Shown one piece after another: positions 1 through 64,000 of a stretch of DNA of 64,000 nucleotides. Origin of the DNA: Stappia stellulata (GTDB lineage: Bacteria > Pseudomonadota > Alphaproteobacteria > Rhizobiales > Stappiaceae). The stretch lies in contig NZ_JAIVMF010000009.1 of NCBI RefSeq assembly GCF_020176715.1, forward strand, positions 113,916 through 177,915. Reading direction: 5' to 3'. The position numbers were made by a program, and so were the translations under genes. Numbering within the stretch: the stretch's first letter is position 1; each line of letters begins with the position of its first letter. The notes beneath the pieces are model-generated. The model had not been told where the DNA came from and ran no database searches. It saw nothing but the letters and a program-made list of their open reading frames with translations.

Positions 1-908
1 GCCTCAAGCGCCTTGACCGCCGCGCGGAGATCGCCGGACGCCGTTTCCAGCAGCCGCGCCGCCGCCTCCGGCGTTGCTCCCTTCAACACCAGGATAGCCT
101 GCTTGACGTTCTGGTCGCAGGCCTGAAGTGCAGCGCGGGCCGCGGCCTCGTCGCAGCCGGCGATATCGGCGACGATCGCGCGTGCCCGCTTGCGCAGCTT
201 GGCATTGGTCGCACGCATGTCGACCATATGCCCGCCGTAGACGCGCCCCAGACGCATCATCACCGCGGTGGAAAACGTGTTGAGGCAGATCTTCTGGCTG
301 GTGCCGGCGGTGAGCCGCGTCGAGCCGGCGAGCGCCTCCGGCCCGGTGTCGAGCAGGACCGGACAGTCGGCCGCCTCCAGCAGCGGCGCGCCTGGATTGT
401 TGGCGATGCCGATGGTGGTGGCGCCGGCCGCACGCGCGGTGGCCATCGCCTGCAAAACGAAGGGCGTGGTTCCGCTCGCGGCCAGCCCGATCACGACATC
501 GCGCGCACTCACGTCGAGAGCGGCGAGTTCGCGCGCGGCCGCGGCGGCGTCGTCCTCCGCGCCTTCCTGCGCCTCGCCCAGGCTCTGCACGCCGCCGGCC
601 AGGAGGACATGCACCCGCTCGTTCGGCCAGTTGAAGGTGGGATGCAGCTCGACCGCGTCGAGCAGGGCGACGCGGCCCGAGGTGCCGGCGCCGCAATAGA
701 TCAGGCGGGAGTCCGGCGCCCGCAACACGGCGAGGGCCGCGGCAATCGCGCGCTCCAGGTCGGGCAGCGCCTTGCGCATGGCGACGAGCGCGCCGGCCTG
801 GCTGTCCACGAGCGCGGCAGCGAGGTCGCCGAGCGCGAGGTCTTCAAGATTGCGGAACGCGGCACCGAGCGCTTCCGTTTGCGGGCGCTGCGCCCCAGAG
901 GCTTCCAT
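1..908 (-). CDS. murQ: N-acetylmuramic acid 6-phosphate etherase, C-terminus cut off by window edge
   Basis: MurQ cleaves the D-lactyl ether of MurNAc-6-phosphate to give GlcNAc-6-phosphate in cytoplasmic peptidoglycan recycling. About 302 codons are visible from the ATG at 908; the stop lies outside the window. The translation carries the SIS-type motifs of the family: YCGAGTSGRVALLDAVEL near residue 80, IGLAASGTTPFV near 150, and the SQKICLNTFSTAVMMRLG segment near 220. A GGGAG ribosome-binding site lies upstream of the ATG. The gene is divergent from murA, nagK and the nagA group, which together cover MurNAc-6-P to amino-sugar-phosphate conversion. The identification is firm; only the 3' end is missing. 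Confidence 0.93.
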   Translation of the reverse strand, partial: MEASGAQRPQTEALGAAFRNLEDLALGDLAAALVDSQAGALVAMRKALPDLERAIAAALAVLRAPDSRLIYCGAGTSGRVALLDAVELHPTFNWPNERVHVLLAGGVQSLGEAQEGAEDDAAAAARELAALDVSARDVVIGLAASGTTPFVLQAMATARAAGATTIGIANNPGAPLLEAADCPVLLDTGPEALAGSTRLTAGTSQKICLNTFSTAVMMRLGRVYGGHMVDMRATNAKLRKRARAIVADIAGCDEAAARAALQACDQNVKQAILVLKGATPEAAARLLETASGDLRAAVKALE

Positions 909-932
909 TGATCGTGGACTCCCGAATTCCCA

Positions 933-947
933 GTCTGTTATACAGAC
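933..947. promoter_or_regulatory. Inverted repeat in murQ/murA divergent promoter region, possible GntR operator
   Basis: GTCTGT-TAT-ACAGAC is a perfect 6-bp inverted repeat 25 bp upstream of the murQ start, in the 231-bp gap between murQ and murA. Amino-sugar regulators of the HutC/GntR family bind short palindromes rich in GTCT/AGAC, and such a regulator is encoded 2.4 kb away. Linking the two is inference. Confidence 0.4.
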
Positions 948-1139
948 CAGAATACTACCAATCTTCACAGGCGTCTTTCAAGGACCCGCGCGAAACAACT
1001 TTGCCTTTCCACCAGCCCGTGCACTCAAAAGCCACAGCTTTGGCCTGCGCGGCGGCGCGAACCTTGCCATGACGACGCAAAGTGGACGATAATTGGCTTT
1101 ATTGAGCCGGGATCGCCACACAGACCGACGGACGTGCCG

Positions 1140-2399
1140 ATGGACAAGCTCGTTATCCAGGGCGGACACCCGTTTTCGGGCTCGGTGCAGATCGCCGGCG
1201 CGAAGAACGCCGCGCTGCCCATCCTCGCCGCCTCGCTGCTCGGCGGCGCGCAAGTGTCGCTCGCCAATGTGCCCCATGTGTCCGATGTGATGTCGATGCT
1301 GGAGCTCTTGCGCGGTCTTGGCGCGGAGGCCGGCCCCTTGCGCAACGGCCGGCTTTCGCTCTCCACGGCAGATGTCGTCAGCTCCGAGACCACCTATGAC
1401 ATCGTGCGGCGCATGCGCGCCTCCTTCCTGGTGCTGGCGCCGCTGGTCGGGCGGTTCGGCCATGCCCGGATCTCGCGGCCCGGCGGCTGCGCCATCGGCA
1501 CCCGCCCGGTCGACCTGCATCTGGAGGCATTGCAGCAGCTCGGCGCCGAGGTGCGCACCGAGGGCGGGGTCATCGACGTGACCGCGCACGGCGGCCTCAG
1601 GGGCGAGCGCATCGTCTTTCCCGCCCCCTCCGTGGGGGCGACCCACACGGCGATGATGGCGGCGGCGAGCGCCAGCGGCGAGAGCGAGATCGTCAATTGC
1701 GCGCGCGAGCCGGAAATCGCCGACACAGCCGCCTTCCTGACCGCCATGGGCGCGACCATCGAGGGGGCCGGCACGCACCGCATGCTGGTACAGGGGCCGA
1801 CGAGTTGGCGCGCGGCGCATCACACGATCCTGCCCGACCGCATCGAGGCGGCGAGCTATCTGGTCGCCGCCGGCCTGACCGGCGGGCGCCTCGAGGTGAT
1901 CGGCGGGCGGCTGGAGCATCTGGGCGCGGCCTGCCACCTGCTTGAAGCCGCGGGCCTGTCGATCTTTCCAAGCGACCGCGGGCTGATCGCCGAGCGGCGC
2001 GGCGCGCTGCACAGCGTCGACATGGCGACCGAGGCCTTTCCCGGATTTCCGACCGACCTGCAGGCGCAATTCATGACGCTGATGTGCCTGGCGGACGGCG
2101 TCTCGGTCATCCGCGAGCGGATCTTCGAACAGCGCTTCATGCATGTGCCGGAATTGCAGCGCATGGGCGCCGACATCACCCTGTCCGGCGCCGCCGCCAC
2201 GGTGCGCGGCGTGCCGCGGCTGCAGGGCGCGGAGGTGATGGCCACCGACCTCAGGGCCTCCATGTCGCTGGTCCTTGCCGGGCTGGTGGCGGAGGGGGAG
2301 ACGGTGGTGCACCGGGTCTATCACCTCGACCGCGGCTATGAGGACATCGACGGCAAGCTGACGCGCTGCGGCGCCCATATCGAGCGGGTGCGGCAATGA
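1140..2399 (+). CDS. murA: UDP-N-acetylglucosamine 1-carboxyvinyltransferase (MurA), possibly a second copy
   Basis: MurA transfers enolpyruvate from PEP to UDP-GlcNAc, the first committed step of peptidoglycan synthesis. I chose the ATG at 1140 over the in-frame GTG at 1134 because it puts the KN substrate-binding pair at residues 22-23, as in E. coli MurA, and gives a normal MDK N-terminus. The PEP-reactive cysteine is kept ([13 protein letters not shown], Cys117), so fosfomycin sensitivity would be expected. The catalytic aspartate motif FPTDLQAQ is present near residue 300. The 419-residue length is normal. The stop overlaps the sugar-kinase start by 4 bp (ATGA), so the two are co-transcribed. 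A biosynthetic MurA inside a sugar-salvage operon is unusual; it may be a paralogue of a housekeeping copy elsewhere. Confidence 0.93.
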
Positions 2400-3283
2400 C
2401 GCAGGACGCGCTGTACCTTTCCGTCGACGGCGGCGGCACGGGCTGCCGCGCCCGGCTGGAGCAGGCCGACGGCACCATCCTGGGCCGCGGGCTTGCCGGC
2501 CCCGCCGCCACCCGTTTCGGCATTGACGCCTCCTGGGCCGCCATCGAGACCGCCTTTTCCAACGCGCTCGCAGAGGCCGGCATTTCCGATCCGCATGCGC
2601 AGCCGATCCGGGCCGGGGTCGGCGTTGCCGGCCTGTCGCGCGCCGGTGCGCTGGAGGCGCTTCAGGCGAAGCCGCATCCCTTCGCCTCCATCGTCTTTGC
2701 CAGCGACGGGACGATCGCCTGCCTCGGCGCGCATAATGGCGGCGACGGCGGCATCGTGATCGTCGGCACCGGCAGTTGCGGCATCGCGCGGGTTGCGGGA
2801 GCGGACATCAAGATCGGCGGCTACGGCTTTCCGATCTCCGACGAGGGGAGCGGTGCCTATCTCGGCCTCCGGGCGATCCGCCTCGCGATGCTCGCCCATG
2901 ACGGACGCGCCGAACCGACGGCACTTCTCAACGAGATCCTCGTGCATTTCGGCCGCGATCCGCGCGAAGTTGTCGCCTGGATGGACAAGGCGACGGCGAC
3001 CGACTACGCCACCTTCGCCCCCGCAGTGGTGCGCCATGCGGACGAAGGCGACACGGCCGCGCGCCGCCTCATGCAGGATGCCGCGGCCAAGATCGACGGC
3101 ATCTGCCGCGCGCTGCGCGACAGGGGCGCGCCGCGCCTGACGCTGATCGGCGGCCTGGGCAGCGTCATGGAAAGCTGGCTGGCGCCGGATCTTCGAAAAA
3201 AGCTCAGTCCGCCGCTCGGCGACGCACTCGACGGCGCCGCGATCCTGGCGGGACGAAGACCGCTCGATCTGCAGCGCTGCTAG
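2396..3283 (+). CDS. BadF/BadG-family amino-sugar kinase (GlcNAc or MurNAc kinase-like)
   Basis: This 295-residue protein belongs to the ASKHA BadF/BadG/BcrA/BcrD ATPase family, which includes eukaryotic-type N-acetylglucosamine kinase and bacterial glucosamine and MurNAc kinases. The phosphate-1 loop SVDGGGTGCRARL is at residues 9-21, a GVGVAGLSR segment near 73, the phosphate-2 motif IVGTGSCGIAR near 122, and a GGYGFPISDEGSGAYLG stretch near 140 typical of the family. It overlaps murA by 4 bp. With MurQ and NagA nearby it would phosphorylate imported GlcNAc, MurNAc or GlcN. The exact sugar cannot be read from sequence. The enzyme is expected to be cytoplasmic. Confidence 0.82.
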   Translation: MTQDALYLSVDGGGTGCRARLEQADGTILGRGLAGPAATRFGIDASWAAIETAFSNALAEAGISDPHAQPIRAGVGVAGLSRAGALEALQAKPHPFASIVFASDGTIACLGAHNGGDGGIVIVGTGSCGIARVAGADIKIGGYGFPISDEGSGAYLGLRAIRLAMLAHDGRAEPTALLNEILVHFGRDPREVVAWMDKATATDYATFAPAVVRHADEGDTAARRLMQDAAAKIDGICRALRDRGAPRLTLIGGLGSVMESWLAPDLRKKLSPPLGDALDGAAILAGRRPLDLQRC

Positions 3284-3378
3284 CCGGATGTCGCCATGAT
3301 CTCCTCATTCCCATCCCGAACCCGACCGCCCGGCGCAAGACCGGGGTTCACGCCTCACAAGAAACACGGAAAAAGAAA

Positions 3379-4155
3379 ATGAGCGCCACTGAAAGCCTGT
3401 TTCTCGATCAGGAGCCGATCGACACCAGCAACCCGACGCCGCGCTACATCCAGCTTGCCAACCGCCTGCGCGACATGATCCGCAACGGCTCGCTGAAACC
3501 GGGCGATGCGCTGCCGTCGGAACGCTCCATCGTCACGGCGACCAGCCTGTCGCGCGTCACCATCCGCAAGGCGCTGGAACTGCTGGTGCGCGAGGGGCTG
3601 CTGCACCAGAGGCACGGATCGGGCACTTATGTCAGCGAGGAGCCGGGGCGCATCGAACAGTCGCTCGGCGTCCTGACCGGCTTCAGCGAGGACATGGTGT
3701 CGCTCGGACATGTGCCCTCCGCCCGCTGGCTGCAGCGCAGCTACGCCCTGCCTTCTACCCAGGAGGCGATGACCCTCGGCCTGTCCCCGGGCGAGAAGGT
3801 GCTGCGCCTGCACCGGCTCAGGCTCGCCGACGACCTGCCGCTGGCGGTGGAGCTTGCGGTCGTCCCGGCCAGCCTGCTGCCCTCGATCGACCGGATCGGC
3901 GATTCGCTCTACGAGGCGCTCGCCGCCGCCGGAGCCCTGCCGGAAAAGGCCTTGCAACGCATGCACGCCTGCCGCCTGCCCGCCTTCGAGGCGGAGCTTC
4001 TCGGCGGCAAGGAAGGCGAGACCGCGCTCTACATCGAGCGCCTGTCGCGCACCGGCTCCGGCCGGACGGTGGAATTCACCCGCTCCTACTACAAGGGCGA
4101 CCGCTACGACTTCGTCGTCGAGCTGACGCTTCCCAGACCGCAGATGGACATGTGA
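3379..4155 (+). CDS. GntR/HutC-family transcriptional regulator with UTRA domain
   Basis: A 258-residue regulator. Residues about 20-90 form a GntR winged helix-turn-helix (RLRDMIRNGSLKPGDALPSE, then LSRVTIRKALELLVREGLL and GSGTYV). Residues about 105-250 are a UTRA effector domain ending in the usual RTVEFTRSYYKGDRYDF pattern. HutC-type members beside nag genes (NagQ, NagR, DasR) sense GlcN6P or GlcNAc6P. The start at 3379 follows a GGAAAAAG stretch, and the stop overlaps the SIS-protein start (TGATG). It probably controls this locus and perhaps the divergent murQ, with the inverted repeat at 933-947 as a candidate site. Confidence 0.9.
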   Translation: MSATESLFLDQEPIDTSNPTPRYIQLANRLRDMIRNGSLKPGDALPSERSIVTATSLSRVTIRKALELLVREGLLHQRHGSGTYVSEEPGRIEQSLGVLTGFSEDMVSLGHVPSARWLQRSYALPSTQEAMTLGLSPGEKVLRLHRLRLADDLPLAVELAVVPASLLPSIDRIGDSLYEALAAAGALPEKALQRMHACRLPAFEAELLGGKEGETALYIERLSRTGSGRTVEFTRSYYKGDRYDFVVELTLPRPQMDM

Positions 4156-5207
4156 TGACAGGCACCGCCACCACCCGGCTGAGACAGGAAACCGGCGAGA
4201 TCCCGGACCGGGTCGCAGCACAGGTCGCGCAGCGCCGGGACGACTTCGCGCAGGCCGGCGCCGCCTTGAGGCGCCACGACCCGCAGATGCTGGTCACCGT
4301 GGCGCGGGGCTCCTCCGATCATGCCGCAACCTATTTCAAGTATCTCAGCGAGATGACGGCCGGGCGCCCCGTCGCCTCCATCGGCCCGTCGATCTCCTCG
4401 GTCTACAAACGGACCCTGCACCTCGGCGGCGCGGCCTGCCTCAGCGTCTCGCAATCGGGGCGCAGCCCGGATCTCACCGCGTTTCAGGACATGGCCCGCC
4501 ACGCCGGCGCGCTGACCCTTGCGCTGGTGAACACCGTCCCCTCGCCGCTTTCGCAGGGCGCGGATCTCGCCATCGACATCGGCGCCGGCCCGGAGCAGGC
4601 GGTCGCCGCCTCCAAGTCCTACGTGTGTTCGCTGTCGGCGATGGCCGGGCTCGTCGGCGCCTGGACGCAAAGCCAGGCGCTGGAAACGGCCCTTTCCGCC
4701 ACGCCGGACCGGCTCGGCGAGGCGCTTTCCTGCGACTGGTCGGCGCTGGTTCCCGCCGCCTGCCATGCCCGCTCGATCTATGTGATCGGCCGCGGTCCGG
4801 GCTTCGCGATTGCCCAGGAGGCAGCGCTGAAGTTCAAGGAAACCTGCCAGATCCATGCGGAAAGCTACAGTTCCGCCGAGGTGATGCACGGACCGATCCA
4901 GCTGGCCGCCAACGGCCTCGTCGCGCTTGTCTTTCTAAGTCGCGACGAAGCGCGCGCCGGGCTTCTGGACGCGGTGGCAAGGCTTGCCGCCTCCGGCGCG
5001 CGCGTCTTCGTCGCCGATCCGCTTGGCGAGGTGCAAGCCGAGCGCCAGGCGATCGCCCCGCTGCCCTGCGTCGCCGCACCCGATCCCCTGCTCGATCCGC
5101 TGTGCCAGATCACCTCGTTCTACCGCTTTGTCGAACATCTTGCCGGCGCGCTCGGCTTCGACCCGGATGCGCCGCAACTGCTGAAAAAGGTCACGGAAAC
5201 ACTATGA
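4155..5207 (+). CDS. Double-SIS glucosamine-6-phosphate deaminase-like protein (NagB-II / AgaS type)
   Basis: A 350-residue protein with two SIS sugar-isomerase domains and no glutaminase domain, so it resembles the isomerase half of GlmS. Domain 1 has TVARGSSDHAATYFKYL near residue 55 and SVSQSGRSPDL near 97. Domain 2 has YVIGRGPGFAIAQEAALKFKE near 210, then HAESYSSAEVMHGP. Proteins of this build beside nagA and a GntR gene act as class II GlcN6P deaminases, giving Fru6P and ammonia. The start ATG overlaps the gntR stop by one base. It completes the GlcNAc6P to GlcN6P to Fru6P route together with NagA. Confidence 0.86.
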   Translation: MTGTATTRLRQETGEIPDRVAAQVAQRRDDFAQAGAALRRHDPQMLVTVARGSSDHAATYFKYLSEMTAGRPVASIGPSISSVYKRTLHLGGAACLSVSQSGRSPDLTAFQDMARHAGALTLALVNTVPSPLSQGADLAIDIGAGPEQAVAASKSYVCSLSAMAGLVGAWTQSQALETALSATPDRLGEALSCDWSALVPAACHARSIYVIGRGPGFAIAQEAALKFKETCQIHAESYSSAEVMHGPIQLAANGLVALVFLSRDEARAGLLDAVARLAASGARVFVADPLGEVQAERQAIAPLPCVAAPDPLLDPLCQITSFYRFVEHLAGALGFDPDAPQLLKKVTETL

Positions 5208-5217
5208 CGGGGGCATC

Positions 5218-6363
5218 ATGAGCGGAGGAACCGCGCTTCTCGCGCGCGCCATTTTCGACGGGGACCGACTGGTCCCCGACAGCGCCCTGCTGATCGAGGA
5301 GGGGCGCGTGCGCGCGATCGTTCCCGTTTCGGAAATCCCCTGCGACGCGGAGCGCATGGACACGCAGGCCGCGCTCCTGTGCCCGGGCTTCGTCGACTGG
5401 CAGGTCAACGGCGGCGGCGGCGTGCTGTTCAATGAAACCCCGACCCGGGAGGGCATTCGCGCAATCGCCGCCGCCCATGCCCGCTTCGGCACGACGACCC
5501 TCCTGCCCACGGTGATCACGGATGCGCCCGAGGTCTCGGCCGCCGCCGCGCAAGCCGTCGCCGAGGCGATCGCCGACGGCGACCCGGCGGTCGTCGGGGT
5601 CCATTTCGAGGGACCGCATATCTCGCTGGAGAAATGCGGCGTTCACGACCGAGGTTTCATCCGCCCGCTCACGCGCGAGGATCATGACCGGCTGGCCCGC
5701 GCCGATCTCGGCACCGTGGTTGCCACGGTCGCACCGGAAAACGCGTCGCTCGAGGACATTCGCACGCTGTCCCGGGCGGGCGTGCATGTCAGCCTGGGGC
5801 ACAGCAACGCCGATTTTGCCACGGCGAACGCCGCTTTCAGGGCGGGCGCCCAGTCGGTCACCCATCTCTTCAATGCCATGAGCGGACTGCATCATCGCGA
5901 TCCCGGACTGGCGGGCGCGGCGCTGTCCAGCGCGCATGTCTATTGCGGACTGATCCCGGACGGCCACCATGTGCATCCGGCAATGCTCGATCTCGCCCTG
6001 CGCGCGGCCGGGCACCGCCGGATCACGCTCGTCACCGACGCGATGTCGTCGGTCGGCCACGCGGACGACCGCTTCGAGCTGAACGGGCGCACCGTGGTCC
6101 GGGAGAACGGTCGCCTCACCATTGCCGACGGCACGCTCGCCGGCTCCGATCTCGATATGATGTCCGGCGTGCGGATCATGGCCGATGCCTGCGGCGCGCC
6201 GTTTCACGACGTGCTGCGCATGGCGTCGCGCTGTCCCGCCCAGATGCTCGGCCTGCACGATCGCGGCCACCTGCGCCCCGGCGCGCGCGCCGACATCCTC
6301 GCGCTCGACGCGGAGCGAACCCTGATATCGGTGTGGATTGCCGGCGACCGACAGGAGCGCTGA
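5218..6363 (+). CDS. nagA: N-acetylglucosamine-6-phosphate deacetylase
   Basis: NagA removes acetate from GlcNAc-6-P to give GlcN-6-P in the cytoplasm. The 381-residue protein shows the amidohydrolase-fold landmarks in order: PGFVDWQVNGGGG (residues 56-68), VGVHFEGPHIS near 128 with the metal-binding glutamate, VSLGHSNAD near 192, SVTHLFNAMSGLHHR near 213, IPDGHHVHP near 245 and the catalytic-aspartate region LVTDAMSSVG near 270. The length is normal. It starts 10 bp after the SIS gene, so the gntR, SIS and nagA genes form an operon. It ends convergently 55 bp from the ABC ATPase gene. Confidence 0.95.
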   Translation: MSGGTALLARAIFDGDRLVPDSALLIEEGRVRAIVPVSEIPCDAERMDTQAALLCPGFVDWQVNGGGGVLFNETPTREGIRAIAAAHARFGTTTLLPTVITDAPEVSAAAAQAVAEAIADGDPAVVGVHFEGPHISLEKCGVHDRGFIRPLTREDHDRLARADLGTVVATVAPENASLEDIRTLSRAGVHVSLGHSNADFATANAAFRAGAQSVTHLFNAMSGLHHRDPGLAGAALSSAHVYCGLIPDGHHVHPAMLDLALRAAGHRRITLVTDAMSSVGHADDRFELNGRTVVRENGRLTIADGTLAGSDLDMMSGVRIMADACGAPFHDVLRMASRCPAQMLGLHDRGHLRPGARADILALDAERTLISVWIAGDRQER

Positions 6364-6418
6364 CAGGCGGGCGTGCCTGGCGGGCTTTTTGCGGGGACTT
6401 GCCTGGCGGGGGCGCGGG

Positions 6419-7429
6419 TCAGCCCGCGCCGGACGCTTCGGTAAGGTCCTCGCCGGCGAAATGGCAGGCGCACAGCCGGCCATTGCCTTGCGCGCCCGTT
6501 CCTCCTGTTCCCGGCGCCGGCGCAAGCAGCGGCTCCTCATGGCGGCATTTGTCGCGCACGGCGTAGCAACGCGGATGAAACAGGCAGCCCTCGGGCCGGA
6601 AGGCGAGATTGGGCACATCGCCCGTGAGCACGATGCGCCGCGCGGAGCCCGGGGCGGCGGCCGCGCTGCCGGGGAGTTTCGGGATCGCCGACATCAGCGC
6701 GCGGGTATAGGGGTGCATCGGCGCGCGGAAGAGATCCTCGGCCGGAGCGGTTTCGACGAACTTGCCGAAATACATCACCGCGATACGGTCGCTGACATGG
6801 CGCACCACCGACAGGTCGTGGCTGATGAAGATCATCGACAGGCCGAGCTCGCGGCGCAGCTCCGCGAAGAGATTGATGATCTGCGACTGGATCGACACGT
6901 CGAGCGCGGAGACCGCCTCGTCGGCGACGAGAATGCGCGGCGACAGGGCGAGCGCGCGGGCGATGGCGATGCGCTGCCGCTGCCCGCCGGAGAATTCATG
7001 CGGAAGACGCGAGGCCGCCGTCTGCGGCAGGCCGACGAGATCGAGCAGCTCGCGCACCCGCGCCGCGCGGTCCGGCCGGCCATGCACGACCAGCGGCTCG
7101 CCGACGATGGTCGCCACGCTGTGGCGCGGGTTGAGCGAGCCGAAGGGATCCTGGAACACCATCTGGATCTCGGCGCGCGCGGCCTTGAGCGCCTTGCCCT
7201 TGAGCCCGGCGAGATCCGTGCCGCGAAAGCGGATTTCGCCGGACGTCGGGCGCGCAAGCCGCATGATGGTGCGCCCCAGCGTGCTCTTGCCGCAGCCCGA
7301 TTCCCCGACAACGCCAAGCACCTCGCCCTCCGCCAGGTCGAAGCTGATGCCGTCGAGCGCCAGCACATTTCCGGCCGCACCCGCAGGGTAATGCTTGACC
7401 AGATCGACGACGGACAGAAGCGGGGTCAT
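6419..7429 (-). CDS. Oligopeptide/dipeptide ABC transporter ATPase (OppF/DppF-type)
   Basis: A 336-residue ATPase of the peptide-importer family. It has Walker A GESGCGKST, a Q-loop VFQDPFGSLNPR, the signature FSGGQRQRIAIARA, Walker B ILVADEAVSALD, and the switch histidine in ISHDLS. The C-terminal extension has the Opp-type cysteine region (LFHPRCYAVRDKC). The Walker B following residues are DEAVS rather than the common DEPVS. Its ATG overlaps the stop of the partner ATPase (ATGA). It would power import through the permeases at 10.2-12.0 kb, divergently transcribed. Peptide-type importers also carry muropeptides and sugars, which fits the amino-sugar neighbours. Confidence 0.93.
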   Translation of the reverse strand: MTPLLSVVDLVKHYPAGAAGNVLALDGISFDLAEGEVLGVVGESGCGKSTLGRTIMRLARPTSGEIRFRGTDLAGLKGKALKAARAEIQMVFQDPFGSLNPRHSVATIVGEPLVVHGRPDRAARVRELLDLVGLPQTAASRLPHEFSGGQRQRIAIARALALSPRILVADEAVSALDVSIQSQIINLFAELRRELGLSMIFISHDLSVVRHVSDRIAVMYFGKFVETAPAEDLFRAPMHPYTRALMSAIPKLPGSAAAAPGSARRIVLTGDVPNLAFRPEGCLFHPRCYAVRDKCRHEEPLLAPAPGTGGTGAQGNGRLCACHFAGEDLTEASGAG

Positions 7430-8370
7430 GAGGCCGGGTTCCAGCACATGGCGAAATGGTCTCCCGTGCCGGCGCGCGGCGGTTTTGCCCCGGCGCAATC
7501 GGGCAGCGCGGCCGAACAGCGTTTGGCGAAGGCACAGCCCGGCGGGCGCTCGCCGGGCGGCGGCACGGTGCCGGTGATCGCGGGAAGCAGCGCGCCCGGC
7601 GCGTTGGCGGCCGGGATCGTGCGCAAAAGCGCCTCGGTGTAGCGGTGACGCGGGGTGCGGAACACATCCGTGACCGGCCCCTGCTCGACGATGCGTCCGG
7701 CATACATCACCGCCACCGTGTCGCAGGTCTCGGCGACGACCCCGAGATCGTGGGTCACGAGAATGCAGGCCATGCCGAAGCGGGCGCGCATCTCGCCGAT
7801 CAGGTCGAGGATCTGCGCCTGGATGGTGACGTCGAGCGCCGTGGTCGGCTCGTCCGCGATCAGAAGCGACGGCTCGCAGGCGAGCGCCATGGCGATCATC
7901 ACCCGCTGGCGCTGCCCGCCCGACAACTGGTGCGGATACTTGCGGCGCTGGTCCCTGCCGCCCGCCAGACCCACGAGCGCAAGCAGTCGGTCGACCTCGT
8001 CGGCCTGCTCCGCGCCGTCCAGGCCGCGGTGAAGCGACAGGCCCTCGCCGATCTGGTCGCCGATGGTCATCACCGGATTGAGCGAGGTCATCGGCTCCTG
8101 AAAGATCATCGAGATGTCGTTGCCACGCACCGCGTTCATCTCGTCATCGCCGAGACGGGCGATGTCGCGGCCGTTGAACAGGATCCGCCCGCGGGTGACG
8201 CGCACGGCCTGGCTCGGCAGGAGACCCAGGACCGAAAGCGCGGTGATCGTCTTGCCGCAGCCGGATTCGCCCACAAGGCCCAGCATCTCGCCGTCGCCGA
8301 CGGCAAGGTCGATGCCGTCGACCAGAACGCCGGCCCCCGCCTCCAGACACAAGTCCTCGATCCTCAGCAC
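7426..8370 (-). CDS. Oligopeptide/dipeptide ABC transporter ATPase (OppD/DppD-type)
   Basis: A 314-residue ATPase starting at a GTG (8370; [12 protein letters not shown]) preceded by a G-rich stretch. Upstream in-frame codons lack family similarity, so longer starts were not used. It has Walker [14 protein letters not shown], the Q-loop [12 protein letters not shown], the signature [12 protein letters not shown], Walker [13 protein letters not shown] and the switch THDLG. The C-terminus has the OppD/DppD cysteine motif ([15 protein letters not shown]). It is first of the two-ATPase operon, and the 4-bp overlap with oppF indicates translational coupling. Confidence 0.92.
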
Positions 8371-8644
8371 GCGCGCCCCCCGAAACGCCGGGGCCGCAGC
8401 CCACCACACGGCACAGCCTGCGCAGGCAATGGCGCGCTCCGCAACCGGAGTGTCACGCCCCGCGATTTTGTCTGATAGGATCGATTTGCTGCGATTGCCG
8501 ACACGCCGGACTTGTCCTTTACTGGTACCCTCGAAACCGCGAACATCTTGTAAATGGTATTCAGGTGGACTAGCATAACAGCCTAAGCTCGACACCGGCA
8601 AGGCGGGCATTCCAGAATTGTATCTAGAGGGGAGTTTGGGGTTC
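8371..8644. other. Divergent intergenic region between ABC ATPases and the solute-binding protein gene
   Basis: These 274 bases are lower in GC than the flanking genes and must hold the promoters of both halves of the ABC transporter. No convincing coding sequence was found. A TGGACTAGCATAACAG stretch near 8562 loosely resembles the repeat in front of murQ (TGGTCTGTATAACAG on minus), but with a one-base length difference, so it is only a weak operator candidate. Confidence 0.4.
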
Positions 8645-10153
8645 ATGGACAGTCTGCGCAAATCCTTCATCGCATCCAGCACCGCGCTCGCGTTCGGCCT
8701 GTCCGTCGCGGCGCACGCGGCCCCGCTGGAGGTCGCCGTCGACAGCTCGCCGTCCGGTCTCGATCCGCATATCGTGACCGCCTTCTCCTCCTTCCAGATC
8801 ATCGATGGAACGATCTACGAGGGGCTGACGGCGCTCGACCCGGACCTCAACATCGTGCCCGGCCTTGCCAGCGCCTGGGAGATTTCCGAGGACAAGAAGA
8901 CCTACACGTTCACCCTGCGCGAGGGCGTGACCTTCCACAGTGGCGGGGCGATGACCTCCGCCGACGTGGCCGCCAGCCTCAAACGCGTGATGGATGAAGC
9001 AACCGGCTCGCCGCTCGCAAGCCGCCTTGCCGCGATCGACACCATCGAGACACCGGACGACAAAACCGTCGTCGTCAAGCTGACGGCGCCGTCGGCACCG
9101 CTTCTGTCCTCGCTGACCACCATCGCCATCGTCCCGGCGAAATACGCCGGCGACACCGAGACGCTGCAGCGCGCGCCGGACGGAACCGGCGCGTTCAAAT
9201 TCGTCGAATGGCAGCCGAATGTCGCCATCCGCCTGGAGGCGAACGACGGCTACTGGCAGGACGGCCTGCCGAAGCTCGAGGGCGTCAACTTCAACATCGT
9301 GCCGGAAGCGGCGACCCGCCAGGTCGGCCTGACGAGCGGGCAATACCACATGCTGCCCAACACCGACGCGGTGACGGCGCTGCAGATGCAGTCGCAGCCG
9401 AACATCAAACTGCAGGACACGCTGGAGCTGGCCTATTCGCTGACCGGCCTGAATGTCACCCGGCCGCCGCTCGACAATGCCAAGGTGCGCGAGGCGCTGA
9501 ACTACGCGATCAACCGCGACGACCTGGTGCAGGCCGCGCTCTTCGGCGCGGGCGTGCCCGGCGGACCGCTGTCGCCGGCGCTCAAGGGCTTCGCGACCCC
9601 GACCAACGAGCTGGCCTGTTTCACCCCCGACCCGGAAAAGGCCAAGGCACTGCTCGCCGAGGCCGGGGTGACCACCCCGGTCGAGCTTGAGCTGCTGGTC
9701 CTGCCGCGCGACGACACCAAGGCGATGGCACAGGTCATCCAGCAGCAGCTCGCCGCGATCGGCGTCAACCTGACGCTGGACATTCCCGAGATCGGCCAGT
9801 TCGTGCAGGACTGGCGCAATTCCGAGTTCGACATGTTCGTGTCGCTGAACTCGGGAACGATCGAGCCGGACGACTATTTCTACCGCACCTTCCGCACCGG
9901 CGGCTCGACCAATGTGTTCAAATATTCCAACCCCGAGCTCGACGCGCTGCTCGACGCGGGACGCGAGGAAACCGCCGTCGAGGGACGTCGCGACATCTAC
10001 AAGAAGGTGCAGGCGACGCTCGCCTGCGACGGGCCGGTGCTGTTCCTCGCCTACGGGCAGCTCTACACCGCGATGCGCGAGGCGGTGGAGGGATACCAGA
10101 TCTATCCCAATCGCTCGCTCGGATCGCTGAAGTCCGTCACGCTCGGCAACTGA
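8645..10153 (+). CDS. ABC transporter periplasmic solute-binding protein, family 5 (peptide / glycoconjugate type)
   Basis: A 502-residue SBP_bac_5 protein. I used the ATG at 8645 because it gives a clean Sec signal peptide (MDSLRKSFIASSTALAFGLS, cleavage after AHA near residue 28) and has a GAGGGGAG Shine-Dalgarno upstream; a TTG at 8618 is less likely. Family features are the VDSSPSGLDPHIVTAFSSF start, YEGLTALDPDLNIVPGLA, and TYTFTLREGVTFHSG. It binds the substrate in the periplasm and hands it to the permeases. Its neighbours suggest peptidoglycan-derived sugars or muropeptides, but the pocket cannot be read to a ligand by eye. Confidence 0.92.
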   Translation: MDSLRKSFIASSTALAFGLSVAAHAAPLEVAVDSSPSGLDPHIVTAFSSFQIIDGTIYEGLTALDPDLNIVPGLASAWEISEDKKTYTFTLREGVTFHSGGAMTSADVAASLKRVMDEATGSPLASRLAAIDTIETPDDKTVVVKLTAPSAPLLSSLTTIAIVPAKYAGDTETLQRAPDGTGAFKFVEWQPNVAIRLEANDGYWQDGLPKLEGVNFNIVPEAATRQVGLTSGQYHMLPNTDAVTALQMQSQPNIKLQDTLELAYSLTGLNVTRPPLDNAKVREALNYAINRDDLVQAALFGAGVPGGPLSPALKGFATPTNELACFTPDPEKAKALLAEAGVTTPVELELLVLPRDDTKAMAQVIQQQLAAIGVNLTLDIPEIGQFVQDWRNSEFDMFVSLNSGTIEPDDYFYRTFRTGGSTNVFKYSNPELDALLDAGREETAVEGRRDIYKKVQATLACDGPVLFLAYGQLYTAMREAVEGYQIYPNRSLGSLKSVTLGN

Positions 10154-10172
10154 CCGATCTGAAACCGCGGAT

Positions 10173-10195
10173 CCGGCGGCGGCAGCCGCCGCCGG
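10173..10195 (+). terminator. Intercistronic GC hairpin between SBP and permease genes (attenuator or mRNA-stability element)
   Basis: CCGGCGGCGGC-A-GCCGCCGCCGG is a perfect 11-bp inverted repeat in the 70-bp gap after the binding-protein stop. It has no T-tract. Such hairpins often lower permease expression relative to the binding protein by partial termination or by blocking 3' decay. Confidence 0.55.
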
Positions 10196-10223
10196 TCTCC
10201 CGCGCCGAACGGATTGCCCGGCC

Positions 10224-11177
10224 ATGGTGTTTCTCAGACGGCTTCGCGGACGCCTCATCGACCTCGCCTTCGTGATCGCGGGCGTCTCGGTGCTGGTCTT
10301 CGGCTTCATCCGGATGATCCCGGGCGACGCCGTGGCGATCATGCTGGGCGCCAATGCGGAAGTGACGCCCGAGCGGATCGCGGCGGTGCGCACCCGCCTC
10401 GGGCTCGACCTTCCGATCCACGAACAATATGTCGCCTGGCTGTCGGACGTGCTGCGCGGCGACTTCGGCGTCTCGATCTGGACCGGCAAGCCGGTGATCG
10501 ACGAGATCGCCGCCCATGTCTGGCCGACGCTTCAGCTGACGCTGCTGGCGCTTGCCACTGCCGTGATCCTCGCCATTCCGCTCGGCATCCTGATGGCCCG
10601 GCTGCGCGGACGGCGCGGCGAGGCGCTGGTGCAGGCCGGCTCTGTGGTCGGCCTCACCGTCCCGCCGTTCTGGCTCGGCATCATTATGATCCTGACGCTG
10701 TCGGCCGTCGCGCCGGGTGTGCAGATGCTCGGCTATGTGCCGTTCTCGCAGGATCCGCTCGGCAATCTGGCGCGGCTGATCCTGCCGGCCATCGCGCTCA
10801 GCCTGCCGATCATGGCGAACCTTGCCCGCCTGCTGCGCTCCACCCTGCTGGAGGCAATGCAGCAGGACTATATCCGCACCGCGCGGGCCAAGGGCGTGCC
10901 GGCCCGGCGGGTGCTCTACCGCCACGCCTTGCGCAATGCGCTGATCCCCTTCATCACCAGCGTCGGCATCATGGCCGGCTACCTGCTCGGCGGCGCCATC
11001 GTGATCGAGCAGGTCTTCGCCATTCCCGGCCTCGGCCGGCTGATCCTCGGCGCCATCGCGGAGCGCAACTATCCGCTGATCCAGGCGACGATCCTGCTGG
11101 TGACCTGCAGCTTCGTCTTCGTCAACTTCGCCGTCGACGTCGTCTATGCACTGATCGACCCGAGGATTTCGGAATGA
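10224..11177 (+). CDS. ABC transporter permease (OppB/DppB-type)
   Basis: A 317-residue inner-membrane protein with about six hydrophobic helices; the first is near residues 8-30 (LAFVIAGVSVLVFGFIRMIP). The N-terminal half keeps the DppB pattern with GDAVAIMLG and a long periplasmic loop (RLGLDLPIHEQYVAWL). The cytoplasmic EAA loop is DYIRTARAKGVPARRVLYRH near residue 215. It pairs with the downstream permease, whose start overlaps its stop (ATGA). Confidence 0.94.
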   Translation: MVFLRRLRGRLIDLAFVIAGVSVLVFGFIRMIPGDAVAIMLGANAEVTPERIAAVRTRLGLDLPIHEQYVAWLSDVLRGDFGVSIWTGKPVIDEIAAHVWPTLQLTLLALATAVILAIPLGILMARLRGRRGEALVQAGSVVGLTVPPFWLGIIMILTLSAVAPGVQMLGYVPFSQDPLGNLARLILPAIALSLPIMANLARLLRSTLLEAMQQDYIRTARAKGVPARRVLYRHALRNALIPFITSVGIMAGYLLGGAIVIEQVFAIPGLGRLILGAIAERNYPLIQATILLVTCSFVFVNFAVDVVYALIDPRISE

Positions 11178-12034
11178 GCGCCCCGGCAAGCCCCCCGCAA
11201 GCGCAGGCCCGCAGCAAACGCAGACCTCTCCTGTCGCTCTATTCCGTCGCGCTGACGATGATCGTCATCCTCGTTCTGGTCGCGCTCGCCGCACCGCTGA
11301 TCGCGCCCTACGATCCGCTGGGGCAGGACATCCTGCAGCGGCTCAAGGGACCGTCTTCCGCCCATTGGCTCGGCACCGACCAACTCGGCCGCGACGTTCT
11401 CTCGCGGATCATCTACGGCTTGCGCTCCTCGCTCTCGATTTCGGCGAGCGCCGTCTTCGTCGCCTTTCTCGGCGGCAGCGTGCTCGGCCTGCTGGCGGCC
11501 TACTACCGGGGCTGGACCGAACGGATCATCATGCGGCTGATGGACGTGCTCTTCGCCTTTCCGGTGATGCTGCTCGCCATTGGCGTCATCGCGGTGATGG
11601 GCCCAGGCGCGGTGCCCACGGCGGCTGCCATCGCCATCGTCTACACGCCGATCTTCGCCCGCCTGTTGCGCGGTCCGGCGCTTGTCGTGGCCGAGAGCGA
11701 TTTCGTTCTGAGCGCGCGTTCCATCGGCGCCTCGGACCTGCGCATCATCCTGCACCACATCCTGCCCAATCTGGTCAGCGTCATCCTGGTGCAGTTCAGC
11801 CTGCTGTTGTCGTCGGCGATCCTGGTGGAGGCGTCGCTGTCGTTTCTGGGCCTCGGCACCCAGCCGCCGACGCCGTCGCTCGGCATGATGCTGTCGGAAG
11901 GCCGCAATTTCCTGTTTCTCGCCCCCTGGGCTGCGATTTTTTCCGGCGTGGCAATCCTGATCGTCGCCTTCGCGCTGAACCTTTTCGGCGATGCGCTGCG
12001 CGACGATCTCGACCCGAGGCTGCGCCAATCCTGA
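11174..12034 (+). CDS. ABC transporter permease (OppC/DppC-type)
   Basis: A 286-residue inner-membrane permease. It has the OppC N-terminal helix (VALTMIVILVLVALAAPLIA), the HWLGTDQLGRDVLSRIIYG family signature near residues 60-80, and the EAA loop DFVLSARSIGASDLRIILHH near 180. The C-terminus (FALNLFGDALRDDLDPRLR) is typical. It overlaps the upstream permease by 4 bp and is followed after 48 bp by the ubiquitin-like gene on the same strand, so these may share one transcript. Confidence 0.94.
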   Translation: MSAPASPPQAQARSKRRPLLSLYSVALTMIVILVLVALAAPLIAPYDPLGQDILQRLKGPSSAHWLGTDQLGRDVLSRIIYGLRSSLSISASAVFVAFLGGSVLGLLAAYYRGWTERIIMRLMDVLFAFPVMLLAIGVIAVMGPGAVPTAAAIAIVYTPIFARLLRGPALVVAESDFVLSARSIGASDLRIILHHILPNLVSVILVQFSLLLSSAILVEASLSFLGLGTQPPTPSLGMMLSEGRNFLFLAPWAAIFSGVAILIVAFALNLFGDALRDDLDPRLRQS

Positions 12035-12082
12035 CCGACGCCCGAGCCTGCCCCGGGGCCGGACGAACAGGGAGAGCTTGCG

Positions 12083-12319
12083 ATGGACGACAGACGCGAA
12101 ATCACCATCAACCGCCGCCGCTTCGACCGGGACGACGGCGTCGAGCCGACGATGACCGCCGACGATCTCGCCGCACTTGCCGGGATCCCGGCGCAAAACG
12201 CCATCGTCGAGCGGGAGACCGGACCGCGCACCTATGAAGCGCTCGAGCGGGGCGCAGCACTTCCCATGCGCTCGGGCATGCATTTCCTCGTGACCCGCAA
12301 GTTCGTCATGGGCGGCTAG
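12083..12319 (+). CDS. Ubiquitin-like beta-grasp protein ending in Gly-Gly (multiubiquitin-type single domain)
   Basis: This 78-residue protein has a GGGAGAG ribosome-binding site and sits 27 bp upstream of an E1-type gene. Its order of elements is ITINRRRFD at the N-terminus, the helix-forming TADDLAALAGIP near residues 33-44, then YEALERGAALPMRSGMHFLV and a C-terminal FVMGG ending exactly at Gly77-Gly78. That layout matches my recollection of the bacterial multiubiquitin domain family, here as one unit. An exposed diglycine tail is what E1 enzymes adenylate, so no processing protease would be needed. Whether it is conjugated to targets or acts as a sulfur carrier is unknown. It lacks the PPVSGG-type tail of MoaD. 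Confidence 0.8.
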   Translation: MDDRREITINRRRFDRDDGVEPTMTADDLAALAGIPAQNAIVERETGPRTYEALERGAALPMRSGMHFLVTRKFVMGG

Positions 12320-12346
12320 CCCGCCGCATCCGCACTGGAGGCCCGA

Positions 12347-13705
12347 ATGCACCCCCGCGACGAGACCGCCAGGACCCTGCTGCGCCTTGGCAAGACCGAG
12401 TTCGACATGCTCAGCGCCGACGCGCTGCCCGATTCCCCGGCGCACGACTGGACGGCGACGCTTGCCGTGACGCGCGCGCAGGACGCAAGCGTGTGGACGC
12501 TGCGCCCGCTCCATCTTGGACTGCCCGACGCGGCAGAGGGGACCAGAGCCGAAATCCGCACACTGGCAATCGACAGCGAAGACGCCTTTCGCGCCGCCCT
12601 CGACGCGTGGAGCGATGCAGCGGATGCCGACGACGGCGGCGTCGGGGTTCGCCTGCTGATCGGCATCGCGCTGCAGGGGCCGCCGGAAATCGCCGCGCGC
12701 TGGCGCACGTCCGACGGCTGGCGCGCAATCGACCGCGTGTTCCTCGAGGGCCAGCCCGGCGCGCGCCTTTGGAAGGATGGCACGCCACCGCCGCCGGACG
12801 ACCTGCCCCCCGAGCGGGTCGCGCGATTCACCAGTTCCTTCGGCGTCGAGGCCTATCAGCGCCTGCGGCGATCCACCGCTGTCGTGATCGGCGCCGGCGG
12901 CACCGGATCGGTCGCGATCCCGATGCTGGCGCGGGCCGGCGTCGGCAAGATCGTCATCGTCGATTCCGATCTGATCAGTCCGTCGAACCTGGAGCGCACC
13001 CACGCAAGCTTCCCAGAACACATCGAAACGCCGACGTTGAAGGCGGCCCTTGCCCGCGACCACGTGCGCCGCATCGATCCGGACATCGAGGTGATCGCCT
13101 TCGACGGACGGCTGCCGCAACGCGCCATCGTGGAGGAAGTCGCGCAGGCGGACGTGCTGCTCGGCTGCACCGACCAGCACACCAGCCGGCTGGTGGTCAG
13201 CGACATGGCGCGCCGCTATCTGGTGCCGGCCATCGACTGCGGCGGGCTGATCGAAGGGGCGAACGGCCTCGTCACCGGGCAGATCATCCAGCTGGTGCTG
13301 TTTCGTTCCCACGACCCCTGCCCGCGCTGCCGGGGCATGGTCGATGATATGCGCATGCGCCAGGAGCTGATGTCGCCCGAGGAGCGACAGGCACTGCTGG
13401 AGGCGGCCGGCGACCAAGCGCCGCCACCGGAAGCGCATGAGATCCCGCAGATCGACACGGTCGGCTATATCACCACGGTGAGCGGCACGCTGGCGGCGGG
13501 CTATGCCATCGGCTGGCTGACCGGGCGATTCGAGCCGCCGTTCGAACGCATGCAGATGAACCTCATCGCCGAGTGTCTCGACGTGACCGACCGGCCGCAG
13601 CCGGTGGACGAGGCCTGCAGTTGCCAGGACGAACGCGGGCTGGGAGATTCCGGAGAACTGCCCTTCGCCATCCCGGCGCATTGGGGCGCGGCGCGCCGCC
13701 TGTAA
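12347..13705 (+). CDS. E1-like ThiF/MoeB-family adenylyltransferase with a novel N-terminal domain
   Basis: A 452-residue protein starting after a good GGAGG site. Residues about 170-410 form an E1 adenylation domain: VVIGAGGTGSVAIPML (179-194), IVDSDLISPSNLER (204-217) with the arginine of the NLxR motif, GCTDQHTSRLVVSDMA (273-288) and PAIDCGG (294-300). Four cysteines, CPRC (325-328) and CSC (424-426), could bind zinc as in MoeB/ThiF. The N-terminal ~165 residues have no cysteine and no JAMM HxH motif, so they are neither a catalytic E2 nor an active JAB peptidase; I do not recognise them. It almost certainly activates the ubiquitin-like protein encoded just upstream. Confidence 0.85.
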   Translation: MHPRDETARTLLRLGKTEFDMLSADALPDSPAHDWTATLAVTRAQDASVWTLRPLHLGLPDAAEGTRAEIRTLAIDSEDAFRAALDAWSDAADADDGGVGVRLLIGIALQGPPEIAARWRTSDGWRAIDRVFLEGQPGARLWKDGTPPPPDDLPPERVARFTSSFGVEAYQRLRRSTAVVIGAGGTGSVAIPMLARAGVGKIVIVDSDLISPSNLERTHASFPEHIETPTLKAALARDHVRRIDPDIEVIAFDGRLPQRAIVEEVAQADVLLGCTDQHTSRLVVSDMARRYLVPAIDCGGLIEGANGLVTGQIIQLVLFRSHDPCPRCRGMVDDMRMRQELMSPEERQALLEAAGDQAPPPEAHEIPQIDTVGYITTVSGTLAAGYAIGWLTGRFEPPFERMQMNLIAECLDVTDRPQPVDEACSCQDERGLGDSGELPFAIPAHWGAARRL

Positions 13706-13717
13706 GCGGACCGCCGA

Positions 13718-14725
13718 TCAGTCCGCCTCGAAGCAGCTGCGCAGATATTGCAGGGAGCGCGCCTGCGCCCGGTTGTCGCGATGGCTTTCGCCCGCGCCCG
13801 GCTCGACTTCGAGCACGAGGCCGGTGACGGCTGTGCTGCCCAGCGCATCGGGGAAGCGGTCCCAGGGCAAATTGCCGGTGCCGACCTCAAGGCCTTCGGT
13901 CACCAGCGCGTCGAGCGGGATTTCTGGCGGACATGCGGCGGCGTCGGGATAGAAAAGACTGTCGCTGACATGCAGCCACGGCATCTCGCCATCGACGAAA
14001 TCGAAGGGATGAAGCCGCTCGCAGCGCTCAAGGTCCTCCTCAAGCACGGCGGAAAACCGGGGATCGTCCTTCGTCGCTGCCGGATGCGCCCGGCGCCAGT
14101 TGAACAGATTGGACGACAGCGTCGCATGGGCGGTGTCGACGAAGGGCGCGACATTGGCCAGCCCCTCTCGGGTGACAAAAGCGCGAAACTCCGCGATCTC
14201 CCAGGGGAAGAAATGATCGAGCGGGCCGGCGAGAAACGACCGGCCGTCGCGCGGCAGCAGCGAATAGTGGCCTACGTTTTCCACCAAAAGCAGGATGTCG
14301 GGGGCCAGACGGGCCAGACGCGCGATTTCCGCGTTGAAGCCGGCGGTTGCCTCGGGCCGGTTCGCCCGTTGCGGAGCGTCACCGTAGACAAGCCCCCAGT
14401 AGCGATGGATCACGACGCGGCCCGCCCCCGCCTCGGCGGCAAACCGCAGGGCATCCTCCACCTGATCGGCGTCGAAGTCCTGCTCCGTCACCCTTGCGAC
14501 CTTCTGCAAGGGCACATGTACGGTGAGATCGAGCGGGCCGTGGACCTGGCGCAGCCGGTCGAGATTTTCCAAGCACACCCGCCTCGCCGCCGCGTCCTCC
14601 AGATCGCGCGGGCCGAAGGTGTGCAGTTCAAGCACGACCGGAAGTCCGGCCGCCCGCAGCGCAATCGCCCGGTCGGCAAGCTGGGCTGCGTCCATCACGG
14701 CGGCCTTCAAGGCGTAGTGCGGCAT
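13718..14725 (-). CDS. TIM-barrel protein of the xylose isomerase-like / AP endonuclease 2 superfamily
   Basis: A 335-residue protein starting at the ATG at 14725 behind a GGAGAC stretch. Alternating strands carry acidic and histidine residues in the pattern of sugar-phosphate isomerase/epimerases: VVLELHTFG near residue 32, GRVVIHRYWG near 105, ILLLVENVGHYSLLP near 145, FVDTAHATLSSNL near 195, and GLVLEVEPGAGES near 310. Such proteins isomerise or epimerise keto-sugars, or cleave AP sites. The substrate is unknown. It converges on the E1 gene with 12 bp between stops and lies downstream of the CoA-transferase gene on the same strand. Confidence 0.75.
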   Translation of the reverse strand: MPHYALKAAVMDAAQLADRAIALRAAGLPVVLELHTFGPRDLEDAAARRVCLENLDRLRQVHGPLDLTVHVPLQKVARVTEQDFDADQVEDALRFAAEAGAGRVVIHRYWGLVYGDAPQRANRPEATAGFNAEIARLARLAPDILLLVENVGHYSLLPRDGRSFLAGPLDHFFPWEIAEFRAFVTREGLANVAPFVDTAHATLSSNLFNWRRAHPAATKDDPRFSAVLEEDLERCERLHPFDFVDGEMPWLHVSDSLFYPDAAACPPEIPLDALVTEGLEVGTGNLPWDRFPDALGSTAVTGLVLEVEPGAGESHRDNRAQARSLQYLRSCFEAD

Positions 14726-14800
14726 GAGGGCGGGTCTCCAGTGGGCGCGCCTCCCGCTTGGGCGGGGGGCCTCAGTCTCTCTATACTGAGGCACTGCGCG

Positions 14801-15994
14801 TCACAGACAATGCGTTTCCTGGATGGCGGCAAATTCCTCGTCGCCGATGCCGAGCCAGTCGCCCAGAACCTCGCGGGTATGCGCGCCCAGCGCCGGCGGG
14901 CCGCGATGAACGCCGGGCGGCGTTGCCGACATCTTGATCGCCGAGGCCGGCACGGGGACCGTGCCGCCGGCTGGATGGGGCACATCGACGATCTGTCCGC
15001 GGTGGGCGAGATGAGGATTTTCCACGACATCGGCAATGCTTGCCACCGGCTCGCAGGGGACGCCGACCGCATGCAGCACGGCGAGGATCGATTGCGCGTC
15101 ATGTTCCAGGCCCCAGGCGTCGATGATCGCCTCGAGCTCGGCGACATTGGCGTTGCGGGCGAAGAAGGTCGAGAAGCGGTCGTCGCCCGAAAGCTCGGGC
15201 CTGCCCATCGCCTCGCAGAAGCGCACGAAATGATGATCGTTGCCGGCGACGACATAGACCCATTTGTCGTCGCGGCTCTTGAAGCAATGCGAGGGCGAGA
15301 GATAGCGGTCGCGGTTGCCGAGCCGCGTCTGCTCGGTCCCGAAGAGCTTCGATTCGCCGATGGCCGTCGTCAGCATCGACAAGGCACTGTCCATCAGCGT
15401 CGCCTCGACCACCTGCCCCTTGCCGGTTTCGTGCCGCGCCTGCAGAGCCGCGAGCGCCGCGATGCTCGCGTAAAGCGCGGTTGAATAATCCGACACGAAA
15501 ACGCCGGCCATGGTCGGCGCGCCGTCGGCCGGGCCGGTCAGCGTCATGATGCCGCTATGCGCTTGGGCGGCCCCATCAAAACAGGGATGGGAGGCCATCG
15601 GCCCGTCCTGACCGAAGCCGGAAATGCGCACGAGGATGAGCCCCGGATTTTCCGCCGACAGGACATCGTAGCCGCAGCCCATCTTCTCCAGCGTGCCGGG
15701 GCGAAAATTCTCGATCAGGATGTCGGCCTTGGCCGCAAGCCGGCGCAATAGCGCCTGACCGTCGGGATTGCGGAAGTCGAGGGTCAGGCTGCGCTTGTTG
15801 CGATTCGCCCCCATGAAGAACAACGTCTCGCCGGCGACCATCTCGCCGACCCTGCGCCCCTCCTCGCCGCCGTCGGCACGCTCCACCTTCACAACATCCG
15901 CACCAAGATCTCCAAAGACCTGACCACAGAAAGGCCCAGCAATATACCTGGATAAATCAAGTACTTTTATATTATTCAGAGATTTATTTTGCAT
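14801..15994 (-). CDS. Class III CoA-transferase (CaiB/BaiF family)
   Basis: A 397-residue family III CoA-transferase. I chose the ATG at 15994 because MQNKSLNNIKVLDLSRYIAG matches the usual family N-terminus; an ATG at 16012 would add six residues. Landmarks are GPFCGQVFGDLGADVVKVE, GANRNKRSLTLDF and IENFRPGTLEKMG, and the likely acyl-accepting aspartate is Asp140 in HPCFDGAAQAHSGIM. The family moves CoA between carboxylic acids without an energy cost. The first ~25 codons are noticeably AT-rich against a GC-rich body. It is divergent from the MoaD-like gene, so the 16.0-kb gap holds both promoters. Substrates are unknown. Confidence 0.85.
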   Translation of the reverse strand: MQNKSLNNIKVLDLSRYIAGPFCGQVFGDLGADVVKVERADGGEEGRRVGEMVAGETLFFMGANRNKRSLTLDFRNPDGQALLRRLAAKADILIENFRPGTLEKMGCGYDVLSAENPGLILVRISGFGQDGPMASHPCFDGAAQAHSGIMTLTGPADGAPTMAGVFVSDYSTALYASIAALAALQARHETGKGQVVEATLMDSALSMLTTAIGESKLFGTEQTRLGNRDRYLSPSHCFKSRDDKWVYVVAGNDHHFVRFCEAMGRPELSGDDRFSTFFARNANVAELEAIIDAWGLEHDAQSILAVLHAVGVPCEPVASIADVVENPHLAHRGQIVDVPHPAGGTVPVPASAIKMSATPPGVHRGPPALGAHTREVLGDWLGIGDEEFAAIQETHCL

Positions 15995-16055
15995 ATCGCT
16001 GTTTTCTTTCATCGGACATTCAAGTACAATTCCCCGAAATTCAGGAGGATTTGCG

Positions 16056-16307
16056 ATGAAGGTTAAATTCCATACGTGGCTCAAGACCAAGACCGGCTGT
16101 GCCGAGGAAGAGATCGACCCGCCCGCGCATGTGCGCACCATCGCGGACCTGACCGCGTTTCTCTCCGAACGCCATCGGGAAGCGGCGCCGCTCTTCGCGA
16201 TGCCGCAGGCGCTGCGCTATGTGGTCGACCGGCGCTATGTCGATGCGGACCATGAGCTGTCCCCCTCGCAGGTCGTTGAAATCTATCCGCCGGTGACCGG
16301 CGGCTGA
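16056..16307 (+). CDS. MoaD/ThiS-like sulfur-carrier protein ending in PPVTGG
   Basis: An 83-residue beta-grasp protein with an AGGAGG site 7 bases before the ATG. It starts MKVKFHTWLKTKTGC, has a RTIADLTAFLSERH helix near residues 27-40, a YVDADHELSPSQVVEIYPP strand region and a C-terminal TGG. MoaD proteins typically end in PPVSGG, so this is close to molybdopterin synthase small subunit, but no moaE lies in the window. After adenylation by the E1 encoded opposite, its terminal glycine would carry a thiocarboxylate. Its 3' end overlaps the antisense E1 gene by 25 bp. It could serve molybdopterin or another thiolation pathway. Confidence 0.85.
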   Translation: MKVKFHTWLKTKTGCAEEEIDPPAHVRTIADLTAFLSERHREAAPLFAMPQALRYVVDRRYVDADHELSPSQVVEIYPPVTGG

Positions 16308-17104
16308 GCCATGGCGCCTTCGTCCGGCACGGGTGCCGCCCCGCCGCAGCAGGGACAGCCCGCGCGGCGGGCGAGCGGTATTTCGCTGAATCCGGCGGAC
16401 AGGCCGTCGTAGAGGACGATCCGCCCGCTGAGACCGTCTCCGACGCCGAGGATCTCCTTCACCACCTCCATCGCCTGCAGGCCGCCGATCACCGTAAGCA
16501 CCGGACCGGCCACACCCACCATCGAACAGGTCGGCGTCACCTCCGGCGGGAGCGGGCTGGGGTAGAGACAGCGGAAGCACGGGTTGGCGCCGCCCCGGAA
16601 GGCAGCGAAAGTGGTGACCGTGCCCTCCGTCATTTGCGCCGCGCCGCTCACCAGGGTCCGGCCCAGCGCGAAACAGGCCGCGTGCAGGACATCGCGGGTG
16701 GCGAAATTGTCGGTGCAATCGGCGACGATGTCGTAGCCGGCGACAAGATCCGCCGCATTCGCCTCGGTGACGGGAAACATGTGCTCCACCACCTCGATAT
16801 GCGGATTGCCGCGCCGCAGCCGTGCTGCCGCACTCGCGGTCTTCGGCATGTCGAGATCGTCCATGGTGTGAATGACCTGGCGGTGCAGGTTGGAGACCTC
16901 GACGAAATCGCCGTCCGCCACGCCGATAAGGCCAACGCCCGCCGCCCCAAGATACTGCAGGACCGGCGCGCCGAGGCCGCCGGCGCCGACAACGAGCACG
17001 CGCGCCGCCTTGAGGCGAAGCTGGCCGGCCTCCCCCCATTCGGGCAGCACCATCTGGCGCTGGTAGTAGGCCTGTTCCTCGATTTCCAGGGCGGTCGCGC
17101 TCAT
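16283..17104 (-). CDS. MoeB/ThiF-type E1 adenylyltransferase for the MoaD-like carrier
   Basis: A 273-residue protein with the full MoeB pattern: VVGAGGLGAPVLQYLGAAGVG (residues 38-58), GDFVEVSNLHRQ (65-76), KTASAAARL, ADCTDNFATRD (128-138), and zinc cysteines CFRC (176-179) and CPCC (250-253). Cys193 in PTCSMVGVAGP corresponds to the conserved MoeB cysteine. It would adenylate the C-terminal glycine of the MoaD-like protein. There is no rhodanese domain; the SufE protein encoded just upstream, overlapping by 4 bp, may deliver the sulfur. Its own C-terminus, PPVTGG, copies the carrier tail because of the shared palindrome, and whether that matters is open. Confidence 0.9.
   Translation of the reverse strand: MSATALEIEEQAYYQRQMVLPEWGEAGQLRLKAARVLVVGAGGLGAPVLQYLGAAGVGLIGVADGDFVEVSNLHRQVIHTMDDLDMPKTASAAARLRRGNPHIEVVEHMFPVTEANAADLVAGYDIVADCTDNFATRDVLHAACFALGRTLVSGAAQMTEGTVTTFAAFRGGANPCFRCLYPSPLPPEVTPTCSMVGVAGPVLTVIGGLQAMEVVKEILGVGDGLSGRIVLYDGLSAGFSEIPLARRAGCPCCGGAAPVPDEGAMAQPPVTGG
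16287..16303. repeat. Palindrome inside overlapping gene ends; encodes PPVTGG on both strands
   Basis: CCGCCGGTGACCGGCGG has 8-bp arms (CCGCCGGT / ACCGGCGG) around one central base. Plus-strand codons read Pro-Pro-Val-Thr-Gly-Gly at the end of the MoaD-like protein, and minus-strand codons read the same six residues at the end of the E1. The central base is the wobble position of the valine codon on both strands. The stem could also act as a bidirectional transcription stop, although no T-tract follows. Confidence 0.9.
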
Positions 17105-17541
17105 GACAGCTCCGCCCGCTCCGCGGCGAGCGCCGCGCCATAGCCGTGTATGTGCTTCAGGAGGCGGTGAAAGCCGTTGGCGCGGCTTGGCGCCAACAGC
17201 TCGATCAGCCCCGCCTCGCGCAGCCGGTCCGGCGGGGTCGCGGCGACCTCGCCAAAACTTCGCCCGTCGTAGAGACTGACGGCGATCGACAGAAGGCCGC
17301 GCATGATGCGGGCGTCGGAATCAGCGGCGACGCGAACCGTCCCGGTGTCTTGGTCGGCCCTCAGGTCCAGCCAGACACGGGACTGACAGCCGTGAAACAG
17401 CGTATCATCGGTCTTGAGCGCCGGGTCCATGGCCGGCAGATCGCCGGCCATCTCCATCAGGGCAATCACCGGTCCGCCGGATCCGCTCCCCGGCCGGAGC
17501 CGGTCTGCAAGGCTTGCCATATAGTCCTCGATCGAGGTCAT
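17101..17541 (-). CDS. SufE-like cysteine-desulfurase sulfur acceptor
   Basis: A 146-residue SufE/CsdE protein. The catalytic cysteine is Cys52 in LFHGCQSRVWL, matching the GCQSxVW motif that takes persulfide from a cysteine desulfurase. Other matches are DDTLFHGC, RIMRGLLSIAVSLYDGRSFGEV and the ending NGFHRLLKHIHGYG. No sufBCD or desulfurase gene is next to it, so it must draw on one elsewhere. Co-transcription with the MoeB-like E1 (ATGA overlap) suggests a dedicated relay of cysteine sulfur to the MoaD-like thiocarboxylate. Confidence 0.88.
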   Translation of the reverse strand: MTSIEDYMASLADRLRPGSGSGGPVIALMEMAGDLPAMDPALKTDDTLFHGCQSRVWLDLRADQDTGTVRVAADSDARIMRGLLSIAVSLYDGRSFGEVAATPPDRLREAGLIELLAPSRANGFHRLLKHIHGYGAALAAERAELS

Positions 17542-17579
17542 CCTGCGTGTCCATCTGCCGTGCCAGTCGGGGCGAACGG

Positions 17580-18707
17580 TCAGGCCGTCGCGCGCGCCTG
17601 CGCGAGGACCCCGCCGCCAAGCGGCGCCTTCACGCCCGTGGTGAGCGGAAAGCTGAGCGGCAGGCCGCGCTTGGAGCGCATTGCCAGAAAGGCGAAACAC
17701 TCCGCCTCCACCGCATCGCCGCGGAAGCCGACGCTTTCGGCCGGCACCACCTCCGCGCCGGTGCGTTTCGCGATCTCGCGCATCATCACCGGGTTCTTGC
17801 GTCCGCCGCCGCATACGACGATGCGCCGCGGGCGCGACGGCAACAGGTCGAGCGCCTTTCCGACCGACCCGGCCGTGAAGGCGGTGAGAAGGGCCGCCCC
17901 GTCCTCCAGGCTCTCCCCGTCCGCCATGGAGGCGGAGAAATCGAAGCGGTCGAGCGACTTGGGATAGGGCGCGGCGAGGAAGGGGTGCTCGAGCAGCGTG
18001 CGAAGCTTCGCCTCGTCGACGGTGCCGCGCGCGGCAATCGCGCCGTCCTCGTCCATGTCGCCGCCACTGTGCGCGAAGATCCAGTCGTTCACCGGCGCGT
18101 TCGCCGGACCGGTGTCGAAGGCGACCATGTGATCGCCGTCGCACCAGGTGAGATTGGCGACGCCGCCGAGATTGAGCACCGCCGTGTCGCTGCCGGCGTT
18201 GATCTTCCTCAGCGCCGCCTTGTGATAGATCGCCGACAGCGGCGCGCCGTGTCCGCCCGCGTCCATGTCGGCGGAGCGGAAGTCGTAGACGACATCGGTG
18301 CCGACGATGTCCGCCATCATCGCGCCGTCGCCGAGCTGCCGCGTGTACCCGCGCCGCCCGCCCTCAGGCGCCTGATGCAGGACCGTCTGCCCGTGGAAGC
18401 CGACGGCGGAGATGTCGGAAGCCGCATAGCCGTGCCTCTCGAGAAAGCCCTTGACCGCAAGCGATTGCGCCTCGGTGAGAGCCTGTTCCGCCTCGCGGAA
18501 GATCTCCGGTTCCGGCCCCTTGAACTGCCACGCGAGCGCCGCCTGGAAGGTGCGTCCGAGAAGCTCGCGGATGTCGACCGGATAGGGCGCGAGCTCCCAC
18601 GGCCCGAAGGCATCGATCGTCTCGCCGTCGGTCTTGATCATGGCGATGTCGATGTATCCGTCGAGGACGGTTCCGGTCATCAGTCCGATTGCCCAGGCAG
18701 GCTTCAT
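17580..18707 (-). CDS. anmK: Anhydro-N-acetylmuramic acid kinase
   Basis: AnmK opens 1,6-anhydroMurNAc and phosphorylates it to MurNAc-6-P in peptidoglycan recycling. The 375-residue protein starts [20 protein letters not shown] behind AAGGAG. It keeps [17 protein letters not shown] near residue 110, [22 protein letters not shown] near 130, [13 protein letters not shown] near 180, [16 protein letters not shown] near 200 and [14 protein letters not shown] near 300. Two usual spots differ: GTVLDG instead of GTSLDG, and [11 protein letters not shown] instead of the common DTGPGNxLID. It lies between the radical SAM and sufE genes on one strand. It links this cluster chemically to the MurQ locus 17 kb away. 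Confidence 0.92.
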
Positions 18708-18732
18708 GTCGTCATGCTCCTTGTGCGCCGCC

Positions 18733-19713
18733 TCAGGCTGCGGCCGCGCGTTTGTTCTGGATGTGCTGCGGGAAGATGCGGCCCGCCGGCTTGCGGCAGT
18801 CCTTGCAGTGGGACACGGCGGCGCGCCCGTGGTCGGCAAGCCGGCAGCGGAAGGCGAGCGCGCCGGCAAGCACCCGGTCGACGCCGTCGCGCAGGAGATT
18901 GCCGACGATCCCGGCCTGGCCGTGGCTGATCACGCAGATCGAGACGTCGCCGTTGGGCGCGACGCAAAAGACGTGGCCCGCCCAGAAGCAGGGCAGCTGC
19001 GGAACGGGAAGATGCGGCAGCACCTCCTCCGACAGCATGCGGTCGAGCGTGCCGTCGCTTTCCAGGCTCTCGATCTTGTCGATGGCCTGTTCCGCGCCGC
19101 CGGGCAGGAGCGGCTTGACCTTCTCGTACTGGTCGACGCGTTCAAGCAGCTTGAGAAAGCGCGGATCATAGTCCTCGATCGGCTCGTCCAGATCGATCTG
19201 GTAGACGCCGACGCGCAAGCCCGGCCGATCCCTGGCGCGGTCGAGCAGGATTTCCAGCCCGCGCAGGGACTTCTCGAAGTTGCCCTCGCCCCGGTTGAGG
19301 TCGTGCGACAGGCGGTTGCCGCCATCGAGCGAGACGAAGATCTTGTGGTCGAAATCGACCGAGACGATCTCCTCGACCCGCTTCTCGGTCAGCATCGTGC
19401 CGTTGGTGTGCCACTGAAGCGGAATGGTCGGCATGACCTCGCCGACGGTCGCGAGCAGCTCCGCGAAACGCGGGTTCATCAAGGGCTCGCCGCGCCAGTT
19501 GAGATGGATGGTCTGCACATCGACCGAGGCGCTGTCGCGCAGGTCGCAGAGCATGCGCCGGAGATCCTCCGGCGTCATGTCGTCCTTGCCGTGGCTAAGC
19601 TTGGTGTAGCACAGCCGGCAGGCGAGATTGCAGCGGGTGGTGGGGTCGAGCCAGAGCCAGACGGGCGATCCGTCGATGGCGGAACTCTCGGCGCGCGGAG
19701 TGTGATCGGTCAT
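18733..19713 (-). CDS. Radical SAM protein with SPASM-like auxiliary cluster region
   Basis: A 326-residue radical SAM enzyme. The 4Fe-4S/SAM motif is CNLACRLC (Cys28, Cys32, Cys35; CX3CX2C). It is followed by [14 protein letters not shown], the GxPxxN-like element, and [10 protein letters not shown] and [10 protein letters not shown]. The C-terminal third has [19 protein letters not shown] and HCKDC, typical of SPASM/twitch extra Fe-S clusters. Such enzymes modify peptides or carbohydrates by radical chemistry. It starts after GGGAGC and lies 26 bp upstream of anmK. The 108-bp AT-rich gap before it could hold an internal promoter. The substrate is unknown; a sugar or sugar-nucleotide fits the neighbours. 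Confidence 0.88.
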
Positions 19714-19735
19714 GCAAGCTCCCTGGTCACCTACC

Positions 19736-19752
19736 GCCAGGGCGCCCCTGGC
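19736..19752 (-). promoter_or_regulatory. Inverted repeat in the leader of the radical SAM gene
   Basis: GCCAGGG-CGC-CCCTGGC has perfect 7-bp arms 23 bp upstream of the radical SAM start, in an otherwise AT-rich 108-bp gap. It may be an operator or leader hairpin. The adjacent AT-rich stretch (19757-19821) carries two ACAATA copies 15 bp apart and no clear sigma-70 promoter. Confidence 0.35.
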
Positions 19753-19821
19753 CGGGCAAAATCAGTTGATCATACAATATCCGACAAGACAATACCTTTT
19801 AAGGACCATTATAAGGCCAGA

Positions 19822-20853
19822 TTAAGACGATGCACGCGGATAATGGATCGGCACGCACCAATGGTTGGCGGCCACCCAATCGGTGTTCGGCAGCTCCACC
19901 GGGTGCTTCATGATGCGGTGGCAGGGCAGCTCGTAGACCTTGCCGGCCCCGCCCTCGATCGGATCGAACACGATGTATTTGTAGAAGCCGCTCTCCATGC
20001 CGTCGGGCAGGCGCAGCCGGTTTGGGTAGGCGGGATCGAGAGTGTCGCGCGCATAGGCGCGCTTCCAGGACACGATGTCCTTCAGTCGCCGGGTCTGCAC
20101 CACCCCCATGGCAGCGGTGAATTCGTCGATCCGGTGGTTCATCCCTTCGATCCGGTAGCCGGACCCGCGACCGTAATCGCGGAACGAGCGGGCGTGGCGG
20201 GCAAGCTCCGGGTTCGCGGTGACCAGCATGCCGCCTTCGCCCGTGGAGATCGTCTTGGTGGGATAGAAGGAATAGATGCCGGCATCGCCGAAACTGCCGG
20301 CGGCGCGCCCGTTCCAGCGGGCGCCATGGGCATGGGCGCAATCCTCGATCAGCCAGATGCCCTTGTCCCGGCAATAGGCCGCGATCTTCTCGATGTCGAA
20401 GGCGATATGCCCGCCGACATGAACGATCCAGGCCGCCTTGGGCCGATGGCGCTCGGCCGTCTCCACAAAGTCGGCGAAAGACCCACAAAGATCCTCCCGG
20501 TTGCAGTCGTAGAAGATGACGGACGCGCCGGACCATTGCGCCGAGCGCGGCGTGGCCAGAAAGGTGTTGGAGGGCGACAGCACCGTCTCGCCGGTCACGC
20601 CGATGAAGTCGAGGGCCGCCAGCGCGCCGCCGGCCCAATTGTTGAAGGCCACCGCCTCGAGCCCGGTTTCATCCGCCCAGGCCGCCTCGAAGGCCCGCGT
20701 GTGCACGCCGTCGCTCCAGCGGTTGGAGCGCAGGATATCGCGCCACAGACCGAGGAGTTCCTCCTCGTCGCGCGGATCGAAGGCGATGGAAAACGGCAAC
20801 GGCGCAGGCCGTTCGATCCCGGTGTCCACAGCCTGTGCCTGCGGCTCGCTCAT
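19822..20853 (-). CDS. DegT/DnrJ/EryC1-family PLP aminotransferase (sugar aminotransferase type)
   Basis: A 343-residue fold-type I aminotransferase of the sugar aminotransferase family. The PLP lysine is Lys200 in SFYPTKTISTGEGG, and the pyridine-contacting aspartate is Asp171 in IEDCAHAHG. VLSPSNTFLATPRSAQWSG near residues 91-109 and VHVGGHIAFD near 144 are family motifs. These enzymes put an amino group on a keto-sugar nucleotide, or dehydrate deoxysugars. Translation is coupled to the upstream flavin monooxygenase by a 4-bp overlap. That pairing suggests amine installation and oxidation on one sugar, which is inference. Confidence 0.9.
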   Translation of the reverse strand: MSEPQAQAVDTGIERPAPLPFSIAFDPRDEEELLGLWRDILRSNRWSDGVHTRAFEAAWADETGLEAVAFNNWAGGALAALDFIGVTGETVLSPSNTFLATPRSAQWSGASVIFYDCNREDLCGSFADFVETAERHRPKAAWIVHVGGHIAFDIEKIAAYCRDKGIWLIEDCAHAHGARWNGRAAGSFGDAGIYSFYPTKTISTGEGGMLVTANPELARHARSFRDYGRGSGYRIEGMNHRIDEFTAAMGVVQTRRLKDIVSWKRAYARDTLDPAYPNRLRLPDGMESGFYKYIVFDPIEGGAGKVYELPCHRIMKHPVELPNTDWVAANHWCVPIHYPRASS

Positions 20854-22061
20854 AGCAGCATGTCCTCCTGGCCTTGCCCGAAAAGCGCAGCGCCGTCGTT
20901 TCGGGCGTGAAGTTCGTACTGGTTGGCCGCATGCTGGCGCGCCGCGAGCATGTCGTTGAAAAACCGAAGCAAGGGCGATCCGCGATAAAGCGCGGACGCC
21001 CCGGCGGCGCGCAGAAGATCGGCCGCGTGCTGGAAGCAGCGGTCCGCGACGCGGGTCGCGTTCAGGCGAAACACGCGCCGCCGCGACACGGCCACCGCCT
21101 CGCCGCGCTCGGCGGCCTCGGTCATCTCGGCCAGATCGCCCTCGAGCACGCGCCACATCGCCGCGACGTCGGCATCGACCGTCGCGCAGAGATCCTGCAC
21201 ATGCGGGTCCTCGGCGATGCGCTGCGCCATCATCGAGGTGCGGCCGGCGTTTGCCGCGAGATACGCCGACAGCATGCCGCGCAGCCCGCCGAGCGATGCG
21301 GTCGAGATCGAGCGGAACAGCAATTGCGGCAGCGGCAGGCGATAGAGCGGTCCGGTGTTGACCTGCGTTCCCGGCGTGCGGCCGTGGAAGCGGTCTTCAT
21401 GGGCCAGAAAACGGTGGGCGGGGACAGAGGCCTCCGCGACCTCCACCGCATGGCTGCCGGTTCCGCGCAGGCCGGCGACGTCCCAGTCGGCCACAATCTG
21501 CACATCGGTGCGCGGCACGACGCAGGCGCCGGCCTGAGGCGCGCCATCCCCCTCCCGCAAGGCGCCAAGCATGAGCCAGTCGGCGTGGTCGACGCCACTG
21601 GAGAAGCGCCAGCGCCCCGACAGCCGATAGCCGCCGCCCGGCTCCGGCCGCAGGCGGCCGCCCGGCATGTTGCTCGACGACAGGATGGCGTCGGCATCCG
21701 CCCCCCACACATCCGCCTGCGCCTGGGGGGAAAACAGCGCCAGATGAAAGGAAACAACCCCCATGTTGGCCAGCACCCAGCCGGCCGACATATCCGCCTC
21801 GGCAAGAACCGCCTGCAAGCGAAAGAGGGTGATCGCCGGACGTTCGAGACCGCCGAAGCCCCGCGGCTGCAGCACCCGGAAGAACCCGTTCTCGCGAAAG
21901 GACGCCACGGTCTCCGCGCTCAGGCGACAGGTTTCGTCACCTGCCTCCGCCCGCGTCCGCAACACGTCCTGAAGCGCTCGCCCGGCCGCCAGAACATCGT
22001 CTGCGCAAGGCAGGGGCGCAACGGCAGGACCAACCCCGGAAAGAGACGCGGACAGGGACAC
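20850..22061 (-). CDS. Acyl-CoA dehydrogenase-fold flavin monooxygenase (group D)
   Basis: A 403-residue protein starting at a GTG (22061) 8 bases after GGAGG; earlier in-frame codons show no family similarity. The body follows the HpaB/HsaA-like and amino-sugar N-oxygenase branch of the acyl-CoA dehydrogenase fold: LSAETVASFRENGFFRVLQP near residue 48, AEADMSAGWVLANMGV near 85, YRLSGRWRFSSGVDHADWLM near 145, and GLRGTGSHAVEV near 190. These enzymes use reduced flavin supplied by a partner reductase to hydroxylate phenols or N-oxidise amines. With a DegT aminotransferase directly downstream, oxidation of an amino sugar, as by KijD3/RubN8-type enzymes, is an attractive guess. Confidence 0.78.
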   Translation of the reverse strand: MSLSASLSGVGPAVAPLPCADDVLAAGRALQDVLRTRAEAGDETCRLSAETVASFRENGFFRVLQPRGFGGLERPAITLFRLQAVLAEADMSAGWVLANMGVVSFHLALFSPQAQADVWGADADAILSSSNMPGGRLRPEPGGGYRLSGRWRFSSGVDHADWLMLGALREGDGAPQAGACVVPRTDVQIVADWDVAGLRGTGSHAVEVAEASVPAHRFLAHEDRFHGRTPGTQVNTGPLYRLPLPQLLFRSISTASLGGLRGMLSAYLAANAGRTSMMAQRIAEDPHVQDLCATVDADVAAMWRVLEGDLAEMTEAAERGEAVAVSRRRVFRLNATRVADRCFQHAADLLRAAGASALYRGSPLLRFFNDMLAARQHAANQYELHARNDGAALFGQGQEDMLL

Positions 22062-22234
22062 AGGCGGACCTCCAGTCTCGGTGGTGTTAGACTGGTAGGA
22101 TATTTCAGGTGGCGATTTTTGCAAGGACACGCTGAGAAACAATGCCCGCGCACCGTTTCCCCGCGTATCCGAAGGCGTCGGGGAAGGCGGCCAGACGGAA
22201 CCAACCGGCCATGAGCCGATGGGGCACCGAGTGT

Positions 22235-23461
22235 TCACCCGATCAGGTCCCTCAGCGGCACTGACGGATCGGCGATCCGCACGCGGTCGGGGCTGCGCCC
22301 CTGCGCCAGCGCGCGTTTTCCGGTCATATAGGCCTGCGGTGACCCCAGCGCATCGACGGCGACCAGCCTGTCCTTGCGGAAATACCAATGGGACAGGCCT
22401 TCCCGATCCGAGCGCCGCACCACGACTTCATCGCCGGGCAACGACTGGCCCGCGATCTGAAGCTTGAGATCATATTGATCGGACCAGAACCACGGCTGCG
22501 GCTGATAGGGCTTGCCTTGCCCGAGAATGCTTCGGGCAACAACCGCGCCGCTGTCGCAGGCATTGCCGACGCTTTCCAGCCGCAGCGCAGCGCCCGGCAG
22601 CACGAAGCGCGCGCAATCGCCCGCAGCCCATATCCCGGCCACATTGGTCCGGCCTTCTCCGTCAACGAGAATTCCGTCATCGACCGCAATTCCCGCCGCT
22701 GCGGCCAGGTCCGCATTCGGCCTTGCGCCAATTCCCACAACAACGCAGTCGGCGGCCAACCGCTCGCCGCTGGCGAGCACCGCCGCGCGCACATGGCCTT
22801 CCCCCTCGAGCGCGGCAAGCTGAGCGCGAAAGCGGAAGTCGACGCCCTTGTCCTGGTGAAGACGGACGACATGCTCCGCCGTTTCCTTGCACGCCACGCG
22901 GCCGAGCACGCGCGGCCCGGCCTCGACCACGGTTACCCGCAGTCCGAGCTTGCGCGCGACTGCCGCCATTTCCAGGCCGATATATCCACCGCCAACAATC
23001 AGGAGCGCCTTGCCGGGGGACAGCTCCCGGCGCAGACGATCGATATCGTCGAGCCCCCGGACGACGTGAACCCCGGCGAGATTCCCGTCCACCGACGGCG
23101 GCAGCCGGCGCGGCGCGGCCCCGGTCGCCAGGACGAGATGCCGGTAGCCGATGCGGGCGCCATCCGCCAGCACCAGCGCCTTGCTGGCGTGATCGATCTG
23201 GCGAACCGCACGCCCCAGATGCAGGCCTATGCGGTGCTGCGCGTACCAGGCTTGCGGTTTCAGGCTGAGACGGTCGGCCTCCAGATCGCCGAGCAGATAG
23301 GCTTTCGACAGGGGCGGGCGCTGATACGGCAGATAAGGCTCGGCCCCGACGAGATGGATGTCTCCTTCGAAGGAGAGCTTGCGCAGCGTTTCGGCGGTCG
23401 CGACCGCCGCCTGCCCCGCGCCGACGACAACCACGGGACCTGATTGATGTTGCTCGGACAT
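22235..23461 (-). CDS. FAD-dependent ferredoxin reductase for the P450 system (rhodocoxin/putidaredoxin reductase-like)
   Basis: A 408-residue NAD(P)H:ferredoxin oxidoreductase. The FAD Rossmann motif is VVVGAGQAAVATAE near residue 10. PYLPYQRPPLSKAYL near 45 is typical of putidaredoxin reductases. The NAD Rossmann motif LLIVGGGYIGLEMAA is near 150, and the FAD aspartate motif GIWAAGDCARF is near 275. The C-terminal WFWSDQYDLKLQIAG segment is diagnostic of this group. It passes electrons to the 2Fe-2S ferredoxin encoded 4 kb upstream in the same operon. It is the last gene of the P450/TRAP operon, 10 bp after the alcohol dehydrogenase gene. Confidence 0.93.
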   Translation of the reverse strand: MSEQHQSGPVVVVGAGQAAVATAETLRKLSFEGDIHLVGAEPYLPYQRPPLSKAYLLGDLEADRLSLKPQAWYAQHRIGLHLGRAVRQIDHASKALVLADGARIGYRHLVLATGAAPRRLPPSVDGNLAGVHVVRGLDDIDRLRRELSPGKALLIVGGGYIGLEMAAVARKLGLRVTVVEAGPRVLGRVACKETAEHVVRLHQDKGVDFRFRAQLAALEGEGHVRAAVLASGERLAADCVVVGIGARPNADLAAAAGIAVDDGILVDGEGRTNVAGIWAAGDCARFVLPGAALRLESVGNACDSGAVVARSILGQGKPYQPQPWFWSDQYDLKLQIAGQSLPGDEVVVRRSDREGLSHWYFRKDRLVAVDALGSPQAYMTGKRALAQGRSPDRVRIADPSVPLRDLIG

Positions 23462-23471
23462 GAACGCGTCC

Positions 23472-24602
23472 TCAATAGACCACGACGGAGCGGATGCTTT
23501 CGCCCCGGTGCATCAAGTCGAAAGCCTCGTTGATCCGCTCCAGAGGGAAGGTATGCGTGATCATCGGGTCGATCTCGATCGTCCCGTCCATGTACCAGTC
23601 GACGAATTTCGGCACATCGGTCCGCCCCCTCGCCCCGCCAAACGCCGTGCCCTTCCAGACGCGGCCGGTGACCAATTGGAACGGACGGGTCGAGATTTCG
23701 GCCCCCGCAGGCGCAACGCCGATGATCACCGACACGCCCCAGCCACGGTGCGAACACTCCAGCGCATCGCGCATCACCTGAACGTTGCCGGTCGCATCGA
23801 AGGAATAGTCGACACCGCCAATCCGGTCGTCTCCGGTTCGGGTCATCTCCACGATCTCCTGAACAACCGGACGGTCGATCTTCGAGGGATTGACGAAATG
23901 GGTCATGCCGAACCTCTTCGCCATGGCCGCCTTGTCGTCATTGACGTCGACACCGATGATGGTCGCGCAACCGGCCATCCGCAGCCCCTGGATCACATTC
24001 AGGCCGATGCCGCCCAAGCCGAACACCGCCGCACTGGCACCAGGCTCGACACCGGCGGTGTTGATCACCGCCCCGATGCCCGTGGTTACGCCGCAGCCGA
24101 TGTAGCAGATCTTGTCGAAGGGCGCGTCCTTGCGCACTTTGGCGAGAGCGATTTCGGGCATCACCGTGTGGTTGGCGAAAGTCGAGCAGCCCATGTAGTG
24201 ATAGATCGGCGTGCCATCGAGCATGGAAAACCGCGTGGTGCCGTCGGGCATCAGCCCCTGCCCCTGGGTGTTTCGGATCGCCGTGCAGAGATTGGTCTTG
24301 CCAGACCGGCAGGAATGGCAGTCTCCGCATTCGGGGGTATACAAGGGGATCACATGATCGCCCGGCTCCAGCGTTGTCACCCCCTCGCCGATCTCGAGAA
24401 CGATGCCCGCGCCCTCGTGACCCAGGATCGACGGAAACAGCCCTTCCGGGTCAGACCCCGAACGGGTGAATTCGTCGGTATGACAGATCCCGGTGGCCTT
24501 CATCTCGACGAGCACCTCGCCGGCTTTCGGGCTCTGGAGATTGACATCCATGACGACGAGCGGTTTGCCCGCTTCCAATGCGACTGCCGCACGCGTGCGC
24601 AT
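23472..24602 (-). CDS. Class III zinc alcohol dehydrogenase, S-(hydroxymethyl)glutathione dehydrogenase-like
   Basis: A 376-residue medium-chain dehydrogenase. Catalytic zinc ligands are Cys40 (ATGICHTDE), His62 (GHEGAG) and the cysteine in [10 protein letters not shown]. The structural zinc lobe is [15 protein letters not shown], and the NAD motif is [14 protein letters not shown]. The sequence resembles glutathione-dependent formaldehyde dehydrogenases (AdhC/FrmA), though related enzymes act on other alcohols. In an operon with a P450 it would oxidise formaldehyde released by O- or N-demethylation, or a hydroxylated product. It is followed 10 bp later by the ferredoxin reductase. Confidence 0.88.
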
Positions 24603-24619
24603 GAAAAGTGCCTCCGATT

Positions 24620-25936
24620 TCAGTTGAGCAGATTGGGAAGGAAAAGCGTGAGCGAGGGGAGCAGAACGATCAGCGCCAGGCGAAAGATATCGGCAACCCA
24701 GAAAGGCGTGACGCCCCGAAAGATCGTGCTTGTGGCCACGTCAGGCACCACCGACTTCATGATGAAGACGTTCAGCCCGACAGGCGGCGTGATCAGACTG
24801 ATTTCGGTCACCACCACCACGACAATGCCGAACCAGACCGGGTCGAACCCCAGCGCGACGACGATCGGGAAAAACACCGGCACCGTCAGCACCATCATCG
24901 ACAGGCTCTCGAAGACACAGCCAAGTGCGATGTAGATCAGCAAGATGACGAGAATGACCGTCATCGGATGGAGATCGTTCTCCGTCACGAAGCCGACCAG
25001 TGCTTCGGGGAGGCCGACGAGATTCACGAAATTCGAAAAGATCCAGGCGCCGATAAGGATCGAGAAAAGCCCGGCCGTCGTGATTGCCGTCTCGGTGAGT
25101 GCCGCCAGGGTGTTTCGCCAGGTCAGGCGCCGGCGCCAGAGCGCGATGGCAAAGGTGCCCATGGCGCCCATGCCCGCCGCTTCCGTGGGCGAGAAGGTCA
25201 GGTTGATCGGGTGCCAGTTGAAGAGGCCGTACAGACCACCGATGACGAAAGCGAACAGGCCGATCACGGCACCTATGCCGGACAGGGAGCGCAGGCGTTG
25301 CGCCCAGGAGCTGCGGTCGCCGGGAGGACCGGCCGCGGGGCGGCGCCAGACGACGAACAGGACCGCGCCGAGGTAGAACAAGACGCCGAGGGCGCCGGGC
25401 ACGATCCCGGCCAGAAACAGCGCTGCGATCGAGCTTTGGGTCAACAGTCCGTAGATCACCAGCACCACGGAAGGCGGGATCAGGATCCCGAGCGTTCCGC
25501 CCGCCGCGATCGCAGCGGTCGACAGCGCGTCATCATAGCCGAACCGTCGCATCTCGGGCATGGCGACACGGCTCATGGTCGAGGCCGTGGCCAGCGACGA
25601 TCCGGAAATGGCCGCAAACAGTCCGCATGCCGAGATTGTCGCCATCGCAAGCCCGCCACGCAAATGCCCGAGAAAGGCATGCGCGGCGCGGTAGATATCG
25701 CGGCTCATGCCGGACTGATTGACGAAGAGCCCCATCAGAACGAACAAGGGCACCACCGACAGGCCGTAGTCCCGGGCCGCATCGGTGATCAGGCGCGCCG
25801 ACATGGACAGCGATGCACGCATGCTCGTTTCCATGGCATAGCCGAAGATCCCGACCGCCCCCATGGCTAGGGCAATGGGCACGCGCAACAGGATAAGGCC
25901 AAGCACGGCGGCAAAGCCGAGAAGTGCAGCAGTCAT
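24620..25936 (-). CDS. TRAP transporter large permease (DctM)
   Basis: A 438-residue membrane protein with about a dozen hydrophobic helices and the DctM repeat signature: [19 protein letters not shown] at the start, [25 protein letters not shown] near residue 105 and [16 protein letters not shown] near 150. The C-terminal [16 protein letters not shown] is also characteristic. It works with the small permease and binding protein encoded just upstream (19-bp gap) for sodium-driven uptake of an acidic substrate. The substrate is probably the compound attacked by the P450. Confidence 0.94.
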
Positions 25937-25955
25937 ATGAAGATCCCCGAAAGGC

Positions 25956-26468
25956 TCATGCGTCGCCGCGCCGCGGCTCCATGGATCCGACCAGGGCCGG
26001 ATTGACGATCAGAAAGACGCCGCGCAGAACCATCGCCGCCGCGCCAGCCGCCAGACCGGCCGTAATGAAGAGAATGATCCCGCCGACCGAAAGCCGGAGG
26101 TAGAGCGTGACCTCGCCATACCCCAGGGTGCGAAGGCCGCTCGTCCAGCACGCCATGACGGGCCAGACCAGAAGCACGCCGAACAGCAGGTTCATCGCCG
26201 CATCACGCCATCGGATCAGAAAGCGCGGCAGAAACCCGTCCAGCAGGTCGACGGAGATATGCCGCTCGAAAAGGCAGGTCGCGGGCATGGCGAGAAACAC
26301 CACGGCGGCAAGCAGCAGCTCCGTCAGTTCGGCCGCCCCCGGAATCGGTGACGACAGAACGCTCCGCCCGATCACGTCGCCGAACGTCAGCACCATCATC
26401 ACGAACAGGCAACCCGCGGCCAGCCGCAAAGGCAGGCTGGCCGCGAGACGGAGTATCGACGCCATCAT
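25956..26468 (-). CDS. TRAP transporter small permease (DctQ)
   Basis: A 170-residue protein with four predicted membrane helices (about residues 12-33, 45-65, 88-108 and 128-150). It has the DctQ motif FERHISVDLLDGFLP, where the FxRHI(x)VD pattern follows helix 2. The start overlaps the dctP stop by 4 bp. It pairs with the large permease in the inner membrane. Confidence 0.9.
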   Translation of the reverse strand: MMASILRLAASLPLRLAAGCLFVMMVLTFGDVIGRSVLSSPIPGAAELTELLLAAVVFLAMPATCLFERHISVDLLDGFLPRFLIRWRDAAMNLLFGVLLVWPVMACWTSGLRTLGYGEVTLYLRLSVGGIILFITAGLAAGAAAMVLRGVFLIVNPALVGSMEPRRGDA

Positions 26469-27493
26469 TCGCCGATCTCTTGCATCACCCTTTCCGACTG
26501 CGCACGGAACATTTCGAGCGCCCTGGCCGCGTTGACGCCCGTGCCGTCAACCTTTTCGAGGATCTGTTCCTCGACATCCCGTGCGACCGCATCGAAGACC
26601 TCCAGATCGGCCTGGGATGCGACCACCCTTGGATGTCCCAGATCGGTGGCCGACTGCAACGCGGCCCGGTCTCCGCCGTCCCAATGGCGACCGAACAGGC
26701 GAGACAACGGCTCGCCGAAAAGCTCGTCATCCAGCTTTTGCCGAAGCTGCGGATCCAGGCTGTCCCAAACCTCCCGGTTCATCAAGACGGCAAAGGAACC
26801 GCGATACAGCCCGCCGGGAACCTCGAACATGGCCGGCGCCACTTCGTTCATCCGAAATCCGGTGCGGCTGTCCAGGTTCATCACCACACCGTCCGCCGCC
26901 CCGGATGACAGCGTCTCATAAACCTTGGTGGCCGGGACCTGGATGCCGACGGCACCCAACCCCTCGATCACCATCGAGCCGACCCCTCCCGGCGCACGCA
27001 GCTTCATGCCTTCGATCTCGGTGATGCTGTCGACCGGACGCACAAGGTGAAACTGAGCGGCCCCGTGCATGAACATCGCGGCCGTCTTGAACTCGTCTTG
27101 TTCGCCGGCCGCCTTGAGCATCTCGTTCCAGACCCGCCAGTAGGCGGTGGAGGTTGCCTCCGCGCCGCCCATGGTGCCCGGCAGTTCGACAAGCTCGCTG
27201 GTAACGAAACGCCCCGGATTGTAGCCATGGAAAATGTAGGTGATGTCCGCCGCGCCATCGAGGACCAGGTCCGCCATGCCCGGCGGCGGCGCAAGCCCGA
27301 GTTTCACCGTGGCGGTCAACGCGCCGTCCGAGACGGTCTCGAGGCGGCGGATGAACTCCGGCCAGACCTCGGAGTTGATCACATGCGTGGGCGGAGCCCA
27401 TGAAGCGATCGTGAGGGTCTGCTTTGCCTCCACGGGCAGCGCACTGATTGCCGCAAACGACAAGGCGCACAAAACTGCCTTCCTGAATGTCAT
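26465..27493 (-). CDS. TRAP transporter periplasmic solute-binding protein (DctP)
   Basis: A 342-residue DctP-family protein with a signal peptide (MTFRKAVLCALSFAAISALP, cleavage near VEA). The mature part begins QTLTIASWAPPTHVINSEVW. The conserved carboxylate-binding arginine is likely in GMKLRAPGG, and GAADGVVMNLDSRTGFRM follows in the usual place. It lies between the ferredoxin and dctQ genes. It captures an organic acid for import. The operon context suggests an aromatic or methoxylated acid, which is inference. Confidence 0.9.
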   Translation of the reverse strand: MTFRKAVLCALSFAAISALPVEAKQTLTIASWAPPTHVINSEVWPEFIRRLETVSDGALTATVKLGLAPPPGMADLVLDGAADITYIFHGYNPGRFVTSELVELPGTMGGAEATSTAYWRVWNEMLKAAGEQDEFKTAAMFMHGAAQFHLVRPVDSITEIEGMKLRAPGGVGSMVIEGLGAVGIQVPATKVYETLSSGAADGVVMNLDSRTGFRMNEVAPAMFEVPGGLYRGSFAVLMNREVWDSLDPQLRQKLDDELFGEPLSRLFGRHWDGGDRAALQSATDLGHPRVVASQADLEVFDAVARDVEEQILEKVDGTGVNAARALEMFRAQSERVMQEIGE

Positions 27494-27540
27494 TCTGTCT
27501 CCTCCCTTTCAATGAACGGCCATGGCCGTAGCAACGACTG

Positions 27541-27864
27541 TCAGACCTGTGTTTCGGGAACGGTGATCGTGGCTCCGTCCATCCAGTCCTCGATCTTCAC
27601 CTGGCACCCGAGCCGGCTCAGCGGCCGGCGCTCCACCGCGGCGAAATCCAGCATCTCGTCTTCCGCGCCTTCGGGACCTCCAAGCCGGCTCGCAATCGCC
27701 TCGTCGACAAAAACGTGGCATGTGGCACAGGCGAGAGAGCCTGCGCACTCCGCGACAATTCCAGGCACACCGTTGCTTATCGCGGTCTCCATGAGGGAAT
27801 GGCCGGGCGTGGCCGGCACATCGCGGCTCGATCCGTCGGGCAAGACAAAGTGAAGGGTCGTCAT
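27541..27864 (-). CDS. 2Fe-2S ferredoxin of the P450 system (rhodocoxin/putidaredoxin-like)
   Basis: A 107-residue adrenodoxin-type ferredoxin. The cluster cysteines are Cys40, Cys46, Cys49 and Cys87 (CAGSLACATC then RLGC), the CX5CX2C-X37-C spacing of this class. EDEMLDFA before the last cysteine is the acidic partner-binding patch. It shuttles electrons from the reductase to the P450, 77 bp upstream. With those two genes it makes a complete three-component class I P450 system. Confidence 0.95.
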   Translation of the reverse strand: MTTLHFVLPDGSSRDVPATPGHSLMETAISNGVPGIVAECAGSLACATCHVFVDEAIASRLGGPEGAEDEMLDFAAVERRPLSRLGCQVKIEDWMDGATITVPETQV

Positions 27865-27941
27865 GGGGTCCTCCTCCCGGCGTGGCGACGCGTGCGACGC
27901 GTCCTTCAGGGTCTGATCTGTTCGGATCTGGCGCGCACCGC

Positions 27942-29207
27942 TCAGCCGCGCAGGCGCACTCGCAACTGGCTCGGGCCGCGAAACGAAATGGTCTTCGTCC
28001 AGTCGATTTCCTGGCCGGGCATAAGCGCCATATCCGGAAACCGGGCCGAGAGCTCCTCAAGCAGGACCTTCAGCTCAAGCCGGGCCAGCGGAGCACCCAG
28101 GCAGGTGTGGATCCCGCTCCCGAAAGCGAGGTGCTCGCGCGGATTGCGACGTTCCACATCGAATGTTTCCGGGTCATCGAAACAGGCGCCGTCATGATTG
28201 GCGGAGGCCAGGGCCACGAGGATCCTGTCGCCCTTGGGGATATCCTGCCCCGCGATGGTGACATCGACCTTCGCGGTGCGCCGCCATGCGACCACGGAGG
28301 AGGCATATCGCAATCCCTCTTCAACCGCATTTGCAACGAGCTCCGGCCTTCGGACGATTTTCGCCCATTCCTCCGGACGCTTCATCAGTTCGAGAAACAG
28401 GTTGCCGGCGGCATTCGTGGTGGTTTCGTGCCCCGCAATCAGCAGGCCGAACACCAGGCTCTTGATTTCATTTTCCGTCAACACGGCGTCATCGCCGTCA
28501 CGCCGAGCGAGCAGGAAACTCGGGTAGTCGTCCCCCGGAGCCACCTTGCGCGCCTCAACCAGTTCGCAGGCATAATCCCAGAAATCCGCGAGATCGTGGA
28601 CGGCAAGCTCAAGCTCGGACTCGCTCGGCTTGCCCCACACCATGTTCAAGCGGAGATCGCCCCATTTCTTGATCTTGCGCGGATCGAAATCCGTCTCGCC
28701 AAGCAGCAGGAACACGACCTGGGCCGGGAACTCGTAGAATATCGCATCGACGAGATCGACCTCATCCAGCCCTGTGATCCGGTCGATGTAAACTCTGACC
28801 AGTTTGCGCAGCGCGTCCTCGTAGAAGGAAAACCGGCGAACGTTGAGGAAGCGCGACGCGATCATGCGAATGCGCGTGTGCCGTGGCGGGTCGCAGGCCA
28901 CCTGAACGGCCTCGTTGGTGAAGTTCCGCTCTTTCAGATAGTCCAGCACCTTCTGCGGCCAGGGCGTGATTGGCTGGGTGGCAATTTCCGCGGAAAAACT
29001 CTCGTGGTCGCGCAGCGTTGCAAGAACATCTTCGCGCCGGGTCACAACCCAATAGCCGATCTGCGGAGAATAGAAGACCGGCACATCGTCCCGAACGCTC
29101 GCAAAGAATTCGTACATTCCCTCGTGCCGAAACGGCTCGTGGTTCGCTCCCGCGGCGTGAAACGGACAAGCCGCAGGCTGTCCGCCCGGCACCGAAAAGT
29201 CAGACAT
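27942..29207 (-). CDS. Cytochrome P450 (bacterial class I)
   Basis: A 421-residue soluble P450 with the GGAGG site before ATG 29207. The I-helix motif is LLIAGHETTTNAAGN (acid-alcohol pair Glu-Thr), the K-helix ExxR is EEGLR, and the heme loop is FGSGIHTCLGAPLARLE with Cys369 as the thiolate ligand. First gene of a seven-gene operon with its ferredoxin, TRAP transporter, GS-FDH-like dehydrogenase and ferredoxin reductase. The formaldehyde-type dehydrogenase suggests an O- or N-demethylating P450. The substrate is imported by the adjacent TRAP system. Expression is probably controlled by the divergent MarR protein. Confidence 0.95.
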   Translation of the reverse strand: MSDFSVPGGQPAACPFHAAGANHEPFRHEGMYEFFASVRDDVPVFYSPQIGYWVVTRREDVLATLRDHESFSAEIATQPITPWPQKVLDYLKERNFTNEAVQVACDPPRHTRIRMIASRFLNVRRFSFYEDALRKLVRVYIDRITGLDEVDLVDAIFYEFPAQVVFLLLGETDFDPRKIKKWGDLRLNMVWGKPSESELELAVHDLADFWDYACELVEARKVAPGDDYPSFLLARRDGDDAVLTENEIKSLVFGLLIAGHETTTNAAGNLFLELMKRPEEWAKIVRRPELVANAVEEGLRYASSVVAWRRTAKVDVTIAGQDIPKGDRILVALASANHDGACFDDPETFDVERRNPREHLAFGSGIHTCLGAPLARLELKVLLEELSARFPDMALMPGQEIDWTKTISFRGPSQLRVRLRG

Positions 29208-29275
29208 CGGATATTCCTCCCAAGAAATCGAACGGCTCCTCTCCGCGATCTCCGACCGAGGTTTATGATGCGATA

Positions 29276-29311
29276 TGTTGTCTTGTCAACATCAATATTG
29301 TCATGTCAACA
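29276..29311. promoter_or_regulatory. Tandem operator-like repeats in P450/marR divergent promoter
   Basis: Two direct copies of TTGTC(T/A)TGTCAACA lie 20 bp apart (29278-29291 and 29298-29311), two helical turns. The first is also part of an inverted repeat, TGTTG-N6-CAACA (29276-29291). On the minus strand each copy reads TGTTGACA(A/T)GACAA and so contains a consensus -35 hexamer TTGACA. Binding here would block the P450 operon promoter. The adjacent MarR gene is the natural candidate regulator. Confidence 0.65.
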
Positions 29312-29372
29312 AATCGACCTATCCCGGGACTGACAGCCTTGAACCCCTCCCCGAATTCTCATATTCAGTGCT

Positions 29373-29966
29373 ATGCCCGATCAAAAAGACCTTGAGCCTC
29401 GCCGGTCGCAGGAGACCGATCTGCCGGACGAGTTGTTTCTCGTGACCATGGAGGACGACGACCAGGCGGCGCGGAGCACGCTGAGCTTTTCGAGGTCGCC
29501 GACGGTCCTGCTCACCTTTGCAGCGAACCGCTTTGGCCGGGCCGCGTCGCGGATTTATCAAGAGCGATACGGCGTCGGCGTCATGGACTGGCGGATGCTG
29601 GTGATGCTGACGCGTGAACCCGGCGCGACGGTCACCCTGTCGTCCGAGACGATCGGGATCGACAAGGCCGCCGTCAGCCGGTGCCTGCAACGCCTTCACG
29701 AGAAGGGGCTTGTCAGCCAGGGGCCCGTGCACGCCAACGGTCGCAGCCGGGGATGGAGCCTGACAGAGAAGGGTCACGCCCTTCACGCGACCATCCTTGC
29801 CGAAGCGCTGGAGCGCCAGCGCCACCTGTTTGCCGGGTTTTCGCCGGAGGAGATCGCCACGCTGTGCGGGATGCTCACCCGGTTTCTGGAAAACCTCTCC
29901 GCCCTTCAGGCAAAACCGCCCGAAGAGATCAAGGCACCGGCCACTTCGCAAGAGCCCACGCCCTGA
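29373..29966 (+). CDS. MarR-family transcriptional regulator
   Basis: A 197-residue winged-helix regulator with an acidic N-terminal extension of about 45 residues. Helices follow the MarR pattern: FAANRFGRAASRIYQERYGVG, then MDWRMLVMLTREPGATVTLS. The recognition helix region is IDKAAVSRCLQRLHEKGLVS, and the wing is GRSRGWSLTEKGHAL. No strong Shine-Dalgarno precedes ATG 29373. It is divergent from the P450 operon, with tandem repeats between, so it likely represses or activates that operon in response to the substrate. Confidence 0.9.
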   Translation: MPDQKDLEPRRSQETDLPDELFLVTMEDDDQAARSTLSFSRSPTVLLTFAANRFGRAASRIYQERYGVGVMDWRMLVMLTREPGATVTLSSETIGIDKAAVSRCLQRLHEKGLVSQGPVHANGRSRGWSLTEKGHALHATILAEALERQRHLFAGFSPEEIATLCGMLTRFLENLSALQAKPPEEIKAPATSQEPTP

Positions 29967-30362
29967 CACGCAAGGCCGCATCCGTTTCGCAGCCTTGGCG
30001 GAATTGGCCAAGCGCTTCCCTTGATCTGGCGCCGCGCGCCGACCGGCAGCAACGAACGCAACCGCGCGGGTGTTTGACAGGTCACGCCCGCCTGTCGGCT
30101 CGCCGCCCTTCCGCCGCCTGAAGCGCGGATTCGCCTGCCGCGCTTTGGCTCGCCCGTTGCACGATCGCAGCCCGGCACTGCCCAGACGACAGCCCGAATC
30201 CATCAACTAAGTCACTTGCTCAAAACTATTGACTTAGATATTCGGTTCGCGCCATGCTCGGCCAACAGGCGCTGGCGTCCGCTTTTTTCGGGGAGGAATT
30301 CGGAAAAAGCGCAAGAACAAGCAACATCAAGCCAGCACATCAGGTCCGCGCGGGAGGAAAAC
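29967..30362. other. 396-bp intergenic region: marR 3' side and acyl-CoA ligase promoter
   Basis: No coding sequence is supported. The first 230 bases hold only a weak GACAGG/CCTGTC stem near 30077-30099. The AT-richer right part carries a 31-bp palindromic operator-like site (30207-30237), and a GGAGG ribosome-binding site lies just before the ligase start at 30363. Codons upstream of 30363 are open but show no family similarity. Confidence 0.6.
30207..30237. promoter_or_regulatory. Operator-like site A of a three-site regulon
   Basis: Perfect 8-bp arms CTAAGTCA and TGACTTAG flank a 15-bp centre containing CTTGCT. It lies 126 bp upstream of the acyl-CoA ligase start. Near-identical 30-bp sites occur at 36118-36147 (inverted orientation) and 45777-45806. 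The TetR protein encoded at 33.4-34.0 kb is the most likely binder. Confidence 0.7.
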
Positions 30363-32021
30363 ATGTACGAGGTACAAGACAGCGTTCTGTCCAGGGAAAC
30401 CACCGATCCGCGGATTCCCGCGCGTCAGGACGTGGTCACCCGCTACCTGATCGACCGGCAGGCGCGGGAGCGCCCCGACGCCGTCTTTGCCAAGTTCGAC
30501 GACACCGGCGAGGAATGGACCTACGCGACGTTTCGCAACCTGGTTCTGCAGACGGCCATCGGCCTCCAGACCCAGGGCGTGCGGCAGGGCGATCACGTTC
30601 TCGTCTGGATGCCGAACTGCCGGGAACAGATCCGGATCTTCTTCGCGCTCAACTATCTCGGGGCGATCTACGTTCCCATCAACACCGCCTACAAGGGCCG
30701 GCTGCTGGAACATGTCATCGACATCTCCGACGCCACGCTCGCCATCGTCGAAGCCGCCCTGGTCGAGCGGATGGAGGGCGTCGACCTCGGGCGGCTGGAG
30801 CGGCTGATCGTCACCGGCACGGCCGGGAAAGAGATCGCGGCGCCGCTTCCCGCGACCCTTTATCAGGAGGTGCTGCTGCCCGAGAGCGGCTCGCTGGCCC
30901 CGCTCCAGCGCAGCATCGAGCCCTGGAACCCGATGACCATCATCTTCACCTCCGGCACGACCGGGCCGTCGAAGGGGGTGCTGATGTCCTATCTGCACCT
31001 CTTCTCGAACGCGGGTCCGGAATCCTGGCCCTTCGTCACCGCAAACGACCGCTATCTGATCAATGCGCCGATGTTCCATATCGGCGGCTCCGGCCCGATG
31101 TTCTGCATGCTGGCGCGCGGGGGCTCGATCGCGGTTGTGGAACGCTTCGAAACCGCGACCTACTGGGATCAGGTGCGCCGCACCGGGAGCACGGTCGCCT
31201 TCCTGCTGGGCGTGATGGCGAGCTTCCTGGAAAAGCAGCCGCCGAAGCCCGACGATGCGGACAATCCCTTGCGGCTGGTGCTGATGGTGCCCTTGGCGTC
31301 GAATGCGGAAAGCTTCGCCACCCGCTTCGGCCTCGATGTCTACACGATCTTCAACATGACCGAGGTGTCGAGCCCGATCGTGTCCGAGCCAAACCCGAAG
31401 GTCCGGGGCACCTGCGGAAAGCCGAGGCCGGGGGTGGAGGTCCGGCTTGTCGACGAGAACGACTGCGAGGTCCCGGTCGGCACCATGGGGGAAATGATCG
31501 TCCGCACCGACCGCCCCTGGGCAATGAACAGCGGCTACTACAAGATGCCGGAGGCGACGGCCAAGGCCTGGCGCAACGGCTGGTTCCACACCGGCGACGC
31601 CTTCGTGCAGGACGCGGACGGCAACTTCTTCTTCGCCGACCGGGTGAAGGACGCCATCCGGCGCAGGGGCGAGAACATTTCCTCCTTCGAGGTGGAATCC
31701 GAGGTTCTGGCCCACCCCGACGTGTTCGAGGCGGCCGCCGTGGCCGTCGACAGCGAACATAGCGAGGACGAGGTGATGATCTGCGTCTCGCCGGTCGCCG
31801 GGCGCACGATCGACCCGGCCGAACTGATCGCGTTCCTGCAGGAGCGCATGGCCTACTTCATGGTGCCCCGCTACGTGCGCATCCTGGACAGCCTTCCCAA
31901 GACGCCGACCGCGAAGGTGCTGAAACACCAGTTGCGCAGCGAGGGCGTGACGCCGGACACCTGCGACCGCAACGCCGCAGGCATTTCCATCAAGGGAGAG
32001 AGGTTTCGCACGCCTGTCTGA
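30363..32021 (+). CDS. AMP-dependent acyl-CoA synthetase (CaiC-like ATP-dependent ligase)
   Basis: A 552-residue adenylate-forming enzyme. The ATG at 30363 follows GGGAGGAAAAC; upstream in-frame codons are not family-like. The P-loop is IIFTSGTTGPSKGVLMS near residue 190. IFNMTEVSSPIV near 335, then WFHTGDAFVQDADGNFFFADR near 412 and RRGENISSFEVE near 437 are the A5-A8 motifs. The A10 catalytic lysine is in PTAKVLKHQL. It resembles crotonobetaine/carnitine-CoA ligases and generic fatty or aromatic acid ligases. It activates a carboxylate, perhaps one released by the BVMO/esterase pair. It is under operator-like site A and followed 81 bp later by an Fe-ADH. Confidence 0.9.
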   Translation: MYEVQDSVLSRETTDPRIPARQDVVTRYLIDRQARERPDAVFAKFDDTGEEWTYATFRNLVLQTAIGLQTQGVRQGDHVLVWMPNCREQIRIFFALNYLGAIYVPINTAYKGRLLEHVIDISDATLAIVEAALVERMEGVDLGRLERLIVTGTAGKEIAAPLPATLYQEVLLPESGSLAPLQRSIEPWNPMTIIFTSGTTGPSKGVLMSYLHLFSNAGPESWPFVTANDRYLINAPMFHIGGSGPMFCMLARGGSIAVVERFETATYWDQVRRTGSTVAFLLGVMASFLEKQPPKPDDADNPLRLVLMVPLASNAESFATRFGLDVYTIFNMTEVSSPIVSEPNPKVRGTCGKPRPGVEVRLVDENDCEVPVGTMGEMIVRTDRPWAMNSGYYKMPEATAKAWRNGWFHTGDAFVQDADGNFFFADRVKDAIRRRGENISSFEVESEVLAHPDVFEAAAVAVDSEHSEDEVMICVSPVAGRTIDPAELIAFLQERMAYFMVPRYVRILDSLPKTPTAKVLKHQLRSEGVTPDTCDRNAAGISIKGERFRTPV

Positions 32022-32102
32022 CCTCCGGGTCGTCAGGCGCGCGCCCGCCCCTGCCATGAGGCGGGACACAATTCCGTTTGGTCATTTTCTGGGGAGGAAA
32101 CA

Positions 32103-33281
32103 ATGACACATCCAGCAGCCGGCATGGTGGTGATGACATCGACCGAGCGCATTCGCTTCGGGGAACCCGCCGCCAAAGCGCTGGCGGCCGAGGTCGAGAT
32201 GCTCGGTGCCAGGCGCGTCGTCCTGATCGCCAGCAAGTCGCTTGCCGACCACACCGACGAGATCGCGAAGATCGAGGCCGCCCTTGGCACACGCCATACG
32301 GAGACATTCACCGGCGTGGAGCCGCATGTGCCGCGCGACAACGTGATCGCGGCGACCGCCGTGGCCCGGGAGGCAAACGCCGACCTGATCGTCTCCATCG
32401 GCGGCGGATCCGTCACCGATTGCGCCAAGATCGTGCCGGTGATGCTGAAGCACGACGTGCGCACGGCACAGGGCATGGCCCCCTACCACATCACGGTGGA
32501 CGACGCCGGTGCCATGGTCGTGCCGGCCTTCGCCCCCCAGGACATTCGCACGATCTGCATTCCCACGACCCTGTCGGGCGGCGACTTCAATCCGCTTTCG
32601 GGCGCGACCGACCCGCTCAGCAAGCACAAGCAAGCCTATCTGGAGCGGATGATGGCGCCGGTTGCGGTGATCCTCGATCCGGCACTGACCGTTCACACGC
32701 CCGAATGGCTCTGGCTGTCGACCGGCGTGCGGGCGCTGGACCACGCAATCGAAACCCTGCAATCCTTCCAGTCCAACGACTTCTGCGACGGTCTGGCGAA
32801 AAGCGCCCTCGATCTGCTGATCGCGGGACTGCCGCGGGTCAAGGCCGACCCCGGCGATCTCGAGGCGCGGCTGAAGTGCCAGATCGGCGTCTGGCAGTCC
32901 ATGCTGCCGATCATTGCCGGCGTCCCGATGGGCGCAAGCCACTCGATCGGCCATGTGCTGGGCGGGCTGTGCGACGTGCCCCACGGTCACACCTCCTGCG
33001 TGATGTCGCCTTTCGTCCTGCAATGGAACGAGCCGGTGAACGCCGCGCGCCAGGCGCCGATCCGCGCCGCATTCGGCAAGCCCGACGTGCCGGCCGCCGA
33101 ACTGGTGGACCGTTTCATCTCGGATCTGGGAATGCCCCGCTCGCTGGCCGCCGTCGGCGTGCATGCCGACAAGATGCCGAAAATTGCCGAATACACGATG
33201 GACGACATCTGGGGGAAGACCAATCCGCGGCCGATTAGCGGGCCTGCGGATGTGATGGAGATCCTGGAACTGGCCAAATAG
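32103..33281 (+). CDS. Iron-containing alcohol dehydrogenase (maleylacetate reductase-like)
   Basis: A 392-residue group III alcohol dehydrogenase behind GGGGAGGAAAC. The nucleotide motif is IVSIGGGSVTDCAKI near residue 97, and CIPTTLSGGDFNPLSGAT is near 145. Metal ligands appear in ALDHAIET (near 210) and in the SHSIGHVLGG and DVPHGHTSCVM histidines (near 270-290). The family includes NAD(P)-dependent alcohol dehydrogenases and maleylacetate reductases. In this locus it may oxidise the alcohol released after Baeyer-Villiger oxidation and ester cleavage. It ends convergently with the TetR gene. Confidence 0.9.
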   Translation: MTHPAAGMVVMTSTERIRFGEPAAKALAAEVEMLGARRVVLIASKSLADHTDEIAKIEAALGTRHTETFTGVEPHVPRDNVIAATAVAREANADLIVSIGGGSVTDCAKIVPVMLKHDVRTAQGMAPYHITVDDAGAMVVPAFAPQDIRTICIPTTLSGGDFNPLSGATDPLSKHKQAYLERMMAPVAVILDPALTVHTPEWLWLSTGVRALDHAIETLQSFQSNDFCDGLAKSALDLLIAGLPRVKADPGDLEARLKCQIGVWQSMLPIIAGVPMGASHSIGHVLGGLCDVPHGHTSCVMSPFVLQWNEPVNAARQAPIRAAFGKPDVPAAELVDRFISDLGMPRSLAAVGVHADKMPKIAEYTMDDIWGKTNPRPISGPADVMEILELAK

Positions 33282-33305
33282 GCAAGGCCGCGACCCGACC
33301 GCAGA

Positions 33306-33329
33306 GCGCCGCTCCCACGGGAGCGGCGC
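33306..33329. terminator. Bidirectional hairpin between convergent Fe-ADH and tetR genes
   Basis: GCGCCGCTCCC-AC-GGGAGCGGCGC is a perfect 24-bp palindrome lying in the 78-bp gap between the two stops. It has no long T-tract, so efficient intrinsic termination is uncertain, but the position fits a transcription stop for both genes. Confidence 0.6.
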
Positions 33330-33359
33330 GAACCCTTGCTGCCGTCGCGCTCTTTCGCC

Positions 33360-34022
33360 TCAGCGCGGCGGGGCGCCAACAATGCTGGCCGTGAGGCTGT
33401 CGATCAGGCTCTCCAGCGCGGTCGGATCTCCCCACAGGCGGCCGCCATCCTCGTTCAGGACAAAGGCCGCCTCGCGCGCCGACAGGCTGGCCTGCGCGAA
33501 CTGGTAGAAAAACACCAGCTTCCGGTTCAGCGCGGCGCGCGGGACATCCGGCAGCGCCGCCGCGATATGGTCGATGCAGCGCTGAAAGCTGTCATCGCCC
33601 TCCGCCTCGACCGCAGCGGAGAAAATGGCGCGGTGGTTCAGCTGCATCACCGAAATGAACCGCATGTGGCCGAAGCCTATCGGCAGGTCGCTGCGCTGTT
33701 CTGGATCACCCGTTCCCACCGTCTCGACCTTGACGATCAGTTCGACGATGTCGCGCACCCCGATCGGGGCACCGGAGGCCTCGAGCGCGTCCAGCGCGGC
33801 GTTTCGCGCCCGGCGCGTGCGCATCAGGGCGTCGCGAACCAGCTCGCGGATCAGGTCGTCCTTGGTGCGGAAGTAATAGTGGATTCCGGCGGAATTCTTG
33901 ACGGACGCCTGGTTCAAAATGGCGCGGACCGACACGCCCTCGATGCCGTGCCGGGAAAACAGCTGAATGGCCGCGATCTTGATCCGCTGACGGGTGTCGT
34001 CTTCGTCGCTCCGGTTCACCAT
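33360..34022 (-). CDS. TetR-family transcriptional regulator
   Basis: A 220-residue regulator. I prefer the ATG at 34022, which follows AAAGGAAACG, over one six codons upstream. The N-terminal HTH is IKIAAIQLFSRHGIEGVSVR, then ILNQASVKNSAGIHYYFRTK. The C-terminal ~150 residues are the variable ligand domain. It lies 125 bp downstream of the BVMO gene on the same strand, in the middle of the region served by sites A, B and C, and is the likely regulator of those operons. No such site was seen in front of its own gene. Confidence 0.88.
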   Translation of the reverse strand: MVNRSDEDDTRQRIKIAAIQLFSRHGIEGVSVRAILNQASVKNSAGIHYYFRTKDDLIRELVRDALMRTRRARNAALDALEASGAPIGVRDIVELIVKVETVGTGDPEQRSDLPIGFGHMRFISVMQLNHRAIFSAAVEAEGDDSFQRCIDHIAAALPDVPRAALNRKLVFFYQFAQASLSAREAAFVLNEDGGRLWGDPTALESLIDSLTASIVGAPPR

Positions 34023-34147
34023 GCTCGTTTCCTTTGTCATTCCGGTTGTCGATACTGCACCATCGGGGCAAAGGTCAAAGCGGCATGTGTGGAACAGCCA
34101 TATTTCCTCGCGCTTTCGTTGCGGAAGCGGGGGACATCCCCCGCCTC

Positions 34148-36064
34148 TCAGCTTCCAAAGACATAATCCTGCGGATCCGCGTCGCGCGTCAGGAGCCAGA
34201 ACTGGTCGTTGCGCCAGGGGGAAATCGCCACCACCCGGCCAAGCCGGTTGCGATACCAGTTTTCCGTCCCCTGATGGGTCCAGACCATGCGGTCATGCGC
34301 CTCGTCGATCCGGCGATTGTAGTCCTCGTAGACCTCGGGGCGCACCTCGACGGTGGACATGCCCTTCTCGGCCATGCGGGTGATGACGCTGAGGATGTAG
34401 GAGGTCTGCAGCTCGATCGCCTTGATCATGCTGCCGCCGTGCCCCAGCCCGACATTCGGCCCGAGAATGGTGAAGAAGTTCGGGAAACCGGGAACGGTCG
34501 ACCCGATGTAGGCGCGCGGATTGTCGGTTTCCCAGACATCGGCCAGACGCTGGCCGTTGCACCCGACGATGTCGTAGGACGACTGCATTTCCGCCGCCTT
34601 GAAGCCCGTCGCATAGATCAGCACGTCGGCCTCGTAGCTCTCGCCGTTCGCCGCCGTCAACCGACGCCCGTCGATCCGTGACAGACGGTCGGGGACGAGC
34701 TCCACATTCGGCCTGGTGATGGTCCTGTACCAGCCGTTGTCGAGCAGGATGCGCTTTCCGTAAGGCGGAAAATCCGGCAACACATGCGGGAGCAGGTCCT
34801 GGCGGTCGCCGAGCTCGGACTTGACGTATTTCGTGAAGATCCGGCGATGCCGGTCGTTTGTCGCGTTGAGGGCCTTGTCCGGCTCGGGCCAGTTCGGATC
34901 CTTCTGCAGGGATTCGTGAATGCGATCGTTGAAGGTCCAGAACTGCCGGATCCGGTACCACTGCTGGTACAGCGGAACGCCCATCAGCAGGTGCCGCACG
35001 GGATCGGGCACCTTCTTCTGAAACTGCGGAAATGGCGCCGCCCATTGCTTGGAGCGGGCGAAGATGGTCAGCGAGGCGACCTTGTCGGCGATGGCGGGAG
35101 CGACCTGCATCCCCGAGGCGCCATTGCCGACCAGGGCGACATGCTTGCCCGTCACGTCCAGATCCTCCGGCCATTGCGCCGTATGGGTTCTGATACCGGG
35201 GAATGTGTCCGCACCGGGAATGTCGGGAACCTGCGGCGTGTTGAGGACGCCGACCGCGCTCATCAGGATGTCGCAGCGTTCGGTGGTCAGCGTGCCCTTG
35301 GCGTCGCGCAGCCGCAGCACCCATTTCCGGCTGTCGCCGTCCCAGCGCGCCTCCTCGACCCGGGTCGAGAAGCGGGTTTTTTCCCGCAGGCCGACGCGGT
35401 CGGCGACGCTGCGGAAATAGCTCAGCAGCTCGCCCTGCAGCGCGAAATACCGCGACCAGTCGTTCGGGGCGAAGGAAAAGGAATAGATGTGGTTGGGCGT
35501 ATCGACGCCTGCGCCGGGGTAGCGGTTTTCCCACCAGGTGCCGCCGAACTCCTCGTTTTTCTCGATGATCTCGAAATCGACGCCCAGCCGTTTTAGGTTG
35601 GCGCCGACGCAGATGCCGGAGACGCCCGCGCCGACGACGAGAACCCGCAGGCCCGACGGCCAGGGAGTTTCCGGCGTCTTGCTATGTGCCGCCAGCCCCA
35701 GATCGGAGGCGATGACCTCGCCGTAGCTTTCGGGAACCGGCTCGTTCATCGAGACCGAGAGCATGCGCGCCAATGTCGCGTTCGACGGGTGCGGAATCGC
35801 AAGCCGCGCGCCGTCGATCCAGTCGAAGATCGCCTTTTCCGCAGCGTCGCGGATTTCCTGCTGAATATCCTCGGGAAGGCCGCCGTCGTCATTGTCGTCG
35901 AGACCGCGGGCCCGGCCGGGCGTGTAGGGCGGCTGCAGCCAGCGCTCTTCGCCCGTCATCTGGTACAGCACGCACAGCAAGGTTGGGATGTTGCCCTGCC
36001 GGATGCCATCGCGCAGCAGCGCGGCATCCAACCGGGGCATCTGGGTCAGATCCGGACCTGTCAT
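34148..36064 (-). CDS. Baeyer-Villiger-type flavin monooxygenase with N-terminal extension
   Basis: A 638-residue FAD/NADPH monooxygenase. The FAD motif is VLVVGAGVSGICVGANL near residue 145, followed by GGTWWENRYPGAGVDTPNHI. The BVMO fingerprint FPGIRTHTAQWP matches FxGxxxHxxxW(P/D), and the NADPH motif is VALVGNGASGMQVA. The N-terminal ~135 residues are an extension seen in larger BVMOs such as the acetone/ketone monooxygenase branch. It inserts oxygen next to a ketone to make an ester or lactone. The start ATG 36064 follows AAGGAGAG. It is divergent from a serine esterase gene, which would hydrolyse the product, and shares site B with it. Confidence 0.92.
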   Translation of the reverse strand: MTGPDLTQMPRLDAALLRDGIRQGNIPTLLCVLYQMTGEERWLQPPYTPGRARGLDDNDDGGLPEDIQQEIRDAAEKAIFDWIDGARLAIPHPSNATLARMLSVSMNEPVPESYGEVIASDLGLAAHSKTPETPWPSGLRVLVVGAGVSGICVGANLKRLGVDFEIIEKNEEFGGTWWENRYPGAGVDTPNHIYSFSFAPNDWSRYFALQGELLSYFRSVADRVGLREKTRFSTRVEEARWDGDSRKWVLRLRDAKGTLTTERCDILMSAVGVLNTPQVPDIPGADTFPGIRTHTAQWPEDLDVTGKHVALVGNGASGMQVAPAIADKVASLTIFARSKQWAAPFPQFQKKVPDPVRHLLMGVPLYQQWYRIRQFWTFNDRIHESLQKDPNWPEPDKALNATNDRHRRIFTKYVKSELGDRQDLLPHVLPDFPPYGKRILLDNGWYRTITRPNVELVPDRLSRIDGRRLTAANGESYEADVLIYATGFKAAEMQSSYDIVGCNGQRLADVWETDNPRAYIGSTVPGFPNFFTILGPNVGLGHGGSMIKAIELQTSYILSVITRMAEKGMSTVEVRPEVYEDYNRRIDEAHDRMVWTHQGTENWYRNRLGRVVAISPWRNDQFWLLTRDADPQDYVFGS

Positions 36065-36117
36065 TGAACTCTCCTTGCCTTCCCGATTGACGGGGCAGCC
36101 CACATTGGGTATGCGAT

Positions 36118-36147
36118 GAAGTCAATTGGCTCAAGCAAACGACTTAA
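36118..36147. promoter_or_regulatory. Operator-like site B of a three-site regulon (BVMO/esterase divergent promoter)
   Basis: Read on the minus strand this site has TTAAGTC, a TTTGCTTGAG centre, and ATTGACTTC, aligning base for base with sites A and C at most positions. It lies 54 bp upstream of the BVMO start and about 100 bp upstream of the esterase start, so one protein could control both directions. Confidence 0.68.
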
Positions 36148-36248
36148 CGATAACAAACACGCATTGCAACAGCCTGATCGCGCTTTTCGGCAAATCAGGC
36201 CGCAGCGCCAGACAGGTCGGCCGGAGCCAAACGGGAGGAGGACACGCG

Positions 36249-37505
36249 ATGGCGAAAGACGCCGCGCCCTGGACGCGCACGCTTGAAACACAGGACGGGC
36301 CCGTTTCGGTGTCGGGCCGGGTCGCGCCAGGATTCGAAGCCGTCGCCGAGGCGTTTTGCGCGAATTTCACGATCCGGGCGGAAGCCGGGGCCGCGGTTCA
36401 TGCGCAGCATCGCGGCCGCGAGGTCGTCAGCCTGTCCGGCGGACGCATTGCCTCGCCCGCGGATGCGGCTCCCCGCTTCTGGAGCGACGACACCATTTGC
36501 GTGATCTTTTCCGCCACCAAGCCGGCGACGGCACTGTGCATGCACTTGCTTAGCCAACGCGGGCAGGTCGATCTGGATGCGCCGGTTGGCGCGGTCTGGC
36601 CGGCGTTCGCGGCGCAGGGCAAGGAGCAGATCACGCTGCGCATGGTGCTCGACCACAGCGCCGGCATCCCGGTTCTCTGCGAGCCGCTGAAGACGGACTG
36701 CCTGTGCGATCACGCCTACATGGCCGAGCGGCTGGCGGCCGCGACGCCGGTCTTCGCGCCGGGACGCACGACAGCCTACCACCCGGTGACGGGTGGCTTC
36801 ATCCTTGCCGAGGTGATGCGACGCGTCGACGGACGCAGCCTCGGGCGGTTCTTCGCGGAAGAGATCGCGGAGCCGCTCGGGCTCGATTTCTGGATCGGCC
36901 TGCCCGACGCGCTCGAGGCGCGGGTCGCGCACATCCGCCACTTCGTTCCGCAAAAAGGCGGCGGCTCGACGCCCTTCGGCGAGGCGTTGCGCGATCCCGG
37001 ATCGCCCCAGAGCCGGTTCTTCTTCAATCACGGCGACTGGATGGCGAAAGGGGTCAACACACGCGCCGGCCGCAGGGCCGAGATCGGCGCAGCCTCGGGC
37101 GTCACCAATGCCCGCAACCTTGCCGCACTCTTCGAGGCGATGCGGCCGGACGGCCTTCTGGGCCTCGACGTCGAAACGGTCGCAAGCTTCGCGCAGGCCA
37201 CATCCGCCACGCACCGGGACGGGATGCTCCTGCAGCCGACGCGGTTCGGACCGGGCTTCATGCTGCGGATGGACAACCGCGGCGGACCGGGACGCGCGCC
37301 GCGCGGCGACAGTTTCCTCATCCCCCCGCAGGCCTTCGGACATGTCGGCGCGGGCGGGTCCTTCGGATTTCGCGATCCCGTGGCGGATCTCTCCATGGCC
37401 TACACCATGACGCAGATGGGACCCGGCTTCCTGCTGAATCCGCGCGGACAGACGCTCATCGATGCCGCCTATCGCTGCATTTCGGCCGCGGCACCCCAGC
37501 CGTGA
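36249..37505 (+). CDS. Serine hydrolase of the class C beta-lactamase / EstB esterase family
   Basis: A 418-residue protein with no signal peptide, so probably cytoplasmic. The nucleophile motif is SxxK in CVIFSATKPATALCMHLL near residue 92. The second motif is YHPVTGGFI (Tyr near 178), where typical members have YSN. LRMVLDHSAGIP and PLGLDFWIGLP match the family, and HVGAGGSFGF near the C-terminus matches the third motif. In this context it likely hydrolyses the ester made by the divergent BVMO rather than acting as a lactamase. It is followed 26 bp later by TRAP genes. Confidence 0.88.
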   Translation: MAKDAAPWTRTLETQDGPVSVSGRVAPGFEAVAEAFCANFTIRAEAGAAVHAQHRGREVVSLSGGRIASPADAAPRFWSDDTICVIFSATKPATALCMHLLSQRGQVDLDAPVGAVWPAFAAQGKEQITLRMVLDHSAGIPVLCEPLKTDCLCDHAYMAERLAAATPVFAPGRTTAYHPVTGGFILAEVMRRVDGRSLGRFFAEEIAEPLGLDFWIGLPDALEARVAHIRHFVPQKGGGSTPFGEALRDPGSPQSRFFFNHGDWMAKGVNTRAGRRAEIGAASGVTNARNLAALFEAMRPDGLLGLDVETVASFAQATSATHRDGMLLQPTRFGPGFMLRMDNRGGPGRAPRGDSFLIPPQAFGHVGAGGSFGFRDPVADLSMAYTMTQMGPGFLLNPRGQTLIDAAYRCISAAAPQP

Positions 37506-37531
37506 CGCGACCCGACACAGGAGGACGACAC

Positions 37532-38113
37532 ATGCGCAAGGAGCCAGGTCCGGGGGCGCGGACGCCCGAGGCAACGCCCGGTTTCTGGGAGCGGGCGGAG
37601 CGGCTTCTCGCCCGGGGGATCAAGGCGGTCTCCATCGCCGCGGGCCTGTCGATCGTCGCGATGATGCTTCAGGTCACGGCCGATGTCGCCCTCAGGTATC
37701 TGACCGGAACGGGGCTGCCCGGGACGCTGACCATCGTCAGCTACTACTACATGGTGATCGTGGCCTTCGTGCCGCTGGCCTTCGCCGAGCTGCAGCGCGC
37801 GCATATCCAGATGGAGCTGGTCACCGACCTGCTGCCGCGGCGCCTGTCCCGGCAGATCGGCGGATGGGGCCTCCTGTTCACCGGCCTCGTCACCGGCGCC
37901 CTCACCGTGCGCGGTTTCGAGGAAGCGCTGAACCAGATGCGGATCGGCGCGTCGCAGGTCCAGGGCACCACGTCGATCGACACATGGCCGGCCCATTTCG
38001 CGCTTCCGCTGGGAGCCGGCCTGATGACGCTGCTGGTGGCGCTGCGCTTCCTGCAGTTCCTGGCAGGCTGTCTGCCCCGCTCCGCGGCGGCGCGCGATGC
38101 GAGAGGCGTTTGA
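37532..38113 (+). CDS. TRAP transporter small permease (DctQ)
   Basis: A 193-residue protein with four membrane helices after a ~35-residue cytoplasmic head. The DctQ motif is LQRAHIQMELVTDLLPRRL, and the first helix begins VSIAAGLSIVAMML. It starts after AGGAGG and is followed one base after its stop by the large permease gene. No dctP lies next to it; the likely binding protein is the lone DctP at 44.6 kb. Confidence 0.88.
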   Translation: MRKEPGPGARTPEATPGFWERAERLLARGIKAVSIAAGLSIVAMMLQVTADVALRYLTGTGLPGTLTIVSYYYMVIVAFVPLAFAELQRAHIQMELVTDLLPRRLSRQIGGWGLLFTGLVTGALTVRGFEEALNQMRIGASQVQGTTSIDTWPAHFALPLGAGLMTLLVALRFLQFLAGCLPRSAAARDARGV

Positions 38114-38114
38114 G

Positions 38115-39425
38115 ATGACCGACATTCAAATCGGCCTCGGCGGACTTGCGCTCCTCTTCGTGCTGATCGCCATGCGCCTGCCGATCGGGCTTGTGATGAT
38201 CGGCGTGTCCTTCGGCGGACTCTATCTGCTGGCGGGCTGGAACGTGGCATGGAGCAGCCTCGGCCTGCTGCCCTTCAACTTCGCGGCAAGCTGGGTGCTG
38301 AGCGCGGTTCCGATGTTCCTGCTGCTCGGGTTTCTGTGTCATCACGCCAAGCTGACCGAGGGCCTGTTTCGGGCGGCGCGGGTCTGGCTGCAGGGCCTGC
38401 CCGGCGGCCTCGCCATCGCTTCCGTGCTCGGCTCCGCCGGCTTCGCGGCGGTCTCCGGATCCTCCATCGCCTGCTCGGCGACGATGGGGCGCATCGCCGT
38501 GCCCGAAATGACCAAGGCCGGCTACGATCCGGAACTCGCCACGGGAACCGTCGCGGTCGCCGGCACGATCGGCGCGCTGATCCCGCCTTCCGTGATCATG
38601 CTGATCTTCGCCGTGATCGCTCAGGTTCCCGTCACCAGCCTGTTCATCGCGGGCATCACCGCCGGCCTGCTGACCGCGCTTGGCTATATCGTGGTGATCT
38701 GGATCCGCGTCGCGCTCAATCCGGCGCTCGCCCCGCGCGGCGGCGACCCCCTGCCGCTGCGCCAGCGGATCATCATGACACGCGACAGCTGGCCGATCGT
38801 CCTGATCATGCTCGGCGTGTTCACCGGGCTGTTCGGCGGCGCCTTCACCGCAACCGAAGCCGGCGCCGTTGGCGCGTTTCTGGCTGCGGCGGTGGCCCTT
38901 GCCAAGGGAACCCTGTCGCCGCGGGTCTTCCTGCGGGCGATCTCGGACACGGTGCTCACCACCTCGACGATGATCATCATCGGCGTCGGCGCCACCGTGC
39001 TGACCCGCTTCCTGGTATTTTCCGGCGCCGGCGACTACCTCAGCGACCTGGTCATCTCGACGACCTCCGACCCGCTGGTCATCATGCTGGGGCTGGTCGT
39101 TCTGTACCTCTTTCTCGGCCTGTTCCTGGAACCGGTCGGCGCCATGCTGCTCACGCTTCCCCTGGTGCTGCCGATCATCGGGGAAGCCAATTTCGACCTG
39201 ATCTGGTTCGGCATCATCCTGACCAAGCTTCTCGAAATCGGGATGGTCACGCCGCCGGTCGGAATGAACGTTTTCGTCATCAAGAGCGTCGTCGGCAACC
39301 TCGTCACGACCAGCCAGATCTTCCGGGGCATCGGCTGGTTCCTGCTCATGGACCTGGTCGTTCTCGGTCTCCTGATCGCCTTTCCCGATCTCGTCCTGTT
39401 TCCCCTGACGCTGTTCGACGGCTGA
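38115..39425 (+). CDS. TRAP transporter large permease (DctM)
   Basis: A 436-residue membrane protein. I used ATG 38115, just after GAGAGG, rather than the ATG at 38097 inside dctQ. Family signatures are MRLPIGLVMIGVSFGGLYLL, GFAAVSGSSIACSATMGRIAVPEM near residue 120, GTIGALIPPSVIMLIFAV and the C-terminal TPPVGMNVFVIKSVVGN. It forms the membrane pump with the DctQ upstream. It is followed by an acyl-CoA ligase that could activate the imported acid. Confidence 0.93.
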   Translation: MTDIQIGLGGLALLFVLIAMRLPIGLVMIGVSFGGLYLLAGWNVAWSSLGLLPFNFAASWVLSAVPMFLLLGFLCHHAKLTEGLFRAARVWLQGLPGGLAIASVLGSAGFAAVSGSSIACSATMGRIAVPEMTKAGYDPELATGTVAVAGTIGALIPPSVIMLIFAVIAQVPVTSLFIAGITAGLLTALGYIVVIWIRVALNPALAPRGGDPLPLRQRIIMTRDSWPIVLIMLGVFTGLFGGAFTATEAGAVGAFLAAAVALAKGTLSPRVFLRAISDTVLTTSTMIIIGVGATVLTRFLVFSGAGDYLSDLVISTTSDPLVIMLGLVVLYLFLGLFLEPVGAMLLTLPLVLPIIGEANFDLIWFGIILTKLLEIGMVTPPVGMNVFVIKSVVGNLVTTSQIFRGIGWFLLMDLVVLGLLIAFPDLVLFPLTLFDG

Positions 39426-39473
39426 CGGCGCGGGCCTGCCCTTCCCTTCCAGACACGAAAAGGAAAACAGACC

Positions 39474-41126
39474 ATGACGATGTTGCAAGAGAGGCCGCCG
39501 CTGGACGGGCAGATGATGCAAGGCGCATTGTCTATCCCGGCGATCATGGACTACGCGGCGGACGTCCACGGCGACACGCGGATCCTTTCCGCGACCGTCG
39601 AAGGCGGCCTGCACGACTACAGCCTGCTTGATGCATCGAAGCGCATCGCCCGCCTTGCCCATGCCTTGCGGGCGATGGGCATTGGCCCTGGCGACCGCGT
39701 CGCGACCCTCGCCTGGAACGGCTACCGCCACTTCGAGCTTTATTATGCCATCGCCGGCATCGGCGCGGTCTGCCACACGATCAACCCGCGCCTGTTCCCG
39801 GAGCAGATCGCCTGGATCGTCAACCATGCCGAGGACCGGGCGCTGTTCTTCGACCTGACGTTCGCGCCTCTGGTCGACGGGCTGGCTGAGCACCTCCCGC
39901 GCCGGATGCAGCGGGTCTTCCTGTCCGATGAGGCGCACCGGCCGGAGACCTGCGCAGAGGACGTGCTGGCCTATGAAAGCCTGATCGAAGGACATCCCGA
40001 CAGCATCGACTGGCCGGACTTGCCGGAAACGGCGGCCGCCGGCCTGTGCTACACGTCAGGAACAACTGGCGACCCGAAAGGCGCGCTCTACTCGCATCGC
40101 TCCACGGTGCTGCACGCGATGTCCGCCATTTTGGGGATTCCGCAGGCGTTCGGCAGCGGAAAGCGCATCTTGCCCGTCGTGCCGCTGTTTCACGTCAACG
40201 CCTGGGGCCTGCCCTATGCCTGCCCGCTGTCGGGCACCGACCTGGTGTTTCCCGGCCCGCATCTCGACGGAAAAAGCCTCTTCGACCTGATGGAGACGAC
40301 CAGCACGACCGGGGCATGGGGCGTTCCCACCGTCTGGGCCGGCCTGATCGAGGAAATCAGGCAGCGCGGTCGCAAGCCGAAGGCTCTGGAGATGCTGCTG
40401 ATCGGCGGCTCCGCCGTGCCGCCGGCGATGATTTCCACGCTGGAAGACTTCGACATCCGCACGATCCATGGCTGGGGCATGACAGAAATGAGCCCGATCG
40501 GCACCTGCACCCGTCCGATTGCAGGCGCAAGCCGGGAGGACCGCATCGCCAATGCCATTCCCCAGGGCAAGCGGCTGTTCGGCCTGGAGATGAAAATCGT
40601 CGGCGAAGACGGCACGCCGCAGCCGCATGACGGGACGGCCCAAGGCGAATTGCTGGTGCGAGGGCCGGCCGTGGTCAACGGATATTTCAATGCGCCGGAC
40701 GCCTCGAAGGCTGCTTTCGACGCCGAGGGCTGGTTCCGCACCGGCGACGTCGCGCGCATCGACAGCGCCGGCCGCCTGCAGATCGTCGACCGGACCAAGG
40801 ACCTGATCAAATCCGGCGGCGAATGGATTTCCTCGCTCGATCTGGAAAATCTGGCAACGGCCCACCCGTCTGTCGCCCAGGCGGCGGCGATTGCCGTGCC
40901 GCATCCCAAATGGGACGAACGCCCGGTTCTGGCCGTCGTGCCCGCCGACAAGGAAAAGGGCATCGACGAGGCCGACCTCCTGGCGCAGATGGCACGGCAT
41001 CTGGCCAAATGGCAAATGCCCGATGCCGTCATCACCATGGACAGCCTGCCCATGACGGCCACCGGCAAGATCTCGAAGAAAGACCTGCGCAGCCGGATCA
41101 ACGTGGATTTCGGCGACATGAACTGA
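39474..41126 (+). CDS. Long/medium-chain acyl-CoA synthetase (FadD-like)
   Basis: A 550-residue adenylate-forming ligase. The P-loop is CYTSGTTGDPKGALYSHRS near residue 190, HGWGMTEMSPIGTC near 335, WFRTGDVARIDSAGRLQIVDR near 420, SGGEWISSLDLE near 447, and the catalytic lysine in PMTATGKISKKDLR near 535. The ISSLDLE element is typical of the medium/long-chain branch. It is the last gene of the esterase/TRAP operon, and two GC hairpins follow it. It would prime a carboxylate for beta-oxidation. Confidence 0.92.
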   Translation: MTMLQERPPLDGQMMQGALSIPAIMDYAADVHGDTRILSATVEGGLHDYSLLDASKRIARLAHALRAMGIGPGDRVATLAWNGYRHFELYYAIAGIGAVCHTINPRLFPEQIAWIVNHAEDRALFFDLTFAPLVDGLAEHLPRRMQRVFLSDEAHRPETCAEDVLAYESLIEGHPDSIDWPDLPETAAAGLCYTSGTTGDPKGALYSHRSTVLHAMSAILGIPQAFGSGKRILPVVPLFHVNAWGLPYACPLSGTDLVFPGPHLDGKSLFDLMETTSTTGAWGVPTVWAGLIEEIRQRGRKPKALEMLLIGGSAVPPAMISTLEDFDIRTIHGWGMTEMSPIGTCTRPIAGASREDRIANAIPQGKRLFGLEMKIVGEDGTPQPHDGTAQGELLVRGPAVVNGYFNAPDASKAAFDAEGWFRTGDVARIDSAGRLQIVDRTKDLIKSGGEWISSLDLENLATAHPSVAQAAAIAVPHPKWDERPVLAVVPADKEKGIDEADLLAQMARHLAKWQMPDAVITMDSLPMTATGKISKKDLRSRINVDFGDMN

Positions 41127-41162
41127 AATCGACATCCCGATGCTCCGCCCACGCTCTGGAAA

Positions 41163-41184
41163 ACGCGCCCCGAACGGGGCGCGT
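41163..41184 (+). terminator. GC hairpin downstream of the fadD-like gene
   Basis: ACGCGCCCCG-AA-CGGGGCGCGT is a perfect 10-bp stem 37 bp after the stop. It is not followed by a T-tract. A near-copy with a T-tract lies 208 bp further on (41371-41397), suggesting a duplicated terminator with the first copy decayed. Confidence 0.55.
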
Positions 41185-41303
41185 GAGAGTGATGACAAAT
41201 TCTGAAGAATCGTCAACCCGGCCGAATGCAATGAGAGCCGGGATCGGGGAGGCACTACCTGTCGGCTTCTTTTGGCTTGAAATTATAGGCCTTTAGCTCT
41301 CCG

Positions 41304-41334
41304 ATACCGGGTCGCGCTGACGCTTGCCCGGTAT
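41304..41334. repeat. Short interspersed palindrome (REP-like)
   Basis: ATACCGGG and CCCGGTAT arms flank TCGCGCTGACGCTTG. The core GCGCTGACGCTTGCCCGG resembles the common alphaproteobacterial intergenic palindromes with a CCGGG...CCCGG frame. It sits between convergent genes, as REP-type elements often do. Only one copy was seen in the window. Confidence 0.5.
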
Positions 41335-41370
41335 GACGCTTGGAGCAACTCCACCTTTGTCAGCAGCCTG

Positions 41371-41397
41371 ACGCGCCCCGAACGGGACGCGTTTTTT
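41371..41397 (+). terminator. Intrinsic terminator for the esterase-TRAP-fadD operon
   Basis: ACGCGCCCCG-AA-CGGGACGCGT forms a 10-bp stem with one mismatch, followed on the plus strand by TTTTTT, which abuts the stop codon of the convergent ligase gene. Orientation of the T-tract shows it stops plus-strand transcripts. Confidence 0.8.
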
Positions 41398-42896
41398 CAG
41401 TCCTGCGGCGCGACACCTGCACGCAGCTCGAACTTCTTGACCTTGCCGGAGGGATTGCGCGGCAGCGCGTCGACGACGACAACCCGCCTGGGCTTCTTGT
41501 AGGACGCAAGATGCGCCTTGCAAAAGCCGATGACCTGCGCGGGATCGAGCTCCTCGCCCGGCCTGGGCACGACGAAGGCCATCGGCGTTTCGCCCCACCG
41601 TTCGTCGGGAAGGCCGACAACCGCGCTTTCGGCGATCGCCGGGTGCGTGTTCAAGAGCTGCTCGATCTCGGCGGGATAAATATTTTCGCCGCCGGAAATG
41701 ATCATCTCCTTCAGCCGGCCCTTGATATAGACGAAGCCGTCCTCGTCGACCGTCGCGAGATCTCCGGTGTGGAGCCAGCCGTCGCGAATGGTCTGCCGCG
41801 TGGCCGCCTCGTCCTTGTAGTAGCCCAGCATGACGGTGTCGTCGCTCTGGATGATTTCGCCGACTTCGCCCGGCGCGATGTCGCGGCCATCCGGGTGCAC
41901 GATGCGCAGCCGGTTGGTCATCATCGGCTTGCCGACAGACCCCAGCCGCGCCTCGGCATCCTCGGCGCGCAGCACGGTCGACGTGGAGGAACATTCCGAC
42001 AGGCCATACCCCTGCATCAGGGCAACGCCGAACATTTTCCGAAACAGCCGCATCGACCGTTCCGTCTCCGCCGCGCCACCCGACAGGCAAAGCCGCAGGG
42101 CAGGCGCCGTGGCGCCCCGCTCCTCCAGCGCGCCGATCAGCGCCTGCCACATCGCCGGCGCTGCAAACATGCAGGTCACCCCGTCCTCGACGAGATGGCG
42201 GGCGACCTCGGCCGGATCGAAATGCTTCTGCAGGATGACGGTTCCGCCGATCAGCAACAGCGGCAAGGTGCAGATCAGCGATCCGCCGGCATGGAAGATC
42301 GGCGCGCAGGTCAGGGTGATGTCGTCCCGCGTCAACGGAAAGTCCGCGATCTGGTTTTGCGCCGTCGCCAGAAGGTTGCGCTCCGAGAGCATCGCAGCCT
42401 TGGGGCGCCCGGTCGTGCCCGAGGTGTGGATCATCAGCAAACAGGCGTCCGGCGCCCGCCGTTCGATCCCCTGCCGGGGGTGCGGCGCGGCCCCGGGCGC
42501 CAATCCCTGCGGGCCGCTTTCCACCCAGTGGCGAACGGCATCCGCGCGCCCCTTCACGGCCTCGATCGTGTCGCGGAAATCAGCGGAGTAAACAACGACC
42601 TCGGCTTCCGAGTTGGCGAGCTGATAGACGATCTCGTCGGCAACCAGGCGGAAATTGACCGGCACCAGGACCGCGCCCAGACGGGAGCAGGCGAACAACA
42701 GCTCGAAGAACGCAATGTCGTTGAAGCTCAGATGCGCGACCTTGCCGCCCTCGGCGATCCCCATTGCGCTCAGGCGGTCGGCGGTGGCCGCGATCCGGGC
42801 GTTCAGCTCGCCATAGGTGACGGTCAGCGGGCCGCAGCGAATGGCGGTCTTGTCAGCGAAACGGTCGCCCTGGCGCGCCAGAATGGATGCGATCAT
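41397..42896 (-). CDS. AMP-dependent acyl-CoA ligase (class I adenylate-forming)
   Basis: A 499-residue ligase. The P-loop is LMIHTSGTTGRPKAAMLSE near residue 165. QGYGLSECSSTSTV near 295, WLHTGDLATVDEDGFVYIKGR near 375, SGGENIYPAEIEQ near 403 and PRNPSGKVKKFELR with the catalytic lysine near 485 complete the motif set. The start overlaps the stop of the racemase-like gene (ATGA). It resembles FadD13-type and other short/medium acid ligases. It is the last gene of the DctP-VOC-racemase-ligase operon headed by operator-like site C. Confidence 0.9.
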   Translation of the reverse strand: MIASILARQGDRFADKTAIRCGPLTVTYGELNARIAATADRLSAMGIAEGGKVAHLSFNDIAFFELLFACSRLGAVLVPVNFRLVADEIVYQLANSEAEVVVYSADFRDTIEAVKGRADAVRHWVESGPQGLAPGAAPHPRQGIERRAPDACLLMIHTSGTTGRPKAAMLSERNLLATAQNQIADFPLTRDDITLTCAPIFHAGGSLICTLPLLLIGGTVILQKHFDPAEVARHLVEDGVTCMFAAPAMWQALIGALEERGATAPALRLCLSGGAAETERSMRLFRKMFGVALMQGYGLSECSSTSTVLRAEDAEARLGSVGKPMMTNRLRIVHPDGRDIAPGEVGEIIQSDDTVMLGYYKDEAATRQTIRDGWLHTGDLATVDEDGFVYIKGRLKEMIISGGENIYPAEIEQLLNTHPAIAESAVVGLPDERWGETPMAFVVPRPGEELDPAQVIGFCKAHLASYKKPRRVVVVDALPRNPSGKVKKFELRAGVAPQD

Positions 42897-44053
42897 GTGG
42901 CGGTGTCCTCCCTCAATGCCTGCGATTGCGTGTGGTCGTCCTCGCCCGGAACCGGCGCGGCGCGGCGCACCGCAGTCGGCGTGAGCGACAATGCGATCGG
43001 ATTGGCCAGATGGCGTTCGGTCCCGTAGACGTCGTGGCGTGTCTCGGCGACCATGCCGCGCGCGCCGGCATGGTCGCTCCCGAGCATGGCGGCCAGCGAC
43101 TGCACGGCGGTCACGCACACGCTCTTGGGACCGAGCGTTTCTTCCCAATAATCGGCGGTCCGGGTGGCCAGCACGGCGGCGACATCGGCTTTGACACGCT
43201 CGGTGGTGGCGGCGTCCAGGAGATCCGCGTCGCCGTGATCGGGCAGGCCGATTTCCGCGCAGAACCGTTTCCACAGCCAGGGTTCGAAACTGGCGACGGC
43301 GACATAGCGACCGTCACTGGCGCGATACAGCGCGTAATGGGGATAGCAGCCCGAATAGAGCAGTTTGCCGCGACGCAAGTCCGCGCCGCCGTTCAACAGA
43401 TGAAAGGCGAGCGGATTGGCAAGGCCCAGCGCAGTATCGAGAAAGGAGATATCGACGAACTGGCCCGTGCCGACCCGGTCGCGCGCCAGGAGGGCCAACA
43501 GGATCCCGCTGACCGCATGCAGGGCGGCACCTCCGAAGTCCGACAGGAAAAACAACGGGATGACCGGCGGGGCGTCTTCGCCGGTGCCGATCAGGTCCAG
43601 AAGTCCCGCCTTGGCGATGAAGTTCAGGTCGTGGCCGCCCTGGTCCCCCATGGGGCTGCTCTGCCCGTAGCCAGACAGCGCGCAATAGACGAGGCGGTCG
43701 TTGACCTTGCGAAGGGTTTCATAGCCAATCCCGAGCCGCTGCGCGGTGCCGGGACGGAAATCCTCGATCACGACATCGGCTTCAGCGGCCAGCGCCAGGA
43801 AGATGTCGCGGTCTCCCGGATCGCGCAGGTTGAGCACCAGGCTGTGCTTGTTGCGGTTCAACGCGCGCGCGATCAGATGCATCTGGGCGTCAAAGCTCCA
43901 GATATCCGCGTCGGAACCGGGATCAGGACCGGCCGGGGCGGCGGAGATCGATGTCACCTCGGCCCCGAAATCGGCCAGATACATCGAGGCCATGGCGGAC
44001 GGACCAAGCCGTCCAAGGTCGAGGACACGCAGTCCTTCCAGGGCTGTCGTCAT
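42893..44053 (-). CDS. CaiB/BaiF-family protein, alpha-methylacyl-CoA racemase-like
   Basis: A 386-residue family III CoA-transferase-fold protein. The GHDLNFIAKAG stretch (His141-Asp142) matches the GHD(I/L)N racemase motif of alpha-methylacyl-CoA racemase rather than the lone transferase aspartate. ALNRNKHSLVLNL near residue 64 and IEDFRPGTAQRLGIGY near 96 fit the fold. Racemases of this type invert the 2-methyl centre so branched acyl-CoAs can enter beta-oxidation. It is coupled to an acyl-CoA ligase by a 4-bp overlap. This suggests a methyl-branched or isoprenoid-like substrate. A transferase role is the alternative. Confidence 0.82.
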   Translation of the reverse strand: MTTALEGLRVLDLGRLGPSAMASMYLADFGAEVTSISAAPAGPDPGSDADIWSFDAQMHLIARALNRNKHSLVLNLRDPGDRDIFLALAAEADVVIEDFRPGTAQRLGIGYETLRKVNDRLVYCALSGYGQSSPMGDQGGHDLNFIAKAGLLDLIGTGEDAPPVIPLFFLSDFGGAALHAVSGILLALLARDRVGTGQFVDISFLDTALGLANPLAFHLLNGGADLRRGKLLYSGCYPHYALYRASDGRYVAVASFEPWLWKRFCAEIGLPDHGDADLLDAATTERVKADVAAVLATRTADYWEETLGPKSVCVTAVQSLAAMLGSDHAGARGMVAETRHDVYGTERHLANPIALSLTPTAVRRAAPVPGEDDHTQSQALREDTAT

Positions 44054-44082
44054 CGGTTCGGTTTCCAGCTGAGAGGGCGAGA

Positions 44083-44502
44083 TTAGTCGGCCAGCGCCGC
44101 GGCCGTCGCGGGATGGGGATCCGGATAGGCGGCCAGAACGATCTGAAGCCCGTGCGCCCTGGCCGGATGAAACGCGACCTCCCGCAAGGCCCCGAACGTC
44201 ACGTCGTTCACCGGCTCAAGGCCTTTTTCGCGAAAGTGGCGGACGGCCGCGTCCATGTCGGAGACCTTGAAGACGACGCAGAAGACGCCCTCGCCGCGGC
44301 TGCTGGTGAATTTATCGACGACCGACCCGGGATGCCCGGCCACGAGTTCCAGGCCCTCGCGCGAGTAGCGGGCCTCCATCCCCAGCTTGTCGTCGCTCAG
44401 CGGCGCATCGAAGCGGATGCCCAGCAACCCCTCGAAAAACGCCGCCGTTTCGTCGAGATCGCGCACGCCGAGCGCGATCCTGTCCAGCCGTTCAATCTTC
44501 AT
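44083..44502 (-). CDS. VOC-superfamily (glyoxalase/epimerase-like) protein
   Basis: A 139-residue single-domain VOC protein. I used ATG 44502 after GCGGAGCGG, since MKIERLDRIALGVRDLDETA is the usual VOC start. The two beta-alpha-beta-beta-beta halves are visible, with FFEGLLGIRFDAPLS in the first and FKVSDMDAAVRHFREKGL in the second. Metal ligands are not all obvious. Relatives include methylmalonyl-CoA epimerase, glyoxalase and extradiol dioxygenases. Next to a racemase-like protein and a CoA ligase, an acyl-CoA epimerase role is possible but unproven. Confidence 0.78.
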   Translation of the reverse strand: MKIERLDRIALGVRDLDETAAFFEGLLGIRFDAPLSDDKLGMEARYSREGLELVAGHPGSVVDKFTSSRGEGVFCVVFKVSDMDAAVRHFREKGLEPVNDVTFGALREVAFHPARAHGLQIVLAAYPDPHPATAAALAD

Positions 44503-44583
44503 CGTCCGCTCCGCCGCCTTGTCCGCTTCGCCGTCATCAACGGGGGTCACCGGCGTGACGCAGGCGCCCCCCCCGGACATCGA

Positions 44584-45735
44584 TTACTGCCCGTAGGTCG
44601 CCAGATCGACGTCGGACAGGATCTCGTCCAAATAGAGCTGCGCCAGGTCGTCCGCGGTCGAAACGCCGTCCAGATGGCCGCGCCATTCGGACACCCGCGC
44701 GCGCATCGCCGCGACGGTTTCCTCGCCGTTGGCGACACCGAAGGTTTCCCTGTAGTAGGCAACCAGCGTGTCGATATCGGTGTCGACAAACGTCCGCGTC
44801 GCCTCCACCAGACTGGGAGCGGCGTCATGGAACCGGGCCTTGATCTCGCCCTTGCGGGATTTTTCCCTCAGCTCCTGCAGGCCGTTTTCATATTTCATCG
44901 AGATCTCGGCCGCGGCCCTTGCGGCCCCGCGCAGCAGGGCCTCGCGCTTTTTCAGGCTCAGGCCGGCCCAGGTGGCCCGGTTGACCTGTGCAAGCGACGC
45001 GACATAGATGCCGCCCGGAACGCCGGTGGTGATGTCGGTCACCAGATCGCCCATGCCGAAATTATAGACATCGGGAACCGACAGGATGACGCAATCGATC
45101 ACGCCCTGGCTCAGGGCCTCCAGCATCTCGTTGCCGGACACGGTGACCGGCGCGGCCTCCATGGCCTCGGACCAGCGCGCCCAATAGGACCCGGAAATGC
45201 GCATGCGGGCGTTCTTGAGGTCCGACAGCTCGACATGCGGCTCCGTGCAGTTCAGCGAATAGGGCGTGGAGGCCGTTCCCACCGTGAAGACGTTGTTGCG
45301 GGCGGCGAACTCGCGATTGCAGTCGGGACAGTCGTTGATGATGAAATCCGTCATTGCGGCGCCATAGAGGACGCCCTGCATGTCCTGCGACAGGCCCTCC
45401 TCCTGCAGCAGGATCATCGCGGTTTCCATCGCCAGATTGGTATGGGGATACTCCCTGGGAAACAGCGTGGTCATCAGCGCGCCGATATCGGCCAGCCCCG
45501 ATGCAATGCCGTCGGACGTCTCCATGAGATTGAGCAGGGAGAGCGGGAAGGTGCGCACCTTCAGCTCGCCGCCGGAGTTTTCCCGGACCGCCTCGGCAAA
45601 CACGTTTGCCCCGATGTCGAAATAGGATCCCGGCGGATGCCCATAGGCAAAGCGCAGGGTTTCCGCGTTCGCCATCGCCGTGCCGGCGAGCCATACGGCC
45701 CCCGCCATCGCCGCGAGCCTGTTGATCTTCTTCAT
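44584..45735 (-). CDS. TRAP transporter solute-binding protein (DctP), separated from its permeases
   Basis: A 383-residue DctP-family protein with signal peptide MKKINRLAAMAGAVWLAGTA, cleaved after MANA. It starts after GAGGGG. GNEMLEALSQGVIDCVILS and the arginine in ARMRISGSYWARW match the ligand-binding region. It carries a CPDC pair (NDCPDCNREF) near residue 135 and another cysteine in SLNCTEPH; the DctP at 51.2 kb has a matching CAPC pair, so both belong to one cysteine-containing subfamily. No dctQM follows, but an orphan dctQM pair lies at 37.5-39.4 kb. Site C is 42 bp upstream of the start. Confidence 0.88.
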   Translation of the reverse strand: MKKINRLAAMAGAVWLAGTAMANAETLRFAYGHPPGSYFDIGANVFAEAVRENSGGELKVRTFPLSLLNLMETSDGIASGLADIGALMTTLFPREYPHTNLAMETAMILLQEEGLSQDMQGVLYGAAMTDFIINDCPDCNREFAARNNVFTVGTASTPYSLNCTEPHVELSDLKNARMRISGSYWARWSEAMEAAPVTVSGNEMLEALSQGVIDCVILSVPDVYNFGMGDLVTDITTGVPGGIYVASLAQVNRATWAGLSLKKREALLRGAARAAAEISMKYENGLQELREKSRKGEIKARFHDAAPSLVEATRTFVDTDIDTLVAYYRETFGVANGEETVAAMRARVSEWRGHLDGVSTADDLAQLYLDEILSDVDLATYGQ

Positions 45736-45776
45736 GGTCCCCTCCCTCATTGCCGTCAACCGCGCCTCGCGGCGAC

Positions 45777-45806
45777 AAAGTCATCTGCTTTATACAATTG
45801 ACTTAG
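45777..45806. promoter_or_regulatory. Operator-like site C of a three-site regulon (dctP promoter)
   Basis: AAAGTCA, a CTGCTTTATAC centre and AATTGACTTAG align with site A without gaps over 30 bp. It lies 42 bp upstream of the dctP start, where it would overlap the promoter. Confidence 0.7.
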
Positions 45807-45935
45807 ACAAATTTGCAATGGGCAACGGCACGATCCGCGCCGGTTGCGGGCGCGTCGGGGAGAGATCCGGTGCATTGAATGAAAGACACTCTGCTGCTGC
45901 ACGCGGCGCAGGGCTGTCACGCGGCAGCGCGGCGC

Positions 45936-46553
45936 TCACACGAAAGGCGAGGACACGGCCCAGAGGCCGAAGCCGATCAGCATGATCCCGGACAGGCGGG
46001 AGATCCACTGCGCAAAGGCGGGCGGAAGGCGATGGCGGGCAAGCGCCACGCCGCCGCTCAGCAGGCACCACCAGAGCATCGACCCGAAGAACACGCCGGC
46101 CACGACCAGCGCGGCATCGGCCGCCGTCGCGGTCGATGCAAGTCCCAATCCGGCAAAGAGTGCCGCAAAGGACAACACCGTCATCGGGTTCGTGATCGTC
46201 AGGAGGAAGGTGGCCGCGGTGGTCCCGACCAGGTCTCGGGAGGAGACACGTGCCGCGGTCCCGGGCACTTTCGGCGCGAAACTGTGCCAGCCGAGCCAGA
46301 GCATGAAGGCCCCGCCCAGGAGACGAAGCGGCGTGTCGATCGCCCCCAGCACGGAGGCGAAAGCGGCGAACCCGGCGGCCGCGAGGGTGGCATAGACGCC
46401 GTCTGCCAGGGCCGTTCCCAGCCCCCCGGCCGCGCCCGCGGCAAAGCCCCTTTCCAGCGTGCGGTTGATGCAAAGCGCGCCGATCGGCCCGAGCGGCGCG
46501 GCAATCGCCAGCCCGAGAAACAGGCTTTTGAAGAACAGCATCCCATCCATCAT
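45936..46553 (-). CDS. LysE-family amino-acid / small-molecule exporter
   Basis: A 205-residue inner-membrane protein with about six helices. It starts MMDGMLFFKSLFLGLAIAAP and has the LysE/RhtB signature PLGPIGALCINRTLERG near residues 20-36 and LLTITNPMTVLSFAALFAGL near 115. Such exporters remove excess basic or other amino acids. Its start overlaps the stop of the Lrp-type gene (ATGA), as commonly seen for exporter and regulator pairs. Confidence 0.9.
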   Translation of the reverse strand: MMDGMLFFKSLFLGLAIAAPLGPIGALCINRTLERGFAAGAAGGLGTALADGVYATLAAAGFAAFASVLGAIDTPLRLLGGAFMLWLGWHSFAPKVPGTAARVSSRDLVGTTAATFLLTITNPMTVLSFAALFAGLGLASTATAADAALVVAGVFFGSMLWWCLLSGGVALARHRLPPAFAQWISRLSGIMLIGFGLWAVSSPFV

Positions 46554-47002
46554 GCACCGTCTTTTCTGACAAGGGCGCCGGGCACAGGCGACGACAGAGC
46601 GATGACCGTCTCGCTGCGGCCGACGAAGCGGCGGGCCTTGAGGTCGGCCAGAAACGGCTCGATCCGTGTCGTGTCGCCCACGCGCAGCTTGATCAGGTAG
46701 GACCAGGCACCGGTGACGTGGTGACACTCGAGAATGAGGGGATGCGCGGCCGCATAGGCGCGAAACGCCTCTTCATCCGCATCGTCGCGAAGCGCGATCC
46801 AGACGAAGACCAGGGTCTGCATGCCGGTCTGGACAGGATCCAGATCGACGGTGAAGCGGCGAATGACCCCGGAGGCCGTCAGACGCCGCACACGCTCGTT
46901 CACACTGGAGGGCGAGAGCCCGACAGACGCGCCGATATCGGCCAGCGACCGCTTGGCGTCGGCGGAAAGGAGATCGATTATTTTCGCGTCAATCGCATCC
47001 AT
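46550..47002 (-). CDS. Lrp/AsnC-family transcriptional regulator
   Basis: A 150-residue regulator. The N-terminal HTH is DAKIIDLLSADAKRSLADIG, then ASVGLSPSSVNERVRRLTASGVI. The C-terminal RAM domain includes ILECHHVTGAWSYLIKLRVGD. It is first in a two-gene operon with the LysE exporter and probably controls it in response to an amino acid. The AT-rich 118 bp upstream (47003-47120) holds its promoter and no other gene. Confidence 0.92.
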   Translation of the reverse strand: MDAIDAKIIDLLSADAKRSLADIGASVGLSPSSVNERVRRLTASGVIRRFTVDLDPVQTGMQTLVFVWIALRDDADEEAFRAYAAAHPLILECHHVTGAWSYLIKLRVGDTTRIEPFLADLKARRFVGRSETVIALSSPVPGALVRKDGA

Positions 47003-47120
47003 ACCCGCAAATTATGCGGATTATTTGAAAATGAAAACGATATTTTTCGGCCATTTCGCCGAACGCAGCATTTTCAGCGGAATTCCGGCGATGCCTGTCC
47101 CGCGACTGGATCGCGGGCGC

Positions 47121-48446
47121 TCAGCCGGCCACGGCGGCATCAACCGCAAGGCCGAGACGCTCGACGATGAGGTCGATTGTCTCGGCATCCACGGTGTAGG
47201 GAGGCGCCAGGAGCACGTGATCGCCGGACACGCCGTCGATGGTGCCGGCGCCCGGATAGACCATCAGCCCGAGCGCCATGGCTTCCCGCTTGATCCGCGC
47301 GCCGATGCGCTGCTCCGGCGAAAAGGGCGTCTTGTCGTCGCGATGCTCGACCAGCTCGATGGCCTGGAGAAGCCCGCGTCCGCGGACATCGCCGACATGG
47401 GGGTGGTTGCCGAAGCGGGCCGCGAGCCGGTCGCAGAGCTGCGCGCCGCGCGCGACGACATTGTCGAGCAAACGGTCGTCGCGGATGACCTGCTGCACCG
47501 CCAGCGCGGCGGCACAGGCGAGCGGATGGGCAGAATAGGTGTGGCCGTGCACGAAGCCGCCGCTGCCCTCGACGATGGTGCGATAGACCTCCGCCTTGCA
47601 CATGACGGCGGCGATCGGCTGATAGCCGCCGCCCAGCCCCTTGGCGAGCGTGACAATGTCGGGGGCCACGCCCTCCTGCTCGCAGGCGAGAAAGCTGCCG
47701 GTCCGGCCCGCGCCGCACATCACCTCGTCGAGGATGAGAAGAACGCCATAGCGGTCGCAGATCTCGCGGATGCGGCGAAAATAACCGGCCTCGGCCGGAA
47801 CGGCACCGGCCGTGGCGCCGACCACGGTCTCGGCCAGGAAGGCAACGACGCTCTCCGGCCCGAGCTCAAGGATCTTCTCCTCAAGAGCGTTGGCGGCGCG
47901 CGCCGCATAGTCTTGCGCGCTTTCGCCGTCGCGCGCGTAGCGATAGGCGAAGCACGGCTCGATCTTGGGTTCATCGAGCAGGAACGGGCCATAGGGCTTG
48001 CGGCGGGGCGGATTTCCCCCGACCGAGAGCGCGCCCAGCGTGTTGCCATGATAGCTCTGGTGCCGGGAGATCACCAGTTTCCGCGACGGCTCGCCGCGCT
48101 CCAGGTGATACTGGCGCGCCATCTTGATCGCCGCCTCGACGGCCTCGGAGCCGCTTCCGACGAAATAGACCTTGTCGAGCGGAACCGGGGTCGCCTCGCA
48201 CAGGTGGTCGGCCAGCGCCTCGGCCGCGGGCGAGGTGAAGAAGCTCGTATGCGCGTAGCTGATGTCGGCCATCTGGCGCTGGACGGCCTCCCGAACCCTG
48301 CCGTCGCCATGACCGATGCAGGAGACGGCCGCGCCGCCGCAGGCGTCGATATAGCGCTTGCCGCTGTCGTCGGTGACATAGGCGCCGCTTCCAGAGACAG
48401 CAACAGGAAGGGGATTGCTCGGCGAGCGATGAAACACGTGGGTCAT
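47121..48446 (-). CDS. Class III PLP aminotransferase
   Basis: A 441-residue aminotransferase of the ornithine/omega-amino-acid group. YFVGSGSEAVEAAIKMARQYH near residue 93 binds PLP phosphate, and LLILDEVMCGAGRTGSF near 240 has the ring-binding aspartate. The PLP lysine is in DIVTLAKGLGGGYQPIAAV near 270, and GHTYSAHPLACAAALAVQQ is near 300. The substrate is not readable; omega-amino acids, taurine-like amines or GABA are all possible. It is the last gene of the M81/TRAP/RpiR operon, so it probably deaminates the imported compound or its product. Confidence 0.9.
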   Translation of the reverse strand: MTHVFHRSPSNPLPVAVSGSGAYVTDDSGKRYIDACGGAAVSCIGHGDGRVREAVQRQMADISYAHTSFFTSPAAEALADHLCEATPVPLDKVYFVGSGSEAVEAAIKMARQYHLERGEPSRKLVISRHQSYHGNTLGALSVGGNPPRRKPYGPFLLDEPKIEPCFAYRYARDGESAQDYAARAANALEEKILELGPESVVAFLAETVVGATAGAVPAEAGYFRRIREICDRYGVLLILDEVMCGAGRTGSFLACEQEGVAPDIVTLAKGLGGGYQPIAAVMCKAEVYRTIVEGSGGFVHGHTYSAHPLACAAALAVQQVIRDDRLLDNVVARGAQLCDRLAARFGNHPHVGDVRGRGLLQAIELVEHRDDKTPFSPEQRIGARIKREAMALGLMVYPGAGTIDGVSGDHVLLAPPYTVDAETIDLIVERLGLAVDAAVAG

Positions 48447-48460
48447 TCGGGAGGTCTCTG

Positions 48461-49345
48461 TTAGCGGGTGCGCCGGTGCGCGTGATAGGAGCCTGACGCG
48501 TAGAGCTGCTCTTCGATGCGGCCGATCCGCTCCATCGCGGTTTCCTGCAGCTCCGTCAGCATGGCGGCGGCAAGCCCCTCGACCACGCCGACCGCGGAAA
48601 TGACGGAGGGAAAGAACGACGGGCTTTCGGCGGAAAAGAGCAGGCTTGTATCGGCATGCGGTTGCAGCGGCGTGGCCCGGCTGTCGCTGAGACTGATGAG
48701 CTTTGACCCGGAGGCGCTGACCGCGTCGGCGATCAGGTCGATCTCGCGCGCATAGGGCTGGAAGTTGATCGACAGCACCGCGTCGCGCTCCGTCAGCATC
48801 GCCAGATCGGCGATCAGCGACGACCCCTCGGTTCCGAGCAGTTCCACATTCGGGCGCAGCATCTTGCACAGATAGGTGAAGGTGAGCCCCGGCCCCCGGC
48901 AGCTCATGAAGGCAGCGACATAGATGCGCTCGGCATGCGCGAGGGTCCTTGCCGCGGCTGCAATGTCCTGCGGCGCATTGCTCTGAACCGCATAGGCAAG
49001 GCTTGCCTCCTGCGCGCGGAACGTCTCGCCAAGGAGCCCCGCCCCCTTGTCCTGCTGCACGGCGGCGACCGCCTTGTCCGCGTAGCGCGCCGGACCGGAG
49101 CGGAAACTGTCGGCGTAAAGCGCCCGCAGCTCCGACCAGTCCGAATAGCCCAGCGTGCGGGCGAGCCGCACGAGGGTCGCCGGCGCCACCCCGGCGCGGT
49201 TGGCGATCTCGCGCATCGACAGAAGCACCACGTCGTCCGGGTGATCGACCAGATAGCGCGCGCCGTCCGCCAGCCGGCGCGGCAGGCTGTCGATCCTGCC
49301 GATCATCAGCTGGGTCAGGGCTTCAGGGGTCGGGGCCTTCGCCAT
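48461..49345 (-). CDS. RpiR-family regulator (HTH plus SIS domain)
   Basis: A 294-residue regulator. The N-terminal HTH_6 is VVLLSMREIANRAGVAPATL, then VRLARTLGYSDWSELRALY. The C-terminal SIS sugar-phosphate-sensing domain covers about residues 130-260 (ERIYVAAFMSCRGPGLTFTY). RpiR proteins sense phosphosugars or related metabolites. It lies 4 bp after dctM and 14 bp before the aminotransferase, so it is an internal gene of the operon it likely controls. Confidence 0.9.
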   Translation of the reverse strand: MAKAPTPEALTQLMIGRIDSLPRRLADGARYLVDHPDDVVLLSMREIANRAGVAPATLVRLARTLGYSDWSELRALYADSFRSGPARYADKAVAAVQQDKGAGLLGETFRAQEASLAYAVQSNAPQDIAAAARTLAHAERIYVAAFMSCRGPGLTFTYLCKMLRPNVELLGTEGSSLIADLAMLTERDAVLSINFQPYAREIDLIADAVSASGSKLISLSDSRATPLQPHADTSLLFSAESPSFFPSVISAVGVVEGLAAAMLTELQETAMERIGRIEEQLYASGSYHAHRRTR

Positions 49346-49349
49346 GGTC

Positions 49350-50654
49350 TCACCCGCTTATCAGGCCGGGCAACCACAGAACGGTCGCCGGGAAGGCTAT
49401 GAGTATGGCGACCGTCACCACATCGGCAAGCAGGAACCAGCCAACGCCGCGGAACACGTCGCTGATCGACACCTTGTCGGCGACGACGTTCTTGATGACG
49501 AAGACGTTGAGGCCGACCGGGGGCGTGATCAGGCCGATCTCCAGATATTTGGTGATCATGACGCCGGCGTAGATGAGGCTGATGTCGGCGGTCTCGAAGA
49601 TCGGCAGCAGCACCGGCAGCGTCAGAAGCATCACCCCGATCGGGTCGAGGAACATGCCGAGCACGAGATAGATCAGCGAGACGGCGATGATGATCAGCAG
49701 CGGCGACATGTCCTCGCCGATCAGGCCCTGCACGTAGTCGGGAAAGCCGGCAAAGGCGAAGAGCCGCGTCAGCAACGCCGCCGCGACCGCGATCAGGAAG
49801 ATGGCGGAGGTGGAGCGGATCGTCTCGAAGCCGGCATCGCGCAGCGCCTCCCAGGACAGGGTCCGCTTGGCGAAGCCGATCGCCATGGACGCCAGCGCGC
49901 CGATGGCACCGGCCTCCGTCGCGGAGAACAGGCCGGCGAAGATGCCGCCGAAGACCGTCACCACCAAAAGAAACAGCGGCCAGGTATCGGCAAGCGACAA
50001 GAAGCGCTCGCGCCAGTCGACCTCGGCCTCGCGCGGGGCAAGCGCCGGGTTGTACTTCACCCGTGCCAGGATCATCAGCGCATACATCAGGGCCGTGAGC
50101 AGGCCGGGAATGATCGCGCCGATGAAGAGCTGGCTGACCGGGACCTCGGCAAAGACGGCATAGAGCAGAAGGATGGTGCTTGGCGGGATCAGCGAGCCCA
50201 TGGTGCCGGCGGCGGCGATGGTGCCGACAGCGAGTTTCGGATCATAGCCGCGGTCGAGCATGGCCGGCACGGCGATCTTGCCCATGGCGGCGGCACAGGC
50301 GACGGAGGATCCGGTCACCGAGGAAAACAGCGCGGCACCGCCGACCGAGGAGATCGCCAGGCCGCCCGGCAGGAAGTTGAGCCAGGCGCGCGCGACGCGG
50401 AACAACCCGTCGGTCAGCCCGGCGGCGAAGCAGATATAGCCCATGAACAGGAACATGGGGATGGCGCTCAGGCTCCAGTGCGCGGCAAAGGCATGCGGCA
50501 CCGAGCGCAGGACACCCCAGGTCGCGCGTTCGCCCACCAGCAGATACATGCCGACAATGGCGACGAGACCGAGCGCCGCGGCGACGGGAACCCGCAACGC
50601 CAGAAGGACCATGAGCGCAGCCAGCGCCCAATAGACGAGTGTAATGCTATCCAC
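49350..50654 (-). CDS. TRAP transporter large permease (DctM)
   Basis: A 434-residue membrane protein with the DctM pattern: LRVPVAAALGLVAIVGMYLL near residue 20, GAALFSSVTGSSVACAAAMGKIAVPAM near 110, GTMGSLIPPSTILLLYAVFA near 150 and [17 protein letters not shown] near 395. It overlaps the dctQ stop by 8 bp. The pump belongs to the M81/aminotransferase operon and brings in that pathway's substrate. Confidence 0.94.
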   Translation of the reverse strand: MDSITLVYWALAALMVLLALRVPVAAALGLVAIVGMYLLVGERATWGVLRSVPHAFAAHWSLSAIPMFLFMGYICFAAGLTDGLFRVARAWLNFLPGGLAISSVGGAALFSSVTGSSVACAAAMGKIAVPAMLDRGYDPKLAVGTIAAAGTMGSLIPPSTILLLYAVFAEVPVSQLFIGAIIPGLLTALMYALMILARVKYNPALAPREAEVDWRERFLSLADTWPLFLLVVTVFGGIFAGLFSATEAGAIGALASMAIGFAKRTLSWEALRDAGFETIRSTSAIFLIAVAAALLTRLFAFAGFPDYVQGLIGEDMSPLLIIIAVSLIYLVLGMFLDPIGVMLLTLPVLLPIFETADISLIYAGVMITKYLEIGLITPPVGLNVFVIKNVVADKVSISDVFRGVGWFLLADVVTVAILIAFPATVLWLPGLISG

Positions 50655-51180
50655 GGTAAGGCCCCTGATCGTCGCGGGTGGGTGCTTGGGTCGATGCGGC
50701 GCGGGCGAGCGCGCCCAGGGCCCGCACGAAACACAGAAGCGCTGTCAGCCCACCGGCCACCGGCAGGAAGAACCGGGGCGGCCAGGTGATGACCGGGATC
50801 ATGCCGACGATGAATTCGCCCTGGCGGAAGGCGCGCATGGCCTGCTCGAAGCCGGCATAGGCGATCAGCGCCATGAAAACGCCGAAGCAGACATAGGCGA
50901 CCGCATCCATGACGGCCTGCGCCCGTGCCCCGCGGCTCTGGTAGAAAAGGTCGACGGCGATGTTTTCGTTGCGCCATTCGACGTTCAGCAGCGGCAGGAA
51001 GATGAGCGCCGGCATCCACCAGTCGGACACGATCTCGAGCGTCGAGGGCATCGGCGCACCGAACAGGTAGCGCCCGCCCACATCAAGACAGATCTGGAGC
51101 ATCATGACGACGAGGCAGAGGCTGGCGGCCAGAGCGAGGAGACGCCCCAGCCTGCCCAGAAAGATATCGATGTGTTGCAT
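50647..51180 (-). CDS. TRAP transporter small permease (DctQ)
   Basis: A 177-residue protein with four hydrophobic segments (about residues 12-33, 48-68, 88-110, 132-155). VEWRNENIAVDLFYQSRGAR is in the usual DctQ loop position. A GGAGG-like site precedes ATG 51180. It is separated from dctP by a 59-bp gap holding a GC hairpin. Confidence 0.88.
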   Translation of the reverse strand: MQHIDIFLGRLGRLLALAASLCLVVMMLQICLDVGGRYLFGAPMPSTLEIVSDWWMPALIFLPLLNVEWRNENIAVDLFYQSRGARAQAVMDAVAYVCFGVFMALIAYAGFEQAMRAFRQGEFIVGMIPVITWPPRFFLPVAGGLTALLCFVRALGALARAASTQAPTRDDQGPYRG

Positions 51181-51207
51181 GGAGGTTCCGGCGGCTCAGG
51201 GGAGGAA

Positions 51208-51230
51208 GGCGGCGCCCGACAGGCGCCGCC
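51208..51230 (-). terminator. Intercistronic GC hairpin between dctP and dctQ
   Basis: GGCGGCGCC-CGACA-GGCGCCGCC is a perfect 9-bp stem with a 5-base loop, directly after the dctP stop and without a T-tract. Similar in place to the hairpins at 10173-10195 and 61852-61882, it may raise binding-protein mRNA over permease mRNA. Confidence 0.55.
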
Positions 51231-51239
51231 GCGACCGGT

Positions 51240-52355
51240 CTAGAGGCCGTATTCGGTTTCCGACAGCTTGTCGAAGATCTCCGACTTCATCCGTTCGGCC
51301 AGCGCATCCCCGCTCAGGCCGGAGGCGGTGATCTCTTCCCACTTGGCAAGCGAGGCCTGATAGCTGTCGATCAGCGCCTGCGCATCCGTGACGCCATAGA
51401 CCTCTTTGGCCTTGTCGACGATGGCGGAGACGTCGTCGCTGTTGAACGCGGCGATCTCCGCTTCCAGCGTCTCCGGCCGGTCCATGACCGTCATGCCGTG
51501 ACCGGCGGCTTCGGCCTTGGCCTCCTCGTTCTGCGCGACATAGGCCTCGGTGGTGGCGACGATGGCCTCGGCCATCTTGTCGAGCATGACGCGGCGGTTC
51601 TCCGCGCTCAGCTCAGCCCAGCTATCCTTGTTGAAGGCAAGCAGCGGACCGGAATTGTAGACGCCGAAGCTGCCAAGCGTGATCGAACTGGCGACATCCC
51701 ACAGCGAGTGCGTCTTGAGGGCTGCGGCCGGCTGCATGGCGATGTCGATCACGCCCTTGTCGAGCGCCTCGTACATTTCCGAGCTGGAGGTGTGCACCAC
51801 GGTGCCGCCGGCCTCGGTGATCCAGCGATCCCAGGCGCCGCCGGGCGAGCGGATCCGCTTGCCCGCGACATTCGCCGTTTCGGAAATGCCGTCCTTGCTG
51901 ATCAACGCATAGGGCGCGGTTGCGTAGCTGCCCGTGTAAACGACGTTCTGCTTGGAGAACTCCGCAATGCAGGGCGCGCAATTGAGAAGCGTGAACTCGG
52001 TGACGGCCGCCGCAACCGCCAGCGAATTGCCGCTCAGCATCGCCAGTTCCGCAACGAGCTGGCTGGTGGGCAGCTGGGCGGGATTGTAGGTGAGCGCCAG
52101 AACCGAGGCGTCGACAACGCCATCGCCAAGACCGGTCAGCGTCTCCTTGCCGCCGAGCAGCGCGCCACCCGAAACCAGATTGAACGTCACTTCGCCGTTC
52201 GAGGCTTTGGTCACCGCCGGGAAGTAGGTTTCATAGCCGGCAAAAATCGTGGGATGCGACGGGGCGACCCAGGAGCTGACGGTGAGCTCGAGCGCCGAGG
52301 CGCTGACGGAGGTCGCGGCGAGGCCGATGAGAGCGGCGCTGACGATTTTTTTCAT
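51240..52355 (-). CDS. TRAP transporter solute-binding protein (DctP)
   Basis: A 371-residue DctP protein with signal peptide MKKIVSAALIGLAATSVSAS, cleaved near the alanines at 19-21. The mature part begins LELTVSSWVAPSHPTIFAGY. GKRIRSPGGAWDRW holds the likely carboxylate-binding arginine. A CAPC pair (LLNCAPCIAEF) parallels the CPDC pair of the DctP at 44.6 kb. Its start overlaps the M81 gene stop by 4 bp. Confidence 0.9.
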   Translation of the reverse strand: MKKIVSAALIGLAATSVSASALELTVSSWVAPSHPTIFAGYETYFPAVTKASNGEVTFNLVSGGALLGGKETLTGLGDGVVDASVLALTYNPAQLPTSQLVAELAMLSGNSLAVAAAVTEFTLLNCAPCIAEFSKQNVVYTGSYATAPYALISKDGISETANVAGKRIRSPGGAWDRWITEAGGTVVHTSSSEMYEALDKGVIDIAMQPAAALKTHSLWDVASSITLGSFGVYNSGPLLAFNKDSWAELSAENRRVMLDKMAEAIVATTEAYVAQNEEAKAEAAGHGMTVMDRPETLEAEIAAFNSDDVSAIVDKAKEVYGVTDAQALIDSYQASLAKWEEITASGLSGDALAERMKSEIFDKLSETEYGL

Positions 52356-53839
52356 GAATCCCTCTGGTTTTTCAGGTTGAAGCGCTCCCGAGGCACGTTT
52401 CGGAAGGGCAGTCTTGAGACGTCAGCCATGGCTGGGCCCAGCGTTTCGCAGGACCGGATGACGTCGAACCGGCCGCCGAAGGCAGCGCGGAAATGGTTCT
52501 TCGCCTTGGCGAGCAACACCGGCACCTCGTCGATGTCGATGCCGTGCAGGCGGAAATAGCCGGCGTCATTGGGCGACTGGCAGCCCGTCGTGACGATCAC
52601 CCGCAGTCGCGCGACGCGCAGCAGCGCCGTGCGGCCGAGATCGACAGGCATGCCGCGCTCCATTGCGTCTTCATTGCGGAACCGGCCATCGGTCAGGCGC
52701 AGCACTTCGGCGTGGACACGAAGCGGCGCTCCGAACCGCGCATCGAGCCGCCCGCCAAGGAAGAGATCGAGCGTGGCGCCGACCCCCGCCTCATGGGCCC
52801 GCGCCACCGTCTCCGGATCGCAGAAGAACGCGAAGACACTGCCGTCCGGCAGGCCGGCCGTCAGGGCGGCGGCGAACAGGCCCGGCGTGTCGCCGATGCC
52901 GCCGGACAGCGGATTGTCGGACGGCTCGAGGATCGCGACCCGGCTGCCATCGGCCCAGGGCCGGCCGGCAAGCACCGCATCAGCCGTCGCCAGATCCGGC
53001 TGGAACCGCGTCTGGTTCAAATGCATGTAGTCGGCGACATGGTCGGCAAGCGCGGCACCACGCGCCGCGTCTTCGCATGTGACCAGAACGCCGGCGTTTG
53101 CCTGGGGCACATCGGCATAGGCAAAGCTCGCAAAGGGATAGGCCGCAAGAATCGACGCCTCGCCCGCGTCCCGCGACGCGGCGGCGACCGCCTCGGTCTC
53201 GATGTCGCGCATCGGGCCCGGGCAATCGGTACGCATGTTGAAGCTCGGCAGGATCTTGTCGATCACCCGCAGCAGCACACGGGTTTTGCGTTTGCCCTCG
53301 ATGATTGCCGCCAGCATGTCGAGCGCGGCGATGGCCGCCTCCACCATATCGACATGCGGGTAGGTGCGATAGACGGTCGCTGCATCGAGCCTGTCGGCCA
53401 ATGCCTCTGCGATGCAGGCGTGCATGTCGAAGGACGCCGCGATCGGAAGGTCGGGAAAGCGCGCGCGCAGCGCGGTCACAAGCGTGGTCTCGGGATCCGG
53501 ATCGATCGTTCCGATACAGGCGCCATGAAGCGACAGATAGAGACCGTCAACGCCTTCAAGCGCGGGGTCCTCGGCTATCTCGCGGGTGATGCGGTCGAGC
53601 ACCGTCTGGTCGACCGGACCGGCGGGCGCGGCGGAGGCACATCGGGAAAAGACCAGCTCGACATCGCCGCGCCGCTCGGCCCAGGCCAGCGCGCCGCCCG
53701 CTTCCGTCGCGGTGCCGCGATAGAGATCGACGGCCGCACCGCCACGACACCATTCCCGGACCTGGAACTGCTCCAGCGTCGTTTCGCAGACAGAGAAGGA
53801 ATTTGCCTCGTGCCAAAGCCGGGCGACGCCTATGCGCAT
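52352..53839 (-). CDS. M81-family metallopeptidase (MlrC-like)
   Basis: A 495-residue MlrC/M81 protein. I prefer ATG 53839 because MRIGVARLWHEANSFS matches the family N-terminus; ATG 53854 would add five residues and neither has a strong Shine-Dalgarno. Likely metal ligands are in ARLWHEANS, LSLHGACIG near 110, AASFDMHACIAE near 140 and RTYPHVDMVEAA near 165. NPLSGGIGDTPGLFAAAL and RLRVIVTTGCQSPNDAGYF are conserved C-terminal blocks. Named after microcystin degradation, the family is widespread beside TRAP and ABC transporters and probably hydrolyses small amide or peptide-like compounds. First gene of its operon. Confidence 0.88.
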   Translation of the reverse strand: MRIGVARLWHEANSFSVCETTLEQFQVREWCRGGAAVDLYRGTATEAGGALAWAERRGDVELVFSRCASAAPAGPVDQTVLDRITREIAEDPALEGVDGLYLSLHGACIGTIDPDPETTLVTALRARFPDLPIAASFDMHACIAEALADRLDAATVYRTYPHVDMVEAAIAALDMLAAIIEGKRKTRVLLRVIDKILPSFNMRTDCPGPMRDIETEAVAAASRDAGEASILAAYPFASFAYADVPQANAGVLVTCEDAARGAALADHVADYMHLNQTRFQPDLATADAVLAGRPWADGSRVAILEPSDNPLSGGIGDTPGLFAAALTAGLPDGSVFAFFCDPETVARAHEAGVGATLDLFLGGRLDARFGAPLRVHAEVLRLTDGRFRNEDAMERGMPVDLGRTALLRVARLRVIVTTGCQSPNDAGYFRLHGIDIDEVPVLLAKAKNHFRAAFGGRFDVIRSCETLGPAMADVSRLPFRNVPRERFNLKNQRDS

Positions 53840-53854
53840 ATCGGTCCAAACCAT

Positions 53855-54365
53855 CGTTTTGGATCAAGTGTTTCATCACTGTAAAAATAATCTATTTGTT
53901 TTGTCAAGCGACGCAAGATCTCTCCGCCGCCCGGCAGGGGTCGACCGGGCCGCTCTCGCAGACACCGCAGGCCACAACCGAGGTGGCACAGGAAAGGCGC
54001 AGGGACCGGCCACCGACGGCCGCAAGCCAACACCGGCGTCGTCCGGGATTGCATCCAACCCGGCAAACCGATGCAGACCGGCTGTCCGAATGAAGCGTCG
54101 TCTTCGTCACGTATCGGGCAATGCGCCAACTGAGCGCGTGGACGGAGGACTTGCCCGCAACAGGCGCCATTCATCCCCGGGCGCGTTCTCACCCTACGGT
54201 TTTGCCCTGAAAGCGAATTGCAGACAGGGGCTGCATGACGCCGAAGATCGACCGGACGCCGCCGCGCGGAAGGCGATGGCAACAGGAGCCCGGGTCAAGA
54301 AATCCAGGCATTTCCAAAGGTCCGCGCGTCGATCAGGAAAATCCGGTCCCAACCCCCGACAAGGT
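53855..54365. other. 511-bp non-coding region upstream of the M81/TRAP operon
   Basis: The first ~75 bases are AT-rich and likely hold the M81 operon promoter; GTG-TTTCAT-CAC (53870-53881) is a small inverted repeat there. The rest is GC-rich, with open frames that have no family similarity or ribosome-binding site, so I call no gene. It also contains the 3' side of the rraA-like gene, with no clear terminator seen. Confidence 0.55.
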
Positions 54366-55070
54366 TCACGTTCTGGCCTTCTCGAAGGCGCTCCAGGCTG
54401 TCTCGAAGCGGGTAAAGTCGAACCCGGGTGCGCGCGCGGCATCGAGCACGATGTGCTCGGTAGCGAGCAGCTTGTCGATCGCCGCTTCCAGCTCCGGGAG
54501 CACCGCTTCGGGAATTGCGACCGCGCCATGGCGGTCGGCGTGGATCAACGCGCCCGGCCGGACCGTCAACCCGTGAATGGTCACCGGCACGTCGATCTCC
54601 GTGACATGCACAAATCCATGACTCACGCCGACGGAGCCGGCAACGACGGGAAACCCGTCCGGCAGATCGCCCAGATCGCGCATCACCCCATTGGTCAGCG
54701 CCCCGGCAAGACCGAAGCCCTTGTGAACGGTGGTGTTGATCTCGCCCCAATAGGCGCCGATGCAATCGGGGAAATCCATATCCTCGATCACGGCAACGGC
54801 CGGCATCGCCCCTTCGGCCATATAGCGGTAGTACGCCATGCGGCGCGCGCGCACGACCTCGGGCGGCTCCTGCGACGGTGCCAGAGCCGCAATGCGGGCG
54901 GTGCGCGCAAAGCCCACCATGGGCGGCGCGTCTGGCGCGGAAGACAGCATCGTGCCGCGGGTGAAATCGTTGAAGCCGCGCCGTCCTTCAGCCACCTCGA
55001 TGGCATTGCACACGGTGGGCGTATCGACGCGCCGCAGCACGTCCAGAAGCGAAGAAGACAAATTGCTCAT
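54366..55070 (-). CDS. RraA-like / HMG aldolase-family protein
   Basis: A 234-residue protein of the RraA/MenG fold, used by ribonuclease E inhibitor RraA and by 4-hydroxy-4-methyl-2-oxoglutarate/4-carboxy-4-hydroxy-2-oxoadipate aldolases. It has VDTPTVCNAIEVAEGRRGF near residue 15, VIEDMDFPDCIGAYWGEI near 94, GFGLAGALTNGVMRDLGDLP near 118 and DVPVTIHGLTVRPGALIHAD near 165. The conserved GxxxxGxxRD core is present as GALTNGVMRD, supporting a metal-dependent aldolase or decarboxylase role. It overlaps the upstream hydrolase gene by 4 bp. It is last in the nine-gene operon. Confidence 0.86.
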   Translation of the reverse strand: MSNLSSSLLDVLRRVDTPTVCNAIEVAEGRRGFNDFTRGTMLSSAPDAPPMVGFARTARIAALAPSQEPPEVVRARRMAYYRYMAEGAMPAVAVIEDMDFPDCIGAYWGEINTTVHKGFGLAGALTNGVMRDLGDLPDGFPVVAGSVGVSHGFVHVTEIDVPVTIHGLTVRPGALIHADRHGAVAIPEAVLPELEAAIDKLLATEHIVLDAARAPGFDFTRFETAWSAFEKART

Positions 55071-55765
55071 GCTGTATCCTCCAGCCAGCGAACGAGGGCC
55101 GCTGTCGTCTGTTCGGGGCGTTCGAGGGTGGGCAGATGCCCCGCCCCGTCGATGATTTCCAACGTGCTTTGCGGCATCAACTCGTGCATCAGCTTGTGCC
55201 GGGACAGCGGACACAGCCGGTCGTGTCGCCCGCACAGAACCAGCGACGGACCGCAATAGGCCCGCAAGGTCTCTGTCTGGTCGGGCCGGTCACGCAGCGC
55301 CTTCGACTGGGTCACGAAGACATCGGGTCCGAGGACGCGCGCCATCTCCAGACACAGCGCGGAAATACCTTTCGGATCAGTGGCGTCATGCAGATAGTTC
55401 GGGATCATCACATCGCGCATGACGGCGTCGAGCCCGCCCGCCTGAACCGCCGCGATCTGCGGACCGCGCCGCGCCTTGACGTCTCCCGCCTCCGCCAGCG
55501 GATTGGTGTCAAGAAGCGCCAGCCGCTCAACCCGCTCCGGAGCCTGTCGGACGACTTCCATAGCGAGAATGCCGCCCATGGACAGGCCAGCGAGCGCAAA
55601 ACGCGGCGGCGCACTGGCCAGAATGCCGGCGGCCAGCTCCGCCATCGTGTCGCGCCCGGCAACGGGCATGGACATCACCGGAATGCGGCCGGACAAGGTG
55701 GCGATCTGCGGCGCGAAGAGACGCGCGTCGCACATCATGCCGGGCACCAGAACGAGGGGCGTCAT
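55067..55765 (-). CDS. Alpha/beta hydrolase
   Basis: A 232-residue alpha/beta-fold hydrolase with GGAGG before ATG 55765. The oxyanion strand is PLVLVPGMMCDARLF, the nucleophile elbow is LAGLSMGGILAME (Ser near 68), the acid is likely in LCGRHDRLCPL, and the histidine is in DGAGHLPTLERPE near 212. Relatives include enol-lactonases and C-C bond hydrolases. With a cupin upstream and an aldolase-like protein downstream, a ring-cleavage or lactone-opening step is plausible. Expected cytoplasmic. Confidence 0.85.
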   Translation of the reverse strand: MTPLVLVPGMMCDARLFAPQIATLSGRIPVMSMPVAGRDTMAELAAGILASAPPRFALAGLSMGGILAMEVVRQAPERVERLALLDTNPLAEAGDVKARRGPQIAAVQAGGLDAVMRDVMIPNYLHDATDPKGISALCLEMARVLGPDVFVTQSKALRDRPDQTETLRAYCGPSLVLCGRHDRLCPLSRHKLMHELMPQSTLEIIDGAGHLPTLERPEQTTAALVRWLEDTA

Positions 55766-55789
55766 CGGACCTCCAGTGGGTTTGCAACG

Positions 55790-55818
55790 GCCACGCGGCG
55801 AAACCGACGCCGCGTGGC
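55790..55818 (-). terminator. Intercistronic hairpin between cupin and hydrolase genes
   Basis: GCCACGCGGCG-AAACCGA-CGCCGCGTGGC is a perfect 11-bp stem in the 64-bp gap after the cupin stop. It has no T-tract on either strand, so processing or partial attenuation is more likely than full termination. Confidence 0.5.
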
Positions 55819-55829
55819 GCATATGGCCG

Positions 55830-56789
55830 TCAGCCAACCCAGGTCGATCCGGCCGGATCATCCGTGGCAGTGACGCGGTAAAGGCTCGCCTCGCCCGTCA
55901 TCGACGGCGCGATGGCATGGCTCTCGCCCGGATTGAGCAGGCAGGTGTCGCCCGGATTGAGCACGGTCTCGCCGCCCTCATGACGCAGCTTCCAGTGTCC
56001 CCGCACGGGCATGAGAACGGTGTGCTTGTCACGCGCCGCCATCTCGTCGGCGACCGAGCCGCGCGTCAGGAACTCGACCTCGAAGCCGGGCCGGTCCTTC
56101 AGGAGCGCATCGGGGCCGATCACCCGGGCCGGCTTGTCTGCGGCAAGAGCCATCAGGTCCCAGTAGCGCGCCACATAATCGCGCACGACCTTTTCCACCG
56201 GCACGTCCGGAAAGGCGGTCAGCTCATCTTCGCTGAGCAGCGGCATCGGCGCCACGGCGTCCGGCAGGGTCTCGCCCTTCTTGCTGTCGTAGAGCACGCC
56301 ATTGCTGCCGAGAACGAGGCCATGCGCCCGCGCTTCCTCGATCACCTGCGGCGCCCAGGTCACGCCACCGCCGGCATCGTCTCCCCCCAGGATCGCCATG
56401 ATCATTCCATAGTCGGTCCCGACATTCTCGAAACCGCGAAAGATCCCGGTCGGAATGTTGAAGATGTCGCCTTCCTCGGCAATGAACTCGCCGGCGGTGC
56501 CGTGACGCCCCCAGAAGAACCGCCACCGCCCCTTGAGAACGAAGAACACTTCCGCCGTGGTGTGACTGTGCAGCGAGTTCCGGCAGTTCGGCGGCTGCCC
56601 CGCCGCCCCGATGTTGAAGCCAGGCGTCTCGCGGATATGAACGTGCTGGTCCGGACTTTCCGAAACGCCGCCACCGATGATGGTGAAATTCTCCTTCTGA
56701 TCGCTGCCCGGCGTATGGGCGTCGATGAAGGCAGTCTTGCAGGGGCGCAGCTCGCCATAGCGGACGATGCGCGAAGCAATATCGGACAT
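55830..56789 (-). CDS. Double-cupin protein (gentisate dioxygenase-like architecture)
   Basis: A 319-residue bicupin. Domain 1 has NSLHSHTTAEVFFVLKGRWRFFWG near residue 72, with the HxH...E metal motif, and GDIFNIPTGIFRGFENVG near 107. Domain 2 has HTVLMPVRGHWKLRH near 260 and GDTCLLNPGESHAIAP near 285, where the metal ligands look incomplete. One active metal site in the first cupin would fit a dioxygenase or a sugar-binding cupin. The substrate is unknown. It lies between an SDR and an alpha/beta hydrolase in a TRAP-linked operon. Confidence 0.8.
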   Translation of the reverse strand: MSDIASRIVRYGELRPCKTAFIDAHTPGSDQKENFTIIGGGVSESPDQHVHIRETPGFNIGAAGQPPNCRNSLHSHTTAEVFFVLKGRWRFFWGRHGTAGEFIAEEGDIFNIPTGIFRGFENVGTDYGMIMAILGGDDAGGGVTWAPQVIEEARAHGLVLGSNGVLYDSKKGETLPDAVAPMPLLSEDELTAFPDVPVEKVVRDYVARYWDLMALAADKPARVIGPDALLKDRPGFEVEFLTRGSVADEMAARDKHTVLMPVRGHWKLRHEGGETVLNPGDTCLLNPGESHAIAPSMTGEASLYRVTATDDPAGSTWVG

Positions 56790-56820
56790 GATGTCTCTCA
56801 CTGTCAGGAAAGGAAAATTG

Positions 56821-57603
56821 TCAGTCGGCGGTCCAGCCGCCATCGATCATCAGCGCCGTGCCGGTGACGAGCGCCGACGCATCGGAGGCCAGAAACTGCA
56901 CGGCCCCCATGATGTCCTCGACCTCGCCGACACGGCCCAGCTTGATCTTGTCCTCGATCCAGGCCCGACGCTCCGGCTGTTCGAAGGTCGATTGGGTCAG
57001 GGCGGTCTTGATGAAGGTGGGGCAAATCGTGTTGACGCGAATGCCGGCCTTGCCCCACTCGATCGCCATCGACTTGGTGAAGCCCTCGACCGCATGTTTC
57101 GTGGCCGCATAGACCGCACGGTCGACCCCGCCAACCTGCGCCATTTGGCTGGACACGTTGATGAGCGAGCCGGGACGGCCCGCCGCCATCAGCCCGCGCG
57201 CCACCGCCCGTGTCAGGAAATAGGCTCCCTTGAAATTCAGGGCCGTCACCGCGTCGAAGTCGGCCTCGGCGGTCTCCAGGGCGGGCCCGTGCCGGGCCAG
57301 GCCTGCCGAATTGACCAGGATGTCAAACGGTCCGCCATCGGCGACAGCCTCCTCTGCGGCCGCGACATCGGCAACATCGAGGGTCATCGCCTCGGCGGAA
57401 TACCCGGCCTCCCGAAGCGCTGCCACAAGTGCCGCCAGTTTGTCCGCCGACCGAGCGGCGACCACCGTCTGCGCCCCGGCCCGAGCAAGGGCAGACGCAC
57501 AGGCCAGCCCGATACCGGAGGACGCACCGGCCACCAGCGCCCGTTTGCCATCAAGACGAAAGCTCGGAGTGAGCGGAAGGACAAAGGTATTTCGCGTGTT
57601 CAT
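56821..57603 (-). CDS. Short-chain dehydrogenase/reductase (SDR)
   Basis: A 260-residue classical SDR. The NAD(P) motif is ALVAGASSGIGLACASAL near residue 22, NSAGLARHG near 98 is the NAG equivalent, the catalytic serine is in INVSSQMAQVGG near 147, and YAATKHAVEG gives Tyr-x3-Lys near 160. It starts 7 bp after the LacI stop. In hps-type operons an SDR works next to a HisD-like dehydrogenase on polyol-type substrates, so it may oxidise the same compound. Confidence 0.92.
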   Translation of the reverse strand: MNTRNTFVLPLTPSFRLDGKRALVAGASSGIGLACASALARAGAQTVVAARSADKLAALVAALREAGYSAEAMTLDVADVAAAEEAVADGGPFDILVNSAGLARHGPALETAEADFDAVTALNFKGAYFLTRAVARGLMAAGRPGSLINVSSQMAQVGGVDRAVYAATKHAVEGFTKSMAIEWGKAGIRVNTICPTFIKTALTQSTFEQPERRAWIEDKIKLGRVGEVEDIMGAVQFLASDASALVTGTALMIDGGWTAD

Positions 57604-57610
57604 GTCTCGG

Positions 57611-58627
57611 TCATTCCCGGTTTCGCTTGCGTGTCGTTCCGCGCTCGATCAGGGCGCTGTCGATCTCGACGCGGGCGCGCTCCAACGGTTTGCCATTGAT
57701 CAGCTGCATCATCATGTCGACCACCGCCGCGACCATCTCGTTTGCGGGTTGGCGCAGGGTCGTCAGGTCGAACACCCGCCATGCCGCCATTTTCACGTCA
57801 TCGAAGCCGACGACCGAAACATCCTCCGGCACCCGCAGCCCCAGATCATGCTGAAGCGCCTCCAGAACAGCGAAAGCCATGTGATCATTTCCGACGAAGA
57901 CCGCTTCTGGCCGCTCCGGCCCGGCGAAGATCTCGCGCGTTGCCGCCATCGCCGTCGCGCGGTCGTAGCGACCGTCGACGCAGGCCACAGGCTCCAGACC
58001 GTGGTCGGCCAGGCCGTCGAGAAAACCACGCATCCGGTCGACGCCGGTCAGAGATCCCTGCCAGCCCGAGATATGCGCGATTCGCCGATGCCCGAGTCCG
58101 ACGAGGAAATTCGCAGCCTTGCGCCCACCTGCGTAGTTCGTCGCCGTCACCGCCGGAATCGCCGGATCGTTCTGCCCACGGTTGAACAGCACCAGCGGAA
58201 TGCCGGCGTTCCTGATTTCCTGCGTCAGCTTCAGCGTCGTGCTGACGGAGGCCAGGATGATGCCATCCACCTGATGCGCGAGCAGATCCTCCACCGCCAG
58301 ATCGACGCTGTTCTCGTCGTTCGAGGCGGTGAAAACGATAATGTGGTAGCCGAACTCCTTGAGCGTCCTCGACAGAAGCTCGATGGCCTCGGAATAAAAC
58401 GGATTGTCGAGATAGGCGACGACCAGGCCGATTACGTTGGACTGCCCCTTGATCATCGCCCGCGCCAGCGTGTTCGGCCGGTAGCCCAGCTTGCGCGCGG
58501 CCTCTTCCACCCGGGCGCGCAGTTCCGGCGAAACCCGGGCGCCCGGCGTGAAGGCGCGGCTGACGGTCGGCTGACTGACACCCGCCGCACGCGCCACATC
58601 CACGGAGGTAACCCGGTTCTCCACCAT
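57611..58627 (-). CDS. LacI-family transcriptional regulator
   Basis: A 338-residue regulator starting at ATG 58627 after GAGGACGGG. The HTH is VTSVDVARAAGVSQPTVSRAF, with one residue per position matching the LacI pattern, and the hinge helix is RPNTLARAM. The core is a periplasmic-binding-protein-like sensor domain (VIGLVVAYLDNPFYSEAIEL, HQVDGIILAS, EAVFVGNDHMAF). It is embedded in the operon 19 bp after the HisD-like gene. Two CG-centred palindromes in front of dctP (62915-62930 and 62970-62985) are the expected operators. Confidence 0.93.
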   Translation of the reverse strand: MVENRVTSVDVARAAGVSQPTVSRAFTPGARVSPELRARVEEAARKLGYRPNTLARAMIKGQSNVIGLVVAYLDNPFYSEAIELLSRTLKEFGYHIIVFTASNDENSVDLAVEDLLAHQVDGIILASVSTTLKLTQEIRNAGIPLVLFNRGQNDPAIPAVTATNYAGGRKAANFLVGLGHRRIAHISGWQGSLTGVDRMRGFLDGLADHGLEPVACVDGRYDRATAMAATREIFAGPERPEAVFVGNDHMAFAVLEALQHDLGLRVPEDVSVVGFDDVKMAAWRVFDLTTLRQPANEMVAAVVDMMMQLINGKPLERARVEIDSALIERGTTRKRNRE

Positions 58628-58646
58628 CCCGTCCTCGCTGTCGCCG

Positions 58647-59966
58647 TTATCCACGCACCGCCGCTGGCGCTCCGTAAGCCACGTTTTCGCCGCCGTAGCG
58701 CCGGACACGCAGGTTGCACTGCTCCGCATGGCCGACAAAGCCCTCCAACAGGCACAACCGCGAGCCATAGGCGCCAATCTTTGCCGCCGCCGCGTCGCTC
58801 GTGATTTTCTGATAGGAATGCGTCTTGAGGAACTTGCCGACCCACAGCCCGCCAGTGTAGCGGCCGGCCTTCTTGGTCGGCAGCGTGTGGTTGGTGCCAA
58901 TCACCTTGTCGCCGTTGGCGACGTTGGTGCGCGCGCCCAGGAACAGCGCGCCGTAGCAGGTCATGTTGTCCAGGAACCAGTCATCGCGGTCGGTCATCAC
59001 TTGGACGTGCTCGGAGGCAATCTCGTCGGCCACCTGGAGCATTTCCTCATAGGTGTCGCACAGGACGACCTCGCCGTAATCCTCCCAGCTCACCCGCGCG
59101 GTGTCGGCCGTCGGCAGAATGGCGAGGAGACGTTCGACCTCCGCCAGCGTGTCCTGTGCCAGCTTGCGCGAATTGGTGACCAGGACCGCCGGCGAATTGT
59201 AACCGTGCTCGGCCTGTCCCAAGAGGTCGGTCGCGCATATTTCCGCGTCCACGGTTTCGTCGGCGATCACCATGGTCTCGGTCGGACCGGCGAACAGATC
59301 GATGCCGACCCGGCCGAAGAGCTGACGCTTGGCTTCCGCGACGAAAGCATTGCCCGGGCCGACCAGTAAATGAACCGGCGCGATGCTTTCCGTTCCGATG
59401 GCCATGGCGCCGACCGCCTGGATGCCGCCGAGCACGTAGATTTCATGCGCACCGCCCAGGTGCATCGCAGCGATCACCGCCGGATTCGGCTCGCCGTTGA
59501 ACGGCGGGGTGCAGGCAACGATGCGCGGCACGCCGGCCACGGCGGCGGTCGCCACCGACATATGCGCGCTGGCAACCATCGGGAACTTGCCGCCCGGCAC
59601 GTAGCAGCCAACCGACTGCACCGGAATGTTCTTGTGTCCGAGAATGACCCCCGGCAGCGTTTCCACCTCGATATCGGTCATGGAGTCACGCTGCGCCTTG
59701 GCGAATTTCTTGACCTGCTCCTGCGCGAACCGGATATCTTCCATGTCCTGCGGGCTGACCTTGGCGATCAACGCGTCGATCTCGTCCTGGCTGAGCCGGT
59801 AGCTCTCCCGGTCGTAATTGTCGAACCTGTTGGCCAACTCGCGTACCGCGGTATCGCCGCGCGCCTCGATGTCTTTCAGCGTCGCCGCCACGACCTCGGC
59901 GGTCTTTGCATCATCCGCCGCCCGGTCGGCCTCGGGCTTGCCGCGCTTGAGATACTCGATCGTCAT
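58647..59966 (-). CDS. HisD-family dehydrogenase, likely sulfopropanediol 3-dehydrogenase (HpsN)-like
   Basis: A 439-residue histidinol-dehydrogenase-fold enzyme. [19 protein letters not shown] near residue 120, [20 protein letters not shown] near 205, [18 protein letters not shown] near 227 and [19 protein letters not shown] near 250 contain the Zn ligands Gln and His. [23 protein letters not shown] near 352 differs from biosynthetic HisD and resembles the catabolic HpsN branch, which oxidises 2,3-dihydroxypropane-1-sulfonate. Location with TRAP genes, LacI and an SDR, and without other his genes, also argues for catabolism. The substrate could be another polyol acid. Confidence 0.85.
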
Positions 59967-59988
59967 GAGGGATGTCCTTTCGTCTCCG

Positions 59989-60005
59989 GCCGATGCCGCA
60001 TCGGC
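59989..60005 (-). terminator. Small hairpin between dctM and the HisD-like gene
   Basis: GCCGATGC-C-GCATCGGC is a perfect 8-bp inverted repeat in the 66-bp gap after dctM. No T-tract. It may separate transporter and enzyme mRNA segments. Confidence 0.4.
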
Positions 60006-60032
60006 GCCGGCCTCATGCCTGCAAACAGGGAG

Positions 60033-61325
60033 TTAACGCCCGTAGCCAAGCAGGGTCTCGGGCAGAACCAGCGACAGCCACGGCACATAGGTGATGATGA
60101 GAAGGGCCACGAACATTGCCGCCACCCAGGGAAAGATCCGCCGCGCGATCTTGTCGAAGGGAATGCCCCCGACCTGCGCGGCCATAAAGAGATTGGCTCC
60201 GAGCGGCGGCGTCACGAACCCGATGGCGAGCGCCACGATCATGACGATGCCGAAATGCACCGGATCGACACCCAGCTGCAGCATGATCGGCAGGAGCACC
60301 GGCGTCAGGATCACGATGGCCGCCAGCGTCTCCAGAAAGGTTCCGACGATGAGCAGCAACACCAGGGCCGCCAACAGCACCAGATATTTGCTGTCAGTCA
60401 GCGACAGAACGAATTGCGCCAGTTCCGAAGGGATCTTCTCCAGCGCGATGATGCGGCCGAAGGCAACCGAAGCGCCGATGATGACCAGCACCGCCGAGAC
60501 CAGAAGGGCGGATTCCAGCATGATTTTCGGGACCGCCTTGAGCGGCAGCTCCCGATAGACGAAACAGCTCACCACGAGCGCATAAACAACCGCCACGGCT
60601 GAGCTTTCCGTGGGCGTGACGACACCCGAATAGATACCTCCGAGCACGACGATCGGCATGGCCAGGGCCAGCTTTGCGTCGTTGAGTGCGGCCAGCAGGC
60701 TGCCGCCGCGCATCGCCTCCGCCGCCACCGGGCGCGGGATACGGCGGCGCTGCAGGATGTTGTAGCCGATCAGGGTCAGCGCGATGACAATGCCCGGCAC
60801 GACGCCCGCCATGAACAGCGCGGTGACCGACACGCCGGCGGCGACCGCATAGACGATCATCACAACGGAGGGCGGTATCATCACCCCCAATCCGCCGGCG
60901 CTCGCCACCATCGCCCCCGCATAGGCGCGGTCGTAGCCACGCTCCACCAGCGCCGGGATCAGTGCCAGGCCGATGGCCGCCACCGTTGCGCTGCCGGTGC
61001 CGGAAATCGCGGCGAAGAACAGGCAAGACATGATCGTCACCGTACCGAGATCGCCCGGCGCGCGGCCGAAGGCCCGGTCTGCAACGGCGATCAGGCGCCG
61101 CGAGATTCCCCCTTGCGCCATCAGACTGCCGGCGAGGGTAAACAGCACCACCGCGATCAGCGTGAAGCTGTCGATCCCCGACACGAGCCCGAGGGCATAC
61201 ATGTCGAAATTCAGAAACGGGATATAGGCGATGGCAAGCAGGCTGGCCGCTCCAAGCGCGATCCCGATGGGCACGCCGATCAACAGGAGCAGAAAGAAGC
61301 TACCGAATAGGATCGCGGTGGTCAT
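60033..61325 (-). CDS. TRAP transporter large permease (DctM)
   Basis: A 430-residue membrane protein with the DctM signature: IGVPIGIALGAASLLAIAYI near residue 16, CLFFAAISGTGSATVAAIGLALIPAL near 105, GGLGVMIPPSVVMIVYAVAA near 150 and FVTPPLGANLFMAAQVGGIP near 385. It starts 2 bp after the dctQ stop and is followed by the HisD-like dehydrogenase. It belongs to the LacI-controlled operon. Confidence 0.94.
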   Translation of the reverse strand: MTTAILFGSFFLLLLIGVPIGIALGAASLLAIAYIPFLNFDMYALGLVSGIDSFTLIAVVLFTLAGSLMAQGGISRRLIAVADRAFGRAPGDLGTVTIMSCLFFAAISGTGSATVAAIGLALIPALVERGYDRAYAGAMVASAGGLGVMIPPSVVMIVYAVAAGVSVTALFMAGVVPGIVIALTLIGYNILQRRRIPRPVAAEAMRGGSLLAALNDAKLALAMPIVVLGGIYSGVVTPTESSAVAVVYALVVSCFVYRELPLKAVPKIMLESALLVSAVLVIIGASVAFGRIIALEKIPSELAQFVLSLTDSKYLVLLAALVLLLIVGTFLETLAAIVILTPVLLPIMLQLGVDPVHFGIVMIVALAIGFVTPPLGANLFMAAQVGGIPFDKIARRIFPWVAAMFVALLIITYVPWLSLVLPETLLGYGR

Positions 61326-61327
61326 GA

Positions 61328-61819
61328 TCAGATATCCGTCTGCGGCCCAAGCCGGGTGTCACCAGCAACCAATGTCCGCCACAGGGACTGCAGCAGACGC
61401 AGGCTGCTGAGCGCGCCCGAGAAAATGATTGCCATATAGAGAAAACCAAGCGGCCATTCCGTCGAAGACAGGATCTTGCCCCAGCCGAATGCCTTTTGCG
61501 TGATGACCACGCCGAGCCAGCACACCGCCACGGAATAGATCAGAAAAATCAGCTCGGAGAGCGCGAAGACCCACCGCCGTGCCGTCGCCGGCATCATGTC
61601 GAGCAAGACCGTGACACGCATGTGCCGGCGCTCGCGAATGGCGTAGCTGACACCGAAATAAATCATGTAGACGAAACAGAAGCGGGCCAGCTCGTTCGCC
61701 ACAGCGATCGAGGTGGAGAAGGCAAAACGGGCGACGACATCCGAAAAGACAAGCAGGACGATCGCACTCAGCATCCCAACGATCACCGTCGGCTCGAACC
61801 ATTTTTCAAGCGCACGCAT
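61328..61819 (-). CDS. TRAP transporter small permease (DctQ)
   Basis: A 163-residue protein with four membrane helices. IRERRHMRVTVLLDMMPATA is the typical DctQ loop after helix 2, and helix 1 is IVGMLSAIVLLVFSDVVARF. It lies 75 bp after the dctP stop, with a long hairpin in between. Confidence 0.9.
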   Translation of the reverse strand: MRALEKWFEPTVIVGMLSAIVLLVFSDVVARFAFSTSIAVANELARFCFVYMIYFGVSYAIRERRHMRVTVLLDMMPATARRWVFALSELIFLIYSVAVCWLGVVITQKAFGWGKILSSTEWPLGFLYMAIIFSGALSSLRLLQSLWRTLVAGDTRLGPQTDI

Positions 61820-61851
61820 CGCCCCTCCCTCCTTCAGGCCCTGATGTTTGC

Positions 61852-61882
61852 ACGGCGGCCGCCTGTGTCAGGTGGCCGCCGT
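61852..61882 (-). terminator. Intercistronic hairpin between dctP and dctQ
   Basis: ACGGCGGCC pairs with GGCCGCCGT, and inside the loop CCTG pairs with CAGG around TGT, giving a nearly continuous 14-bp stem with one G-T position. It directly follows the binding-protein stop and has no T-tract. Confidence 0.6.
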
Positions 61883-61894
61883 TCGCCCAGGCGA

Positions 61895-62878
61895 TTACTT
61901 CGCCACGGCCGCCATGAACGTGTCGTAGAAGTCATCGCCAACCTTGGCGCGGATATCCGCCTCGATGGCGGCGTTCATGACCTCGCCGAGCCGCTTCTTG
62001 TCGGCGGCTGGCAGTTCATTGACCTTGAGGCCGGCCTCTTTCAGCTTTTCCAGCGTCGCGGCATTGGCTGCAGCCGTCAGGTCGCGCTGCCGGGCGACGG
62101 TTTCGCGTGCGACCTCCTCGACAAGGTTTTTGTCGGCCTCCTCAAGGCTTTCGAACCAGTCGAGATTGGCCATCCAGAGTTCCGGCCAATAAATATGCCC
62201 GGTCAGTGACACATAGTCCTGCACCTCGAAGAACCGCTCGATGGTCATCGAGCTGAGCGCGCTCTCCTGGCCGTCGATCAACCCCTGCTGCAGCGAGGAA
62301 TAGATTTCCCCCCAAGCAAGCGGCACCGGCACCGCTCCGACCGACCGCCACGCCTTGATGGCGATGGGGTTGTCCGCCGAACGCATCCGCAAGCCCTTGA
62401 AGGCATCGAAACTGTCGAGCGGCGCACGGCTGTTGGTGAAGCTGCGGAACCCCAGTTCCATGAAGCCCATATTCTTTAGACCGCGCGTTTCCATTGCAGC
62501 GGAAATCGCCGCCCCGGCGTCGCCGTCGAGCAGCGACCGCGCCTCTTCCTCATCCTGAAACAGAAGAAACTGATCGAGGACCGCGAGCTGGTCGACGGCC
62601 GCACTCAGGTGCACCGACGCGCCGGTCGTCATGGTGATGTTCCCGGACTGCACCAGCTCGGTCATTTCCTTGACGCTGCCAAGCTGGCCACCTGGATAGA
62701 TCTCGACCTCGATGCCACCGTTTGACCGGGCTTCCAGCTCACTTTCGAAATAGGCGAGCGCCTGATGGATCGGCGAGGATTCTGGGGTGGCATGACCGAT
62801 GCGGATGGTGGTGTCGGCGAGCGCCGGAACGGCCAGGACAAGGCTTGCGCCGAGCGTGACAAGCGGTGCGAATTTCAC
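61895..62878 (-). CDS. TRAP transporter solute-binding protein (DctP)
   Basis: A 327-residue DctP protein starting at a GTG (62878) with AGGAGG 7 bases upstream. The signal peptide is MKFAPLVTLGASLVLAVPAL, cleaved near ALA-D. The mature part starts TTIRIGHATPESSPIHQALA. The carboxylate-binding arginine is in FKGLRMRSADNPI near residue 165, with GLIDGQESALSSM near 210. First gene of the nine-gene LacI-controlled operon. The HisD-like enzyme suggests a small hydroxylated acid such as a sulfonate polyol. Confidence 0.92.
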   Translation of the reverse strand: MKFAPLVTLGASLVLAVPALADTTIRIGHATPESSPIHQALAYFESELEARSNGGIEVEIYPGGQLGSVKEMTELVQSGNITMTTGASVHLSAAVDQLAVLDQFLLFQDEEEARSLLDGDAGAAISAAMETRGLKNMGFMELGFRSFTNSRAPLDSFDAFKGLRMRSADNPIAIKAWRSVGAVPVPLAWGEIYSSLQQGLIDGQESALSSMTIERFFEVQDYVSLTGHIYWPELWMANLDWFESLEEADKNLVEEVARETVARQRDLTAAANAATLEKLKEAGLKVNELPAADKKRLGEVMNAAIEADIRAKVGDDFYDTFMAAVAK

Positions 62879-62914
62879 GGGGTTTCCTCCTCAAGATCCC
62901 ACGGCTCTCCCGCG

Positions 62915-62930
62915 GTGAATACGTATTCAC
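62915..62930. promoter_or_regulatory. LacI-type operator, proximal copy
   Basis: GTGAATACGTATTCAC is a perfect 16-bp palindrome with a central CG, the usual form of LacI-family sites, 37 bp upstream of the dctP start codon. The cognate repressor is probably the LacI protein at 57.6-58.6 kb in the same operon. Confidence 0.8.
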
Positions 62931-62969
62931 ATAGTCAAACCACAGATCCCTCGATCCCGCAAGGCTTTT

Positions 62970-62985
62970 GAGAATACGTATTCAC
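62970..62985. promoter_or_regulatory. LacI-type operator, distal copy
   Basis: GAGAATACGTATTCAC matches the proximal site at 15 of 16 positions. The 55-bp centre spacing is close to five helical turns, so the two sites face the same side of the DNA and could be bridged by a LacI tetramer or two dimers. Confidence 0.78.
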
Positions 62986-63811
62986 CACCCGACATCTCCC
63001 GCGCTGGAGACCAAGCTCGAACGCCAGGATCCGCGAGGGTTTTGGTCTTAAAACGGAGGACCCAACCATTACCGGCGGCGCGAACAGCGCCTGCCAAAAG
63101 TATCCATCTGTCGGGTCTCCATCGACGCATCTGACCACCCGCCGGCAAATCAGCCAAGCGGGTCGATTTCCCTACTGCCCGTTAATGCGGCGAAGTCGAA
63201 AAGGATCTGACCGCCCCCTTTGGCTGCGGGACCTGAGAGAACAGTGCGCCGATCGACGCCAAGGTCGCAGCACCCGATTTCTTCCCCGCCGCGGAGGTTG
63301 TCGTCTGCCTGGCAATCGCCGAAGGCGCCCGCGCGGCGGCGGAGGAGACATCGCTTGAAAGGCCAAAGGGCGATCATCGGCGTGTCCTATCGCCGGCGCG
63401 CCGTTCTGCGGATGCAGGATGGAAGGATCGGACCGAAAATAGTTTTGCGTCTGCTCGCCATGACGTTGCAGACTTCGGCGAGCACGGTCGGGCGGACGTA
63501 TGCGCGAGAGCTTAGGAGATTCGGATCGATGCTGGTCTCGGCACCGGCCGAAGCCCGAACCATCCTCGCGACGCTGGTTTGAACAGGACTACGGCTGTGA
63601 ATACAGCCCAGGGGAGCCCAGCCCCCTCAGATTCTTCAAAACACTGAAGGGAAGGAGGGCTCCGATTTTTTATGGGAAGCGGTCTGCCAAGCCCAACTTT
63701 CCCGCCCAGTTGCTTTTAGAGTCGGGAGAGCACCACCCAGCAAACGGGTGGTGGATCGTTGTTGATCGTTTGAAAACCGGCCGGTTGCGACTGCTGCAAA
63801 CGCCAAACGCA
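62986..63811. other. 826-bp region without a supported gene next to the rRNA operon
   Basis: Open frames of 60-140 codons exist but have arginine-rich, low-complexity translations, no ribosome-binding sites and no family similarity, so none is called. The right part is less GC-rich and holds several stem-loops, including CACCACCC-AGCAAAC-GGGTGGTG (63731-63753). No insertion sequence or tRNA was seen. Confidence 0.5.
63613..63671 (+). terminator. Stem-loop followed by T-tract, possible small RNA 3' end
   Basis: GGAGCCC (63613-63619) pairs with GGGCTCC (63657-63663), enclosing a smaller TTCA/TGAA stem, and TTTTTT follows at 63666-63671. No plus-strand protein gene lies upstream within 700 bp, so this may end an unannotated small RNA. 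Confidence 0.35.
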
Positions 63812-63843
63812 AAAACGCCCCGGACTTTGATCCGGGGCGTTTT
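63812..63843. terminator. Strong bidirectional intrinsic terminator, probably for the rRNA operon
   Basis: A perfect 13-bp stem AAAACGCCCCGGA / TCCGGGGCGTTTT with loop CTTTGA has T-tracts on both strands. It lies about 95 bp beyond the 5S 3' end on the minus strand, where an rrn terminator is expected. Confidence 0.85.
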
Positions 63844-63937
63844 CAGAAACTGTAGGCGTCCGACCATTCCGCGGGACCGTGACCCCGCGTTAAGTCTGCT
63901 GTTTTTTATCGTAGATATGTTTTAAGTTTTACGCTTA

Positions 63938-64000
63938 GCGGGCCTGGCGGCGACCGACTCTCCCACGTCTTAAGACGCAGTACCATTGGCGCTGGGGCGT
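63938..64000 (-). rRNA. rrf: 5S ribosomal RNA, 3' half (5' part outside window)
   Basis: Read on the minus strand, the last 63 bases give ACGCCCCAGCGCCAATGGTA, then CTGCGTCTTAAGACGTGGGA and GAGTCGGTCGCCGCCAGGCC. This is the 3' half of an alphaproteobacterial 5S rRNA, including the loop E and helix IV region. About half of the ~115-120-base gene is visible. The rRNA operon therefore lies to the right and is transcribed leftwards. No initiator tRNA was found between it and the terminator. Confidence 0.93.

What the first reader, a model, noticed from the sequence alone, without database searches (positions are those of the whole stretch)
12083..13705. Ubiquitin-like protein with free Gly-Gly end plus E1 enzyme, attached to a cell-wall-sugar importer operon
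A single-domain multiubiquitin-type protein ending exactly in GG is followed by a dedicated E1-like gene, in line with ABC permease genes and within 12 kb of murQ, murA and nagA. Known bacterial ubiquitin-like operons usually carry an E2 or JAB/other peptidase; none is here. The pair may therefore be a minimal conjugation system, a sulfur carrier, or a tag on the importer or on an imported ligand.
Basis: partly seen in the sequence, partly recalled or inferred. Interest (0 to 1): 0.85.

Follow-up and report, generated by a model that had tools for sequence, protein, structure and literature searches.

The report
Ubiquitin-type pair inside sulfur gene cluster
A small ubiquitin-like protein ending in Gly-Gly and its activating enzyme, both kin to a bacterial ubiquitin-type tagging system but without the conjugating enzyme and with a worn-out protease domain, lie in a conserved gene cluster beside a second such pair and a gene of a sulfur-supply family, so they likely carry sulfur into an unknown, probably sugar-based product instead of tagging proteins.

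The parts
12083..12319 (+). UblA: single-domain multiubiquitin-family protein, 78 aa, ends exactly in GG; one lysine (K73), no cysteine
   Evidence: PF14452 15.7 bits, below the 24.5 cut-off; most listed relatives carry PF14452
12347..13705 (+). E1A: degenerate JAB domain (about residues 8-150) fused to an E1/ThiF adenylation domain (163-401); cysteines at 274, 298, 325, 328, 410, 424, 426 only
12347..12796 (+). part of E1A that codes the worn-out JAB domain (HxH...S..D replaced)
13718..14794 (-). TIM-barrel protein (xylose-isomerase-like, AP_endonuc_2), core cluster gene
   Evidence: no PDB sequence relative at E 0.001
14801..16012 (-). type III CoA-transferase (CaiB family, one domain); Asp175 in 17 of 18 loci, the 18th (L023) ends before it; core cluster gene
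16056..16307 (+). UblB: MoaD/ThiS-family sulfur-carrier-type protein, 83 aa, ends PPVTGG
16283..17104 (-). E1B: MoeB-type adenylyltransferase without rhodanese domain; Cys193 in 18 of 18 loci; its 3' end overlaps that of UblB
17101..17520 (-). SufE/CsdE-like protein, Cys45 in a GCQS motif in 18 of 18 loci
17580..18707 (-). AnmK-family kinase, second paralogue in 15 of 18 cluster genomes
18733..19713 (-). radical SAM/SPASM enzyme (CNLACRLC); nearest solved relatives cytosylglucuronate decarboxylase (BlsE), ChlB and BtrN
19822..20979 (-). DegT/DnrJ-type aminotransferase with the PLP-type lysine; exact start not settled
20850..21983 (-). HsaA-like flavin monooxygenase (acyl-CoA dehydrogenase family); exact start not settled
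10224..12034 (+). oppB-oppC permease genes directly upstream on the same strand; lineage-specific neighbours, not core
8618..10153 (+). oppA solute-binding protein, lineage-specific neighbour
1134..6363 (+). murA, NagK-like kinase, GntR/UTRA regulator, NagB-II-type deaminase, nagA: frequent but not constant neighbours

Best explanation
UblA-E1A is a single-domain multiubiquitin-family protein ending in Gly-Gly plus a JAB-E1 fusion enzyme whose JAB metal site is gone, coded inside a conserved eleven-gene cluster, and it likely works as an E2-free sulfur-carrier pair: E1A is predicted to adenylate the C-terminus of UblA, which would then take sulfur from the cluster's SufE and hand it to a small molecule. 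[quoted passage not shown] Steps inferred: in relatives with an intact JAB that domain trims the residues after GG; once the gene ended at GG the JAB became dispensable and decayed; E1A shows no conserved cysteine in the crossover loop, so activation would stop at the acyl-adenylate, as in MoeB-type enzymes, and sulfur (not a lysine) would be the acceptor. Inferred pathway: the CoA-transferase activates a carboxylate as a CoA thioester, one or both carriers exchange CoA for sulfur (as in the thioacid cassettes of thioplatensimycin and thioquinolobactin), and AnmK, DegT, radical SAM, TIM-barrel and monooxygenase act on an amino-sugar, possibly muramic-acid-derived, scaffold.
Against: No call shows a thiocarboxylate or any product. 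UblB/E1B already supply a sulfur-carrier pair, so UblA need not be a second one. UblA is nearer to a conjugation-type family than to ThiS/MoaD. In the thioplatensimycin case it was the capped carriers, not those with an exposed GG, that were used. The CoA-transferase is one-domain and closest to succinate-glutarate-type CoA-transferases, not the two-domain PtmU4 type, and an acyl-CoA synthetase is not a core gene (seen beside the cluster only in the window and L018; several loci end too early to tell). No cysteine desulfurase was seen among the cluster genes scanned. One live-JAB locus (L036) has a Ubl that ends exactly at GG, so tail loss alone does not require JAB loss. The JAB evidence rests on two independent events, and the Fisher p-values (4.9e-6; 2.5e-9) treat related rows as independent.
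Confidence: 0.5

Rival explanations
1. E2-less protein tagging: UblA is still attached to proteins, by E1A alone, to regulate cluster enzymes or the importer, as an offshoot of Bub-type conjugation.
For: Kinship to BubA/BubCD; Bub operons are described as complete conjugation cascades (PMC12687455 passages); 8 of 8 non-cluster relatives keep an E2-like frame between Ubl and E1 (five scanned and matched Prok-E2_E; three by eye).
Against: No Prok-E2_E match in 17 of 18 cluster genomes (the test missed one of four expected positives, and the one hit, in G010, is far from its cluster); no conserved crossover-loop cysteine in E1A; the JAB that would remove tags is dead while the system persists; the constant neighbours are metabolic or sulfur genes.
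Confidence: 0.25
2. UblA is a scaffold: E1A joins UblA's C-terminus to a small-molecule intermediate by an amide or ester, the cluster enzymes work on the tethered molecule, and it is then released (amino-group-carrier or MccB-like logic).
Against: No obvious releasing hydrolase is among the core genes, and the JAB that could have done it is dead in nine loci; ThiF and MoeB score higher than MccB in the same list, so the MccB match is not specific.
Confidence: 0.12
3. The pair is a standard anti-phage ubiquitin-like system parked by chance next to metabolic genes.
For: PADLOC E1-E2 models hit E1A; related bacterial systems are described as functioning mainly against phages (PMC12687455 passages).
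Against: The hits cover only the E1 domain and E1B gets them too; no E2 and no active peptidase; linkage to the same genes in 18 of 18 loci with reshuffled order.
Confidence: 0.04
4. The pair is a redundant molybdopterin or thiamine sulfur-carrier set.
For: ThiF-family enzyme; MoaD/MoeB-like pair near by.
Against: The 16 cluster genomes searched hold two other ThiS-family proteins each; no MoaE or ThiG among the cluster genes scanned; UblA is Multi_ubiq-type.
Confidence: 0.03

Closest known systems
Bub-type bacterial ubiquitination-like operon (BubA multi-ubiquitin, BubB, BubCD JAB-E1 fusion); operon class 6e of Iyer et al. 2006
   Same: Multiubiquitin-type Ubl directly upstream of an N-terminal-JAB E1 fusion; whole-length structural match of E1A to BubCD. 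That BubCD is the JAB-E1 fusion follows from the sequence alignment (HSHP...S..D, then the E1 domain); the BubCD papers are not held
   Different: No E2-like gene, JAB metal site lost, Ubl coded with a bare GG, one Ubl domain (class 6e allows one to three), and embedded in a metabolic cluster, whereas Iyer et al. saw no major links of such operons to metabolic enzymes (section 16 read)
Thioacid cassettes with sulfur carriers: PDTC, thioquinolobactin, thioplatensimycin
   Same: Ubl ending in GG, E1-like enzyme and a type III (CaiB) CoA-transferase together; carriers either capped and cleaved or GG-exposed
   Different: One-domain CoA-transferase, SufE in place of rhodanese, acyl-CoA synthetase not core, two Ubl/E1 pairs of different families, and amino-sugar-type partner enzymes
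MoaD/MoeB of molybdopterin synthesis (for UblB/E1B)
   Same: ThiS family above cut-off (38.3 against 22.5); MoeB subfamily model PRK05690 just reached (267.1 against 266)
   Different: TIGR01682 moaD (45.7 against 66.15) and TIGR02355 moeB (212.2 against 376.55) equivalogs not reached; extra to the genome's two other ThiS-family proteins; no MoaE among the cluster genes scanned

Membership tests
Bub-type (class 6e) ubiquitination-like system | Multi_ubiq beta-grasp Ubl | tested here: met
   Structure and relatives support it; own Pfam score 15.7 is below the 24.5 cut-off; the Caulobacter orthologue reaches it (30.9)
Bub-type (class 6e) ubiquitination-like system | tandem Ubl domains (usual, not required: one to three) | tested here: not met
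   78 aa, one domain; range from Iyer et al.
Bub-type (class 6e) ubiquitination-like system | JAB-E1 fusion architecture | tested here: met
Bub-type (class 6e) ubiquitination-like system | intact JAB metal site | tested here: not met
   H, H, S, D positions read R, L, R, L
Bub-type (class 6e) ubiquitination-like system | E2-like gene (Prok-E2_E) in operon | tested here: not met
   none between or beside UblA and E1A (27-base gap); no match in the own genome
Bub-type (class 6e) ubiquitination-like system | covalent conjugation of Ubl to proteins | not testable with these tools
   needs biochemistry
Sulfur-carrier thioacid cassette | Ubl ending in (or processed to) GG with cognate E1 | tested here: met
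Sulfur-carrier thioacid cassette | type III CoA-transferase | tested here: met
   CoA_transf_3, 416 bits; Asp175 in 17 of 18, the 18th truncated; one-domain, unlike PtmU4
Sulfur-carrier thioacid cassette | adjacent acyl-CoA synthetase | tested here: not met
   not a core gene; 14 kb away at 30216-32021 in the window, labelled also in L018
Sulfur-carrier thioacid cassette | sulfur donor to the E1-bound carrier | tested here: inconclusive
   SufE with Cys45 in 18 of 18; no rhodanese domain found on E1A or E1B
Sulfur-carrier thioacid cassette | thiocarboxylate on the Ubl | not testable with these tools
   needs mass spectrometry
MoaD/MoeB molybdopterin pair (for UblB/E1B) | MoaD and MoeB equivalog scores, MoaE partner | tested here: not met
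   moaD 45.7 of 66.15, moeB 212.2 of 376.55 bits; no MoaE among genes scanned
Anti-phage E1-E2/JAB systems (PADLOC) | E1, E2 and JAB components | tested here: not met
   E1-domain hits only on E1A; no E2 match; JAB dead

The most novel reading that the evidence does not exclude
A bacterial ubiquitination-type system was converted, by losing first its E2 and then its peptidase, into a second sulfur carrier, so that two ubiquitin-like carriers of different families feed one pathway that builds a thiocarboxylated muramic-acid-type metabolite. It would be a snapshot of a ubiquitin-type modifier turning back into a sulfur carrier, opposite to the usual evolutionary story.
Probability: 0.28. Interest if true: 0.88.

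Novelty: new variant of a known kind. Interest (0 to 1): 0.74.

Why it matters
[quoted passage not shown] Here one is locked into a conserved metabolic cluster with a sulfur-carrier pair, which makes the old question of how sulfur carriers and ubiquitin-like modifiers turn into each other directly testable. The paired loss of the JAB and the Ubl tail, twice, is natural evidence that the essential job of this fused JAB is Ubl maturation. The cluster also points to an undescribed, possibly sulfur-bearing amino-sugar product.

Tried and rejected
Rejected: importer tagging as the core idea (Opp genes not constant); missing-peptidase claim (a decayed JAB is present); PPVTGG at the end of E1B as a functional tail: it is forced by the convergent overlap, because the reverse complement of CCN CCN GTN ACN GGN GGN, read one base on, again codes PPVTGG, and Chelatococcus and G004, where the frame differs, lack it; anti-phage system; MurA as an obvious inhibitor-resistant copy: the loop cysteine (GGC[AS]IG) is present in the five sequences that could be read, window included, a sixth being cut short (the role of this Cys is recalled).

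Led nowhere: BubCD Tyr370 (named in a PDB title) could not be placed on E1A because the sequence match stops at BubCD 314 and a C-terminal profile found no BubCD; E1A's nearly invariant Tyr374 in the TVGY crossover motif is left unexplained. The ThiF alignment of that loop has a negative score, so the absence of a crossover cysteine rests on the list of E1A's cysteines and on column conservation. The TIM-barrel protein has no PDB sequence relative. Literature: all ten searches used, none found this cluster; searches failed on short terms and were reworded (37; 41 and 68). Papers seen: PMC1779556 (outline, sections 12, 14, 16, passages); PMC6006322 (sections 7, 9, passages); PMC12687455 and PMC11354881 (passages); all others as search listings only.

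Dropped rows: L024 has no UblA in held DNA and a truncated E1 (contig end), so it is outside the JAB/tail counts; L038-L063 are distant ThiF proteins and were not analysed; 120 of 486 E1 relatives and 120 of 865 Ubl relatives were listed by the tool, and one of the latter (P0153) could not be parsed for a tail. In one search contig lengths were entered for only part of the lists and one pair was mis-assigned (P0085 for P0097); one search repeated the match over all 120 and 136 entries. Residue counts ignored gaps; one search recounted them (CaiB Asp175 17 of 18; AnmK Asp201 17 of 18; DegT lysine 14 of 18, four rows cut by my slicing; radical SAM cysteines 18 of 18). The E2 search missed G473, one of four outgroup genomes whose locus carries an E2-like gene.

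Full report

A DECAYED JAB. E1A's longer relatives (mostly about 484-530 aa) have an N-terminal JAB with HxHP...S..D; Pfam Prok-JAB is reached in Bosea (27.7 bits, cut-off 25). In the own genome the ligand columns read R, L, R, L, and no window-clade locus keeps both His and the Asp. The JAB half differs 3.2 times as much as the E1 half within the dead clade (25 sequences, 275 pairs) against 1.8 times in 30 live alphaproteobacterial sequences (407 pairs). A tree of the E1 domain alone (75 rows) places Caulobacter S45, also dead (R, R, R, D), inside a live clade; starred branches force at least two changes.

JAB AND TAIL ARE LOST TOGETHER. UblA ends exactly at GG in 9 of 9 loci with a dead JAB (window, L064-L069, L019, L026) and carries 2-11 residues after GG in 15 of 16 loci with a live JAB (L022, L023, L025, L027, L028, L032, L078, L081, L029-L031, L033-L035, L037); the exception is L036, live JAB but no tail. 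Among relatives joined only by equal contig length, 7 of 7 dead pairs lack and 7 of 7 live pairs have a tail (two of the dead pairs repeat loci). Of 120 wider Ubl relatives listed, 119 could be read and all 119 have a tail. Fisher tests give 4.9e-6 and 2.5e-9 but treat kin as independent; the sound statement is two independent co-losses and one tail loss without JAB loss. The asymmetry is what a maturation protease predicts: a tail with a dead JAB was not seen in these pairs.

THE CLUSTER. In 18 alphaproteobacterial loci (own, six more genomes of the same genus whose named members are Stappia, Chelatococcus, two Bosea, Sphingopyxis, four Nitrospirillum, Caulobacter S45, Terrarubrum G577, G618) E1A, UblB, E1B, SufE, CaiB, AnmK, radical SAM, DegT and the TIM-barrel protein are present in 18 of 18; UblA in 17 (L024 is cut at the contig end) and the flavin monooxygenase in 17 (G006 is cut at the contig end). 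Gene order and strand are reshuffled, most in Terrarubrum, which argues for functional linkage. nagA 13, NagK-like 12, oppB 12, NagB-like 11, GntR 11, oppC 11, murA 9 and oppA 9 of 18 are frequent but not constant within the DNA held; the genome search shows that some murA copies lie just outside it. Eight relatives outside the cluster (L029-L031, L033-L037) have only UblA and E1A of these genes. All eight have an E2-like frame between Ubl and E1: five were scanned and match Prok-E2_E at 20.1-27.2 bits, one of them above the 25-bit cut-off; three (L030, L035, L036) share the WQLASYHPHNGGG stretch by eye. The eight cluster loci with a live JAB and a readable Ubl show no such gene, so the E2 went before the JAB.

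RARITY. E1A at E <= 1e-50: 7 of 87 genomes of the family, all in one genus; 1 of 397 of the order, the own genome; 4 of 82 of the Nitrospirillum family. The radical SAM query at E <= 1e-40: 4 of 298 (all four have UblA and E1A), 1 of 385 of the class (own) and 1 of 390 (G469, which has both). So no close relative of this radical SAM enzyme was found without the pair in those samples. A distant one (37% identity, Croceicoccus plasmid, L084) lies with AnmK-like (42%), NagA-, NagK- and NagB-like genes and no labelled Ubl or E1.

SULFUR SIDE. Each of 16 cluster genomes searched has exactly three ThiS-family matches, one of them at UblB. E1B keeps the Cys at 193, where ThiF/MoeB-type enzymes have their crossover cysteine (position recalled), and SufE keeps Cys45, in 18 of 18. 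E1A has cysteines only at 274, 298, 325, 328, 410, 424 and 426; of these 274, 325, 328, 424 and 426 are invariant and 298 nearly so in 103 relatives, and none lies between 328 and 410. That 325/328/424/426 bind zinc follows from ThiF/MoeB knowledge (recalled).

SUGAR SIDE. A further AnmK copy lies elsewhere in 15 of 18 cluster genomes; three Nitrospirillum have the cluster copy only, and Caulobacter S45's cluster copy is hit in two pieces. A MurA-type match lies near the cluster in 14 of 18 genomes by position (my count). The radical SAM enzyme's solved relatives are cytosylglucuronate decarboxylase, ChlB and BtrN at modest E-values (best 3.7e-7), the aminotransferase's are sugar and inosose aminotransferases, the monooxygenase's best is 3-HSA hydroxylase (HsaA). 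Terrarubrum's annotation adds an N-acetylmuramic acid 6-phosphate etherase. An amino-sugar, perhaps muramic-acid-type, scaffold is an inference from these names.

MECHANISM. Iyer et al. [quoted passage not shown] This locus crosses that line. The thioacid cassette literature supplies chemistry that fits the neighbours: carboxylate activation with CoA, then sulfur transfer by a type III CoA-transferase from a carrier thiocarboxylate; capped carriers need a protease, GG-exposed ones do not, although in that system the capped ones were used (PMC6006322). I therefore commit to an E2-free carrier role for UblA, with sulfur as the likeliest cargo, at 0.5. What is not known: whether UblA and UblB carry the same cargo, why two are needed, and what the product is.

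Noticed in passing
window 16283-16307: UblB (+) and E1B (-) overlap tail to tail in a palindrome-like stretch in which both strands code PPVTGG; the peptide is antisense-self-complementary in that frame, so E1B's GG is a by-product.
   Followed up: yes
G010:C1:1624645-1625966: This cluster-bearing genome also has a separate E1-like match next to a strong Prok-E2_E match (120 bits), likely an independent Ubl-type operon.
   Followed up: no
L084 8794-26612 (Croceicoccus marinus plasmid): A distant radical SAM relative lies with AnmK-, NagA-, GntR-, NagK- and NagB-like genes but no labelled Ubl or E1, suggesting an older radical SAM-AnmK module.
   Followed up: partly
L036 8966-9217: Dehalococcoidia MAG with an intact JAB motif but a Ubl that ends exactly at GG: the one exception to the tail rule.
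   Followed up: partly
L026 16076-17290: AnmK of Caulobacter S45 is matched in two pieces with an unalignable middle inside one open frame; possibly diverged or locally frame-shifted.
   Followed up: no
window 13457-13477 (E1A residues 371-377): TVGYITT motif with nearly invariant Tyr374 in the crossover loop; a PDB title mentions BubCD Y370F, and whether the two tyrosines correspond is open.
   Followed up: partly
window 22235-33281: Ferredoxin reductase, alcohol dehydrogenase, TRAP transporter, P450, MarR, acyl-CoA ligase and Fe-alcohol dehydrogenase genes next to the cluster, probably a separate catabolic set.
   Followed up: no
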